This document shows positions 1 to 64,000 of a DNA stretch of 64,000 nucleotides, one piece after another. Made by a program: the position numbers and the translations under genes. The DNA is taken from contig JAJEKV010000003.1 in assembly GCA_021234155.1 (NCBI GenBank), forward strand, positions 29,867,166 to 29,931,165. Reading direction: 5' to 3'. The notes beneath the pieces are model-generated. The model ran no database searches. It was given only the letters and a program-made list of their open reading frames with translations, and had not been told where the DNA came from. Origin of the DNA: Isoetes taiwanensis (Eukaryota > Streptophyta > Lycopodiopsida > Isoetales > Isoetaceae). Position 1 is the stretch's first letter. Every line of letters starts with the position of its first letter.

Positions 1-1257
1 CTGGGTTGACTAAAGATTGGAAGGCATTTTTTGAAGATTGGAAGTTCAAAGTTTGGAAGACCCCATGGTATTTGATCCCATTCCCTAGCCATTCTCACTC
101 ATTTTTATTCTTGCCCCTTGAAATTTTCTAGCCTTCTTTTTCCCTATATCTATACTCCCTTTTGTTCACTCTTGCATACCCTATCCTACCGCTCTGTAAC
201 TTAACTATTCTTGGATTCCTCCACTTAAGCAACACATTAAGCCTAAAATCATGGTCTGTAATTCCGGAAACCTCAAAATCGAACCTACATACTGTAACGA
301 ACGTGGACAGACATTTTCGAAGGCCCAGAAGTATTGAAGCGTCCATTACCATGGCAGTGCATGATTTCTTGATGATCTCCAAGCTATCTGAGCATTCCTT
401 AGCCATTGGCAATGATTCATGGCTAATATTCTTCCATAAATTATTTTCCCAAGATTTTTAACTGAGTTTATTGCTTGAATAGCATGAACACAGTATTATT
501 ATGATTATTTGATTGATACATCAATGAAAATCCCCTGTCAAGTTTGGAAATTTGATCTTTCATTATTTCTGTAACTTTTTGCCACCAAAACATTATTACA
601 GAAGCATTTTTCATGATTCAAACTACTATTTTATCTTTTGCACATGCTTTTAGGCTCTATTCAGACCTGTGACAATTGAAATCATGCAAAAATACCTTAT
701 AGAACTCAAGATACAAAAAATTTGCTTGCTGTTTTTCTGTGACAGTTCATCGACAGAATTTTTGATCGACTTTGAATCCTTTTTCTCCCTCATACAAGTT
801 CCAAATCAAGCCAAGTTTTTTCCACATGTACCTACAACGGTTTTTTCTCATAGTCATTTCAAGAATCATACAAAAAGGATCAGTAAATCTCGAGATATCA
901 TCATTTGAGTGTGCAGACCTCATTTTATCTCGGGGAAGTGCACTGGCCAGATTTTCTGTCAACTTTGAACCCGATTTTCTCAGCCATTCCAGATCCAAAT
1001 TGAGTCAAGTTTTTTTTCCACATATCACCACAACTTTTTTTTCTGATTTCTTCTTCAAAAATCATTTGAAAAGGATCTGTACATCTCGAGATATTCATGT
1101 CTCGAGTGCAACCGCCTTATTTTTCTTGAGGGGATCCTAAAAGTAATTGATCTTTTCTTGCAAATTTTGCACCAAGATTGGTTGCCTTAAGCAACCTGGA
1201 GGTCCTAACCATGTAGGCTCCATTGAGGTTGGTCCAGTGCCGGGTTTTGGATCAACA
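1..1257 (+). repeat. 5' LTR, truncated by window edge and internally deleted
   Basis: This copy matches the downstream LTR but lacks the equivalent of 4392-4904 (about 513 bp). At the junction (about 183-186) the flanks CCCTATC and CTACCGCTC are joined. The missing block starts after ATC and ends with ATC, so a 3-bp microhomology deletion fits. The right end is ATCAACA at 1257. Confidence 0.75.
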
Positions 1258-1302
1258 TTTTGAGGTCCTACCGAGATCTCTCCCCTGGTAGAGATTACTC
1301 GA

Positions 1303-3477
1303 ATGGCTTTTCACAATCAAGGTCCACCTTTTCAGATTGAAGTATGTATTCCTATTCCTTTACCAATCTTTGATGGCTCAAAAGATCCAGAGAATTTTTT
1401 GGTACAATTTGAAAAATACTATGATGAGTATGGTTATAAAAAAGGGGAAAAATGTGTAGTCTTTGGAAGATGTATGGAAAGTGAAGCTGAAGGATGGTTC
1501 TTGTTTGAGCAGAATTATGGTTGTGGAACGATAATTTTGGTCCATAATTTTGGTCCATAATTTTGGTCCATAATTATGGTTTTGATCCATAATTTTGTCC
1601 AAAGATTTAGCACTGTTACAGATGAGATGTTGATTGAGCAACTATATACTTTGAGAATAGAAGAGAAGGAAAGTGTACATTAGGGATTTTTTGAGATCAT
1701 AAAAGGGCCTTCTAAGAACTGCTGACTAAGCTATATGAACTACCAATCAGAAAACAGAACTGGTAATCCAGTCAGCAAAACAGTTATAACTAACTCACTG
1801 GATCACATTTTCTAGCATAACTGTTGATAGAAAAGTCCAAATGAGCTCTTGTTTGGTGCAATAGATAGATCTCATTGAGAGCTTTCCAACCTTGGGTGAT
1901 TTGCATATCTTTTAGACCCGTAGGATAGTAAAAAATGGTAAAAACCATATTTTTTGGAGTTTTGACAATCATAAGTGGTTAAAATATATGCAAAGCACCT
2001 AAGATTAGAAAGATCTCAACGAGATCTATCTATTGCACTAAATGAGAGCTCATTTGGACCTTTCTATCAATAGTTATGCTAGAAAATATGATCCAGTGAG
2101 TTAGTTATAACAGTTTTGTTGACTGGACCCGTCAGGCTCTGATTTCTGATTGGTAGTTCATTTATCTTTATTTGGCTTAGTTGGCATGTTTTGAAGGCCC
2201 TTTTTTAATCTCAAAAAAACCCTAATGACCCCATTATGTGGAGAGAGTGTGCTTATATATTCTTAGGTGCAAGAAGAGAAACTTGGAGCTACCAGCCAGC
2301 AGCCACCTAATCCATTTTTTTGTGCGAGGTCTCAAGCCATGTTTTCCAGTTTACAAGAAGATACGTAAGCTCCAAGCAAAAGGTACTTTTGATTCCATTT
2401 ATGAAGCTTTTGAGAAGTCTGTTGAAGTATATTATCTCCTAAAGTATTTGGGTGAGAGGTGTAGCATTCCAAAATATTTTCTTGATCATGCCAAATCCGA
2501 AAATAAAGTTCCAGCAGTAAGTTTGGAGTTTGAGAAGGTAAATTTGCATACTTCTACTATGCTTGAGGAATGTTGCCATGTTTTTGCATGTGAAAATGAG
2601 AAATTACAGCAGTTAGAGCATGTTAACTATCATAATAGTCCAAAACTTGAATGCTTTGATGATGGTTCACACGAAATCAGCCATGACAGTCAAGATTTGA
2701 ATGTTTTGGTTATGTAACACATGAGGCCAGCCATGAAACCTTGGAGTATGTACCTTTATCAGCAAGCTTGAAGTCCAATGAGGTAAATATAATCACATCC
2801 CACATGATTGAAGAGTGTGAGCAAGTTTTTTTATATGGAATTGATGAGTTTGAGCATTGTCATGAGAAAGAGAGTGATAGATGCATGATCAGCCCTGAGT
2901 TTGAGAGTTTTCATACATGTGAAGCATTTTTAGAAGATGGTGAACCATTATTATGTGAATTAGAAGTGGAAAGCATTGATACTTTAGCATTTGAGCACTC
3001 TAAAGATATGTTACATGCTCTTGAATTTAGTGATGTCATGATGACAGCCCTCTTTATGAGAATTTCAGATTTGAGACATGTATACCAGCTGAAAATACAG
3101 GTGAGCATGATCTTTACATGCCTCAAAAGGAGAAATTTGTTTTCTTTGATGATTTGGCACCACATTGTGAGCTAGAATTGCTAATTTTTGATGATTTGAT
3201 GAATGAAGTGTGCATAGAATGGTTCAGACCTGAGTTTCAGCGTTGTGACAGTCCAAAGAAGTCTAAGAATCAAAGAAAACTACTTCCTTGCATGTTTGAG
3301 CATGGAAGTGTAAAAGAGTTGAGTAAATTTGAGCATGACTATGTGATAGAAGATGGGATATTGGACATGAGCAAAGCACTTTATCTCAAAAAGATAATGC
3401 AAAGCGGCCAAAGATGTTCCTACAGTTTGTTTGCACCAGTTGGGATCAATAAGTTAGCTGGGATATGTCGGTTTTAG
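1303..3477 (+). pseudogene. Degenerate gag-like region
   Basis: A first open stretch (1303-1558) carries a retrotransposon-gag-like passage (PIPLPIFDGSKDPENFLVQF, then a tyrosine-rich helix), typical of plant capsid relatives. It continues to about 1677 as a run containing DEMLIEQLYTLRIEEKESV. After the MITE the reading resumes near 2228 with a helical segment (ELPASSHLIHFFVRGLKP). Acidic, E/H/C-rich open stretches follow at 2238-2717, 2741-3175 and 3118-3477 in different frames. No zinc knuckle or enzyme domain is visible. Short tandem copies of TTTTGGTCCATAA interrupt it at 1534-1602. The later acidic part is not assigned to any family. Confidence 0.5.
1678..2227. mobile_element. 550-bp inverted-repeat element (MITE) inside the gag-like region
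   Basis: The two ends are inverted repeats: CATTAGGGATTTTTTGAG at 1678 and its near-complement ending at 2227. The long arms continue inward for nearly 200 bp; for example ACTACCAATCAGAAA at 1739 pairs with TTTCTGATTGGTAGT near 2145. The centre (about 1900-2005) is unpaired. It has no coding capacity. I could not define a target duplication with confidence, so the superfamily is open. Confidence 0.7.
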
Positions 3478-3759
3478 CAAGTTCTATTACATTACATCAG
3501 ATTTGCCACATTGGTATGCTAGTGCGGTCATATTTGAGCACTTGTTGGATCGTGGCTTGTTCTTTGGCCACACTTTTTTGCTGTTATTACATGCTTTGAG
3601 CATTCTCCTATTTGGAAGATGCTTACTTGATAGAATTGGAGTTGGTTGAAGCATGCATCCATCCAAGAATGTAGTCCAAGGCAAGGCATTGCTCCTTGAT
3701 ATTACATTAGCATGTTGATGGCTGAGAAGACCAGCCATTTTTCTTGTTTTGGCGAGTTC

Positions 3760-3965
3760 ACATCACACTCACACACTTCTCACTTCATTTGCACACTCAC
3801 ATTCCATATCTTCCATCCCATACTCATCATGCACTTCACTTCTCCACTTACTCCATCATCCACATTTCATTCACATTACATCTCCACCACACTCATACTC
3901 ATTCCATCATACATACACTCCACCTTCATTTTCACACATCTCTTCTATCACATTTTCACTCAGAA
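3760..3965 (+). repeat. CA/TC-rich low-complexity stretch
   Basis: A run dominated by CACTCA, CATTC and TCACA words, with almost no G, lies between the gag-like relic and the 3' LTR. The open frames across it are composition artefacts. Confidence 0.6.
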
Positions 3966-4141
3966 GCATTGGTTTATGTTGAAGACCCCTCTGGATTGCT
4001 CATTTAGATATCCTATGGCTGAGTGGACCAGCCATTTTCTTGTTTTAACGAGATGTTGCCCCCAAAGGGCAACATACATACTAATCATTGGTTTATGCTT
4101 GAAGATTAGGTCAAAGTTTGGAAGACCTTGATAGGGGACAT

Positions 4142-5976
4142 TGATGTTGAAGTCAAATTTGGGAAAAGAGAACTTATTTTGAAGTCAAACTATGCACTAG
4201 AAAACTCTGGGTTGACTAAAGATTGGAAGGCATTTTTTGAAGATTGGAAGTTCAAAGTTTGGAAGACCCCATGGTATTTGATCCCATTCCCTAGCCATTC
4301 TCACTCATTTTTATTCTTGCCCCTTGAAATTTTCTAGCCTTCTTTTTCCCTATATCTATACTCCCTTTTGTTCACTCTTGCATACCCTATCATATCTTGC
4401 CTAATTTTTCTTTCCCAATACATCTTTTTTACTATATTTGCCAAGGTGATCATCCTAAATATTTCTTTATCCACATTCTCCTTTCATTTCATTACCATTA
4501 AGATATTTCTCTATCATTACCCATGCACATCCTTTTGAGTTCCCACTATTCTATTCTTTCTTACTCCATACTCTCTTACTCTCTTGGATCCCATTTGTTT
4601 TCTTCTTCTTACCCCATGGTGACCATTGCTTAAGGTATTTGTGCCACTCATTATAGCCCCAAATGGACCTCAAACTTGAAAAATCACATGGCTATAGTTC
4701 CTCATGGTCCAAATTGCTAGATTTCCATATTATAATTGAATTATCCCTAAAAGACCTTGTCTGAAATTTCTAAAAGGCCAAAATACGGGCATATTCGGGC
4801 ATATACTCCTCAAAATACGCAAACCGTATCGCGAGTTTTGCCGGAAAATACGGTCTTCGACCCTAGGATTTGGAAATCTGCTTATATCCCGCCGGAATTG
4901 GATCCTACCGCTCTGTAACTTAACTATTCTTGGATTCCTCCACTTAAGCAACACATTAAGCCTAAAATCATGGTCTGTAATTCCGGAAACCTCAAAATCG
5001 AACCTACATACTGTAACGAACGTGGACAGACATTTTCGAAGGCCCAGAAGTATTGAAGCGTCCATTACCATGGCAGTGCATGATTTCTTGATGATCTCCA
5101 AGCTATCTGAGCATTCCTTAGCCATTGGCAATGATTCATGGCTAATATTCTTCCATAAATTATTTTCCCAAGATTTTTAACTGAGTTTATTGCTTGAATA
5201 GCATGAACACAGTATTATTATGATTATTTGATTGATACATCAATGAAAATCCCCTGTCAAGTTTGGAAATTTGATCTTTCATTATTTCTGTAACTTTTTG
5301 CCACCAAAACATTGTTACAGAAGCATTTTTCATGATTCAAACTACTATTTTATCTTTTGCACATGCTTTTAGGCTCTATTCAGACCTGTGACAATTGAAA
5401 TCATGCAAAAATACCTTATAGAACTCAAGATACAAAAATTTGCTTGCTGTTTTTCTGTGACAGTTCAACGACAGAATTTTTTGATCGACTTTGAATCCTT
5501 TTTTCTCCCTCATACCAGTTCCAAATCAAGCCAAGTTTTTTTTCCACATGTACCTACAACTGTTTTCTCTCATAGTCATTTCAAGAATCATACAAAAGGA
5601 TCAGTAAATCTCGAGATATCATCATTTGAGTGTGCAGACCTCATTTTATCTCAGGGAAGTGCACTGGCCAGATTTTCTGTCAACTTTGAACCCGATTTTC
5701 TCAGCCATTCCAGATCCAAATTGAGTCAAGTTTTTTTCCACATATCACCACAACTTTTTTCTCTGATTTCTCCTTCAAAAATCATTTGAAAAGGATCTGT
5801 ACATCTCGAGATATTCATGTCTGAGTGCAACTGCCTTATTTTTCTTCAGGGATCCTAAAAGTAATTGATCTTTTCTTGCAAATTTTGCACCAAGATTGGT
5901 TGCCTTAAGCAACCTGGAGGTCCTAACCATGTAGGCTCCATTGAGGTTGGTCCAGGTGCCAGGTTTTGGATCAACA
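4142..5976 (+). repeat. 3' LTR
   Basis: This is the full-length counterpart of the 5' LTR. The match to base 1 begins at about 4208; the proposed start near 4142 follows the purine-rich GATAGGGGACA and is only a guess. It retains the 513-bp block (4392-4904) missing from the other copy. The right end is TCAACA at 5976. Confidence 0.65.
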
Positions 5977-6335
5977 GCATGTATCTCACATTACTTATTG
6001 TTCAAACTGTTACTAGCTTTTTTGTTTTCAAAAGCAGTTTCCATACCTGTTCCGTTCCATTGTTTGTTCCTTTTCGTTGCAAGGGAGTCTCATCTAGCCC
6101 TCTTGCATTTTCTCAAAATGCATAACTTATGCAAGGGCACTGCTTGAAAAGCAACTTCCAGCTTTAAGGGCTTAACGTTATTCAGCATCTTTTTCGATGA
6201 GGCACCAAGGGTTTACTTCTGGTCATTCTAGACAGGGAGCAGCACTTCTCAAGCTGAAACCAGGACACGAGAATTCCATTCCACAGGTTGCCGACAAAGA
6301 AGAAAGAATTCTCCTTCAATCCCTTCAAATAGGTG

Positions 6336-6760
6336 TTAAACACCATCATCTTCATCTTTAACCTGTAGTTCCCTTTTTGTACAAAATGCCTCTAAGGCTA
6401 TCAAGTATTTCTGAAGGCCTTGAGGGGAGGAAGACATCAATACAAACATCATGAGCATAAAGCAAGATTGGGATGCATTCTTGTGCAAGCATGGAGCCTG
6501 CCCATCAATGTAAAGTCCACATAAGAGGGAGAGTGGACAGCCTTGCTTAACTCCAATGGTGCGCACTTCCTCCGACCATTGACCTATATCATTCTCACAA
6601 AAAGACAACACTGCCCAAATCAGCTTATGAGGAAGTCCTAGTACTTTGAGTTTATGAACCAAGGAAGGCCTAGTACTTTTAGTCTATGAAACAGTCCTTT
6701 CCAAGGAACCGTATCAAGACTTTCACAAGGCTGCAGCATCTACTGCCATCCATGAAAAAT
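6336..6760 (-). pseudogene. LINE reverse-transcriptase fragment
   Basis: Read on the minus strand the segment contains the plant L1-type RT passage VKQGCPLS...GLYIDG, followed by LMSSSPQGLQKYLIALEAFC and TKRELQV. The catalytic YADD region is damaged: ML-MF replaces the expected residues near the middle. A further piece upstream (about 6690-6760) resembles the preceding RT block. Only about 110 codons are continuous, so this is a relic. Confidence 0.75.
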
Positions 6761-7745
6761 AAGCATCTCACTTCATGTTGCCTTCCTATCTTCATTAGCT
6801 GCAGCATATATATTTGATAACAGCACATATACTGCAGATTTATTTGGATTCAAAGAAGCACCTTACCCCGTGTAAGGGCCTGCGGCGAACCTTATCTCTA
6901 ACATAAAACATGGAGCTTCAGGGATCCATAGCTGTTAACATCTCACATCTGGAGTTTTTTCCTTCGATTTACCATCTCTATGAATATCTAGCTCTACTCT
7001 TAGCCGGATACACAGATAAAAAGAGGATTCCAAGCCCTGTTTTGATGCTTTTGTCATGGCTTTAAGGTCTTGGCCGCATCAATGGGACCGCCCCTTTTGG
7101 GGCAGAGCACTTAATCGGGAAACAAATAATCCCTATTTTGTTCATTTAGCATGAAAGCAAAAGGCTTTAGGAAAAGAGACATTGAAATGGATGAAGAAAA
7201 ACTCTGAGACCTTTTACTCCGGCAGACTTCTTCAATTTAGGTTTTGATGTTCCACTGCATTCAACAAGCGGAGTTGTTCCAATGCTGGTTGTTGGGCCGG
7301 AACTCCAGAGAAATCTTCTACCCTTTCTTCAAGCAGCAAATTTCCATCTGATTTTAAAAACAGGGATAGATTCAGAACAACGGGTCTTTTGCCAAAGTAA
7401 TAGATATGCTGATTTGGGGAGCTTATCGATCTACAGCAAGCCCTGCCAGTTACTCGTTGGAGCATCCTGGATCCAGAATGCAGGTGTGACCGAGAGTTTA
7501 CAGCGAATAGTAGGTTTGGAGCAGTCATCAACATATCCTGGGTATATCCTGGCATATACCTAGGATATGCCATAAACCCACATAAACAAGGGTTTGCCCC
7601 CTAGGGGCAACCCAAAAATATTCCAATGCACGGAGAAAAAATAAAAGGAAAGGGTGAAAAAAAGAAAAGAAAAGAAAAGAAAAGAAAAGAAATATAGCTT
7701 CTTATGGTGTTCAACAGGTCATAGCCGCAGGGGCAGCTGGAGGCC
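6761..7745. other. Intergenic region upstream of the TRAP-beta gene
   Basis: No gene is supported here. A short A/G tract of repeated AAAAG units lies at about 7653-7693, some 55 bp upstream of the TRAP-beta start codon and probably in its leader or promoter. The direct word GATATGCC/CATATACC recurs around 7530-7570. Confidence 0.5.
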
Positions 7746-9243
7746 ATGGAGTTCAAGGCGCTCAGTTTGCTGTTTCTAGGTTTCGTTGTTTCAGCCCAGC
7801 TTCTTTTGATGATAGATCTAGCTGCCGGGGAAGGTGCATTTTTGTTGGTGGATAAGAAGGCGGAGTTCAAGAAAAGAGGGAAGGCAGGATCTGAGCGAGT
7901 TGTCGTCTCTTTGGCTTTGCATAACGCCGGATCAAGGTACGCCCCTTAAGGCTTTACTATTTGAGATGGATCAAACCAAAACAACCTAAAACATGCTAAA
8001 GTTACACATATTTAGTCTCACAGTTACGGGTATCTATTCAAGTCTGGTGCATTTTTTCCAAAAGGAAAGAGCATACATCTGTAATTAAACATGAATTCGA
8101 CAGTGATAAGATTAAGATATATTTCTTTCATAGGACAAAGAACAGTTAAGACCTGCAAAACAGATAAAGTCGATTAAAAGTCCTCATCTTGATAATCCAT
8201 CCTCTGTCTTCGCTAATCCATCTGTTCCTGTTCTTCATTTTCTTCATCAAAACTGCATCTTCTTTTTTTAAAAGTATAGTGCAGGGGTTCTGACTTCATG
8301 TCCCAGACCTTTTAGTGAATGCGTGAAGCCTCAAACCTTACTTTGTAACTTGAACAGGAAATATAACTGCAATGGGGAATTTGTGATTCTGTAATATTTA
8401 ACTTGCATCATTGCATGTAACTCATGTTCTTCTATTCTGGATAGTCTTAAGCAAACGGATATTTTCTGCTCGTCTTTCTAATTGGCTTCCACAACTGCAG
8501 CACGGCATATGATGTGAGCTTAAATGACGAGAACTGGCCAAGTGAAGTCTTTGGTTTGGCAAGTGGAAATACCTCTGCTGCCTGGGATAAGCTAGAAGCG
8601 TAAGTATGGTATTAGCTTGGTATATTCAAGCATGCATATTAATATTATGTTGACTGCCCTTTCCAGTGGGGGATCAATATACCACACATTTATTCTAGAG
8701 TCTAAAGTAAAGACAGTATATTATAGCAAGCCAGCTGTTGTTAAATTTCGGATGGCTGCAAAATCCAGTTTTCAAGTAAGTATGCCTTAACCGGAAGGGT
8801 TCATGCTTTTTGTCCTGATTATCTTTTCTAAACTGGAATTGCATCACTTTCAGGAGGCTCTCTCTACTCCGTTACCACCACTGGACATACTTTCTGACAA
8901 GCCAAATGAGTTGAAGTTTGATTGGGTAATTATATTATTAGTTATGAATGCCTTTTTCCTTCTATAAATTTCCATGGCACTAAGATTGTTTTGTTGGTGT
9001 ATGACATATTCATTATGATTCCTTGAACAGTTAAAGGTAAGTTACTGCATTTTTCATTTTGATGGCTAGCAGTTTTGTTGCAGTTCTGAAAGATATAGTT
9101 TGTTTCCACTTTATATGCAGGAACTTGCAATAAAGTATGGACCCCTTGCTTCAGTTTTATCCCTGGTTGGTGTATTTGTCTACTTATTGGTGGCTCCTGC
9201 AAGCTCAAAAAAATACTCCAAAGCTAGCAAGAAGAGGAGATAA
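7746..9243 (+). CDS. Translocon-associated protein subunit beta (TRAP-beta / SSR2), six exons
   Basis: TRAP-beta is a single-pass ER membrane protein of the translocon-associated complex at the Sec61 channel. Exons by splice signal and phase: 7746-7936, 8501-8599, 8667-8775, 8854-8925, 9031-9036, 9121-9243. Together they make 600 nt, 199 residues plus stop. The product has an N-terminal signal peptide (MEFKALSLLFLGFVVSAQ), a lumenal domain with NAGSSTAYDVSLND, STPLPPLDIL and KFDW, one membrane span (PLASVLSLVGVFVYLLVAP) and a lysine/arginine-rich cytosolic end, SKKRR, typical of the family. All introns are GT-AG and all phases close. Exon five is only TTAAAG (Leu-Lys), and with it the spacing from the FDW motif to the KYG motif equals the family length. 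The start is the first ATG before the signal peptide. This looks intact and functional. Confidence 0.93.
9031..9036 (+). other. 6-nt microexon of the TRAP-beta gene
   Basis: TTAAAG is bounded by an acceptor (CTTGAACAG) and a strong donor (GTAAGT). It adds Leu-Lys in phase 0 between exons ending GAT TGG and beginning GAA CTT. Skipping it would keep the frame but remove two residues from a segment of constant length in TRAP-beta. Confidence 0.8.
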
Positions 9244-11640
9244 CCTTGCTTCTAGTTGTTGGGAGTCAGAATGGCTCTACAATGGGAGAGAGTTGAAAGC
9301 AGCACGTGTTGCTAAACATTTTTGCCTCAATGTCGGAATATGAGTTTGTTAGTTTAATGATTTCAGATCTTGTAATATCATAACAAGTTTAACTCTGCTA
9401 AGTTGGTAGGTAAGTGTGTGCATTCCTGATCTGTCTAAGAAGATTTGATGTTGGGAAAATGTAAATAGGTTTATGCTTTGCTGCACTGATGTGGATGCCA
9501 CGCATAAGAAAGGTTAACAAACAACAGGGGATGAATTATGCTTCAAAAAATCAAGCTGCGGCGCATAGCTTTTGATTTGAGCTTGAAAACGAGGCTCTTT
9601 AACAATTTATGTTGGCTTTTAAAACTGCTAGTCATGTTCAAAGCCTGGATAAAGTAAAGGTGAAGGATAGAAAAACCAGCTATTGACGGTTTGCCATTAC
9701 CTCTTGGTTTTCCAGTGCCCGAGCATATTTGATGGTTGGAGTCACCGCTGTGAAGTAGAGTTAGCTATAGTTCTCAATTCCAACGGTTGATTAGCAATCA
9801 TTTTTAGCAAGCACTTTAATGGAGAAATGATACTGTCAAACAGATGTCGCTAGCATCTAAGCTACGAAATACATTAGTCCATGAAATAAAAACATTGTAA
9901 AAACGCATGAAATAAAAAAATGTAAAAACGTCTTTTAACATTTACAATAAAAAACGAGTTGAAAAACGGCATCATTTTTTGGCAAACTAGTTTTCTTTTT
10001 CTCGCTGGCCAAAAATCTATTTTCGGCAAAACCCTAACTGCGTATTAGAGAAAACGGCCCACTTTTTTGCCTCAGAATCTCCATCTCTTCCACATCCCAA
10101 TTGTTTTTTTCCAAGATTGGTTTGCATGGCGGGATGATCCTACTCTTTGTTAGCAGGTTCAGATGTAGACTAGCCATCAATGTAATTTCTTGTTTGATGT
10201 AACCCCTTTAATCTACTTTCTAGCCATCAATGTAATTTCTTGTTTGATGTAACCCCTTTAATCTACTTTCTGCATCTCTACATCCAATTCTGGCATAAAA
10301 ATACTCGTAAAAAATACTCGTTTTTCTATGTATTTCTGAAGCTCTAAATTTTTTTTACAAACGTTTCTCATAGCTTAGCCTGGAATGGAACATTTGTTTG
10401 CCTTTATCTTATGACACTCCGTAATTGACAAAATTTACAAATAGAGACCTCACTCTTGCATCAATGTGCATTCCATTTTCACATTTCTTCAAAATGTGAG
10501 GTGGTTCTAGCTAGCTCAACGTCGGTACTACCTTAAACTAGTGACATGCCTATGCAGTGGCTTGACATGCCTACTTGGATACACATGCAGTGTCGAAGCC
10601 ATCACAGTCATGCAAAATGCCTTATCGCTTTTCGATCTAGCAAGGCAAAACATGGCATGTTGGAGGCAATTGCTGCATGTAGACCTCCTAGGTTGACTAT
10701 TATTCGTGATGGTCACGAATAATAGTCAGCCTTTTTTCGCCGATGACTCCACTCACGATGCTCAATGGCATATGTAATGCTTATTGTAGACTTGCTAAGC
10801 TTCCTAATTAGGTAAAACCTTGTGACTACGATTAAATGGTTTAAATGTGTGTTAAGTTGTTAATCTTTCATGTTCTTTAAGGTTCATGTGAAACAATTTT
10901 AGTTAATTGACATGGTTGTTCGTATCTTTCGATGTTTTTGTTGTCATGCCTACCAACATACCACCAGGAACATTTCTTTGTTTTTATTTACTTGGTGCAA
11001 AAATATGATAATGTTCGTGCAAAGAATAGATAGTACAAAATGCATGCATATTCTTCCATGTAGATTTATATTTCACTTACCTGGAACCATGATTATGCCT
11101 TGTGTTCTTGCAAACATCAGTATTCATACCTAGTGATTCTAGAATTTTAGTAATTCTCAGACTAGTTACTTTGCAAATGTATGGAATTGAAATATTAATG
11201 GAACCATTCCGATCAATAACAATGTGCATTTTTTATAAGGGTTGTGATAGGTCCAAGATTGGGCCTTTTTTAATTGTGTCATGTTTGGTCACTTGAAGGT
11301 GAACTGCTCAAAACTAGGCATTGAAATTTTCTGTCATAACTGTGATGAGTGTGGCCATATCTCCTAATTGCTCTAGTCCAAAGAAAAACAATAGAGTTAG
11401 GAGCATTAGTGCAGTGGATGTGGTGGCAGAGGAGAGGAGCTGGTTGGAATCGAGCAAGAGATGTTGGACGTGTTACAGTGGAGCTAACATTGCTAAGGAA
11501 GTTGCTACTGAGGGGAAAGAAATCGATAAAAAATGTTTTTGAGAAATGAAAACAAGGTTTTGGGAAGACGTGCAGGCAATTTGTTTGGATTGAATGCTAA
11601 ATGTTTTTCTAAAGTTAACTTGGTGACGTTGCCTTTAGTT
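9244..11640. other. Intergenic region with small repeats, no gene seen
   Basis: The 3' flank of TRAP-beta is followed by AT-rich sequence. It holds a 50-bp tandem duplication at about 10171-10271 (unit starting TAGCCATCAATGTAATTTC) and an almost perfect hairpin at 10691-10731. Short open frames at 10912-11542 show no recognisable domain. Confidence 0.5.
10691..10731. repeat. Short near-perfect hairpin followed by a T-run
   Basis: The arms GGTTGACTATTATTCGTGA (10691-10709) and TCACGAATAATAGTCAGCC (10713-10731) pair at 18 of 19 positions around a 3-nt loop, followed by six Ts. It could be a minimal foldback relic. No function is shown. Confidence 0.7.
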
Positions 11641-11644
11641 AGCA

Positions 11645-12545
11645 GTTGGCACAATAGGTGCTTTGCCATACTCAGTTCTCCAATGTATATGATATGGCAA
11701 GGAAAGGGTTAATACAGGTGTCAGAACTGGAGACTAAACTAGAGAAATGCATTGGTTGTATACTAGGGAAACATGCAAGGCTACCATTCAAGAAATCCAA
11801 AAATAGAGCAGAAGACATTCGTGGATTAATGCATATGGATCTTTGCAGGCCTTTCAAACGTTACTAGTTTTTCTGAAAAAATAGTATTTTGTTACGTTTA
11901 CTAGTGATTTCAATAGGAAAGCATGGTGCTACAGTTTGAAGTATAAAAGTCAGGCCTTTGAAGCGTTCAGGCTGTTTGCTGAAGCACAGTGGCTTGCCTA
12001 ATTTTTTGTGGGAAGAAGCGATAAGAACTGTCTATATTCAAAATATGCTTCTGTCTAATGCGTTAAAGGGGCGAATTCGAAATGTTGTATGGTTAGGTAT
12101 TACGCCAACGTATAACAATTTGAAAGTGTTTCGATGCTTATCTTTATTGTTCATGTGCCAGTAAAAAAACGTGCAAAGTTAGATAATAGGGCTTGCATTG
12201 CTAGGATATGACATGCACTCAAAGGGGTAGTTGTATAACCCTAAAATGAGAAGTATCATAATTAGCAGAAAAGTCAATTTTGATGAAACAAAGTTATACA
12301 AGCCCCATTTAAAGCTTAGTCATAGAAAGGCAGATAAAAAGGCAGATATTGAATTTGCTCCAGCAAATAATAAGCAACCAGAATTCTCGAGTCCATTTGA
12401 TGATGATGATTCTAATGTCAATCCTAGAATTGTGAGCATAAGCATACAGTTGACGTTGAAAGGCAGGAAGGCGATGATTGTACACAAGAAATAAACATAG
12501 CGAGAAGTAGGAAAAGTGAAGCTCAGAGGCTTCAAGAGGAAATTT
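11645..12545 (+). pseudogene. Ty1/copia polyprotein fragments
   Basis: Separate frames carry copia pieces in the right order. 11658-11867 reads as the GAG-pre-integrase/integrase junction (MARKGLIQ, then CIGCILGKHARLPF and HMDLCRPF). 11958-12164 matches the later integrase part (SGLPNFLWEEAIRT...IQNMLLSNALKG...ITPTYNNLKVF). 12231-12494 holds YNPKMRSIIISRKVNFDET, the usual end of the integrase region. Several frameshifts separate them and no reverse transcriptase follows, so this is dead debris. Confidence 0.8.
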
Positions 12546-12879
12546 CTGTCAATACTGATAAGTTCGGAGGAATGAATATGGTAGGAGGCTTGAGCAGAAA
12601 TGTGTTAACCGCGATTTTATTATTTTGAAATTATTCCATCATTTTGAAATGTACAAATAGTAACAAAAACACATGTGGAATTGCATATAAATACTTTTTA
12701 TTACTAACCTTAATCTAACAGGTCATAACCTGCAAGTGAACACTGAGTTCATTACAAGCCTATATTCCACATAGTGAATTACATGTAACTCATAACATTT
12801 ATACTCATCATAAGCAATTCATAAGTTTTACACTCATAAGTAACGGAAATAATCACTTAGGAGTTCTATTATCCTTCAC

Positions 12880-15250
12880 TCAATTAACTCTTGTGCATGA
12901 TTTTCCTTTTTCGGCTATCTTGTCCAATGACAATAGAATTATATTCTTCACAGAGATTGGAAGCTTCATATTTCCCTTTCTCGGATCAGAATTGCTCTTT
13001 CTGGGGTTCCATGAGATCAACACGGAACTTATTTCCGCCCATTGGGGCAGAACACTTGTATCATACCTCCACTGCTTATTGAAACAATCTTTGTACCATT
13101 CTTTTTCAATAATAGCTCCTCTTCCACTGACTAGGTGCCACCATTCCACATGCACCTTATTTCTGTTAGGGCTATTAGCTTCCCTACAAATGCCCGAGAT
13201 GTTATACCCTAGCCATAAACAATAAGTATCATCATCATTTAGTCTCACGAAAAAATAATGGTCATCCTTCAGATCCATCTTGTGATCATATGGAGCAAGT
13301 CAGTAATTCTTGGGACGCTCTTTTTTAGGTCCAACATAGTCCTCCTCCTCCTCCGCGTCTCCTCTATCATCAATTGGATTGGCTGTTGATCAGGTTACAA
13401 TTGACCATGGTCGAGCCTCCACCTGCTTTGAGGTAGCTAACCCTCTCTAAGGACAGTCTTGCTTGTGTCCAATCTCCCAAAAAATGTATGAACTTCACTC
13501 CAACACTTTACAAGGGCTTCGTTGCATGCTCTCCTTTGTGGTGCAATATATTTATCTGCTAAGGATTTCTGCCTCTACTATAGTCCGCTCACAGTCCTTC
13601 ACTTCCTCTAATGGTTTCATAGCATTAGGCTCTCCCGTTGACACTATTGGTTCACCTCTCACATCCTGTTTTCAAATCAATATATCCTTATCTTTCAGTT
13701 CCCACATAGGATCTCCAGCCCTCATCTTATATTGCATTGTTGCCTTTTTCATTTTTTACCCAAAACCTAAATTGCAAAGGAGCATTATGTCCAATAAGGT
13801 ATGCACAAGCATAACCCTCTATGAACTCTTTCCAGCCAGGAACTTCTTATATCAATGAACCAATATGAGGAGGTGAAGAACACTACTTAAATAGCTCCAA
13901 AAGTCTCGGATAGGTGGTGACATCTTTTTTTTTGCAATTTGATCCGGTAATGCCCAAACATTGCATCAATGTCTTCATGAGCGTGGCCAGGCATCAAATA
14001 ACCAACATAGACCATTTCAAACACTCCAACCCATATAAGATATGACAAATATGCAGATAAGTTTCTATTTTTATTCTGGCCTGCACAGTTGTCAAGTTGC
14101 AAGAGCAGCTTAAGTAGTCACTACCCTGGTATTGGGTCATAAGAATTGTAGGCACTAACCCATTCGTCCTTCCTATGACCAAATCCTCTCGTTTCATGGG
14201 AGCAGTATTGTGTAAAGCCTTGAAGAGATATTGCAAACGGCCGAGAAGAATGCACATCTTTATTAAAACCATGTTCCAAACTGTTTAAATCTTTTGCAAT
14301 GCTACCAACATGGAAGTTTCAGCCATTATCTCATAACTCTAATGTGAAATGACGATGATGCACTACTCCCTGACCATGCGTTTTGAATCCATATAATGAT
14401 ATCTATAATGGAAAGGACCTTGCAACAGACTTTGGTATAGCCCTAAATTAAGGCAAGCAGGTGTTCTCCTGATCCAACTTGTCGTGAATGATGCATAAAA
14501 AATTCTCTAGTTCCATTGTAGACAAGCATCCCACATCCAATATGTTGACCGACATGACATCTGCTCCATCATGTAAATTCTCATGTCTTTATAGATAGCT
14601 GACCTTTCCACTTCACGCTTCAACATCTCGAGCTTATCTAGCAACTCAATGCATATATTACACTTTGAGAAATTGGTATGTTGCATCCTCTTCACATCTG
14701 AAACTTTTTGGTCTAGAGCTTGCTGAAGGTTGACTTTGAGATCTTGTCTACTTTCATTACCTTTAGAAGGTTGTTGATCATTTGTAGAATGACAATCTGT
14801 GTGAAATATGCAGGCAACATTCGAACTTCTTTCCTGCACCCATCTTCATCAACACGCTTTTGGTTTGCCGCATATCTATTTCAACCAATAAGAAATCCCA
14901 TGTTCCTAGCATCAGGTGATGGCCCAAATGCATGTTCTATAATGTTGTAAATATACCATGAGTCTTCTTCTTATAGCTTGATCTGGATTCCACAAGTTCT
15001 TGGACTGTAAGTCTACCAAAGTAGTTGTTGGGGCAGCCACAATCTTCCCTCTGATAACTTCCATGGTCTCATTACTACAACTGTTAGCATCTTTCACAAC
15101 CCAAACTTTTTCCTTCCTCCTCTTCCTCTTGAGGAAGTTGTATGGCCTTTTTTTTGGTATTGGTACATCCAAAGGGGGTATGGGTGGAATGCCATTTTCA
15201 TCTGCAACAACATTATTTTCTCCAACATGTTCAGTTCTTTGAAGCAACCC
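12880..15250 (-). pseudogene. DUF7869-like gene relic, copy 1
   Basis: Minus-strand pieces line up in order with the better copy at 22.5-25.7 kb: a basic segment (PIPKKRPYNFLKRKRRKEKVW, about 15150); a Cys-containing segment FSKCNICIELLDKLE (about 14650); HDKLDQENTCLP (about 14450-14490); LDNCAGQNKNRNL (about 14060-14095); GHAHEDIDAMFGHY (about 13950-13985); and a C-terminal domain (12880-13278) with VHVEWWHLVSGRG and WYKDCFNKQWR. Stops and frame changes occur between pieces, mostly at 13290-13880 and 14110-14440. I recall the DNCxxQNKN family as DUF7869, a plant family of unknown function; the name needs checking. Confidence 0.7.
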
Positions 15251-17170
15251 TTTTCCTACTATCTCAACACAGGTCCACTGGCTTAGAGCAACAAGGTTGG
15301 CAACTTTAAACCACTATTGATGTTATTGCATGCATAGCAACGTTTGTCCTTCAGCTCAACACTGAAATTTTGAAGCTTTATTAATGAAATGGAGACCCCC
15401 ACAAAGGCATCACCAATAGCTTGTCCATTGTAGCAGTGCATGGGATTCTATAGTATAAGCACACCCTCACCAACAATTCCTCTACTGCATTGACGATGCA
15501 AATTCACTTTCTCATCCTTCCATGTTAAACTAGAAACCACTCATTAGCAGGAACTAGTTTTTTAGCATTATCTATAGTTGCTTTAGGTGGTTTCTCATTA
15601 TTGTTTGCATTATTCTCTTCCACATCCATGTTGTCCACATCATCCTTTTGTACTTGAGGTTCTTTATTACAGTGTCCCTCTGTAGTAGCTTCGTAAGAAA
15701 TCTGAAAAGCAAAAGAGGGCATGAAGAACAAGTAGTAGTGTATGCTATAATAAGTAATTAAACATTTTTCATAAAAAGCATCTCGCGCTTGGCGCAATGC
15801 CTAATTTACTAGGTTAGAATTTCAAATCAAAACTAACCGCATTGCGTGCGACTGAATGCGCGATACGTCAACACGTTAAAAGTATATCAAATATACAATA
15901 GTGTGCCAAATAAAACTTCTCGCGTGGGAGAGTGAGTCAAACTAAATAATCCAATATCACATATGCAAAATGGATTCATTGGTAATCTGTATACTGTACT
16001 GCGTTGCGCACGACTGAAAGCACGACACATCAAAAACTAAGACACTTAGATATCTCCTCAAGCATTACAAATACCTCGTCCCGATTCCACTATGTGAAGT
16101 TGTATTTGCGCAGTTACTCTTTGCACAATGGGTTACACAACGGAGTTCTTGGAGGTCGACGCTACTAATCATGCTCACATCCATGATCAAGACTTGGAGC
16201 TGATCCTGGGACAAGGCACTTCTAAAAGATATCCCAAAATCCACCTTATTTAGAGATTTCGTCAGGTTGATTAACAGGTTCGGTCATGTGATTCTAGCCC
16301 CTGAGCAAAGAGATTTCTCTAGAAGTGCCACATTTGCAGCGGCATGCTTATCAGATGCCCAGATCCATGCATTTATTGCTGAAGTAGTGCTGCATGCAAC
16401 TTCTTTTATGGACATCAATTTTGTTTTGAGCCATTTTGATGGAGGCTCTTAAAAGTTACTATTGGAATGCTAGAGGCTAGAATGAACTGTCTTCTGCTAA
16501 TGACTAATCTGGACGCAGATAGACGGGATTATTTTGTTCAAAGAACAGTAATAAGCACGAATTCATTAATTAGAGAAATTTGGAATTCTCGTTTAGCATG
16601 AAATAGGTTAGCGGGTAGCCATATAGTGCAAAAACTACTACCAATTGAGTAAAAGTTGGCGTTTTTTTGCACAAATTCTGCAAATGCTTCAGTCTTATTC
16701 GGAAATATAGTTTTTACTGCTAATGCAAAGGTTCACCGCGAGTATAACGTAGTAGGAGGGAGTGTGAAAACTTCTCGCAAGAAGCGCGAACGCGATGTTT
16801 CGCAGCTGAAAGGAGACGAAAGAATGTGCCTTTTATTAAAACCATATGAGAGCATTGTGTTAAAAGAAGGTACCGAGGAGCAAGGATATCACACAAAATT
16901 CAAAGATTTAAAGCCATGTAATTGTTACAGGGATCGTGGTCGCGATTATTTTTAGCATTAAACATATGGTAAAAGATATGGGTAAAGACAAAACCAAAGT
17001 TTTCAAACAAAAATTTTCATTGAAGGAAGTAATATACAACATAATTACCGATTGAAGGAGATAATTATTCTCGATTGTGTTTCGATACTTGATCGTATCA
17101 CACCCATTTCATTGGCCATGCGATTGACATGCTCTCTACCCAATTCAATAGCTTGTGTTGTGTCCATCTC
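15251..17170. other. Flank between the two DUF7869-family loci
   Basis: Copy 1 may extend to about 15797 (acidic open frame on the minus strand with VQKDDVDNMDVEEN). Beyond this the sequence is rich in CG-containing words such as TCTCGCGCTTGGCGC (15780), CTTCTCGCGTGGGAG (15915) and TTGCGCACGACTGAAAGC (16003). A plus-strand open frame at 16656-16955 (99 codons, basic centre KTSRKKRERD) has no recognised domain and may be chance. Confidence 0.4.
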
Positions 17171-20100
17171 TCAGATAACCCGCGGACCTCTCGAATCCCG
17201 AACACCCATGGCGCTTGCGATGCACCTGCAGATGTGAATCAGGCTCCTATTCTTCACCGCCTTTAACGACCGCTCCCCGCCTATAAGTTCGTTTTGGCAA
17301 GAGTCTCCTGTTAAGAGTATTCGATATGGATGATAGAGCTTCGCTTCTTCTTTGTGTAATGATGCTCCCTGTGACCCAAGAACCTCATCTTGGTCAATGT
17401 CCATGTGCTGTTGGTCTGCTTCCATGTGCTTTGGGTCTGTTTCCATGTGTTCTACGCCCACGTATTCAAACTTATGTTCGCCTGTCAAGAAAGGCATGTA
17501 CCCATCAAGCTTCTCATTAAGTGCATTCAATTTTTGGAAAGTGGGCTCCAGGGCTTCTATACCTTTTTCCGTCTCTTCAAGCAAGCGCTTTGTTTCTTGC
17601 ATTCTCTCTTCGTAGGACTTAGCATCGAGGTTTTCCAAAATGGAACCCAACTTTGATAGATCTGTGTTTTGGGTGATACTGATGTCGGGTTGAGCTGGAT
17701 CAGGGTCAACATTCTCTGCTTTCGGCTCTTCCTCAAACCCATCGGCACTTGGATTGGCCATCTTATCAAGCGTTTCAAAGAACGCCCTCAGGAAACGGCA
17801 CACTTTACCTGAACTTTCGAAAGCCACGCTCTTTTTGCCTTGCATAAGAGCAACACGAGAAGCCGTCCCAGCCGAAAAGAAATCCAGAACACAACCATCA
17901 GTCGGCACCAGCTGTTCAACAATATGGTAGGCATAGGAGGTTTTCAGCTGGCATTTCAATACAAGATCTCCTTCCATTGCCGCCCATTTGAATCTTGGTT
18001 TGCCTGTAAAAAGAGTCTGATATTTCTTTTTTATCTTCTCGTCGGCATCCTCATTACCTGTTAGCGGCATTGGAGGCAATGGTGTTGACTTAGGAGCCTT
18101 GCCGCGGTGTGGATATAGGTGAAGCTCCAACTCGGGTTGCCGCGGTGCTACACCTAACATCACTCCCCATAATGCACATATGACTAATAAAGTACTGATG
18201 TTCTTTCACCCTTCTTTTGCTCTCCCATCCCATTTCTTCATAGGAACCTAAAGATAGGTAGCCACCGCCCTGAATTTGCTTCTGACTGAACAAGCAATTG
18301 GGCAAATTCACTGAGCGCATGATAATGACCAAGTGATAAACTTTGGCATCCGTCATGGTAGCTATCCTTGTAAATAGATCTGTGTATTTCTTGCAATCCC
18401 ATACCTTGTTTATCCCTCGGATGTCAATAAATATCAGTGTCGCATTCTCTGACACTTGGGAGGAAGTAGGGATGCCATCCTTTGTCACTGCTATGACAAT
18501 ATTTTTCTTTTCCTTTCTTTTTCTAGCCTCTTCTTCTGGCTTTAGAATATTCCTGATTGGCTCCAAAAAGGCTACAGGTAGGTTACCTAGTGTATGATCC
18601 TTGTTATAGTTAGCCTTCACGCACTCTCGTGATATCAGATTCCGATATATCCAAAGATTCTCTGCTCGTTGAAATCGGGAAAAGCCCGAAGCAATTCCTC
18701 CCACCTCGGAAATCCTTTTTGCGGCAAATTTGAGGCATAAGACAAAATTTCGCGCCTCATAAAAGTGAGTGTTCTGATGTCAATTGCCCGTTATGCGCAA
18801 TCAAATCTCCCGCTATAACTTGATCGCACCTTTAAATAGGTCTTGCCTTCTATAATCTCATCGAAAGCAACAGGACAACTCTGCATTCGACATACCTCGT
18901 AGCAACCGAGCCGTCTTGTTAAAGAAGTCTTTGGATGGCTTTGTCCGAAACTCACCATGATCGCCACCGAGTTTCTGACTCACCCACGAGCCGGCAACTT
19001 CCATTAACTTCTTGAAAACCTTCTCATCCATAAAAATGAATTGCTTTTCATCCTTAAGCTCCCCGCACTTTCAAGGTGGTCGTTGCAATTTCATGGAAAT
19101 CCTGCAGAAGCAATTTCAAGGTCATCAAGATCAGCGGCAATGAACTTGGCAGTAGAAAACAAATAAATACCTTCCAAGCTGAAGTTTTAGCCGTCCCTAT
19201 AGGTCCTTGTGGAGGGCAACCATAAGCCTTGTCTTTGATGACGGTTGTTGCGCTTTTCAATCGGTGGCTCTCAGTACCTGTTTTGCAATTACTTCGTTGC
19301 ATTGAATACTCAACTCTATATATTCCTTTGTTCAGAAGATTTCCGTTCAAAGACCCTCGATCTTCTTCTAGCATATACTGTTGGCAAATTCGTTCTTTGC
19401 TCGAACTTCGCCGGCAATCGAACAAAGGAGTTGTGCAAAGACAAATACCGTGGGTGCCGAAATAATATAAAATTTCTTGCCCTTCAAATCTTCCGGATTG
19501 CTCCATGTCACCCTCCTCCTCAAAGATAGACAACCGTCGGGTCAAATCTACATAACGAAAGTGTCCAAAAGATAAAGAATTAGTTACCGGTAATAGGGTC
19601 AAACGGAACGACGTCAAGCGGGGTGAGGACCTCTGTCCGGGTATGTCTTGAAGCTTTTAACCGAGTTTGAACATGGTCATTTGACCGCATTACGTGGTGT
19701 CAAGTTTGCTGGTGCGGGTTCACAATCAAAATAGAAATCTTTGTAAACCAATTAACCCCTAAGGGGTAGAACCTTTTGAACCGTGTTCAAGCTTCGAGTG
19801 GTTTGCTCTGCCATCTTCGCGTTCCTCTTGAGATTGAACTTCAACTCGACCGGAATGGCAGGTGCTTGGGGCCATGTCAATGCTAGTTTAGAGGAGGCAT
19901 TAAATGTGAATCGAGGGGGTTTTGAGAACTGGCTGGGCTGGGGCTATCCTCACGAGGTGTCGATTCTTAAGGCTAATTTTGAAAGGAGGGAATTTTTTGG
20001 AATAAATCCACCGGATGTATTGCTATCTCGGGCCTTCATAGCAATAGGAAGAGTAGGGTTAACAATACCGGGAGGGGTTTATCGTGGATTGTGGTTCTTG

Positions 20101-20690
20101 AGCAATTTCTTTTGGTGCCGAGGTCTCTCCCAAAGTAGCAATAGGCTTCACACTTTTTTCTTGGCCACGGCTCTTAGCCAATTGGTGTCCATCACGGAGG
20201 GCATCTTCTCCCCCGAACCGCTTTCAAGGCACAAATGGAGGCTTCTTGTCGTAGACAAACCATTTCTCGCATGTCGAGAACCCCGAGCAATATGTCTCTG
20301 TTTCCCTTTATACCGACAAAGAGAGATTCATAGGATGGCAACAACCAGCCATACCCCTTAGCCGACGGGGCGTTTTTCCCCCCAATATCGGCTTGTTCAT
20401 TTTGGTCGGGCGTCATCAAAGACGGGTCATAATTGCGCCATTTCAAAATGTACTCCGAAACCGCAATGCTTGTGGGTCCTCAATGCCGCATATGATGGCA
20501 TCTTGCACATTGTTCTTCGTGCCTTCCCACATTGCCACCACTATACCAACTTGTTCAACGCCCTCGGCTTTTTTCCACCAGCTAAACAGTACATGTCCCT
20601 TTCTCGCGATCACCCTTAATGTGCGGTATAGCCCAGTGCAATCTCGATACACCATTTCCTTTCATTGGAAGGGGTTATAATACTGGACCG
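17171..20690 (-). pseudogene. Methyltransferase-like gene, multi-exon, probably damaged
   Basis: The largest open stretch (17171-18163, 330 codons) contains at residues 83-117 the series QLVPTDGCVLDFFSAGT and ALMQGKKSVAFES. This has the layout of the FxGxGT SAM-binding motif plus following strand in N4/N6-type DNA methylases (usual form DPFSGSGTT...GR..IGIE). The rest is charged, coiled-coil-like, with a short HMETDPKHMEAD-type repeat near residues 240-260. Upstream pieces on the same strand read RGINKVWDCKKYTDLFTRIA (about 18380-18430), a SWVSQKLGGDHGEFRTKPS segment (about 18930-18990), GWLLPSYESLFVGIKGNRDI (20260-20350) and GHVLFSWWKKAEGVEQVGIV (20530-20600). The PSYESLFVGIKG motif also resembles such methylases. 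No DPPY/NPPY catalytic motif was found. Introns and frame breaks were not fully resolved. Activity is unproven. Confidence 0.5.
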
Positions 20691-20839
20691 GCTCGACATC
20701 CGGTCCTCGGAAGAGAGCAAGTCTCAGTAAACAAAAGCTCAGAGTGAGTGCCCGTAGGTCGCATAATGTGGTGCAATAAAAAGGTTTAAACTATCAGAGA
20801 GAAACGCTGACCACGATCCCGCCAAGCAGCTAAAATAGA

Positions 20840-22570
20840 ACTCCACACAATCGCGACCGCGACTTTGTGTAGCACTTAAGCACGACAAGAAAACATCGCT
20901 GTCGCGAAACTAATGACCTACTACACTAGTACTGATGAACATCGCAATAAAGAAAATCTATGCTCAGCCATGATGAGCAGCTACACTTATGAAGACCGCT
21001 ATCTGGAAATTATAAAACCAATCAAGCAAGACCGCGGCCGCGATCTTGATGAGCAGCTACACTTATGAAGACCGCTATCTAGAAATTAGAAAACCTATCA
21101 AGCAAGACCGCGACCGCGATCTTGCTGAGCATCTATACTTATGAAAACAATAGAAGTTCTAGTAGGCAAGATCGCGGCCGCGATCTTGCTGAGCTGAAAT
21201 GTTAGAAAATACCTTCTCTGAGGGAGTCCTTAGGTGCCATGGGATCGCTGGGCCGGGTTCAAGATTTAAATATGGGTTTTTTTTGAGTGGGCCTGGGAGC
21301 TTCGGAGGTCGAAAGCTTAGGCGCTGAATGAAATCGCGGAGTAGAAATTAGTTTTTGAATGTTTTGAGTTTCAATTTATAGAACGCGGCCGCGGAAATTA
21401 AATGCCCGCCCCTCATGATGGCGCTGCGGAAAAAACGTGCCATAATAATGGCGTCGTCTGCACGGGCAGTAATAATTACCGGCCGGCCGCCCGTATTTAT
21501 TCCCTGACATTAATGCGGTCGTGCGAATATACCCGTCCGGAAAGGCCAGTAACCCGTACGAAAGGTCTTTATCCACTTGGACGTCCGCGTTCAATTTCGG
21601 GTCATAATTTCGGACCTGACACTTTATCCAGCCATAAATGCCTCCAAAATATCCGGTTTGGGACGGACAAATGACCGCAAAATTTGAATTCGAGAACAAA
21701 CCAATTCGAGAAAGCGGAAAAGCCAATTCAAATTTCATTGTTTTGCAAGATCTTCGAGGCGCCGAGTCAGCGCCTAAAGCCGGGCCAAGTTTGGGCAAGG
21801 ATTTGCCGCAGAATTCGCGATCCATTGAAGGCGCCGACGAGGGCGCTGATAATCCGCTTGCAATCCGCCACTACACACTCGAATTCTGCAACTGCATCGA
21901 ATTCAGGGTTTCTGCCGAGGTAAAAGGCCTATTCTGATGCATATCCCTCACCGGTGAATCAACGCGTATCGAATGCAATCAATTTCAATTATAACCGCAA
22001 CCTCCGAAGCCCCTCGCACTAACATTCACTATGTATTGCATGGATTGATAAGATACCTCCCCGATACTTTGTTGCAACTATGTAAAAATAGATGTTCTAA
22101 GCAAGACCGCACTCACTCGTGTGTTTATTATACAATGTAAACGTGTTTCAAGTATATGCTTTCTTTCTCTATGTGGATGAAACTAAACACCGTTTTTATG
22201 ACACTAAACACCGTGATTCGTGAGGTAGGAGTAATGCCTTATTCGTAAGTCAATCGTTTAACTTTGGTGCTCCCACGAGATCGCGGTCGCGATACCTTCA
22301 ACCATCTACACTTGCTATTGACCAAAGAACTCCCGGATATCGATAACTTAGAGTTGAACCCACTAGCTAGCCTCGAAATTTGATTTGCACGAAGTTCTTA
22401 TTGAAACAAATTTAGTGTGAATGCTTGCAACTAAGCGCGACCGCGTTCTTACCCATGCTCGATAAGATCGCGGTGGAAAGTCGTGACCATTTCTTATTTT
22501 TCAGTTCATATTTTTGTAGTGGTTTATGATCCACGGTGCTTTCGCTCACACTAGGATCGCGGCCGCTTAT
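20840..22570. promoter_or_regulatory. Palindrome-rich region between two divergent genes
   Basis: Many near-palindromic GC-rich words centred on CGCGGCCGCG or CGCGACCGCG occur here, e.g. around 20847-20870, 21028-21048, 21103-21124, 21167-21187, 22280, 22437 and 22556. They are rare elsewhere in this AT-rich window. The region lies between the minus-strand methylase-like gene and the plus-strand DUF7869-like gene, where a shared promoter or binding array would be expected. That role is inferred from position only. Confidence 0.45.
20972..21190 (+). repeat. 76-bp tandem repeat, about 2.9 copies, each with a palindrome
   Basis: Units start at 20972, 21048 and 21124 with (T/C)GAGCA-CTA-ACTTATGAA and end in CAAGACCGCGGCCGCGATCTTG or a variant. 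The first two units are almost identical; the third is shortened in the middle (about 63 bp). The palindromic end (AAGAYCGCGGCCGCGATCTT core) is the best conserved part, which suggests a repeated protein-binding site rather than neutral duplication alone. Confidence 0.8.
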
Positions 22571-25500
22571 TCACGACCTCTTGTTTGGAGGATGGCTGAT
22601 GTAATTCCATTTGTACCAGATTCCGCCGGGGAAAAAGGTGGCGGAAGGAAGAGTCCACAATTTCGAGCCCATCACAATTATTTGTCCCGAGGGTATGGTT
22701 GTCGTTTCAATTGTGAATGTTCGATGGACAATTCACGCTACCAATTCCCCGAATTGGAAATAGAAAGAATGGGTGAAGTCGTGGGGACTTTTGTGTTGTG
22801 GTACAAGAAGGACATTGTTGCTCCACTAGATAGACATGAGGAAGCTTTGCACCCCACCAGTCGATAAAAAGGATAGACCGGGGGTGACGAGGGAATGAGG
22901 GGTTAGCCACTAATGAGACGAATCATGTGCAAGGGCTTTCTAGAGATGAGTTAGTTGAGAAGGCGTGCACACTCATGCATGAATGCTGCTACATGGCTTA
23001 TGCCTATGGTGTTATCGTTTTTGCCGATCCAAACCATGCTGTGTCTGACGTGAAGTTAGGGGAAGGCTCGATAGCTGCTACTATCATGAACATTTTTCCA
23101 ATGCCTGAAAAGATCTCTATGCGCTGCCAGGCCTGTGCAGAAATGCCCCAACTGCATGACCTTGTGAGATGGCCCATAGCCCTCGTGGCTCGTTGATAAC
23201 ATTCCGCTTTCTACTCTTGTGGTTGCGGTGAAGGAGAAGGATGTGGAGAATGAACCTTACTCCATTAGACCCGAAATTGGCATCACCAAAAAGAGACCTT
23301 TACAAAGATGGTCAATCGGAGACCCGAGAACACCCAAAGCCGCGGACTAAATGTGAAAGAAAAACTAGTGCCGAGGCTATTCCGCACTTCGTGTCATCAC
23401 CGTCTTTGCATGAAACGATCTTTTGTGCAAATTTTACATCCCAGGAGATAGCTTGCATGAGAACCTTTTACTGGAACATGAAGTCCTCGGAGCGCACAAC
23501 TTTTGCATATAACATGCTAGATCTTTGCTCTGAAAATGGTGTAGTCCGCAAACTGATGTTGAATAACAAACAGGTGTGCGTGAAAGCATGGCATAAAGCC
23601 TATGGCATTCCCATTTCCACTTTTTACAAGTGGAAGAAGCTCTTCAATGACGGCCACAGAATTGCTGAGCACGGAAATACTGGGTCTAAGAAGCCAAGGT
23701 CTCATACTTTGGCTGGCAATGCTGTGCTATCCATGTTCATAGATGAAAACGCAGAGACGATGCCACACCGCTCGAAAATTACGAGCGAGGGTCACAGACA
23801 AAATGTTAAGAGGCTACCTTCAGTCTTGACTAAGAAGGATATACACCAAGAAGTAGATATTTCCGTTACAGAGATGACAGGCAAGCATATTTCTCCTTCG
23901 TCATTTCTGTCTGCTTGGAAAGAGAATCATTCAGAGGTAGCAATAGCTAAGAGGATAGCATTTTCCAAGTGTAACACCTGTATTGTCATAAAGGAAAAGC
24001 TTGCTAAGACCAGAGATCCAAACGAAAGAAGGGTACTTGCAATAGAGAGAAAATCACATATGACGGCCCAGATTTCATGCGAGAGCCTTTACCGGTCCCG
24101 GAGAGCTTTGTCGATAGATCTCCCGAGCACGCTTTTAACCATTATACATGATAAGATGGATCAGAATAAGACCATGGTCCCTCGCCCTAGAGAAGCTAGC
24201 AAAGTCTCGTATGGAGGGGTGAACGACTGAAGGTCAGTGTTACAGGTGCTCTCATGCACGGCCATGGTATAGGTGCCTTGGGCCACTTCTCACTGGACCT
24301 CTGGCCTGATGATTCTAATTTTCATGTGGGATCCTTGAATCATACCTTGAAGACACTGGAGAATAAATCTGAGGATAATTGGGGGCCATTTGAGAGATAC
24401 CGATCGTCCCGAAAAGCAAACCGGTGCGGCAATTTTAAACACAGATAACCTTAGGACAAAAATGATGAATGGCAGTAGAAATGATTTTATGCCTCCTATC
24501 AAAGGCCCCATGGTAGCAAACAAGTTGCCTAGGAGGCTTTACTTGCAGCTAGATAATTGCTCAGGTCAGAATAAGAATAGATATCTTTTCTCTTACTTGT
24601 CATACTTGGTTTGGTTAGGTGTATTTGATCAAGTGCAGCTGGGATTCATGATGGTTGGACACACCCACGATGACATAGATGCCCTATTTGGAAACTACTC
24701 TACTCTAATGAGAAGATCAGATGCATTGACTATTCCGGAGCTTATGCAACTCTTCAGGCAGTGTAGTTCAAAGGCTCCTTCACCTTACCTTGTGACAGAG
24801 GTTCCTGATTGGAAGGAATTCGTGAAAGGATTTATCCCTGATAAGAAGGACCGTTTATGTGGTCACTTGGAACCTCTACTCTTCAAGTTTTGCATGAAGG
24901 ATGGATGGCCACTAATGTTCTACAAGATGAGGCCGTGGCATAGGGAGTGGCTCCCCTGAAAGGGAATCGAGAATGTGGAAGGAGGATGCCCAAGGTTTAC
25001 CTATGATTCCGAGAGGGTCACCTAAGGTCCTGCAGCCATATGGGAGCTTGAAAGATATAGGTGCATTAAGAGCTTCTATTGCCAAGTACATGATGCACTG
25101 GGCAGCTATTTCTAGAGCTGGCGATAAGTCATGGTCCAACACATATATGAATGAAGTTATTGACTACTGGGTCCACCTTCTTGCTGCGAAAGTGTTTGGT
25201 GACGTGCGGCCCTAGAGAGTCATTCAGATTTCTGGCCCAGCACCAGGCAAAGTGCATTGGAAGAACCCGAAAGAGTGTTTGTGGATGAGCACATTGAAGC
25301 ATCTCATTACGTTGGGCCTTTCTCGGGTAGACCCAAGAACCCAGTTGAAATATTCGACCCCTACCAAGATGTCAAGAAGGGAATGCTCTTGCTAATCAGA
25401 CCACATGATAACTGCCCGACATGGATGGCTTTTGCCGAAGAGGACCCAGTAGAGGACCCTAATCTCCCACATTATGAAGAGGTGTTTGTCTCTTGGTTTG

Positions 25501-25730
25501 AACCTGCTGCCAGAAAGGGAACCTCATATGCAATGCAGTATAGGGATTGTTGGAGCAAGAATTGGAGACCCAATCCTAATGACCCGCCACGCTACCAACC
25601 TTTGAAAACAATAGACTATGGTTGGGCCGTAGAGACCAGGCCATTGTCGATGGTGATCCCCAAAGAGTGTTCGGGCTCGTTGCAAGAATTAGTGGCTAAA
25701 GAAGCTAAGGACGATGATGAGAACTCTTGA
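22526..25730 (+). CDS. DUF7869-like protein, copy 2 (possible RNase H-fold transposase-like enzyme), frame-interrupted
   Basis: In order: N-terminal segment (22526-23196), basic linker with ITKKRPLQRW (about 23270), a helix-turn-helix-like GIPISTFYKWKKLFNDG (about 23605-23655), FSKCNTCIVIKEKLAK (about 23960-24005), TIIHDKMDQNKTMVPRP (about 24140-24190), LDNCSGQNKNRYLFSYLSYL (24549-24608), GHTHDDIDALFGNYS (24657-24701) and a C-terminal domain with VFVSWFEPAARKG and YRDCWSKNWRP (25257-25730). The three Asp-bearing motifs at regular intervals resemble a DDE/D catalytic triad; this is my inference. Frame changes near 24225, 24380, 24957 and 25210 fall in or beside G or C runs, so assembly error is as likely as decay. 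The copy at 12.9-15.3 kb shares all main motifs. Confidence 0.6.
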
Positions 25731-25879
25731 GGTATGCAATGCTCTTTTACATAATTACTATATCATTCATAACATGAAAGTTACAATAGACTAGTTATTA
25801 TTTGTTACGCTCTGCATTTTCCATCTCAACACAAGAGCTCTTACACTATACAATGCTAAACAGTGTGATTCATTCATCT

Positions 25880-26135
25880 TCGTGATCCGTAGTAGTGATC
25901 CCCGATATCTCATAGCTCATTCGGGCCGTAAGCCAAATCAGATGGATCATTACACGAAATTGACGCAGGGCAACGAATCTCGGCCGAGCTTTTTTTCTTC
26001 GCGGTAGGGATCAAGAAGAAGATGCCCGCTAGGCAACCAACAAGATCGAGTGGCTCATTGAGCACTTGATCGCCTCGATGTGGTGAATTGATGAAGGCAA
26101 ATAATCCATGTGAGAGGAATGAACTTTAGCCCCGG
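25880..26135 (-). pseudogene. Short unknown gene, copy A (frameshifted)
   Basis: On the minus strand an ATG near 26112 begins MDYLPSSIHHIEAIKCSMSH, matching the N-terminus of copy B (PRPEHIRSFKCYLSYNDL). The C-terminus reads MIHLIWLTARMSYEISGITT and ends DHEDE, against VKVHISWLPRSEIYELNGIT ending DVDDE in copy B. The middle is joined only by a frame change and reads differently. A TATA-like CACTATAAAAGC lies about 45 bp upstream of the ATG, and its flank is a diverged duplicate of the copy B upstream sequence. Confidence 0.6.
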
Positions 26136-26483
26136 TGAGAAGCTTTTATAGTGAGGTAGAATTATTGAGGTGAATTATTGGGGTAGACTTCGCCCATTAT
26201 TGCTCGTGTGTATAAGACCGTTGTATAAATACAAGTATAATACATCTTTCGTATGGATATATGTATGCGTACTAATATCGTATGTTTCAAAACATGTTTG
26301 CTTGACGAATTTAGCTATGATTGAATTCAATGACAAATGCGTAATAAGTGGAGGTGGGATAGCACATCGTTACAATATACTCAGTTAAGATACGTGATAT
26401 TACATCCTTAATCAGAATGCTATTACATCCTTACTTAGTTATTATGTACCCATGTCATTATTACATTATTAGCAGGTGCAGAT

Positions 26484-26729
26484 TCACTCGTCATCAACAT
26501 CAAAGCTCGTGATGCCATTCAGCTCATAGATCTCCGATCGGGGAAGCCAAGAAATATGGACTTTAACGCGAAAGTGAGCTTCCCCGCAAGCACTAGCGTG
26601 TCCATCAGCTTTAGATAAGAGCCATGGATCAAGCTTAACGCTACTTCTAGCGCATTCGCCCAGATCGTTGTAGCTCAAGTAACACTTGAAAGAGCGGATG
26701 TGCTCTGGACGAGGCATCGAGGAAGCCAT
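26484..26729 (-). CDS. Short unknown gene, copy B (81 aa)
   Basis: An intact 81-codon frame begins MASSMPRPEHIRSFKCYLSY and ends SFDVDDE. Key shared residues with copies A and C: a Pro-x-Pro-Glu-(His/Asn)-Ile start; Cys then (Leu/Met)-Ser-(Tyr/His)-(Asn/Asp)-Asp-Leu; an Ala-Arg pair; an (Asp/Glu)-x-Trp-Leu; and a strand like VKVHISWLP. There is no signal peptide, membrane segment or zinc motif. The upstream minus-strand sequence has TATA-like CACTATAAGAAC about 60 bp before the ATG. I do not recognise the family. Position beside the DUF7869-like gene suggests, but does not prove, that it belongs to the same mobile unit. Confidence 0.6.
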   Translation of the reverse strand: MASSMPRPEHIRSFKCYLSYNDLGECARSSVKLDPWLLSKADGHASACGEAHFRVKVHISWLPRSEIYELNGITSFDVDDE

Positions 26730-27416
26730 GGAAGATGAATGGCCTCTACGCCCTCGTGAAGCCGTTCTTATAGTGAAGTAAAATTATTGATGTGAATTAT
26801 TGGCGTACAATGTAGGGCCATTATTGAGCTTATACGAGTGTCATGTACACGTACAAGTATAACACAAAATTTGTATGTATATGTGTATGTTAATTACCTC
26901 ATGTTTGTTGGGGTCGAGTACTAGGTGAAAGTATTCGTGCTTGAGCAAATAAGGTGTGCTCAAAATTCTCAAAATTGCGTTATTTTATCCAATTAATGAA
27001 ATCATGCTTTAATTATTGAACCTGCACCACAAATATTTCTTTTTATTTCGCGGCTATATATTTTTTTACTTCTCGTGCCGAGCGCGGGTATCTATATATA
27101 ATGCATTAAGCCATTTCTAGAGTGGATGTTTTGAGACTCTAGTTACTATACATATAAATTTTCTTAATTAGAGCTTATTACAGTCTATTTTCTGTACATA
27201 TCAGGTTATAAAATTATATATCTCGTGTCCGATGCGAGTTGGACTGCATACTTAAAGGAAAAGCTCGCATCTTGATATCTAATTATATGTAAATATGTTT
27301 ACTGTTTATATTAGATTTTGTTAATTACCACATGAAAAATACTACCACAGAATACATACATGTGGGTACATTGTACTCAATAATGCAGCTACTAATTGGT
27401 ATAATATACATGCGCA

Positions 27417-27540
27417 CATTCTCCATGGCATAAATAGCAACACAAGGTCTGCTTTGCAGACAACCCCTTCTTTGGCATTTAAATTCTCCATGGCATAAAT
27501 AGCAACACAAGGTCTGCTTTGCAGACAACCCCTTCTTGGT
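27417..27540 (+). promoter_or_regulatory. Duplicated TATA-containing segment upstream of copy C
   Basis: A segment of about 57 bp beginning ATTCTCCATGGCATAAATAG occurs twice with a period of 65 bp (CTCCATGG at 27421 and 27486). Each copy contains GCATAAATAGCAAC, a good TATA-box candidate, and the second ends just before the copy C start at 27544. This looks like a tandemly duplicated core promoter. Confidence 0.55.
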
Positions 27541-27543
27541 CTC

Positions 27544-27789
27544 TTGATGGCAAGATTGGGAAAGGCATGGTTGGGATATTGGCTTCCTAATCCTGAAAAT
27601 ATTGACTCCATCACATGCCAGATGAGTCATGATGACCTGGCTAGAGCTCGACAGATGGGGTTTATGCTGGAGGATTGGCTTACTATGGTCGTCATAAATT
27701 CTAGAAGGCATTCTTCTGATCTCTATCATGTTGTGATCTTCCTGGAGTGGATTCCTGAGCGCGTGGGAGATATAAAATCGAGAGGATAG
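27544..27789 (+). CDS. Short unknown gene, copy C (80-81 aa)
   Basis: An intact frame begins MARLGKAWLGYWLPNPENID (ATG at 27547, or the ATG one codon earlier). It aligns with copy B along its length: PNPENIDSITCQMSHDDLAR against PRPEHIRSFKCYLSYNDLGE, a following EDWL against DPWL, then YHVVIFLEWIP against FRVKVHISWLP. Its strand is opposite to copies A and B. The C-terminus is shorter and basic (DIKSRG) instead of acidic. The shared pattern in an independent frame makes both genes more credible than their length alone would. Function unknown. Confidence 0.6.
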   Translation: MMARLGKAWLGYWLPNPENIDSITCQMSHDDLARARQMGFMLEDWLTMVVINSRRHSSDLYHVVIFLEWIPERVGDIKSRG

Positions 27790-28510
27790 GAGGGCCTCTT
27801 GCTCATGATAAATAATACTGCTTCTGCATGACTTCCATTGCAATGATATTTTATTACTATATGCAATATATGTTTATTTTGTTCCTTGAGTATTGTATTA
27901 CTACCTTGAAACAAGATCTAGTTATGCATGTGTATATTATTGGAAAGGCAGTGCATTAATGTATTCATGTCAGTGCAGAAATATAGTAAACTATTCTATG
28001 TATTGAAATGCTATAATAGATGCAAATGGATTGAATCATTGGATGCATACATACCTCTCTAAGAAGTTTTGTTGGCCAAACTAAGAAATTATCCACTGAT
28101 TCACGCAATGTCTCGGCTCTTGCATGTATTCTTGATAGGGCATGAGTTGCAACAAAATAATCTGTAACTTTAATTCAAATGTAACCAAGATCCAGGGGCA
28201 CTCCATGGCATGCTGTAGTCGGCTCTATATTATCAACAATCCTCCTGCCAATAAATCTTTGCTATTTTCTGCTAACAAGCAACATGCTTCTCCAATTTGC
28301 AATCTCGGCCATTATTTTTGCCTAAAGAACTCCGCCATAGTCACACTGCCATGCTCTGACGCACAAAAATGCCACGAACTCTAGTTTCCACAAAAAGAAA
28401 GATCTACAAGAACGAAAAAATCGAAACACATTAGAAAATTCAAAACCCATTTATTGGCATTAGCAAATACCATTTTCGTATACGAATACCTCCCTAAACC
28501 ATGCAAAACC
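27790..28510. other. Intergenic, nothing recognised
   Basis: AT-rich sequence with short chance frames. No domain, repeat or clear promoter was seen. Confidence 0.5.
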
Positions 28511-28799
28511 ATATATAAGTCCTATATCCGGCGCTCGGCGCCCAGCGCCCAGCGCCCATGGCCCAGCCTTGAAACTTTGATTGAGCATAACTCCACAACC
28601 CGATCTTCACTCAGGCCGTGCCGCATATCAAATTGAAGGTATTTGCGCCCTCTATCTTCTGCAACAAATTTCAGGTCAATCAGAGCCATATTTCGCGAGT
28701 TATAAGCATTTTAGTGGGGCGGGGTTGCAGCATGACCGGATTGGGGGTTTTCTTGGCAGCCTGAACGGATTGCTTTGGGGTTGTGGCAGCATCAACGGA

Positions 28800-29605
28800 T
28801 TGCTTCAGCGCCTGAGGGTGCCTGGGCGCCTGCCTGAGCCTCTCCTGGCAGTGATGGATGGCGCCTAGGCCCCGGCGAAGATGGATGGCGCTCGAGGCGG
28901 ACCTCGGTGCTGAGCACCGGTGCATGCACAGGCGAGGCGCTGCGAGAGCATGCTTGTGGCTGGAGCACCACGATGGAGCAGGGTGCTGGCGCTTGGCGCG
29001 GGGGCTGGAGGATGCACCTCCTCCGGCGACTTCTCGGCGTTTTCCACGGCCCTTCTTCCACGGCGCTGGACTTGGCGCTTGGGCTTGTGGATCGTTGGTT
29101 TTCAGTTTCAGCGGTGCCCTCCACGGTCCACCGCCTTTACTGATCGTTGCTATGGGGGTTTTGGGACTCTACGTTTTAGGGGCAGCTCTTATGGTCTAGT
29201 GGTTTGATCGAAGTTACTCGAGTCGGCACCGGGATCTCTGCATCGGCATCTATTTGCCACGGTTTTAGTGAGAGGATGGAGGTTTAAGCTGCGTGCATGA
29301 GTCCGCACCCGGTACTTCGGCACCTAGGCGTGAAGAGGTTACGGTTGGGGCGTTTGTTGAAGTTACGTTTGTTGGAGGTATGCTTGTTGCTTTTTGCAGC
29401 AGCATAGCTTTTTGGATCTGTGGTCATCATGGCAACGGTTTTTCCCCAGTGGGGTTTTTTAATCCGGGCCATGGTGCTCACGGGCTTCGGCCCATGCAAT
29501 GTATTTTTGTTTTCTTTGTACTTGTGGTCGCATGTCCTTCGTGACGCTGCCTTTGTGGTGCGACGTAAAAATATACTTCCTTCCTTCCTTCCTTCCTTCC
29601 ATTTC
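28800..29605 (+). mobile_element. GC-rich retroposon with (CTTC)n tail, copy 1
   Basis: This segment has an inverted second copy at 49.3-50.1 kb. It contains GGTCTAGTGGTTTGATCGA, reminiscent of a tRNA-like pol III A box. The later shared part runs from GTTGGAGGTATGCTTGTTGC to GGTGCGACGTAAAAATATA and then a CTTCC microsatellite tail (29576-29600). A simple-repeat tail fits a SINE or a LINE 3' end. The open frames across it are not conserved between copies, so they are not taken as genes. Confidence 0.7.
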
Positions 29606-29959
29606 ATAATTGCAGGAGATAACCAAGATTTGCATGCTATCATTAACATCATTAAGCACACGTTTGAAGTGCAAAGCCTCCTAAAATTCAAAAGTCCCAA
29701 TATTTATAACATGATTGTGAAATGATATTAGACGATGGTGTATACTTTGGAACGTTGCTCCCAACAATAGATTATCATGTATATAGAAATGCCTCTCCAC
29801 CATGAATTTTGGCGGGGAAGGCTGGCCAATGCGCAGTAGTGCAGAGGCTTGCCCGACTTGCTGAAATTTAAGATGGAGGGATTTTCGTGCAACATGAAGT
29901 CACAAATGTCGTAGATTCAGTGCCATGTGCCAGGCATCCAACGGCTATGTGATGTTCCA

Positions 29960-30520
29960 CATATTTGTACAGTATACGTACAATTTAATGACAAGTCACC
30001 AAGATATTTAGGCCATTACAAAATAGACCAAAATGGTTACACAACGAAAAAGGTGCTCACATCCCCCATAAAATCCTCCATTGAGGAACCGGGATACTTG
30101 AGAGCAATGGGTTATTTTTTTTGCAATGGGGAATTCTTGAACAAAAGGGGGGATTATTGAACAAAAAGGGTATATTCTAATGGAGGAATTAGTAGAAACA
30201 GGGGAGTGCAAATGCACATCGGGGTATTTTAAAAAAGGGGGATAAGGTCAAAAGGGTATTGCAAATGGATTGGGGTATTTTGAAGAAAAGGGGATTGTTT
30301 CAAAAAGGGAATTTGCGAATGGATTGGAGTATTTTCAAGAAAGGGGGATTGGTTGAATTTGTGAATAGATTGGGGAATTTTTAAATAAAAGGGGATTGAG
30401 TTAAAGGAAAATTACGAAAAAAAGACAGAGGATTGCAATACTAGAGTATTTTCAAACAAAGGGATAATGTCAAGAAAAAAGGGTATTTTCAATGAAAAGT
30501 AAATTTATGGTTGTATACTA
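29960..30520 (+). repeat. Degenerate G-run repeats (GGGGATTG / GGGGTATT), block 1
   Basis: From about 30105 the motif GGGGATT or GGGGTATTTT recurs every 15-40 bp, separated by A-rich words such as CAAAAAGG and GAATGGATTGG. There is no fixed period, so it is a decayed minisatellite. A similar block lies at 34.9-35.4 kb. Confidence 0.65.
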
Positions 30521-30552
30521 GCTAAATATTCGCTCAAGTCAGTTTGCATTTT

Positions 30553-30818
30553 CGTAATGTCCGGGCAGAGGCTATTTCGCCTAATTACAGACCCAGATTA
30601 TCTCTGATAATGGCCTCCTCTCTTGGCCTCTATAAAATTGCAATGATTCTGAAGAAACCGTTGCCTGCTTTCGCTCCAGTAACCTAAAATAGCCTCTGCC
30701 TCGAAGCATTACGTTAGAGAATGTGCCAGGGCAGGCAATTTCGCCTGGCTCGGACCTTGGCTCGCCCTAACGGGCTCGCCAGGCCCTTACCAGGCGAAAT
30801 TGCCTGCCCTGGCACATT
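30553..30818. repeat. Two adjacent related hairpins
   Basis: Hairpin 1: the left arm from 30553 (CGTAATGTCCGGGCAGAGGC) pairs imperfectly with the right arm ending at 30713 (GCCTCTGCCTCGAAGCATTACG). Hairpin 2: 30720-30748 and 30790-30818 are a perfect 29-bp inverted repeat (AATGTGCCAGGGCAGGCAAT core). All four arms share the AATGT-CC-GGGCAG-GGC-ATTTCGCC pattern, so the two hairpins derive from one unit. Confidence 0.8.
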
Positions 30819-30933
30819 ACCTATATCAAAATACTATCTACTTTCAAATGGTCATATATAAATGGTCGGATCATCTTAGAAGCCAGATTCTTACGTTCAA
30901 GAGTAGATTATGCATTGAGCTGTGATTTGCTAA

Positions 30934-31067
30934 GAGCCGGGCACGATGGCAACCCTCACCATCACGTAAAAAGGCAAGCCCTTTTACTCGCACCATCATC
31001 TGCCATCGCCGAAAGCACAAGGCAAAACAGGGCCCCTCTCCGGCGATGGTTGCATGTGAACCCAGCC
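30934..31067. mobile_element. MITE with TAA target duplication, copy 1 (134 bp)
   Basis: Flanked by TAA at 30931-30933 and 31068-31070. The left end GAGCCGGG is partly deleted; the right end CATGTGAACCCAGCC complements the GAGCCGGTTCATATAC left end kept in the second copy (45.5 kb). TIRs of GRSYNGGTTCAYATG type with a TAA duplication fit the PIF/Harbinger group. There is no coding capacity. Confidence 0.75.
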
Positions 31068-31400
31068 TAAGGTGGGTCAGAAATTTTTGTAGCTAAATCC
31101 AAAATAAAACAAATAACCAAGAATGTGTCACCTTGGATTATGATTATTACAAGGATTATGGCGTCACATTCAAGTTTTATTCCCCACCATTGATATGGCG
31201 AATATTCCTAGTATTGTGCCAGATCAATGGCCATTAGAATTTTGAGCAAAAAAGTGCATGCCACTGACAATGGTGTGAAACCAACGCATGGTTGAAGCAA
31301 TTAAAAAGAAAGATACTTGAAAACCATTGGCGCTCGCGAATTTGCCGGAGCCAGCAAAAACCTTCATTAAACCTCAGCCCTCACGAACCTCCTTGTAGAT

Positions 31401-31934
31401 TTGGCCGTGAAGGATTATTTTTCTAATCTGCTGCCTGCCCTTGTTCGGGCTTCCAAGACTGCAGAGCTTCTGAGAATCAGTCAGCGTTACAAGCCCATAA
31501 AGTATGCAGCAGATTCTGCGCTTGCACTCTTCGCAGAGGGCTCTGAAGCAGGAACTAATAAAACGCAGTGCAAAGATTTGTAAAGGATCAAGGTTAAGGA
31601 AAAGCCCGAGGCCACAGTTTCGAAAGGCAACATGCCCAAAAACCATTCTGCCTCGTTTTCTCAAACGCAGGCTAAGGAGCAGAGCCTTTGGTGAATCTGA
31701 GACAAAGAATAAGAAGAAAAAAGTGACAAGACTTCAGGGCGTAATTCCGGGAGGGAAGAAGATGGACATTCCCTTTCTGCTTTTCTGCTGCATGAGACTG
31801 CTGGCTATTTGGCTTTCTTGCAGCTGCAAGTTGAACCACTCGGCCCTCCATTAAACCTCAGCAAAAACTATGGCATGTCATACCATAGCTTCATGAAACC
31901 GCCGTCCTGCCATAGCGAACCCTATTCCGATTAG
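31401..31934 (+). pseudogene. IBH1/UPBEAT1-type atypical HLH gene, two frame changes
   Basis: Three segments in order resemble the plant IBH1-like HLH family, non-DNA-binding growth regulators. Segment 1 (31401-about 31548): LPALVRASKTAELLRISQRY then IKYAADSALALFAEGS. Segment 2, shifted one frame (to about 31780): RALKQELIKR, a basic tract, then KKKVTRLQGVIPGGKKMDIP. Segment 3, back in the first frame (31785-31934): LLHETAGYLAFLQLQVEPLG and a short tail to TAG. The PGG-x-MD loop followed by ETAxYxxFLQLQV is the family HLH signature. The two shifts compensate, so the outer parts share a frame. It is a pseudogene, or intact with two sequence errors. Confidence 0.6.
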
Positions 31935-32159
31935 CTCTGTAAATAATAAGACATGAACCAAAGTAAAGAAACCAGCAACGAGAAAGCTTGTCTATATGAG
32001 CTACAACGGGATTTGAACCATAATCCTCTGCAGCTGCCATAGCCAGTCGCATTGCACGCCTCTGTCCTGCACGCTCCGCAAAATAGAAAGAAGCGTGTCC
32101 TTTTATCCACGTAATAAACAGTTGGGTCGAATTACTGTAAAATTACGCCTGTTTTAAAA

Positions 32160-32700
32160 CGCATAATTTTGTTGAGCGGCGCCGCCAGGCCTGATGGTAG
32201 CATCGCCGCCTAATCCTTCCGAACCCTAAGCGAACCTAATGCTTCTACCAAAGCGGACGCCATAGCCGCTTCTGCCTTCCATCGCCATAGCTGGGTTCAT
32301 CCATAGCCATAGCTTCGTCCATCGCCATAGCTTCTACTGCGCTACCCTTTTTGCTCAACAGCCAGGCTGCATTTGTGCACTGCAGTCTCTAAATCGCAAG
32401 AAGTCAGTCTCCAAAGCGCAAGAATCAGAAAAAAGGCATCGGACATACCCTTGAAGGCAAAACTTGCTTTGGCAGGGGCTTGACGGGGCTAAATCCGGCA
32501 CTGCAGGAGATATCCGCCATAGCTAGAGCTTAAATGCAGTGTGTCCTCTGATTGCGGTGTTTTCTCCAAATGCTTGCCGCCAGAAACAGAGAAAACAGAG
32601 GAATGAGAAACAGAAACAGAGCAATGCTTGCTGCCAGAAACAGAGAAAACAGAGAAGCCCCTTGCCACGTGTCCGTACGTAATTCGCCCAACTGTTTATT
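32160..32700. repeat. CCATAGC-rich stretch and a short tandem duplication
   Basis: CATAGC words recur at 32250-32340. A unit of about 62 bp with AATGCTTGCYGCCAGAAACA repeats at about 32569 and 32622. No gene is supported. Confidence 0.55.
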
Positions 32701-32706
32701 ACGTAC

Positions 32707-32861
32707 GGGAAACTACTTCTCTCGAAGATTCCCTCGGGAATATTCCCTCGGCGGCCCGCCAGACTCGGCGGCGCTGCGGCTTCGCCGCTTGGGTGCCGCC
32801 TCGTCTGGCGGGGCCGCCTCGGAAAATTCCCTCGTGGAATCTTCTCAAACTGTAGTTTCCC
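32707..32861. repeat. 155-bp foldback
   Basis: The ends GGGAAACTAC and GTAGTTTCCC pair. The arms continue with GAAGATTCCCTCGGGAAT against TTCCCTCGTGGAATCTTC, and then with CCCGCCAGAC and GTCTGGCGGG. The apex is GC-rich (GCTGCGGCTTCGCCGC). It is non-coding, probably a MITE-like relic. Flanks share GTAC but no exact target duplication is clear. Confidence 0.75.
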
Positions 32862-33218
32862 TAGTACACAATATACTTAGAAAAAGGATCTCATATTAAG
32901 GAACTTACCAATCCCAACCCGCACATGCAAATGGCCGCTCCACACAGAACATCTAAATGGCAACAAGCTGCTCGAAGCCCCTAAAATATACGGTTTCCCA
33001 TACTCTACACAAGTGAAATCTTACTCCACACCACTGAATTCCAAATACCAAACAAAAAACGGGAAAGTTTATGTGTTAGATTTGACATAGGACTATTTAG
33101 ACTAGGCAAAAATTATGAAACAACAGCATAAGTGTGTGCATAAAAGTTGGGTAAAAAAAAATGTTGACATTATATGACGTTTGAATTCTACGAAGAAATT
33201 CAAAGGAAAATCCTTGGC

Positions 33219-33325
33219 GTTCAGATATGGCGGTCGGTAGGGCGGCTATCATTTCTGCTCATTTCTGCTCGTTTCTGCTCATTTCTGCTCGTGGATATGG
33301 CGGTCGGTAGGGCGGCTATCATGGC
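33219..33325 (+). repeat. Split tandem repeat around a TTTCTGCTC array
   Basis: GATATGGCGGTCGGTAGGGC occurs at 33224 and 33294. The two copies flank four copies of CATTTCTGCTC or CGTTTCTGCTC. A sequence of exon-like composition follows (33430-33700 with a possible donor CAGGTAACTT), but no product is recognised. Confidence 0.6.
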
Positions 33326-34136
33326 CTTTGCCATATAGCCAGAAGCTGTTGGATCTATATTCAAGGTATCGCTTGCATTCTTGCTCTATTTTTCTTGAAT
33401 AACCCCTGTTGTTTGATCATGCAATGCAGGAGTCGGCTATGGCGGCCGCAAAGGCGCTCAAGATGTGCAGCTATGGTTTCGTATCTTGCTTCAGCTTGGG
33501 AATGGAGCATCTGGCATTTCTCCATTTTCTCCATTTTCCTCATTGCGGCCATATCCAAATCCCTATTTCGATCATTCAGAGACCGATTTGGCTTTTGGCC
33601 TATTCATCAACTGCGGCAGCTCTGGCTTCATATCTACTGCTTCGGCTAAGGCTTTGCCGTTCTGGAGCCAAGCTTCTTGTTCCGGTATTTTGTTCAGGTA
33701 ACTTCATTGCTCCCTTATCCTCTGTTATTTCCCTTTCATGCCACTCCGGCCACAGCGTTTGATCATTTCTCTGTTTTTCCACCGGCTTTGGGTTCTGCGA
33801 TCCATCAAGTTTGGGTTCTTACTCACATATCCAGGTGAGATTCCACTCTTTCGTTGATTATCGACCCCCTTTTTGCTGTATTTCCGCTCTGATGCATGGC
33901 TTATTCAAGGTTCCGACATTCTTGATCTGCAGGGTTTTCCCATAGATCGGCTAGATGAGCAGGTATTATCCTTCGCCCATAACCATGCCTTTCTAGGAGT
34001 CTTTCCTGAATGTTCATCTCTGCTGAGGACACAGGTATTTAATAGCACCTTTGGTCGATTAAATTTTTCCTTATGTTTCTACATGCATATCCTGTCATTT
34101 CGAGCAATGACAATGCAAACTTTTGATATATCATAG

Positions 34137-34206
34137 GCCAATTGGTCTCCGTGGACGCTAAAAACCTATTCTATTCTATTCTATTCTATTCTATTCTATT
34201 CTATTG
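34137..34206 (+). mobile_element. Retroposon 3' end with (CTATT)n tail
   Basis: TTGGTCTCCGTGGACGCTAA is followed by AAACC and seven or more CTATT units. Nearly the same end (TTGGGTTCCGTGGACGTTAA) with a different tail occurs at 63.82 kb, so this is the 3' end of a LINE/SINE family whose simple-repeat tail varies. Confidence 0.6.
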
Positions 34207-34904
34207 ATTTACAGGCTCATAACCAGTGCTGTATATTCATTTGCAACCATGTTAGTCAGATCCGGAACATCTGGACATCATGATTCTCACAAGAATCTCA
34301 TGGAGGAGCTGCACATATGTGTTTTCTTGCTGCTTCAAAGGTAAACATTAATTTTATTTGTAAGTGACAATATCTGCAAGGACATGCCTTCAGTGATTAG
34401 CATCAAAGTCGATGAAGTTTATATGTAATATATTAGAATGTCTTATACTACTTATTGTTTCCGTTTTCCATTTCTGATTTTCATTATTGATAATAATAAC
34501 GAGGAAGAAACTATTTGCACCCATTCCATTGAAAATGTATCTGAGCTATTATGGTCTTGCAGGTAAGAGCTAGAGTTTCCCTTTTTCTGTCTGCGTTTGT
34601 GTTTCTAGCGCAACAATAGAGGCTGGAAATTTTTGTGCCAAAATGGAGGAACATCTCCAACATCTCTTCATGGATTGGCATCAAAGTCTGAGATGTTGCT
34701 GAGCTGTGGTCACGTTTTGGCCATCATGCTCTGCTGAAAGTGTGTAGATTTACAGTGTGTATTGAGATTTCATTTGGAGTGTGTAATTTGATCAGTTTAT
34801 TACTGTTGTTTTTGAAATAATAAAAAGATTTGTCAATTTGTTACTGATTAGCTCTGCTCAAGTTGTTACTTATCAACTTATTTTTGAAATATATTAACTT
34901 ACAA

Positions 34905-35402
34905 ATGATAACAGGGTATTTTCTTATGAAAGATGTCATACGGTATTATCTTTCAAATGATAACAGGGTATGTTATTAATGAGGTATTATTTGAAACAGC
35001 GAATTATTTGGAATGGGGTACTATTTAAAACAGGGAATTATTTGGAATGGGGTATTATTTAAAACAGGGAATTATTTGGAATGGGGTATTATTTGAAACG
35101 GGGTATTATTTTGCAAATGATAATAGGGTATGATTTGAAATAAGGTATTACCTGAATAGGGTATTATCTTACGGATTATAACAGGGTATGAATTTACATT
35201 TTTTGATTGGGGGATTGCGACACCAGCATAACGGGGTATTATCATACAAATAAGGAAAAGGGGGATTGTGGCCAAATACCCCGATTCGAAAAATACATTT
35301 TATCCCCTGTTCTTCGACGGAAAAGGTGGATTTTATAGGCATTTTTGCGGGGTATTTTATAGGGTATTGGAGCACCTTTTTCGCTGTGTTAAAGTTAGCT
35401 AT
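34905..35402 (+). repeat. Degenerate GGGGTATTATTT repeats, block 2
   Basis: Units such as GGAATGGGGTATTATTTAAA and ACAGGGAATTATTTGG recur from 34912 to about 35180, then diverge into GGGGGATTG and GGGGTATTTTATAGGG words like those at 30.1-30.5 kb. The block stops at the left flank of the hAT element. Confidence 0.65.
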
Positions 35403-35949
35403 GCGAAAATCAGTGTTGTTTACGTATGCGTATTTTACCTCTGGGTATGTATAATACCTCTTGCATAGTACTATACGTACTATACCTTAAAGTTGCTTTG
35501 CCAAATTTCCAAAACTTTTGTTTAATACCGTACTTAACGTATTGATCCGAAAAATACGTATAGTACGTATTTAACAAAAAAAAACCTCCAAATGCCTTAA
35601 ATACAAAAAATGGGCCAAAATGACATTTAGATTAAAAAAAAGAAAAAAAAAACAAGGGGAAAAACCCTCGTCACAATTTCCCCCCTCTCTCTGTTTTTTC
35701 CTTCCTCTTTCGTTTACCCTAAACGGCTGCCGGAAATGCTACTCTGATCGATCGATGCAGGCCTGTGATATCACCTGTCCAGCTAGTGTAGGCCTCGTGC
35801 AGCAATGCTTCTTCCGGTTCTTTCAAATTTTTTGGGACTAACAAGAGGTATTCATCTAGTTTTGCAAGGTTGAGTTTGCACCTAAGGAGTCTTACAGGCG
35901 TAAGATTGTCTAAATGCGAAGATTAGAGCAAATTTTGGGCGTAAGGAGA

Positions 35950-38118
35950 AGCGCCCATAAAAGTAATTAATCTAGATGAAGACAGCTCCAAATCATCCCT
36001 TCCTTCAGATAAAGGTGACACTGGAGTTATGCCTGTTTTGAAACCATCTCCCAAACCAGTTCTTCGTTCTCCACCTAGACCAGTTTTGCATATACATACC
36101 CACGGGTAATCTATTTCACAATATGCTACTTGATTTGAATTGTAATGTCTAATAATGTTGTTTATACTGTACAAACAGATTTACTATCAGCTTCTCAGCC
36201 ACATTCGACATGGAGGTCATGGGCAATAACTCTTTACTCTGATCCGCTCTCTAATACCTTTACTCCTTCAGCTTGTGTAGGTAAGCCAGCCATTATTATA
36301 TTCCAAATGCCGACACCTTATCAATAACTCTTAGGGAAGACAGCCATTGTTATATCCCAACGTTTCAACCATAACATGACCTCTTGATACCATCCATTTT
36401 CCTTTGTTTCCTCTCAGAGCTCGCATGATGGCGGTCATCCGAAAAAGACAGGGGATTGAACTATATGCACAAACATGATAAACCGGAAACTTGCCTCACC
36501 TTCTAAAGGCATCATCTTTTTTCTTTCGCCAAAGATGATCGGATATGGCATTTGAGCTTTAATCCCAAGCTCATTTGCAAGGAAACGTTCGACCGGTTCA
36601 ATACATTTCCATTTTTTTCGTGCAAGCCCGGGCCCCATACTTGACATCCAAGTTATAAGTTGACTGTTGCACAAGCACTCTATATAGTCTTGCAGCAGGT
36701 TGGCACATGTTTTAGCAATTTGAAGAATGTTTGCAACAAAAGTCTATTGATATTGTATTAGAGTTCTTCAGGTGAATGTTTCATTCGTCATCTTACAATT
36801 TCTATTTGCCTTTTATGCAGGCTCTAAGAGGTTTGGATACCATGGAGAAGTTGGCGAGGGAACTGCAGCCCCTTCTAGGGAAAGACAGGTAATATCAATG
36901 CCTCTTACATATGGGGTTCCATATAGCTGGTCATTGCATGCAAGCCTTATTCCAATATTGAGAAGCACTAACCAAGTGCCTTTTGCCATTAGAATGTCTG
37001 TTACATATTTAGCATCGTGATTGCAATACTGATCCAGTTGGAAACAAGTTGGAAACAAGATTTTGGGCTTATCCAGTTACTGATCCAATACTAATCCAGT
37101 TAAATCCAGTTGGAAACAAGATTTTGGGCTTATTGTCGTTTTTATGACAACCCCACAAACAGCTGATTTAGAGAAGAAAAGGACATTTAGGAGATATTAA
37201 GCCATTGTGCTGCTGCTCCTGAAAATTAACTGCGCCTGAAAAAATGGAGAGAAGTTAATACTGAGTAAATGAACATGTCAAATACGCAGGCCAACACACC
37301 TTTGCAAGAAATAAGCTTATGCTATCATCTGATGTTCTGAGTCAATAGCATCAGCAGAAGTCCCACTTCTGTTGCCAGATCGTTCATCCTCATTTGCTAA
37401 AAAATCAATGCTACATTCATATAACTTTTGCCGTAGCAGCTCAATCATCCAGATGTCTTCATCCAGATTTATGCTCATAATCCAGATTTGCTGTCTTCAT
37501 CCGTCTTAATTCGTTTGCAAACAGACAATTTCTGGCAGCATTACTTAATCTGTTTGCAGTCTTAATCCGTTTGCAGCATAAATTGTGCATCTTTGAGGGT
37601 TAAGGCACTTACACCAAACTTTACCAAAATTATAACCAAATGGTACCTCAAGCTCTGTTCTTCCTTAAACCGCTGCATCAAGTTTTGATTGATATTCATG
37701 TTGACTTTTCCTCAGGGCTTTGATCTCCTTTGCCAGCAGCCTTTTTTCTCCCCGTGATTGTGCCTCGATGGTATCCTTTTCCTTCTGCAAAATGTCATAT
37801 TTTTCCACCCTATTGTCATTTTTAGGAGTGAGATCACATACTGCAGATATTGTTTCTCAGCAGCGATTTGTCTTTCGATATATACTCATAGGACATGAAG
37901 AGCGAGATCATGTATTGCTTTGTGTTGAAGATTTTGAATGTTGGTAAACAATTATTTTAAAGAACCTAATTGTTCTTGAAACATTAAGCTATTGTTCAAT
38001 AGTTGGTATTTTTCCCTGAAGTCCTTATTTCTTTTCTATCTTCTTGCAGTTAAGGCTGGATATTGCAACAATTGCTGGTACACTGGCATTTTTGAACAAC
38101 TACAAATTTGACGACCAG
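35950..38118 (+). pseudogene. Captured gene fragments inside the hAT element
   Basis: Exon-like segments with good splice signals: about 35950-36105 (VINLDEDSSKSSLPSDKGDT, then VMPVLKPSPKPVLRSPPRP, donor GGGTAATC); 36179-36280 (SASQPHSTWRSWAITLYSDP, donor GGTAAGCC); 36821-36888 (ALRGLDTMEKLARELQPLLG); 37716-37770 (ALISFASSLFSPRDCASM); 38050-38118 (LRLDIATIAGTLAFLNNYKF). The last three join in phase over 192 nt without a stop, which supports them as real exons. KPxPKPVL recalls the N-terminal region of plant plastid IF-2, but weakly; the last three exons are not recognised. The pieces may come from more than one gene. They lie between the TIR and the transposase, hence probable DNA-level capture. 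Confidence 0.55.
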
Positions 38119-38228
38119 GTAACCAAACCAAATTATTGTACATCTAGCATGAATTTTAAGTCTGATTTTACAAAAGTCTGATTTTTCAAAGGTCTGATTT
38201 TTCAAAAGTCTGATTTTTCCTTCAATAT

Positions 38229-41086
38229 TCAGTTTTGATCGAGTAGAGAACAATGCCACCGTCTTAGAGCAAATATTGGGATATTTGTACCAAAAATGTT
38301 ACAAAAATGTCTCCTCGAAATAGGAGTTGGAATTGCAAATATTAAGACAAGCTTGTGCATGGGTCCGCCACCGCGAATGATTGCGCACCTTATTGGAAAA
38401 CCTAGCAAGGGAGTAAAAAAATGCCCCAGTGTGCCCGATGATATGTTAAAAGAGCTTACTGATTTGTATGGTGACTCTAGAAGCCAAGGAATTGGTGAAG
38501 ATGAAGATATGATAGCAGAAGTTGACTCTTTTAGCATGCCTCATCCAGGTATGGGCAAAATATACTTTATAATACGTAACTTGATTACTAGATTTGGAAT
38601 TATTGTTGCTGATTTTCTGCTGCACCTTCTCGCTTGTAGGTGTATCCACCTCTGGTTCATCTCCTCTAATTGACGAGAGTCAAGGTGCTTCCTTTGTGAG
38701 TGCTAGTACTCATCCTCCACATTCATCTCCAGTTGTCAAGAAACAACATTACGCAAGGGTAATGTGTTGCAAATGGCAAAGGAAGCAACATGCAAATGTT
38801 ATGGAAATGAGATGTATCATTGAAGCTAATTTATCTTTTAATCTATTGAAAACGCCATGTTGGAGGAACATGCTAGAGTCTTTCTCTATGATTGGTGAGA
38901 AACATAGTGGAGTCACGTATAATCACATGAGAACCAAAGGTTTGAAAAGTGAGGTTACATCTTTGCAGGGAAAGCTAGGGAAGATAAAAGTTTTATGGCC
39001 CAAGTATGGTTGCTCTATATTAACTGATGGATGGGTTGATGTTTCTCATAGGCAGCTTGTTAATATTCTAGTATCATCTTGTTATGGCACAATGTTTCTC
39101 AAGTCTATTGATTGCAGCCATGCTGACACGACGCCAACAGTTGATAGCTCTTGGTTAGCCGAGAGAATCTCTAAAGCAATCAAAGAGGTTGGTAAGGAAA
39201 ATGTGGTGCAAGTAATTTCTGATAATGCATCTAGTTGTGTTCGCATGGGGTCTTTGCTAGAGGAAGAGTTCCCTAACCTTGTTTGGAGTCCATGTGCATC
39301 ACATTCTTTGGATCTTCTTTTGGAGGACATTGGTGAGTTGCCTTGGATGAAGAGTGCTATGATGAAAGCAAATAGTATTGTGCGTCTTTTTTGCAAGAAG
39401 AGAAATGCTAGAAAAATATTTGCCGCTCATAGTAGCCTCGCCATCTTGAGGCCTGCCAAGACAAGGTTTGGTGTGATGTATCTTGTCATACAACGATTGC
39501 TCAAAGTTTTGGCATCCTCTCGAACAAACAGTTGTAAGTGACATGTGGAGAGCTTGGTCAGATTGCAATAAGCCAGATGCAATTAATGTGAAGAATTACA
39601 TTCTCACCACCGAGTCCTCTTTCCAGGTAATTTTGACCTTGATGGCGCCACTTTATACTGTCTTACGCCTTACCGATATGGAAGGATCTACCATTGGCTT
39701 ATTGTATGAGTTTATGAGAAGAAGCAAAGATGTATTGACCAAAGGAGTGGAAGAAAACGTAGCGCACAAATCCAAGTAAGTTTCTTGAATGTTTGCTGAA
39801 ATTTAAAGATTGTTGAATTTTTTTAATGTTGAATACTACAAACTTGTTAGTTTGCTATGTTGGAATTTAAAAAGTCCTAATTTTTAAAGAGTGCTAAAAT
39901 TTAAAACTTGTTGTATTATCTATTATCACTTTTCGATTTCAAAGTTCTAATTTGCTAAACTTCTAGTGTTCTTCCATGTTTGAATGCATTTTTAGGTACC
40001 AAGATGTGTTGAAGTTATTTGATATACGATGGAAATGGTTCAAGAGGCCAATCCACCTTGTAGCTCATTTGTTGCATCCATTGTGGAGAGAAGAGGCGAC
40101 ATTTATAAATTCTGAATTAATGGATGCATGGATGAGTTATACAGAAAAGTTGTACTCTACTACTGATTGTGATCTTCTATTCCGTGAATTACATGAATAT
40201 CGCAATGGGACAGGATCTTTTAGCTACGCATTGGCACGCGAGGAGATATCTATGCTAAAGCCTGTCACATGGTGGGAAAACTTTGGAGGAAGGACACCAA
40301 AACTTCAAGCGTTGGTATCGTCATGAATACTATCTCAGGCAAGTACTTTATTGTTTTTTTGGATAACTTAGTATTGGGTTTTTCATTTGATGTAGTTTAT
40401 TAGCCTCTCAAATTCTAAATTATTCCTCTTTTTTAGGACTGTTCTTCTGGGGCAGCAGAGAGGAATTGGAATGCGCATGCTCTTGCACATACGAAAACTA
40501 GAAATAGGCTAAAACCCGCGCAACTTGAACGGTTGGTGTATGTGCGAGAGAACTTAAGGCTAGTTCAAGTTTTGAGACTGTGAATACATCTCCTATGCAG
40601 GTATTCTTCTCTTCATCTTCCATTTTGTTTTTATGTTCCTCAAATTATGATATATGCTTATTGTGTGATTTTTTGAAGGTGAATCCGAATGAAATAGATG
40701 TCTCAAAGACTCCAGAGTTTCTGCCTCGTAGCCATGATAATGATATAGATAGAGAAATCTATGAAGCATATTTTCAAGAGGCTATGAGCTTGAGGAGAAG
40801 GACAAGGAGCATGACGAGAGATATGGCATCATCATCTCGAGGAGCCTCTACTAGCCGAATAGGTAGACGTAGACGAAGAGGAGGTAGTGATAGGTCTACT
40901 CGTAGCAGGAGAGTAACGCGATCCATTACATCTGCTGGTTTACCTGAAGACAATCTAGATGTGATTGAAGAAGAAGAAGTTGGCACAGATGAGGAGCTTA
41001 CAGATGAGGAGCTTGTGTGGAAGTCATCCTCCGAAACCGAGTCTGAGGATGAAGAAGACGAGGAGGAAGGGGATGATGGACTTTGA
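38229..41086 (+). pseudogene. hAT-family transposase, inactivated
   Basis: Exons: about 38229-38548, 38640-39775, 39996-40338, 40437-about 40601, about 40680-41086. The first carries the end of a BED-type finger (RMIAHLIGKPSKGVKKCPSV). The second has DUF659-type ILTDGWVDVSHRQLVNILVS, then VVQVISDNASSC and SPCASHSLDLLLEDIGELPW. The third and fourth carry the dimerisation region (PVTWWENFGGRTPKLQALV, then SSGAAERNWNAHALAHTKTR and RLKPAQLERLVYVRENLRLV). The tail is basic then acidic (SSSETESEDEEDEEEGDD). Damage: a frame change near 39500, TGA at 40324-40326, and a one-base loss in a T-run near 40570. The intron after 40338 has a GC donor. Confidence 0.88.
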
Positions 41087-41483
41087 TCGATTCTCTTATT
41101 CATGTTAGTTTGCATATTTTGTTTAAGCTTTCAAACTTTAAGTTTGATTATGAAGAATGCAAATATTAAATATAGCTACTCTTAGCTAAAGTTTTTGAGA
41201 AAACAAATATTTATGGAGACTATAGTATGATCTATTTCTTGAAGCTGAAAATCCATTGTAATTGCAGCTATTTCAGAATTTAGAACTGTTTTTAAAAATT
41301 GGCATGAAGTACTTAACGTACTATACGTTAAGTACGTATTTTACGTATTTTACAAGTATTTAACAAATACGAAAAACGTATTTAAAGTACTTTTAAACTA
41401 GGAGGTATGGAACCCGTATTAGTACGTTAAATACGTACCGTACCCGTATCGTACCTGACGTACCTGACAACACTGGCGAAAAT

Positions 41484-42600
41484 TATATTAATTAGGGTCT
41501 ATTCGCACCCATGGTTAAGTTTAGTTAAGTTAACTTTTACCATTAAGTTAAGTTAATACTAACCGGGTGATTGCCTTTGCACCAAAGCTAGTTAAGAAAT
41601 TTAGTTAGGCTAACTTAACGGAAAACCATTTCACACTCGTTCAGTTAAAAAATTTGGTTAAAAAATAACCTAACTAGCTAACTAAAAATACTTTCGAACA
41701 TGTCTAGTTAAGTTAGCCAAAGGCATAAAAATTATAAGCACATTTAACTAAACTTAAAGTGACCTATATAAGGTCATTTAACTTTTAGTGCTAATTTTTA
41801 ATTTAGTTAACTTTTAGTTAGACAAATCAATCGCCAAACGCAAAGAAAACCGCCAGAGGAAGATCTAAGAACAAAAAAAAAAAAATCCTTTTCTGAAGAA
41901 AAAAAGCTCTTCAATAACTGGTGAATATCTTGGAAACCCAAAAAAATTATATTCTTATGGAGACCCTTTCGTGAGGAAACCCTTTCGAATTTTAGAGAAA
42001 TTTAGAATGGCTTCAATTAAAGAATCCCTTCCAGATTTTTGGGAAATTTGGAAGGGTTTCATTTTTTTTTTTTAATAACCCCAATCGGGGGGAGATAGTG
42101 ATAGTGTGAGCGTAATAGTTACTTGATAACAAGTTTTTAAGTTCATATTCCGTAAGTGGTTCACTATTTTGGTACACCCCTCTACATGATTAAAAGGACA
42201 GGTAAACCTACCGTTAAGTCCACTCGATGGACACTATTGGTACACCCCATACATAATTATGTCCACTCGGCAGATTTTCAATTGAACGGATAAGACAACT
42301 GCTCGTATAATCCTTCCCCTGGCATATACTAAACAAGACCTTCTGCTAGTATATTACTTCCACTAGCATATTCTTTCTTTATTTAAATCGAAAAAAACTA
42401 AAAGTCCAACGCGTAAATGCAAATGCAAGGACGAAATATGCTTATTCTTAAAATCGCTTGATTCTAAAAGGAACGACAATTTTATTCTACAAGCAATGAC
42501 AGAATAACAATCAAGAATTCTGTCAAAAGGGCCAATTAAAGTTCTGCACTACAATGACATTGACATCATGAACTAAAAGTTTTACACTTTAAAAGACACA
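41484..42600. other. Intergenic, TTAAGTTA-rich sequence, no gene
   Basis: From about 41510 to 41830 words like GTTAAGTTAA and TAGTTAAGTTAG recur in both orientations, suggesting a decayed AT-rich MITE. The remainder shows duplicated phrases (TGGTACACCCC at 42169 and 42239; GTCCACTCG at 42219 and 42260). No coding signal. Confidence 0.5.
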
Positions 42601-42663
42601 GTACATACAAGCAACCTACATTAACCTGAAAACCAATTCTCATACTTTGAAGAGAATGATAGA

Positions 42664-44754
42664 TCACTTCTTTTTCTTCTTTGGAGGCTCTGTTTCTTCT
42701 TCATTTTCATCGTCTTCCTCTTCCTCGTCCTCATCCTCTTCTTCGTCCTCCTCTTCATACTCTTCTTCATCTTCTTCCTCCTGATCATCTTCATCTTCAT
42801 CACCATCCTGTCCTGCACCATCCTCATCCTCTTCTTCTTCTTCGCCTTCCTCTTCATTGCCTCCCTGTTCCTCATCGCCACCCTCTTCTTCCTCCTCTTC
42901 ATAGTCGCCACCCTCCTCGTCGCCAACCTTTTCTTCATTGGCATCCAATTTTTCCTGTCCATTGTGTTCCAAAGTCGCAGCCGATAATCCCCAATTGAAA
43001 GAAACCTGTTTAAAAACCAATAAGTACTACGAACAAAATCTACTAAATGACAACCTGAAAAGCCAGTACCATTTTCTGAACCGTACAAGGCGTAAGGGAA
43101 GATGATAGATCAGGCTTGCCCACCCTGGATAGCACAATCAGTTCAAAAACACCTCAATTGGTAAAGAAAAAGATACCAGCAAAAACTAAATCAATGCAAA
43201 ACCTGTTATTAGAATCTACATTTTCCAAGAATGCTCGCATCTGAAGATATCCCCAACACAAAAAGCCAGCCATCAGCATTCAATCTTGGGAGAAAATTGT
43301 ATGTTCATAAGGTGTAACATACCATCTCGTGAACTTCCACCGGAAGGGGCAATTGCATTAATGCTCTGAGGCCTTCAAGCAAGAACGCTTCGACCTTATT
43401 TGCAAAAGATAGTCACGGATCAATTTTAGCTAGATGATAATCCTTATAAGCAAATAAACTCCTAGCATATATTCTTGAAGATACCTCCATATGTTTGTTG
43501 AGCCCTTCAGAGACCCCTGCAGAGAAAAGAACATTCGTTAGAGAACGTTAATGCTCTAAGATGCATAAGCCAATCAGCATCCTATACCCTGTGAGCACGC
43601 ACATATCATGCACCCCTTATGCAATCCAGAAGCAACTGCTGAGAGTATATGATACAATGTCTGGCATGATCTCATGCTACACGAAACAAGCAGAAACATG
43701 TTCAGTAAATTGTGCTTACAGAAATCCATATGCCAACAAAACCTATGAGAAAGTACCTGATGGTTGGCTGCTGATCATTTCCCTGTTGATATTTACCTGC
43801 AATACCAAGAACACTTTATAACCTCGCAGCAGTTTCAATGACAGCATATACTATAGGAACATAACTAGCAGAAATTTTGCCCTTGGACTAGAAATTAGTA
43901 GTGTCCTCTAAATATACCTTTGTTAAAATCCAAATCAGACGCAAGTTTCAAAACATTGAGACAAGTAAAATATCTGAATTCACCAAAGACTAGGTTAGCA
44001 TAAGTGCATGTAAAAGAAATTGACCGGCAAACTCACAACAAACCTACCTCATGTGTGAATGCTGGTTTATCATCAAAGCAAGCATGTCCAAAACAGCATC
44101 TGATGGTTGTGAGGAAAGAATCTGCAACATATGCATCTGGTAAGAAAGGGACTAGAAATATATAATATATAAACCCAAGTGTGTCACATACAAATGCTTT
44201 CAACAGCTGGAAGTATAGATCATTGTCAAAGTGCTGACCAAGTTTTGGGTTGATCAATCCCATCAGAGTATTAAGGGCTTCTTTCTGCAAAAACCAACCT
44301 CTATTAAATAACGCAGGAAAGATTGAAGAGTATAATAGCAACTAGATACAAAAACTCAACAAACGATTAAACTAATAAGAAAAAACCGAACACTAACAAT
44401 GTACTGTTAATAAAAATTAAAGGATTCATATGTAATGCATACCTGAAAAACAACAGGAACCACTGACTCCGTCAGCAGTGCCAACAAAACGATTTTGAGA
44501 TGTCCACGAGGTTCTGCAATCCTTATCTTGGTCTCCTTAGACAGTTTACCATCTAGACTGACGTCCCCTGGTTTTCCCAAGCTCAGGAAGAACTCTTTTA
44601 ATAATTTCACAGCTCGTTCTTCCAAGTTTCTGCCCCGGGATACAGAAAGCATCCCCAAAAGTTCACATATATAAACTTCATGTCCCCCTTCCTCATGCAA
44701 ATCACCAGCATAAAAACGAGGTATGTCCAATGGTTTATCAACCAAAACCGCCAT
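42664..44754 (-). CDS. Multi-exon gene with helical N-terminal part and acidic/lysine C-terminal tail, unidentified
   Basis: Minus-strand exons in phase: 44754-44443 (MAVLVDKPLDIPRFYAGD to VVPVVFQ), 44284-44188 (KEALNTLMGLINPKLGQHF...), 44121-44048 (SFLTTIRCCFGHACFDDKPA), 43796-43757, 43516-43485, then segments near 43390-43322 (VEAFLLEGLRALMQLPLPVE), 43245 (MRAFLENVDSNN), 43125-43070 and 43008-42664. The start is the first true ATG; the upstream GTG-ACA-AGC is not a start. The first half is leucine-rich and helical, like HEAT/ARM-type proteins. The last exon is over 70 residues of nearly pure Glu/Asp ending PPKKKKK, a possible nuclear localisation signal. An upstream non-coding exon may lie near 45060-45250. 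All phases close, so the gene is likely intact. I do not recognise the family. Confidence 0.7.
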
Positions 44755-45545
44755 GCTTGTCACTCTAAAACTACCAAGACTTCAAAAAATGCAGCCTAAA
44801 CAAACTTATAAAAATAAAACAAATAGTCTCCTTCGCCTTATCGTTGCAACCTGCAAAACAACGTTAGAGAAAAACCTTTTTCACAGGGACTGTCTCTAAG
44901 AAAAGAAAAGTTAGAAAAACAGAGAGCCCAAGAAGGATGGATAGAGTTAGTAAAGAAGCTGAAGAAAACAACCAGGTTGGTCTTGAGAAGGTTGAGCCTT
45001 CGACACAGCGGATTAGAGGGCTGTTTGGTTAGAAACTGGTCTGCAAGAAGCGCCGAAAACACACCGAGCTAGAAAAGGTGGGAAGTAAAAAGGGGCCAAA
45101 AACCAATTTTGGAGAGTTTTCAATAACCCAAAATCTTGTTATATATGAAATCTCCTGTTCCAAGGAAATCCCACAAAGAAAGCAACCACCGGAAGAAGAG
45201 ACAACCCTGTTAAAGGACAAAGCATGCACATATCGCCATGGAAAGCAGAAGAATCTCTAACTAAACCCGACACTTCCTCGCTACTTTCTCTTGGAGAAAT
45301 TGAAGATGAGGGCGACCAGAATCAGAGAAAAGAGGGGGAAATCGAGCTGGGTCGTCGTCGCGATTTGATCCAGTTGAGTTGTTTGGGCCTCCGCCCAAAG
45401 TGCCACAAAAAATGGTGTGTGTGCAAGATGATGACTTGTCTTTGCCGGTAAATATTTATTGTACCGCTTTGCTCGGTTGAACCACCGGATATCGAAAATG
45501 GTTATGGGATTATTTAGGGGAGGGTGTCCATTGGGTGCGCACTAA

Positions 45546-45687
45546 GAGCCGGTTCATATACACGATGGCAACCCTCATCGTCACGTAAAAAGGCAAGCTC
45601 TTTTACACGCACCATCATCTGCCATCGCCAAAAAGCACAAGGCAAAACAGAGCCCCTCTCCGACGATGGTTGCATGTGAACCCAGCC
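45546..45687. mobile_element. MITE with TAA target duplication, copy 2 (142 bp)
   Basis: Flanked by TAA at 45543-45545 and 45688-45690. The left TIR GAGCCGGTTCATATAC and right TIR CATGTGAACCCAGCC are both complete. The interior matches the copy at 30.9 kb closely (shared ACGATGGCAACCCTCA and GGCAAAACAG). Confidence 0.8.
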
Positions 45688-45699
45688 TAAGGCCCAGAT

Positions 45700-46860
45700 T
45701 CCGACCTTAGTGCAATCTGCCGGCCTGGTGGAATCCGGGCCTAAGTTGCCAGCCCGGTGGAATCTGGGCCTAAGTTAATAATCAAACTGGCAGCCACGTA
45801 ACCATCTTAATGGCTATGTGTGCCACATGACAGCATGCCCACCAGGATCGTCCACCTCATAAGCTATTTCAATTGCCAACTTGACATCAACACCTCAACT
45901 TATGAGATGTCAAACTAGCAGGGGTAGTGGTACCACCAAGGTTGAGGGGCAGCCCCCATGGGAGATCAGGATGGCCATTCAACGCTGCAAGCAACTGTGC
46001 TAATGAAACAAAATTAGCAAACAAAGTAGGAACAGTCACAACAATCCTTAAAAACATCAAAATGCCTTCAAGTTATGCCAAAATTGATGTCAAGATAATG
46101 TTAGGAACTCATGTAACAATCCTTTTAAAGCATCAATGTGCCTTGAAGTTATAAACATTGTCTTAAATTCACATAACAAATTTTAATTGTTATGAAACAT
46201 CACTAGATATATCCAGACCTACAAGGGAGAAAACTGCATTATCATAAACTGCACAAAATACATCTCAGTGTTCCAAAGATATTTCATAACAAAGCCTACA
46301 ACTGCTAAATTCAGATAAGCACTCTCATAAATGCACCCTAGATTTGAAGATTGTTTGAATATGAACTGTGTGCAGAGCTGTAATATTTTGTACTTTATAA
46401 TATTTGTGTGTTTTTCTTTGCATTCAGTTGGGTTGGAAAAAGCGTCAGTATAAAAGTTCATGTAAAATTCATGCTTGTATATGCACAGTTGATAGGGAAG
46501 TTGTTTTATATCATCTATAAATTCTTATATGGTCCGTGTTGTAGTTTTTGCCTCTGATAAAGAGTGTCGTTGCTTGAGATGTAGCACTGCTTCTCATATA
46601 TATACAAATATTTATTATCTTTATAACATATCATAGTCTTTATTTGAGTTGGATATTTTATGTGAAAGTATCAAAGGTGATTGTTTTACTCATTCAAATG
46701 CTGGAGAGACGCGAATTATTAGAGACCTACAATACAACCATTGATACATTTAGTTTGATGATGACAATAATGAAATGAGAACGATGTGTAAGCTTATTCA
46801 ACCACAAACTTGATTAGATCAATTCTTCTCTAATATTATGCTTATGGATATGTGGCATAA
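45700..46860. other. Intergenic, nothing recognised
   Basis: A direct repeat of GGCCTGGTGGAATCYGGGCC-type words occurs at 45720-45775 beside the MITE. The rest is AT-rich without a gene signal. Confidence 0.45.
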
Positions 46861-47790
46861 TATTTTTTTTTTAAAGGACGTCAGACTTTATTAATAACTC
46901 TCAAGAATAATACATGATACCATGCAGAGACTGAAATAAAAAACCCAGTGGACAAACTGATCCATCTACACATGACAACATAATACAAATCAAATTACTT
47001 TCTTCTCAAAAGGGAAGAATAATATACATATCTTTGATATAAATAAAGCTAACTAGGTCGATGTTCAACATCCATAGAGTCACTAATAGCAACTGGATCT
47101 ATCCTCTGATGTTGCAATGCCAATGGATCAAGTGGAGGAATGTCCACTGTAACAACAGCAGGAGACACTGGATCTATAGACTGAATTGGAGTAGCTCGAG
47201 GAACAGAACAATTCTTGCGACGTGCAGCCTTCCTCATAAATGGAGACCACCACCCTTCTTCCAATAGTTCCTGTTTGCGAGCAATGTCTTGAAGGCGAGA
47301 ATGTTGTTCCTCGCTAACAAGGTCAGGTGAGACATAAGCTGAGAGGAAGATGAACTAGGAGGTGATGATGCAGAAACAACTTGAAAAAGAAGGGACAATA
47401 GCTGGTGCAAAAGTAGACAGAGGACATGATGATACAACAGTCATGCAATTGAGGTAGATGGTATACATGGTATAAGACATGGAATAAAAGCAATTGGGGA
47501 GGCAGAGACAAAAGTTCCAGATCTATAAATAGCAAGAGACTCGACATTGGAAAACTATCTTGGCAAGCTCTGGTCCATTAAGCAGATCTAATTTGTACTT
47601 GAAGAAAAAAGGGCCACCCTTAAGAATAATTGATAGAGGAATAGAAACACTAGCAGGAAGAGACACACAAATTCGAGGACCATTGATACGGTGGTGCTCG
47701 GGGAGTGGTTGTCGGGAGCAAGAGAATGAGAAAGAAGGTTGTAAATAATTATGTTAACCCTTGGATCTATGAACTTTATTGAATATCCCA
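46861..47790 (-). mobile_element. Poly-A-tailed LINE-like 3' fragment
   Basis: The plus-strand sequence begins with a T-run followed by AAAGGACGTCAGACTTTATT, the reverse complement of a poly-A-tailed retroposon end. The same beginning (T-run, then AAGGACGAAAGTCAAAAAGT) occurs at 54.83 kb, so the two belong to related families. Minus-strand open frames such as that at 47049-47264 (WWSPFMRKAARRKNCSVP) resemble the tail of plant L1 ORF1 proteins, but not enough to be certain. Confidence 0.5.
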
Positions 47791-48499
47791 TAAGCTAAAC
47801 TAGCAAGCGCTACTAGATAGACCATTTGAAGGAAAAAAGGGAGATGTTAAAAATGGGCCAGGCCTTCTAATAGATACAAGGTCACGGATACCTAATAAAA
47901 GGCAAAGCCATTTAACTATTATGGTATTAAAATGTTATCCTAAAGAAAGGACGAGCCTTTTATAAAAAAACGCCCAACATCGAATATAAAAGAGAGAGAG
48001 AGATATAGCAAATCCGGAACAACAACAGAAGGCAGACGGCAGCAACAAATCTTGTCGACACTTGGCGACGTAGTTGATAGAGCTACAGTAAATATTGGAC
48101 CTTGTGCTAACGACTCAGCTTCAGCAAATCCAGAACTGGAGATCTCGGGCCAGCCCAATTCGATAATTCAAGCCAAGCTCTTGAATTCTGATAATATCCA
48201 TTCTAGCATGTGACCAAATTGCGGATACAATTCTTTTTTGCTGAGATCTTTGTGAAGAGCTGAGTAGTGGATTCTATCAGCTCTATTCTTGAGATTGAAC
48301 TCAAATCCTATTCCCATCTTCTTTCTATTCCTATCCTTTGAATTTGAGATATTTCTAGAACAGGGGTTTCTAGTCCCGGGGGATCCACCTTCTTTATACG
48401 AGACATGCCACCTACATGCATAGGGTAGTCGAAAAACCCCTAGTATACGTGTTTCTGATAGGAAAATGTTACCCCTTTCCATATGGTTTTATAACTAGA

Positions 48500-50366
48500 A
48501 GAATATCTAAAAACCACTATAACCCCTAGTATACATACGAGAAAGGGTAAAAATCCATCCCCTCCGTTAATGCACGTAGTTTTGACAGGTTTCACCAGGT
48601 GACGACCCCTTGTTTCTAGTGCTTGTTTGTGTTGTTCCCAAAGCCTATCTTATTCTAAAATTCAGTCTTTCTCTGGAAATCTCTTGCTCAAGGACAACCC
48701 AACTGGGTGGTGAGCTTACCTAGAAGGGTGGATTTGTATTTATTTGTTATGTTTTCTTGACGATGTTTTTGCGGAGGTTCTCTGGTGGTACAGGTTCATA
48801 TCAAATCGTTATCAAAGCATGATTTTGGTTTTTCTAGGATCTGTGGTATTTAGATGTTTTGAAAAACTAGAACTAGTTTTGAATTCTATAATATGAATGG
48901 ATTTATTTAACAGTTTTTCTTTGAAGCACTGATGCATCCAGTAGCACGAACATTTTTTCTTGGACTAATTTTTGTTTGTGATGAAGAGAACAACAATCTC
49001 TGGACTTTTCAGGAACATGTGAACGGAGTTTGAATCCCAGATGTAATTTCTAATTAATTTGGGTCGGAAAGGAAGAACGGAATATTTAAAGTTTGAAAGA
49101 TGGTTTGAGCAGCTAGACTAATTGTTTTAACTTTCGTTAGAATTTTACAGTAATCTGATGCAGTCATTAAGATCCAAGAATATGTGCTAGCTTGCAGTCT
49201 ACTGCAAAAGAGAATTCAATTCAAGAAAAATATCAGCGTAAGTGGGATGATAATGATTTACTAGCAGATTGGCAGAATTGTATGCTGAGAATTTGTAGAC
49301 AGAGTCTTTAAGAAGGAAGGAAGGAAGGAAGGAAGGAAGGAAGTATATTTTTACGTCGCACCACAAAGGCAGCGTCACGGACGACATGCGACCACAAGTA
49401 CAAAGAAAACAAAAAATACATTGCATGGGCCGAAGCCCGTGAGCACCATGGCCCGGATGAAAAAACCCCACTGGGGAAAAACCGTTGCCAGGATGACCAC
49501 AGATCCAAAAAGCTATGCTGCTGCAAAAAGCAACAAGCATACCTCCAACAAACAGAACTTCAACAAACGCCCCCGAACCGTAACCTCTTCACAGCTAGGT
49601 GCCGAGTACTGGTGCGGACTCGTGCACGCGCTAAACCTCCATCCTCTCACTGAAACCAGGGCAAATAGATGCTGATGCAGAGATCCTGGTGCCGACCCCC
49701 TGGAGTAACTCGATCAAACCACTAGACCATAAGAGCTGCCCCAGAAACAGGTAGAATCCCAAAACCCCCATAGCAACGATCTGCAGAAAGGCGGTGACCG
49801 TGATGGCACCGCTGAAGCTGAAAACCAACGCATCCAATAAGCCCAAGCGCCAGAAGCCCAGGCGCTCAGGGAAGGCGGCGCTCAGGGAAAACGCTCAGAG
49901 AAGTCGCTTGGAGGAGGTGCATCCTCCAGCCCTGCGCCAAGGCGCCAGCACCCCCAGGCATGCTCGCAGGCGGACATCCACTCAGGCACACACAGGGGCG
50001 CCATCCTTCACTGCCGCTGCCCCAACGCCATCCATCACTGCATCTGCTCGGGCAGGCGCTAGGCAGCGCCTCAGGCAGAAGATGCAACGGACTTACAGTA
50101 AAGGAATCTTTTATGGAAAATTAAAAAAACTAGGTCGGGCCTGAACGACTGATTATCCTGTGCACAGTTCAACTCAAGTTCAGAAGAACCTCTGCTTCAA
50201 AATATCTTCAACCTCGCTTCCTACCTCAACAAATACAAGATCCATCAGGCTCTCGGTTGGGTGATGAGCTTATCCGGAAGGGTGGATTCGTGTTTATTTG
50301 TTATGTTTACTTGACGATGTTTTTGCAGAGGTTCTCTAGTGATTATAGGTTCGTGTCAACCATTAA
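48500..50366 (+). mobile_element. Truncated copia-type element with a nested retroposon
   Basis: Two direct copies of an LTR end are present: 48709-48812 and 50260-50366, sharing GAAGGGTGGATT and TTATTTGTTATGTTTWCTTG. After the first the sequence reads TCGTTATCAAAGCATGATTT, close to the TGGTATCAGAGC initiator-tRNA-Met primer site of plant copia elements. Internal sequence is short, and the GC-rich retroposon copy 2 has inserted into it on the minus strand. LTR starts are unclear. Confidence 0.55.
49313..50095 (-). mobile_element. GC-rich retroposon with (GAAG)n-side tail, copy 2
   Basis: The reverse complement matches 28.8-29.6 kb through the tRNA-like word GGTCTAGTGGTTTGATCGA, the TTTTGGATCTGTGGTCAT region and the GGTGCGACGTAAAAATATA end with CTTCC repeats (plus strand GGAAG at 49313-49341). 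Indels separate the copies in the GC-rich 5' half. Confidence 0.75.
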
Positions 50367-52112
50367 CAATGGGCGAGATGCATACCCAACCCACTAGCAA
50401 TGGCAATCATAAAATCTGAAACTTGTAATTCAAGAGGGAAATCCTTCAATGCAAACCAATAGGGCCTGACTTGCTAGATAAAAATCCAAGTGAATAAACC
50501 TGTGATAGAAGATAATGCCCCCAAAGAGGATCAACGCCATGCTCTGCAAGCCTGTCAATTGCAAGTGCGGAGTCAAACTTTACTAGAAAGAAATTATTTT
50601 CCTTATCCAAGAGCGCATACTGACAAAGGCCTAGTCTTTGCAGATGATGTTTTAGCCAAAAACCCAATTTTTCTGAGATCAAGAAATTGTCCAGTGAAAT
50701 GGCAAACAATCGCATGAGACACAAGATTCTGCACACTCTGCAAATGAATATTATAATCAATCTCAATAACTGGTAGGCCAGCTCGCATAAAAGCATTTGA
50801 ACGCTAAGTTCAAAAGCATCTTAAGAGAGATGCGTCAGATGCGACACATCGAAAGCATCTAAAGCATCGAAGCATCAAAGTTTTAAGATGCGGTTAAGAT
50901 GTGTTATAAAAAAATTTAAATTGTCAAAAAATACCTTCACTCCATTGGAGCCTTAAATACCTTTGATCTATAGAGACTTTTAGATAAAATACAGAATATT
51001 TATGAATAATAGAAGAGAAAATTGTTACAGATCTTGTTGTTACAAGTTTCTTGCTGCATATCCTTTTGCATTGTTGCAGGTCTCCTGATCGGCTGCAACA
51101 TACCCTTTTTCTCTGTTGCTGACCTCTCAATCCAGATGCAAACTTCTGGCCCAACTCTCGACCTCCTTATAGACCTTACATACCCGGTTTGTCGCTTGCC
51201 CCATCGTCAACAAAGAGCTTTGAAGAGAAAATGGTTACAGAAGGCCAAAGAGGCAACAAGCTGCACCTATTTTAGTGTCATCGATATCAGGCAACCTAAT
51301 CCAAGTGTTTTTGGCAAAAAAAAAAAAATTGAAAAAAAAATGTCAGATGCGAGTGTCGATGCGCACACATCTACATCTAAGCATCTTATTTTAAGATGCG
51401 CACATCTTACGAACTTAGTTTGAACGCTCTTGTGTATCATATACACCCTCAGACGACAACTGAACTTCAATACAATCATTGAGTGCTTGCAACTCATTTA
51501 GATATGAGCTCAATCCTTTCTTATTATTCTGCAACATGGTATCCAATGCTACAGAAACACGAGAAGATTACATACTAGATGCCATATTGTAAAAGACACA
51601 CTGACCACTGCATTAGAAGAACCCCAAGCTATAGGAGGTGCAGGTAACTTCGCTATAGAAGTAGGTAAAGGTGCAACAAAAGTAGACATAGGAGAAATAG
51701 AGGTAGATTCTACTTAAGGAGAAGTAGACAATGGCGTAGATTTAGAAAAAGGAGGAAACTGCTACAAGTCTACACTTTTGTTAATAAGAATAGATTCAAA
51801 AGCAAGAGGGTTACGGCGAGAGTTAATTAGCAAATTAAGAAGTGGCAAAGAAGAGCTCATGTCATGCATGATACGAATTAATAAACTCCAGGAGTTATCG
51901 TCCAACCGAGCTATCTTGAGCAAGAGAATCTCCGAGAAAGACTGAAGTTTGGAATAGGAAAGGATTAAGGGAAAAACTAATTTAGCCACCAAAGATTCCT
52001 CAATCTGGCATATCACAAATTCAAGGAAAGATTGGCTTAAGTGTAGGCTTATGCAGGATTTTGGGTAATTACAAAGGATTGAAGGTTTCCAAACCAGCAA
52101 TCCTCCACTCAA
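50360..52112 (-). pseudogene. L1-type LINE ORF1 (DUF4283-like) fragments
   Basis: The minus-strand sequence at 50446-50795 reads CQYALLDKENNFFLVKFDSA and DRLAEHGVDPLWGHYLLSQV; just downstream it gives WFALKDFPLELQVSDFMIA. This is the layout of the DUF4283 domain at the start of plant L1 ORF1 or LINE-derived proteins (FFLVKF...GPW...L...FALKDFPLE). A more N-terminal portion may continue at 51430-52112 beyond the hAT MITE. Stops and frame changes make it non-functional. Confidence 0.6.
50804..51418. mobile_element. 615-bp non-autonomous hAT-like element inside the LINE fragment
   Basis: The 8-bp duplication TTTGAACG occurs at 50796-50803 and 51419-51426. The left end CTAAGTTCAAAAGCATCTTA pairs with the right end, whose complement begins CTAAGTTCGTAAGATG. 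Subterminal AGATGCG/CGCATCT words repeat on both sides. Interior open frames (51022-51423) are chance. It interrupts the LINE ORF1 relic, so it is younger than that element. Confidence 0.85.
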
Positions 52113-52559
52113 ATTATCTACTAGAGTTTCAAAAGGATTTGACTAGAAATTGAAAAATAGTTGATTCTGGATGCAAATCGATCTTTAGTGCTAAAGCTGG
52201 ATCGTAGGTCCTAATTCGGCAGCTGCCAGTGGTCGTGGAGTTACTGTTGCACATCACCTTTGTCCGATGCTAGTCGCCACTGCAAAATTTGTTGTCCGGC
52301 TCTAGAGGCCCGCACTACTGTAGCAAATGTTTTCCCTATGGGAAAATCGTTGCCCTCTTAGATAGAGGTTGCAGCCCAAAAGGCCGCTTCCTTTTCCCAA
52401 GGAAAAAGGTATAACTTGCCCATTCTATATGTGATCCTCTACTTTTAACATTAAAGGCCATCCTATTTTAAATTATCTAAAGGTCAGGCGGGCCAATAAT
52501 GAGTCATCATGCACAATATGCAATGAACTCTATATAGCAAAAGATGTGTACTAGGCTAT

Positions 52560-52810
52560 ACCCTTAGCATAAGAATGAGCACATGTGGCAATATAGTTGG
52601 CACTCTCTTGTGGACACATGTGGCGCTTGTAGTGCATATGGCAATTGTGAACAGTGGCACATGTGATACTTGCAGTACATGTGGCATTTGTGAAAAGTGG
52701 CAAAACATGCTAGAATTTCTATGATACGCCAAAATTTTGACTCTTATGAAAGAATGAGCGCATGTGGCAATATAGCTGGCACTCACTTATGGACACATGT
52801 GGTGTGGCAC
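52560..52810 (+). repeat. Direct repeats of CATGTGGCAATATAG units
   Basis: AGAATGAGCACATGTGGCAA and the following sequence to GGACACATGTGG recur 178 bp apart (52571 and 52749). Shorter ACATGTGGCRYTTGT units lie between them. Confidence 0.7.
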
Positions 52811-54820
52811 ATCTTTTACTTTCTCTCTCTTTGTCCTGCTCCCATAGCCACTCTCCCGAGCACCACCATATCAATGCATAAAATAAGAAGCAAAAGCACC
52901 ACCTACCACTTTAGAGGCACTCTTGATTGAAGAACACATTTTAAAAACTGGAAAACTAGGATTTGCCATGGTGGCCGAAATATGAAAACCCCAAATCCGG
53001 CCAAGCAAAACTCAAAAATCTTATATGTGCTATACACCATGGAAAGCTCACATCCCAAGCTCTCCAACGCACTAAAAAACATTGAACAGCGATACTCGAG
53101 CCAGACGTTATGCGAGAAATTGCGTCAAAACCCTACATGGCGCCCATCACAGCACCCCACCAATAGATAAGAAAACATTCCCCTACTGATCTTGAATCTC
53201 AAGAGCAGTAGTTGCATGATGCAAATCTTTTAAAGATAGTGGTCGACTCAACATCTGATGTTGCTCATTTGTTATGACTGGAGACACCTTAAAACCACTA
53301 ACTATTCATACTCATCTTGAAATGGCATTCTTTTCCTCCAAAGAAATTTGTGGCATAATAATGAAATTTGTTTGGGCTAAGGATAGATGCCCCTGGTTTT
53401 TTCATTTTCTTTGCCCCCCCTCCACCCCCCACCCCCCACACTCCCCCTTCCCCTTTGTCCTTCAAATTGTTGCCTTAAAGACACCAAAACTATTGAGCAC
53501 ATGTGTTATCCCTCTCCTACACTTATATCTTGATATGATATGTGCTTACGAAAGTTAAGCTACACATATGTCCACACAACCTCACATTTTGCCAACCTTG
53601 AATGTCACCGATTTGAGCCATCATATCAGCGTTCTTTGGGGGGATGGTGAGTCATCATATATGTACTCTCATTTCAGTTAGCCAGTTATCAACATCTTCT
53701 CACATCAGCATTCCTTCAGTTCCCTTCCTCCCCAGGATGCTGATATTACTCATAGATATATGTATATTTAATTTCACTGCTAGGCGATGCTATTATTATT
53801 TTTTCTAGTGGGTGGCGTATTATGTTTTCACCCGTAGTAATGCTCTTTCTTTTCCACCCATTGGTGGATGATGTTATTTAGTTTCCTCTTGCTAGGTGGC
53901 TGGGCGATGCTATATGTTTTCCATCCATTGGGTGATGCAATTTTCTTATTTCCATCTATGGGCGACATTTTTTTTTTTCTATGTATATTTTTGTTCGAAC
54001 TACTGTCTCATGGGTGCTTATGACTTGCCGTGTTTATTTTTCTTTTCTGGGTGGCCGCTCGCCCATGGTTCACATTCCTCTTTTATTATTTCCTAACGAT
54101 TAATGGGTCATTTCCATATGTTCTACTTTTTTCAGATCGTTCTCGCCAGGAAAAAAAATTAAGCACACTATATATTTTTTCATAAAAAATAGTTTGGCTA
54201 TTTTTTCAAGCCTTTGAGGCATTTTTGAGGTCGTGGGGGGCATTTTCTCATTAGGGTCTGGAGCATTGTAAACATTTGATTTAAGTTAAAGCAGTAGTAT
54301 TTTCTTTCAAATGTTTGCTCTAAGTAAACATGAAGTTATTACTTCAGCCGCAAAATAACCAGATCCTAAGTTCATTGTTTTGAATTGTCTCTCAAGGATT
54401 GTTGGTAAGATTACCAGCCTAGTGAAGAGATAGGTTTAAACCTCGCAAGAATAGGTGGCAAGATTACTAGCCTTGGGGAGAGACCTCGCAAGGATAAATG
54501 ATAAGAGTACCAGCCCTGGAGAGGAGATGGGAAAATCTTCAAACAGATATTCAGGTGACAATCAGTCTTTAGAGAACATGTGCCTGTAAGGCAGATGATC
54601 AAGTTCGATGAGTCTTGAGATGGGCAGGAAAGAACTTATGCCCACAAGCCAGATGATCTAGGACGATCAATCTTGAGACAGAAAAAAATTACTACGGCAC
54701 AAGCTCCGGAGAACAGTCCAAGAGACTTGACGAATAGCAAGCGCAACATTCCTATTAGTCCAACAATTTCTAAAATACGCATCCTAAAGGTAGACTTTAT
54801 AAATATAACTATTTTTACTA
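52811..54820. other. Repeat-derived region, no gene
   Basis: 52930-53165 has the composition of an LTR/leader of a plant gypsy element (CACCATGGAAAGCTCACATC...), but no partner LTR was found. A CCCCCCTCC tract lies at 53415-53450. The phrase GGATGATGCTAT / GGGCGATGCTAT recurs at 53780-53950. At 54410-54670 the phrase AAGATTACYAGCC recurs. Confidence 0.4.
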
Positions 54821-54822
54821 AA

Positions 54823-54825
54823 CGA

Positions 54826-54856
<31 letters not shown>

Positions 54857-55300
54857 GACGAAAGTCAAAAAGTTTATTAATCAGAGAAAAAGTACAAAAT
54901 TTACATGTCTCATCTAACTGTGTAAGCATAAAAAGATGCCACAAGAGCACGAGCCTGGAGCACAATGTACTTACTCCAGAATAGGAGACTAACGATAAGA
55001 ATCAATTCGAAGACATAGAATCCAGATGCGTTCCATCATTTCTGATTGTGACGAGCCTGCCGAGTTGACCCTCCAGGCAACTCGGGATCTTGTCAAAACT
55101 TGCATGTTCTAGCTTGCTAATGGTGGTGAAGAATTGAATCTTCCTTTTGCACAATCGAAACCTAAACCATTAATCCATCCTCACTGAGATACAATATAAT
55201 TACCACTGTCCATCAAGAATACAAATTCAAAGGATGTACTATCCACAATACTCTCAATATATATACATAAATACTGCGAAGCAATCTAAACAAAAGTTTT
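54823..55300 (-). mobile_element. Poly-A-tailed retroposon end (reverse orientation)
   Basis: A T-run of about 30 is followed by AAGGACGAAAGTCAAAAAGT and TTATTAATC, matching the end at 46.86 kb in pattern. The insertion interrupts a repeat (GAATAGCAAGCGCAACATTC ... ACTAAACGAT) whose uninterrupted relative is at 58415-58535. How far the element extends to the right is unclear. Confidence 0.6.
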
Positions 55301-56768
55301 TTAACTCTAGATCACAACCATGACCCTCAGCTACATTTGCTGCCATCCGCGCAACCACTGCCTTGCTTGTTCACTGCACATGCACTCACTGAGGTTAGTC
55401 CTCGTGACTAAGTGGGGATCCCTGGTTGCCTCGGCATGCATAGAAATACTCTGGAATACAAGCAAACATAAGATTCTAGGTGAGTACAGTACTAGACAAT
55501 GACAACATAATCCAAGAAAATACCAAACTCTGAGCGACAAAAGCAAAGAACATAGCCAAAATAACAAAACATCAGAAACATAGCTCCGGGACAATGGGAA
55601 GCTCAGCTAGCCTACATACAGGCCCTGTTAGCAGAGAAATGCCCAGCCAACTCATATTCCGAGCCCCATTGGCAGAGTTGGTGGGGTGAACCTCGTATGC
55701 GCATACCCTTCCCAGCCCACGTCTGGCGCTGGAGGACCTCTTACCATGGAGTCACGGGAGTTGATGTACAACCTCACCGGGAAGTTACGCCTGTGAGGAG
55801 GCCACATCCAGTGTCACAGAGCATAGATACAAAGAACACAAATGACATGAGAATGCACCCAGGCCACCGAACCTGGAAGTCCGATCCCAGAGGATCCAAT
55901 AGATATCAAGTTACCAAAACAACATGCAAAGACCATGACATGTGATGTGATGTTATTAGAATATTTACTAAACACAGGTGCCGACCATACTCTGCCCCTT
56001 GCTGAGGTTGCCCATATATGTGGAAGTAGCTTATCCAATGCTCCATATTTACCTTCATGTAACTCCCTTGCCAAAGTTACTCATACATCCTAAACCATGT
56101 TGAAGTAGCAACTGCACGATGAAGACCTTGATAGCAATCCAACCATCGATGCTGAACCCTGCCCTTTTGGCAGCAGATCTACAACCTTACCAACATATCA
56201 AGAGCACTATGATCACAATACAAACATGTCGAGGAAGTCACAAGCATGGTTGCCATATTGATGTGAATCCAATACCTATGTACTTCATCGGTTATGCCAA
56301 CACTGCTCCATGCCATAGCCATTCTCAAAAGCCCCCTCAGCTTCCTATAACTCTCTTGGCCAAACTATTCAATCCCAAATCATGCCTTACCTTCAAAGTT
56401 CCATCTCAATAGCTATAATTCAATCATGAGCTATGGTTTTAATGTATTTTATTATAAGTTTACTTTCCATAACTAACGAAAAATCTCAAAACCCAGCACT
56501 TTCACTTAAGAATCAATGTAACATGATGATCGCAACTTCATGTAATCCTTGCCACATTATCCTGAATCATAGCTCCACCTTTAGGAGCCAAAACAACACA
56601 GATGGCACAATTCTTGAGCTTCATACTCAACTCACCGATTAGCTACCCAGATGCTCATAGTCTCCTTTACTCCTATCAAGGAGGATCTACTTGAGAGCCA
56701 TCTCATAGGTCAATCTGAGGTTCTTTACCATTTTAAAGTTATCAACCTTTATATTTCATACTAATTCA
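55301..56768. other. Repeat-like region, no gene
   Basis: Moderate-GC sequence at 55300-56100 looks like part of a retroelement but gives no protein match. The remainder shows nothing. Confidence 0.35.
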
Positions 56769-56930
56769 ATTAGATTACAATCATTCAAAGTAATAGATAT
56801 CCTTACTCTTACTATTCTTGTGACTATTCTGAGCAATCTGTGGCAGTCTATTAGATTACAATCATTCAAAGTAATAGATATCCTTACTCTTACTATTCTT
56901 GTGACTATTCTGAGCAATCTGTGGCAGTCT
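56769..56930 (+). repeat. Exact 81-bp tandem duplication
   Basis: The unit beginning ATTAGATTACAATCATTCAA is repeated at 56769 and 56850 without a visible difference over 81 bp, so the duplication is recent or kept by slippage. Confidence 0.85.
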
Positions 56931-57929
56931 TCACTGGTTCCATCCACATACAAGGCAACTGAGCCCCATCCAAAAGGTTTATTTCTTAATTTAACTCCTT
57001 AGATTAGCAACAAATACTAAACCAAAGCAACATAGAGAAAAGTAAATACATATAAACAACAGAAAATGAAACATGACCGGTTAGTTCTAAACTTGTAGAT
57101 GTCCAGCAAGGAAGATTCAAGACATGCCAAATCTGTTGATTCAAGTCCACATTGGCACTTTCCAAGAATTTTCAGATCTTCTTGCCTCTGAATCAGTCCT
57201 TCTAGATATGTTTCTACTCACTTATCTTCCGTAGCCTTATGAGCCTCCAACAAATTCATAAATATTCGCATGCAAAAATCATGTACAATCATGGCAACTC
57301 ATAGCATCTCAATTGATCAATAGCAAAACCCCACCTGAGAATTTCTTTGCACATAGACCTCTGGACCCCTTGCAATTGATTGCGCCTCCAAAGATCATCT
57401 TCTAACTCCAAGAATCAAACTGCAGAAGAGCATACATAGTGCAGTCAATTCTGACTCAGCATCACTATTTCTGTCATAACTTTTGCATACGGATGAGTTT
57501 CGACCTGATCAGAACCATTCCGGAAAGATTACTTGAATATCTTTCTAGCAAAATAAAAATCACCTGAAACGGATCTCGGGTTGCGGAGATATGATGCTTC
57601 AAAAGGCGGGCTCCAAAACTGCCCAGAGTTGCTCCTTGCCTTCATGCTCTGAAAACAGACAAAACCCTGAACTCATGCTGGATACATGTTATACATGTGT
57701 ACATACGTACATAAGTACATATACTGACCCATAAGTGCCCAGGTCTGTTACATTGATTCAAGGGAGGAACACTCGTAGGCTGTTAATATCTTTTTCTGGG
57801 CCACCGTAATAACACTGCGTGCAGATGAATTAATGCCCTTAAAGATTGTGACGCTCCCATATCGACCATAGGAGCCAACTAGAACCAAGATGGAATGCCT
57901 TTTGTTTAGCTGGAGGCCATGCGTTGGGA

Positions 57930-58945
57930 TAGGATGCCAAGAGGATGCACCATTCTAAACAATTACTGTTGAAGGAGCCGAGGGTCTCATCGTAGTAGAA
58001 AAGTAATTGATCTAGGATTGAGGGAAATGATCTAGAATAGCCAGAAAGATCGATTAAAGGATCAATCTATCTTTAGATTAGATCTGCAACCTTTTCAACT
58101 TTTAAAAATATCTAAACTGGCTATAAATCTAGGAGGCGTGATTTAGTTTGATAACAAAGTCACATTGGATAAGTTGTAAGTGGAAGTAGAGATTTACCTT
58201 CAAGAATTTAGAATAGTTGAGAATCAAACTACTAATCTAGCTATTCCCTTATTGTCAAATTGGAATCCTCACCTATGCGTTACGTAATCCTTGCTAGAAT
58301 ATTAAAGCAAAAACCAGAATGGATTGAGCGGTTCTTCAGTCAGACTCTTAGGATTGGGTAAAACCAAAGATGCTTACTTACTTGCGCTTACAAACCTCAA
58401 CCATGTTGGGTGGTGAACTTGATGAATAGCAAGTGCAACATTCCCATTAGTCCAACAATCATAAAAATGCCTTTCCTTTTCTAAAATACACACCCTAAAC
58501 GTAGACTTTATGAATATAACTATTTTAACTAAAGGATCCTTGTCACCATTATAAACAATTACTGTTGAAGGCTGATAACATGAGTCGAGGGTCTCATCGT
58601 AGCAGAAAAGTAATTGACCTAGGATTGAGAGAAATGATCTAGAATAGCCAGAAAGACCAATTAAAGGATCAATCTGTCTTTAGACTCGACCTAGAACCTT
58701 TTCAACTTTTAAAATTATCTAAATTGACTATAAATCTAGGAGGTGTGATTTAGTTTGGTATCAATTTCACGTTTGGGCAAGTTGTAAGTGGAAGTAGAGA
58801 TTTACCTTCAAAAAGTTAGAATAGTTTGAGAATCAAATTACTAGTCTAGCCATTCCCTTCTTGTCAAATTGGAATCCTCACCTATGCTTTACGTAATTCT
58901 TGCTAGAACACTAAAGCTAAAACCAGAGAGGATTGAACGGCTCTG
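57930..58945 (+). repeat. Two direct LTR-like repeats, about 600 bp apart
   Basis: 57955-58345 and 58552-58940 match through AACAATTACTGTTGAAGG, GAGGGTCTCATCGTAG and CAAATTGGAATCCTCACC to a GTTGGGTGGTGAACTTG end. The intervening sequence (GAATAGCAAGTGCAACATTC) also matches the target interrupted at 54.8 kb. GGGTGGTGARCTT also resembles the copia LTR end at 48.7 kb. This looks like overlapping or tandem LTRs left by recombination. Confidence 0.6.
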
Positions 58946-59094
58946 TTGGGTGGTGAACTTGTGCCAGAAGATCCAATTCTGTGAAATACTTCGGTTATAA
59001 CTGACAAGGCTACTTTTGCAATGAAATAGGACCATTTGTACCAGGTAGCCAACACAAATTTGTAAACAATAGACTATAAAACTATGCAAAAAAG

Positions 59095-59328
59095 TTGTAC
59101 AATCGACACCACAAAAGATTATGTGGATATATCTTTATCGACCAATTGGAATTACCCCCGAGAGCTTATAACTGTCTTAAAAGAATTAATGTACATACGA
59201 TATCAGACCTTCTAGATTATAGTCAAGATGATCTAATGAAAATTAAGAATTTTGGAATCAAATCTGTTGAACAAGTATTGGAAGCTTTGTGGAAACGTTT
59301 TGGAATAAGTTTACCTAGGAAAACTTGA
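59095..59328 (+). pseudogene. rpoA: Plastid rpoA 3' part (RNA polymerase alpha C-terminal domain), nuclear insertion
   Basis: The frame reads [20 protein letters not shown], then [20 protein letters not shown] and [14 protein letters not shown], ending ISLPRKT and a stop. This is the C-terminal domain of the plastid-encoded polymerase alpha subunit, with its helix-hairpin-helix. The N-terminal domain, promoter and gene neighbours are absent, and flanks are nuclear repeats, so it is a plastid-to-nucleus transfer (NUPT), not a working gene. The frame has no stop, suggesting a recent insertion or a slow-changing site. The rpoA 3' spacer probably continues to about 59600. Confidence 0.85.
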
Positions 59329-61181
59329 AGTTCAATAAATAAACTCATTCATGTTTCTCTTTCGAAGAAAAACAAACTACGGTTGGATTCAAATCATAGT
59401 GAGAAAGATCAAATGGAATAACCGAAATCACTCCATTTGAATTTATTAAAAAAACTTCTATTTCTTATAATTGGAATTTATTGAATCTTTGATATATCTA
59501 GGGATTATTTGCTTTGAAGCAAGTCCTCCCTGGATATGAGACTAGAAGGAAAAAGAAATTTCTACAAGTGGAAATCGAACAATAAAATCAGTAATTAATC
59601 TATATGCAATAAAAAATTGAGGCTCTTGTGACTAGACATTTGCATCATTTCAAACTCGCACAAATTTGATAAAGAGAGGCCACAATAAATTTCTTGTAAA
59701 TGTAATGTTTGTTCTCTATCTCTATCCTCCATCGGCCATAAATGCATCCCACACATCCAGGATCAATGCTAAGCATTGCTCGCACACGTTTCTAGTGTTC
59801 TTTACATGCATGATTCGGCTTTGTATATAAGGAATCAACCATACCATCCTCTTTCATCTTCAAGCTTGAAAACATGTTAAAATACATTGAGTCTCTTGTA
59901 TGATAATAAGATCCCCAAATATCTTTTTCACGATTTTTAAAAGGACACGGAAACCCCCATGCGTATAAATAAATCAAGCTTTCTATTGCTTAACCTAGAC
60001 TTGGACACATTCATGTTCATGTTGTGTAAAAGTTGTGGCAGAGTAAACAGAGCTGAGTGAATAGAGTCGAGTAAACAGAGAGCGCGGACGCCGTCATGTT
60101 ACAGCCACGGGCATATCCGTGGTATATCCATGTCTTTGACATGTTATAGCCACACCAAAAAAAAATTACACGGCGTTTTTGTGGACTTAGTGGATTTTTT
60201 GCCATTTAAGGCTGGCTATAGCATGCCCACGTCCGACATTTACCGCGATGGGAGAGCTGAGTGCAGAGCTTCTCAGGTGCGCCGGACTTCCTCTGCTTCC
60301 CGCCATGCTCGGACGCCATGCCGTTTTTGCCGCCCCGCCATGCTCGCGCGACAGATGCCAGCTAGCAAATTCTATTTCTGACCCTAACCCCCATTTCTCA
60401 GTCAATCACTGCCAAAACCTTATGCCTGAGATAATTTGCAAACCTTCTGTATAAACCTCTAAGAAAGCATAAATATCTTCTTCAATGCAGTCCCAATATA
60501 CATGCCATTTTGTTTTTTTTTTTTTAACTTCAAAAAAGTTTCAGACTTAACAAAAAAATCCAAATGTTAACTATTCTGATTCTATATAAGTTCTGTTTCT
60601 ATTAGGTACGTATGTCCCAATCCGAAAGATGCAGAAGATCCATATGTACAGAAGTTGTAGCTTTTGGGTATGGAAGGCGAAGTTGAAGAAATGAAGAGTA
60701 GAGCTTGGCTTAAAAAACGTCATAAAAAATCTCCATCAGCAGGTTTCATGGTAGATCTAGCAGCAAAGACATTTCAAACGCTTTTCCATTTTTTTCCTTA
60801 ATTTAGAAAGCGGGTAGCTGTGTTCCGTCATCATAGTGGCCACGATGGGCAGCCTGCTTTCCATCATTTTTAGCACCAGTCAATTGGGTAGCTCCACAAG
60901 TGGGTCCCTTTTGTACTGTGCGTCCTTACTACATAGCTAACCATTTAAAATGCCTCACCTTTTAATTCTCTGAAACTTAAAAGAAACATACAACTCCATA
61001 GCCCTGCAAAGGCATTGCTTCAGCGCACAAGCTCATTTTTTTCGTTTCTGGGTTCTAGTTTTCATCGGGTACTTGAAACTTTTGCTGTGTTGCATATGCA
61101 TTTTTCAATGGCAGATCATCTTATACCTAACATGCTCTTTTTTTTTTGAACAGGGCAGATTATAAGTTCTTTTTCTGAACA
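59329..61181. other. Plastid-like spacer, then upstream region of the CAD gene
   Basis: 59329-about 59600 is AT-rich and resembles the plastid spacer beyond rpoA. From 59600 no gene is recognised; a T-run at 60513-60526 and another at 61138-61147 are seen. Frames at 60130-60454 are GC-rich but match nothing. Confidence 0.4.
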
Positions 61182-62927
61182 ATGGGAAGCATAGATTTGG
61201 GCATCAATGCTGTGGGATGGGCTGCAAAGGATGAGTCTGGACATGTAGAGCCATTTAACTTTCAAATCAGGTTCTCTGCTCAGAAACCAATGGTCTAAAT
61301 TTGGTAGGAGCTGCTTATAACTGAAGCAATGAAACTGTATGCAGGGAAATAGAACCAGACTATCTGACACTAAAGGTGTTATACTGTGGAATATGCCACA
61401 CTGATCTGCATCAGCTTAGGAACGACTATGGCATGTCCAAGTATCCCATGGTGGCAGGGTAAGAAGAAATAGTTGTTTTTTTTTTGTTTTTGCAATTTTT
61501 TCCCTTGAATCACACTTTTTCGTTGGAGATTTTTTTTCTGAATCATCAAATCAAAGCAGTTTTTTTTCCCGATTTTGTGCAGGCATGAGGTAGTTGGAAT
61601 AGTGACAAACGTCGGATCAGAAGTTAAGAGGTTCAAGGAAGGAGACAGAGTTGGGGTGGGTTGCATAGTAGGTTCTTGCGGAGATTGCAGACCCTGTAAC
61701 GAGGATATGGAACAGTACTGTCCAAAAAGACTATGGACCTACAACGACCTTTATCCTGACGGAACCTTCACATATGGTGGATTTGCCAATACCATGGTTG
61801 TTCGAGAAAGGCACGATAATGCCCACTTTCAAAAATACCATTTTCTTATTTATTTATTTATATTTAATCCTTCGAGCATTTGTTTATATTCATTTATTTA
61901 TTTATTTTAAAGGCTTATGGGGTCACTGAATTGTACCCATGTGCAGATTTCTTATTTATTTGTCTAATTATTTATTTATTTATTTATTTATTCTTTACAT
62001 GTTCACGGGTCACTGAATTGTACCCATGTGCAGATTTGCTATCCGAATCCCCCACACAATGCAGCTCGATATCGCCGCACCATTGCTCTGTGCGGGTATC
62101 ACCGTGTATAGCCCCATGAAACATTTTGGCATGACCGAGCCCGGGAAACATTGTGGGGTCATAGGACTTGGAGGGGTGGGTCACATGGCTGTCAAATTTG
62201 CCAAGGCCTTTGGCCTCCATGTCACTGTCATCAGTACCTCCTCCAACAAGAAGAAGGAAGCTATTGAGATCATGGGTGCCCATGATTTTCTTCTAAGCAC
62301 TGACCCTGAACAAATGCAGGCAATGAATGCATATATCCTTCTATGTTATATGTTATGTCACAACTCTAACAAATGAATGCATATAGCCTTCTTCTATGTT
62401 ATATGTTATGTCATAACCCTAACAAATGTCGTATCTATCTGCAGTCGGCTACCCAATCTCTTGACTATATTATCGATACTATCCCTGCACCCCACCCCCT
62501 TGACATGTACCTGCCCCTCCTTGGAATGAATGGGAAGCTAGTTATCCTTGGGGTGCCACCAGCTCCCCTCCAATTTGTGGCCCCAAATATAATACTTGGT
62601 GAGTTTTTTTTAGTAGTTATCTCCCTCTTTTTCTTTTCCCCAAATTATCTAAAGTAGTCATCTGTTAACAACATAATTGTGGTTGTCATAGGGCGGCGCA
62701 TGATTGCAGGCAGTTTCATCGGAAGCATCAAAGAGACTGAAGAAATGCTAGAATTCAGTGTTCGGCATAACATACAATGCATGATTGAGACAATTAAGCT
62801 AGATTATTTGAATGAAGCATTGGATAGATTGGAAAAGAATGACGTCAGATATCGTTTTGTTGCTGATGTTGCAAACTCCTTTGACAATAACCATGTTCCC
62901 AAATCCATCGACGAGACGAGTCTCTAG
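61182..62927 (+). CDS. Cinnamyl-alcohol dehydrogenase family protein (CAD / mannitol-dehydrogenase type), six exons
   Basis: Zinc-dependent, NADP(H)-using reduction of hydroxycinnamaldehydes to monolignols is the family role; the exact substrate cannot be told from sequence. Exons in phase: 61182-61270, 61345-61458, 61583-61810, 62034-62319, 62445-62598, 62692-62927; 368 residues, usual family length about 360. Visible: catalytic-zinc [15 protein letters not shown], structural-zinc cysteines in [19 protein letters not shown], nucleotide-binding [17 protein letters not shown], and the NADP-type loop [12 protein letters not shown]. The C-terminal [14 protein letters not shown] is typical. The introns after 61810 (AAAG|GCACGA) and 62319 (GCAG|GCAATG) have GC donors; the others are GT-AG. 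It looks intact. Confidence 0.9.
61919..62037 (+). repeat. Duplicated splice-acceptor region in CAD intron 3
   Basis: GGGTCACTGAATTGTACCCA plus TGTGCAGATTT occurs at about 61919-61950 and 62006-62037, each preceded by an ATTT array. Only the second acceptor keeps the frame (AGA TTT GCT ATC). Use of the first would add the ATTT array to the mRNA. Confidence 0.75.
62320..62430 (+). repeat. Short tandem duplication in CAD intron 4
   Basis: A unit of about 54 bp with AATGAATGCATATA...CTTCTATGTTATATGTTATG is repeated (62323 and 62374), with small differences, directly behind the GC donor. Confidence 0.75.
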
Positions 62928-63121
62928 GATGATATAACATTTGACAAATATGTTTGTTTTACTCTACTCAGATGATGTTGTTGTGTCTTCTGGCAAGAAA
63001 AAATGTCTCCAAAAGTTAAATAATATATGTCTCCAAAAAATGTCTCTTAGGTTAAATAATATATTGCAAAGTTAAGAAGTATATGTTTCTGTTATGGTAA
63101 TACCCGACTATAGTTTAACTT

Positions 63122-63265
63122 CTAGATTACTTGAATGAAGCATTGGATAAATTGGAAAAGAATGATGTTAGATATATTTTTGTTGCTGATGTTGACAACT
63201 CCTTTGATGATAACCATCTTATCAAATCCATGGAGGAGAAGAAATTTCATCAGGATAATATAATA
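63122..63265 (+). pseudogene. Duplicated 3' end of the CAD gene
   Basis: The sequence reads [20 protein letters not shown], then ADVDNSFDDNHLIKSMEE, nearly repeating the last part of the CAD coding exon (62797-62920). The shared flank continues (ATAATATTTATCGGATATGT TTG against ACATTTGACAAATATGTTTG). There is no upstream exon, so it is a tandem partial duplicate, not a second gene. Confidence 0.85.
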
Positions 63266-63811
63266 TTTATCGGATATGTTTGTTGTACTCTACTTAGATG
63301 TTGTTGTCGAGTCTTCTGACAAGAGCAAATATCTCTTAAATATCAATTCAGTTAGAAATTGCAATTTTACTTCCAAGCTCGGTTCAAGTATTTTGAGGTC
63401 TAGTGACCTCATTATGGTAAGATCGACTATAGTTTTTCTTGTATTAAAAAATATATTCCAAGGTTTAGTATATGACTCCATTATGACAAGACTGAGTATA
63501 GTTTAACTTCTTGTGTTAAGCACTATCTTCTAAGATTAGTATATAATTCCATCATGGTATGACCAAGTACATGTAAGCTATAATTTAACACGACTCCTTA
63601 CCATTAAAAAAGGACTATCAATGGTTTTGGAATCATGAGTAGGCATAACAGGTGTTAGCCTAACTTTTTAAAATTGTATCCTGCTATGTACATTTACAAA
63701 ATATTTATTGCGGTGGCCTTCTATATTTGGTTTCAAACCTTGGGGTTGGACTCAAAATTAACATTTGACGTTTGGTAATGCATGTCTGTGTGAAGTTGGA
63801 ATGATGTGAAA

Positions 63812-63875
63812 GATTCCTAAAGACTATTGGGTTCCGTGGACGTTAAAAATTTTTCCTTCCTTCCTTCCTTCTAGG
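63812..63875 (+). mobile_element. Retroposon 3' end with (TTCC)n tail
   Basis: TTGGGTTCCGTGGACGTTAA, AAATTTT and then TTCC repeats. The same end with a CTATT tail is at 34.14 kb. The repeated TAGAA/AATAG units at 63987-64000, at the window edge, may be a similar tail in reverse. Confidence 0.6.
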
Positions 63876-64000
63876 GCAATTAATATAGATTTATAAAAAA
63901 AAATCTATGTAGTCGTCACTCATAGAGAGGTGATATGTGCACAAAAAAAAAACCATTTACAAAGAAATATTTTAGTCTTATGCATAATAGAATAGAATAG

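Follow-up and report, generated by a model that had tools for sequence, protein, structure and literature searches.

A probable Sola-like TIR transposon of Isoetes taiwanensis with a predicted DUF7869 transposase, a ParB-like/methylase accessory gene and family-specific palindromes

Introduction

The Sola superfamily of DNA transposons is described, in the available parts of PMC10741241 and PMC3627910, as present in moss and as displaying a 4-bp target site duplication (TSD), a DDD motif pattern, terminal inverted repeats (TIRs) of 11 bp or more and a length of mostly 2-9 kb, with some elements exceeding 15 kb. One member, Sola1-1_Ec32 of Ectocarpus, encodes ParB-like and N4/N6 DNA methylase domains on the opposite strand, and this protein was suggested to bind and modify the element that encodes it, the available sections of the paper naming no target site (PMC12477816). 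Fungal DNA transposons have captured TET/JBP dioxygenases, which are thought to counter silencing according to the accessible part of PMC12730594. Literature searches on such ParB-methylase transposons retrieved PMC12477816 alone. No literature on DUF7869 was found. For green algae, the reference cited is reportedly that of Iyer, Abhiman and Aravind (2011). The locus reported here lies in a 64,000-nucleotide stretch of the Isoetes taiwanensis genome, termed the window, for which an earlier note had proposed either an undescribed transposon type or a host-defence-like module.

Results

The window locus is a decayed copy of a high-copy, cut-and-paste TIR DNA transposon of 10,457 bp (16553-27009), a unit that exceeds the previously delimited 17171-25730 region and whose edges are marked by TIRs with a flanking 4-bp repeat. 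The left TIR (16553-16578, plus strand) starts with AAGCACGAATTCATTAATT, has an end common to L029, L031, L032 and L033 and is preceded by the left TSD, TAAT (4 bp, 16549-16552), while the right TIR (26984-27009, minus strand) is followed by the right TSD, also TAAT (4 bp, 27010-27013), neither TSD having a strand. A TIR search in the window alone gave a best score of 34, against a maximum of 32 across 40 shuffles, and this best-scoring pair contained the true TIRs once other copies had fixed the ends. Alignment of copy edges, the check suggested by the earlier note, placed the boundaries outside the gene pair. Among 23 copies examined, both TIRs were located in 11, from three families, and all 11 are flanked by direct repeats of exactly 4 bp, none longer; in the other 12, at least one end was missing from the sequence retrieved, and these were dropped from the TSD count. 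One of the dropped copies, L019, displays ACTA on both flanks by eye and was left out of this count. In copies with both TIRs found, the repeats matched over 19-30 bp and element lengths are 7,978-10,457 bp, and the transposon termini are AAGCA or AACA(A/G). Two stretches at 25873-26729 (minus strand) match a small right-end protein of the window family, of unassigned function (tblastn best E = 1.07e-43, with a query translated by eye). Within the window, Rfam gave no matches at the gathering threshold.

The transposon is very common in the 1.658-Gb assembly that was searched, where first-look candidates for element genes, as distinct from scored copies, number in the thousands. In outline, a methylase, a nuclease-like protein and palindromic sites resemble a restriction-modification system, and the earlier note had allowed for a host-defence-like module; this reading is now very improbable, the thousands of first-look candidates, TIRs, 4-bp TSDs and decayed copies being those of a mobile repeat and not of a host locus. 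CACTA/EnSpm elements have CACTA-like termini and a TSD of 2-3 bp, and KDZ (Kyakuja-Dileera-Zisupton) elements have an 8-bp TSD. The observed termini and 4-bp repeats do not fit CACTA/EnSpm, and the consistent 4-bp repeats with none longer do not fit KDZ. Compared by published description, the element seems most like the Sola superfamily: the 4-bp TSD, TIR length and element size agree with those of Sola, and the DDD motif pattern and size range are alike as far as the available parts of PMC10741241 and PMC3627910 describe them.

Both genes share one TIR/TSD unit, in divergent orientation, in copies of several families, and the ends of these copies enclose the pair, the left one lying past the methylase gene and the right one past the DUF7869 gene. 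The best 119 methylase-like and best 150 DUF7869 matches contain at least 34 methylase-like/DUF7869 pairs no more than 15 kb apart (random mean of 0.31 and maximum of 3 over 2000 simulations); most matches in these lists are unpaired, which is uninformative given how they were drawn. All 34 pairs are divergent, and 21 display a gap of 6.1-6.5 kb. That two unrelated elements became adjacent by chance, as might be read from L016, in which a methylase-like gene adjoins a same-strand DUF7869 gene from a different family, is scarcely conceivable against this uniform orientation and recurrent spacing and against ends that enclose both genes. Among 20 loci selected for their DUF7869 score and open reading frame, the second gene is divergent and upstream on the opposite strand in 17, whereas L011 and L013 contain no second gene inside the 10 kb fetched, which is what truncation would give. 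The two genes, as expected from the earlier note, travel as one TIR transposon and recur together elsewhere, with these two one-gene stretches as exceptions; further copies with a single gene may exist.

The two divergent loci around a palindrome-rich region are present in the window as the earlier note described, although each is broken into several frames. The DUF7869 gene, the predicted transposase, extends from 22520 to 25730 (plus strand) in about seven frames. Its fragment at 24351-24956 (plus strand) matches PF25273 (E = 1.1e-38), with the DUF7869 domain at 24516-24932 (plus strand). The three Asp motifs read as previously claimed: HDKMDQ (24147-24164, plus strand), LDNCSGQNKN, with the LDN Asp at 24552-24554, and GHTHDDID, with the HTHDDID Asp residues at 24669-24680; D, D and HTHDxxD motifs are invariant in DUF7869. 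The HTH-like segment also noted earlier lies at 23577-23654 (plus strand) and matches PF13384 below the cut-off (E = 0.0062). Fold models were poor (pLDDT of 48.9 and 43.6), and Foldseek with them retrieved nothing at E<=0.001; a strand order like that of RNase H, the fold with which the earlier note suggested a comparison, is seen in the low-confidence model of the DUF7869 core. A PDB sequence search with DUF7869 retrieved nothing meaningful. The Asp motifs, together with the strand order in this poor model, suggest that DUF7869 is a DDD transposase. Few short patterns, which are weak evidence of absence, were used against viral and prokaryotic collections, and no DUF7869 or ParB-like relatives were confirmed there.

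The broken methylase-like gene (17171-20661, minus strand) comprises a C-terminal part (17174-18205) with a degenerate SAM motif, VLDFFSAGTAS, a part at 18093-18779 in which DIRG replaces D(L/I)PY, and middle and N-terminal parts (18861-20661), all on the minus strand. Against Pfam, the window methylase ORF has no methylase match (best Perilipin, 0.019, and DUF713, 0.15), and its PDB sequence search retrieved nothing meaningful. Its methylase identity comes from homology to sister families, since hhalign aligns it with their PF01555 exons (pairwise E = 6e-5, probability 65, 71 columns); thus the N4/N6-methylase-like SAM motif of the earlier note stands by relationship, in a degenerate form. 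The PF01555 (N6/N4-methylase) exons of sister families B and C match at E = 2.3e-13 and 2.1e-17, and profile matches in the PDB include MboIIA (1.3e-10), CcrM (2.2e-8) and RsrI (5.7e-8). Phage methylases also match the C-terminal exons of these two families (28-33% identity in the 12 matches listed of 729 records). Although these exons are similar to the beta-group adenine methylases MboIIA, CcrM and RsrI and to phage methylases, the Isoetes methylase differs from them in consisting of several exons within a eukaryotic transposon.

Of 13 family A-D loci with this stretch aligned, 11 possess D(L/I)PY, all of them from families A, B and C; L026, of family D, is degenerate there and L012 ambiguous. 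In contrast, D-x-R replaces D-x-P-Y in 7/7 window-clade loci aligned (six of the window family plus L016), L033 being misaligned at the SAM motif in this comparison. The 657-aa exon of the window-clade locus L032 matched no methylase family, just DUF713 (E = 0.06). Judged from these motifs, the methylase catalytic motif is lost in the window's clade.

In sister families, a ParB-like region matches TIGR03764 in 3/8 members (best 0.0021), DUF6551 in 5/8 (best 0.0061) and phrog_723 (E = 0.018). These matches are weak (best E of 0.002-0.02 per library) yet repeated at one place, and unrelated families equal or beat them on two members (CAC1F_C, 0.00078; IgA0_D2, 0.00095). A PDB search with the ParB-like exon profile found no ParB, and hhalign gave no support for a match of the corresponding window-clade exon to the ParB-like profile of the sister families (probability 0.5). 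Together with the methylase exons, these similarities suggest that the accessory is a putative ParB-like/N6-N4 methylase derived from prokaryotes or phages.

Purifying selection is observed on both coding regions in most estimable comparisons, with dN/dS of 0.13-0.32 in 10 of 14 estimable DUF7869 pairs and of at most 0.21 in six of eight for methylase exons. The window-clade methylase exon displays constraint in one of two estimable comparisons (L032 vs L034, 0.21); saturated dS left 15 of 37 pairs with no estimate, including L030, L033 and L029 for this exon. Several pairs gave values of 0.41-0.85 (DUF7869 of L031, L028, L018 and L024; methylase of L031, 0.79, and L019, 0.55), which is what decaying copies would give.

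The palindrome region between the genes (20852-22567, no strand, family consensus AAGATCGCGGCCGCGATCTT) contains 10-bp cores with at most one mismatch at 20852, 21033, 21109, 21173, 21384, 22282, 22436 and 22558. The seven window occurrences of CGCGRYCGCG all fall at 20852-22445, versus none in 100 shuffles. The central placement proposed earlier is retained, with one outlying degenerate copy (2 mismatches) at 16932-16947, past the methylase-like gene on its 3' side. Every family possesses a distinct palindrome of 14-22 bp, in each case a perfect inverted repeat. In families A-D, TAT...ATA arms stay constant and flank a 6-bp centre with a different sequence in each of the four, while the form in the degenerate (window) clade is CGC-N4-GCG. 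Elements contain up to 35 copies (L012). Palindromes are conserved above spacer in 3/3 families tested, with six copies per family and 0/300 shifts reaching the observed value, a conservation that may be inflated as sites were chosen by consensus match and neighbouring repeats can align mutually. The sequence GATCGCGGCCGCGATC occurs at 362 genome places versus 0 for a scrambled palindrome; among 50 listed, 8 lie within 8 kb of the 269 methylase/DUF7869 matches and 42 do not. Outside its own family, the exact core ATAAATTTAT was found twice in family A and four times in L016, whose DUF7869 side is of family B, and ATGAATTCAT once in the window family; all other exact cross-family counts are 0. 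On this sequence evidence the arrays look like private address labels of each family.

Perfect inverted repeats in nearly always non-coding positions (11 of 323 palindromes lie in protein-matching stretches) would also be compatible with sites that involve no element protein, whether recognised by a host factor or structural (an insulator, a hairpin or an expression element). A single palindrome sequence is what a host factor should impose, and the variation between families in one host thus counts against this explanation, as do the constant arms kept within each clade and the near absence of exact cores of one family from the others; we consider it improbable.

Binding by an element protein raises the question of which one. 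The DUF7869 transposase could bind the palindromes through its HTH-like segment, in a transposition complex or in self-repression, leaving the methylase-like protein another role; it is at this one step, the identity of the binding protein, that such an explanation departs from the one preferred below. It is consistent with the sub-threshold PF13384 match, with palindromes upstream of the DUF7869 start and with a palindrome class that tracks the DUF7869 clade (core identity to family D of 53-64% for A, B and C, and of 27-29% for the window-clade L039). Transposases normally bind element ends. The palindromes avoid these, the first lying 385-4303 bp from the left end in eight copies measured and the last over 3.4 kb from the right end in 7/8 (414 bp in the exception, L022), and they sit mostly between the genes or in presumed introns, the gaps that separate one methylase exon from the next. 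Binding by DUF7869 is considered rather unlikely.

Discussion

The Isoetes locus is probably a Sola-like TIR transposon with a DUF7869 transposase and a ParB-like/methylase accessory, the palindromes being its putative binding sites. As in Sola1-1_Ec32, the methylase accessory lies inside the element on the strand opposite the transposase, an arrangement therefore already known as described in the available part of PMC12477816. Compared by description with that 21.5-kb element of a brown alga, the Isoetes elements are about 8-10.5 kb and belong to a plant, and they comprise several families, each with palindrome arrays of its own, and include a clade whose methylase is degenerate (PMC12477816, in its accessible sections). 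The undescribed transposon type of the earlier note is thus borne out in part: the literature searches found neither the family-specific palindromes nor the degenerate clade, whereas the gene arrangement is already described. The element also resembles the fungal TET/JBP transposons in having its own DNA-modifying enzyme aboard, although this is a methylase rather than a dioxygenase and the fungal transposases are of other superfamilies, as far as the available part of PMC12730594 describes them.

A dimer encoded by the element may bind the palindromes, the ParB-like/methylase protein being the likeliest candidate; it would mark the element's own DNA or control the shared promoter; either activity would help element copies to escape silencing. 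In the window clade, binding without methylation is predicted to be the likelier mode, because the active site is lost, the palindromes are kept and one of two comparisons is constrained. A more tentative proposal, somewhat less probable than even, is a self-address system in which a captured ParB-like/methylase specificity would have co-diversified with family-specific palindrome arrays, the protein finding and marking no copies but those of its own family, much as in a parS array or with a solitary methylase; one clade would then have dropped methylation while keeping recognition.

Each plant family supplies a candidate target site, its palindrome, for an element-modifying methylase, and the coexistence within a single host of several families that differ in palindrome makes the question of recognition testable. 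If true, the proposal would reveal, within a selfish element, a DNA-recognition code that diversifies; whether recognition alone suffices would be tested by the degenerate clade.

Two genes carried by one element

The window copy of the element, a decayed DNA transposon with terminal inverted repeats (TIRs), extends from 16553 (left end) to 27009 (right end), as defined by alignment of copies. It carries a DUF7869 gene, the predicted transposase gene, on the plus strand and a methylase-like gene on the minus strand, each in several broken frames. The DUF7869 domain match is significant in Pfam (E=1.1e-38), the C-terminal part of the protein being located at 25203-25727. In the model of another copy (L023), residues 911-987, which match this C-terminal end, are rich in strands and modelled with more confidence (block pLDDT 62-84). 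Foldseek matches them weakly to a plant BAH domain (E=0.18), and the end is perhaps a chromatin-reading domain.

Searches of the host assembly (1,658,258,908 bases, 1110 contigs) with the window proteins returned 10,736 first-look candidates for DUF7869 and 3,109 for the methylase-like ORF, the best alone being scored. Among the best-scored rows (119 methylase and 150 DUF7869), at least 34 pairs lie within 15 kb, the window copy included, with gaps of 3.9-10.6 kb (6.1-6.5 kb in 21/34). All 34 are divergent, as the earlier note had claimed of the two genes, and random placement of the rows gave a mean of 0.31 pairs and a maximum of 3 (2000 simulations). Co-occurrence was also seen in 17 of 20 loci fetched through a DUF7869 match and picked by score and open frame, the ParB/methylase exons lying upstream of the DUF7869 gene and on the other strand; no such exons were found within the 10 kb fetched in two (L011, L013), and in one (L016) a methylase resembling that of the window clade (window family plus family E) lies on the DUF7869 strand. 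In L016 this degenerate-clade gene (1089-4983; palindrome core CGCAGCTGCG) adjoins a family B DUF7869 element (5579-9835), probably representing two elements side by side.

The check that had been proposed for TIRs and target duplications was run as a scripted search over 23 copies of three families, 12 of which lack one or both ends in the fetched stretch. Both TIRs were identified in 11 (5 of the window family, 2 of family B and 4 of family C; element lengths 7,978-10,457 bp), and each of these sits between direct repeats exactly 4 bp long (TAAT in the window; AGAA, TACA, CTTA, GTCT, AAGT, ATCC, TTAT, TTAA, AATT and AATG in the others).

Inside the right end, 26103-26267 and 26723-26889 form a related pair (72% identical, ~620 bp apart), close to which lie two matches of a small minus-strand protein of unassigned function, found solely in the window family among the loci tested (E<=1e-4). 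Within a family C copy, L028:4060-7559 contains open frames, with a 97.6% identical direct repeat on each side, that by eye look like a retrotransposon polyprotein. Elsewhere in the window, direct repeats at 183-1257 and 4902-5976 (~1.08 kb, 98% identical, open frames between) look like retrotransposon LTRs; an inverted pair at 28981-29600 and 49319-49953 (~640 bp, 90% identical) is probably another repeat family; and frames at 61542-62373, resembling a zinc-type alcohol dehydrogenase and presumably cinnamyl-alcohol-dehydrogenase-like, are probably a host gene.

The methylase-like gene

The methylase link comes from the sister families (A-D). C-terminal exons of families B and C match PF01555 (E=2.3e-13 and 2.1e-17), their profile matched the adenine methylases MboIIA, CcrM, RsrI and DpnA in the PDB, and phage methylases are 28-33% identical among the 12 matches listed of 729 records. 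D(L/I)PY is the catalytic motif at 11 loci from families A, B and C; the motif is degenerate in L026 (family D) and ambiguous in L012. In contrast, the window clade presents D-x-R in 7/7 aligned loci (six of the window family plus L016), and neither the window ORF alone nor the 657-aa exon of L032, of the same clade, matched a methylase in Pfam. Six window-clade loci display the SAM motif VLDFFSAGTAS; only the stretch around this motif is recognisably homologous to the sister profile (hhalign pairwise E=6e-5, probability 65). For the window-clade exon, dN/dS is 0.21 (L032 vs L034) and 0.79 for the close pair L032 vs L031, three further comparisons being saturated; over all methylase exons it is <=0.21 in 6/8 estimable comparisons.

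In the sister families, upstream exons of this gene contain a GG(T/N)HS region with weak yet repeated ParB-type matches (TIGR03764 in 3/8 members, DUF6551 in 5/8, phrog_723 at E=0.018). Because unrelated families score E 0.0008-0.001 on two members of the same set, the ParB assignment rests partly on a published ParB-methylase case.

Family-specific palindromes

CGCGRYCGCG occurs seven times in the window, always at 20852-22445, and in none of 100 shuffles. Consensuses, with outer letters kept at 50% or more, are AAGATCGCGGCCGCGATCTT for the window family (44 sites, 7 loci, at most one mismatch allowed in the 10-bp core), CGGTATAAATTTATACCG for B (168 sites, 7 loci), AAGTGTATTCCGGAATACACTT for C (84 sites, 7 loci), CTATGCGCGCATAG for D (13 sites, one locus), GTATGAATTCATAC for A (14 sites, two loci) and AAATGGCGCAGCTGCGCCATTT for E (14 sites, L016 methylase side). 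The palindrome thus differs from family to family, and exact cores are nearly missing from other families. Read from the consensuses, TAT-N6-ATA is common to A-D with a distinct 6-bp centre in each (D and A on 1-2 loci), and CGC-N4-GCG to the window family and E (E on one locus), a split that appears to track the two protein clades. Neighbour spacings below 130 bp cluster at 28-32 bp in B (75/132) and 40-43 bp in C (35/48); in the window family, 11/19 are 64 or 76-77 bp.

Far fewer palindromes than expected fall inside protein-matching stretches (5/44, 4/168, 2/84, 0/13 and 0/14, the first three being the window family, B and C, against 24.2, 69.8, 40.8, 4.7 and 6.7). Aligned conservation of palindrome vs spacer is 0.866 vs 0.701 (B), 0.808 vs 0.579 (C) and 0.750 vs 0.612 (window family), matched by 0/300 circular shifts in each; these values, from six copies per family, may be inflated, as sites were picked by consensus match and neighbouring repeats can align together. 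Genome-wide, GATCGCGGCCGCGATC occurs at 362 places and GTGTATTCCGGAATACAC at 2585, a scrambled palindrome at 0; among the 50 of the 362 GATCGCGGCCGCGATC places that were listed, 8 lie <=8 kb from a listed methylase/DUF7869 row (chance ~0.003 per place).

Relation to Sola elements and proposed recognition

PMC12477816 describes Sola1-1_Ec32 of Ectocarpus, which encodes a ParB-like plus methylase protein opposite the transposase strand; the paper mentions green and red algal cases, and proposes that proteins of this type bind the element encoding them and modify it. Sola elements, present in moss, are described as having DDD transposases and 4-bp target-site duplications (PMC10741241), the latter also given for Sola2 (PMC3627910). 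The Isoetes element shares an opposed methylase-like gene with Sola1-1_Ec32 and the 4-bp duplication with Sola. From these precedents it is therefore a variant form of a known kind of element, and the undescribed type first suggested holds only in part. In a literature search with most subscription papers outside its scope, family-specific palindromes in elements of this sort did not come up.

The element would thus encode a transposase on one strand and a DNA-binding, methylase-like accessory protein on the other, with arrays of private palindromes between and within the genes. Symmetric, with arms that stay constant in a clade and centres that vary by family, the palindromes resemble targets of a homologous dimer that has diversified in specificity. 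The ParB-like/methylase protein is favoured as the binder because the arrays also lie in the gaps separating its exons and away from the element ends. In 7/8 measured copies the last palindrome lies >3.4 kb inside the right end. DUF7869 is a less probable candidate. Binding or methylation would label copies of the element as its own or regulate a shared promoter. Since the degenerate clade keeps palindromes, and protein constraint in one of two estimable comparisons, the sequences suggest that recognition may be the function common to both clades.
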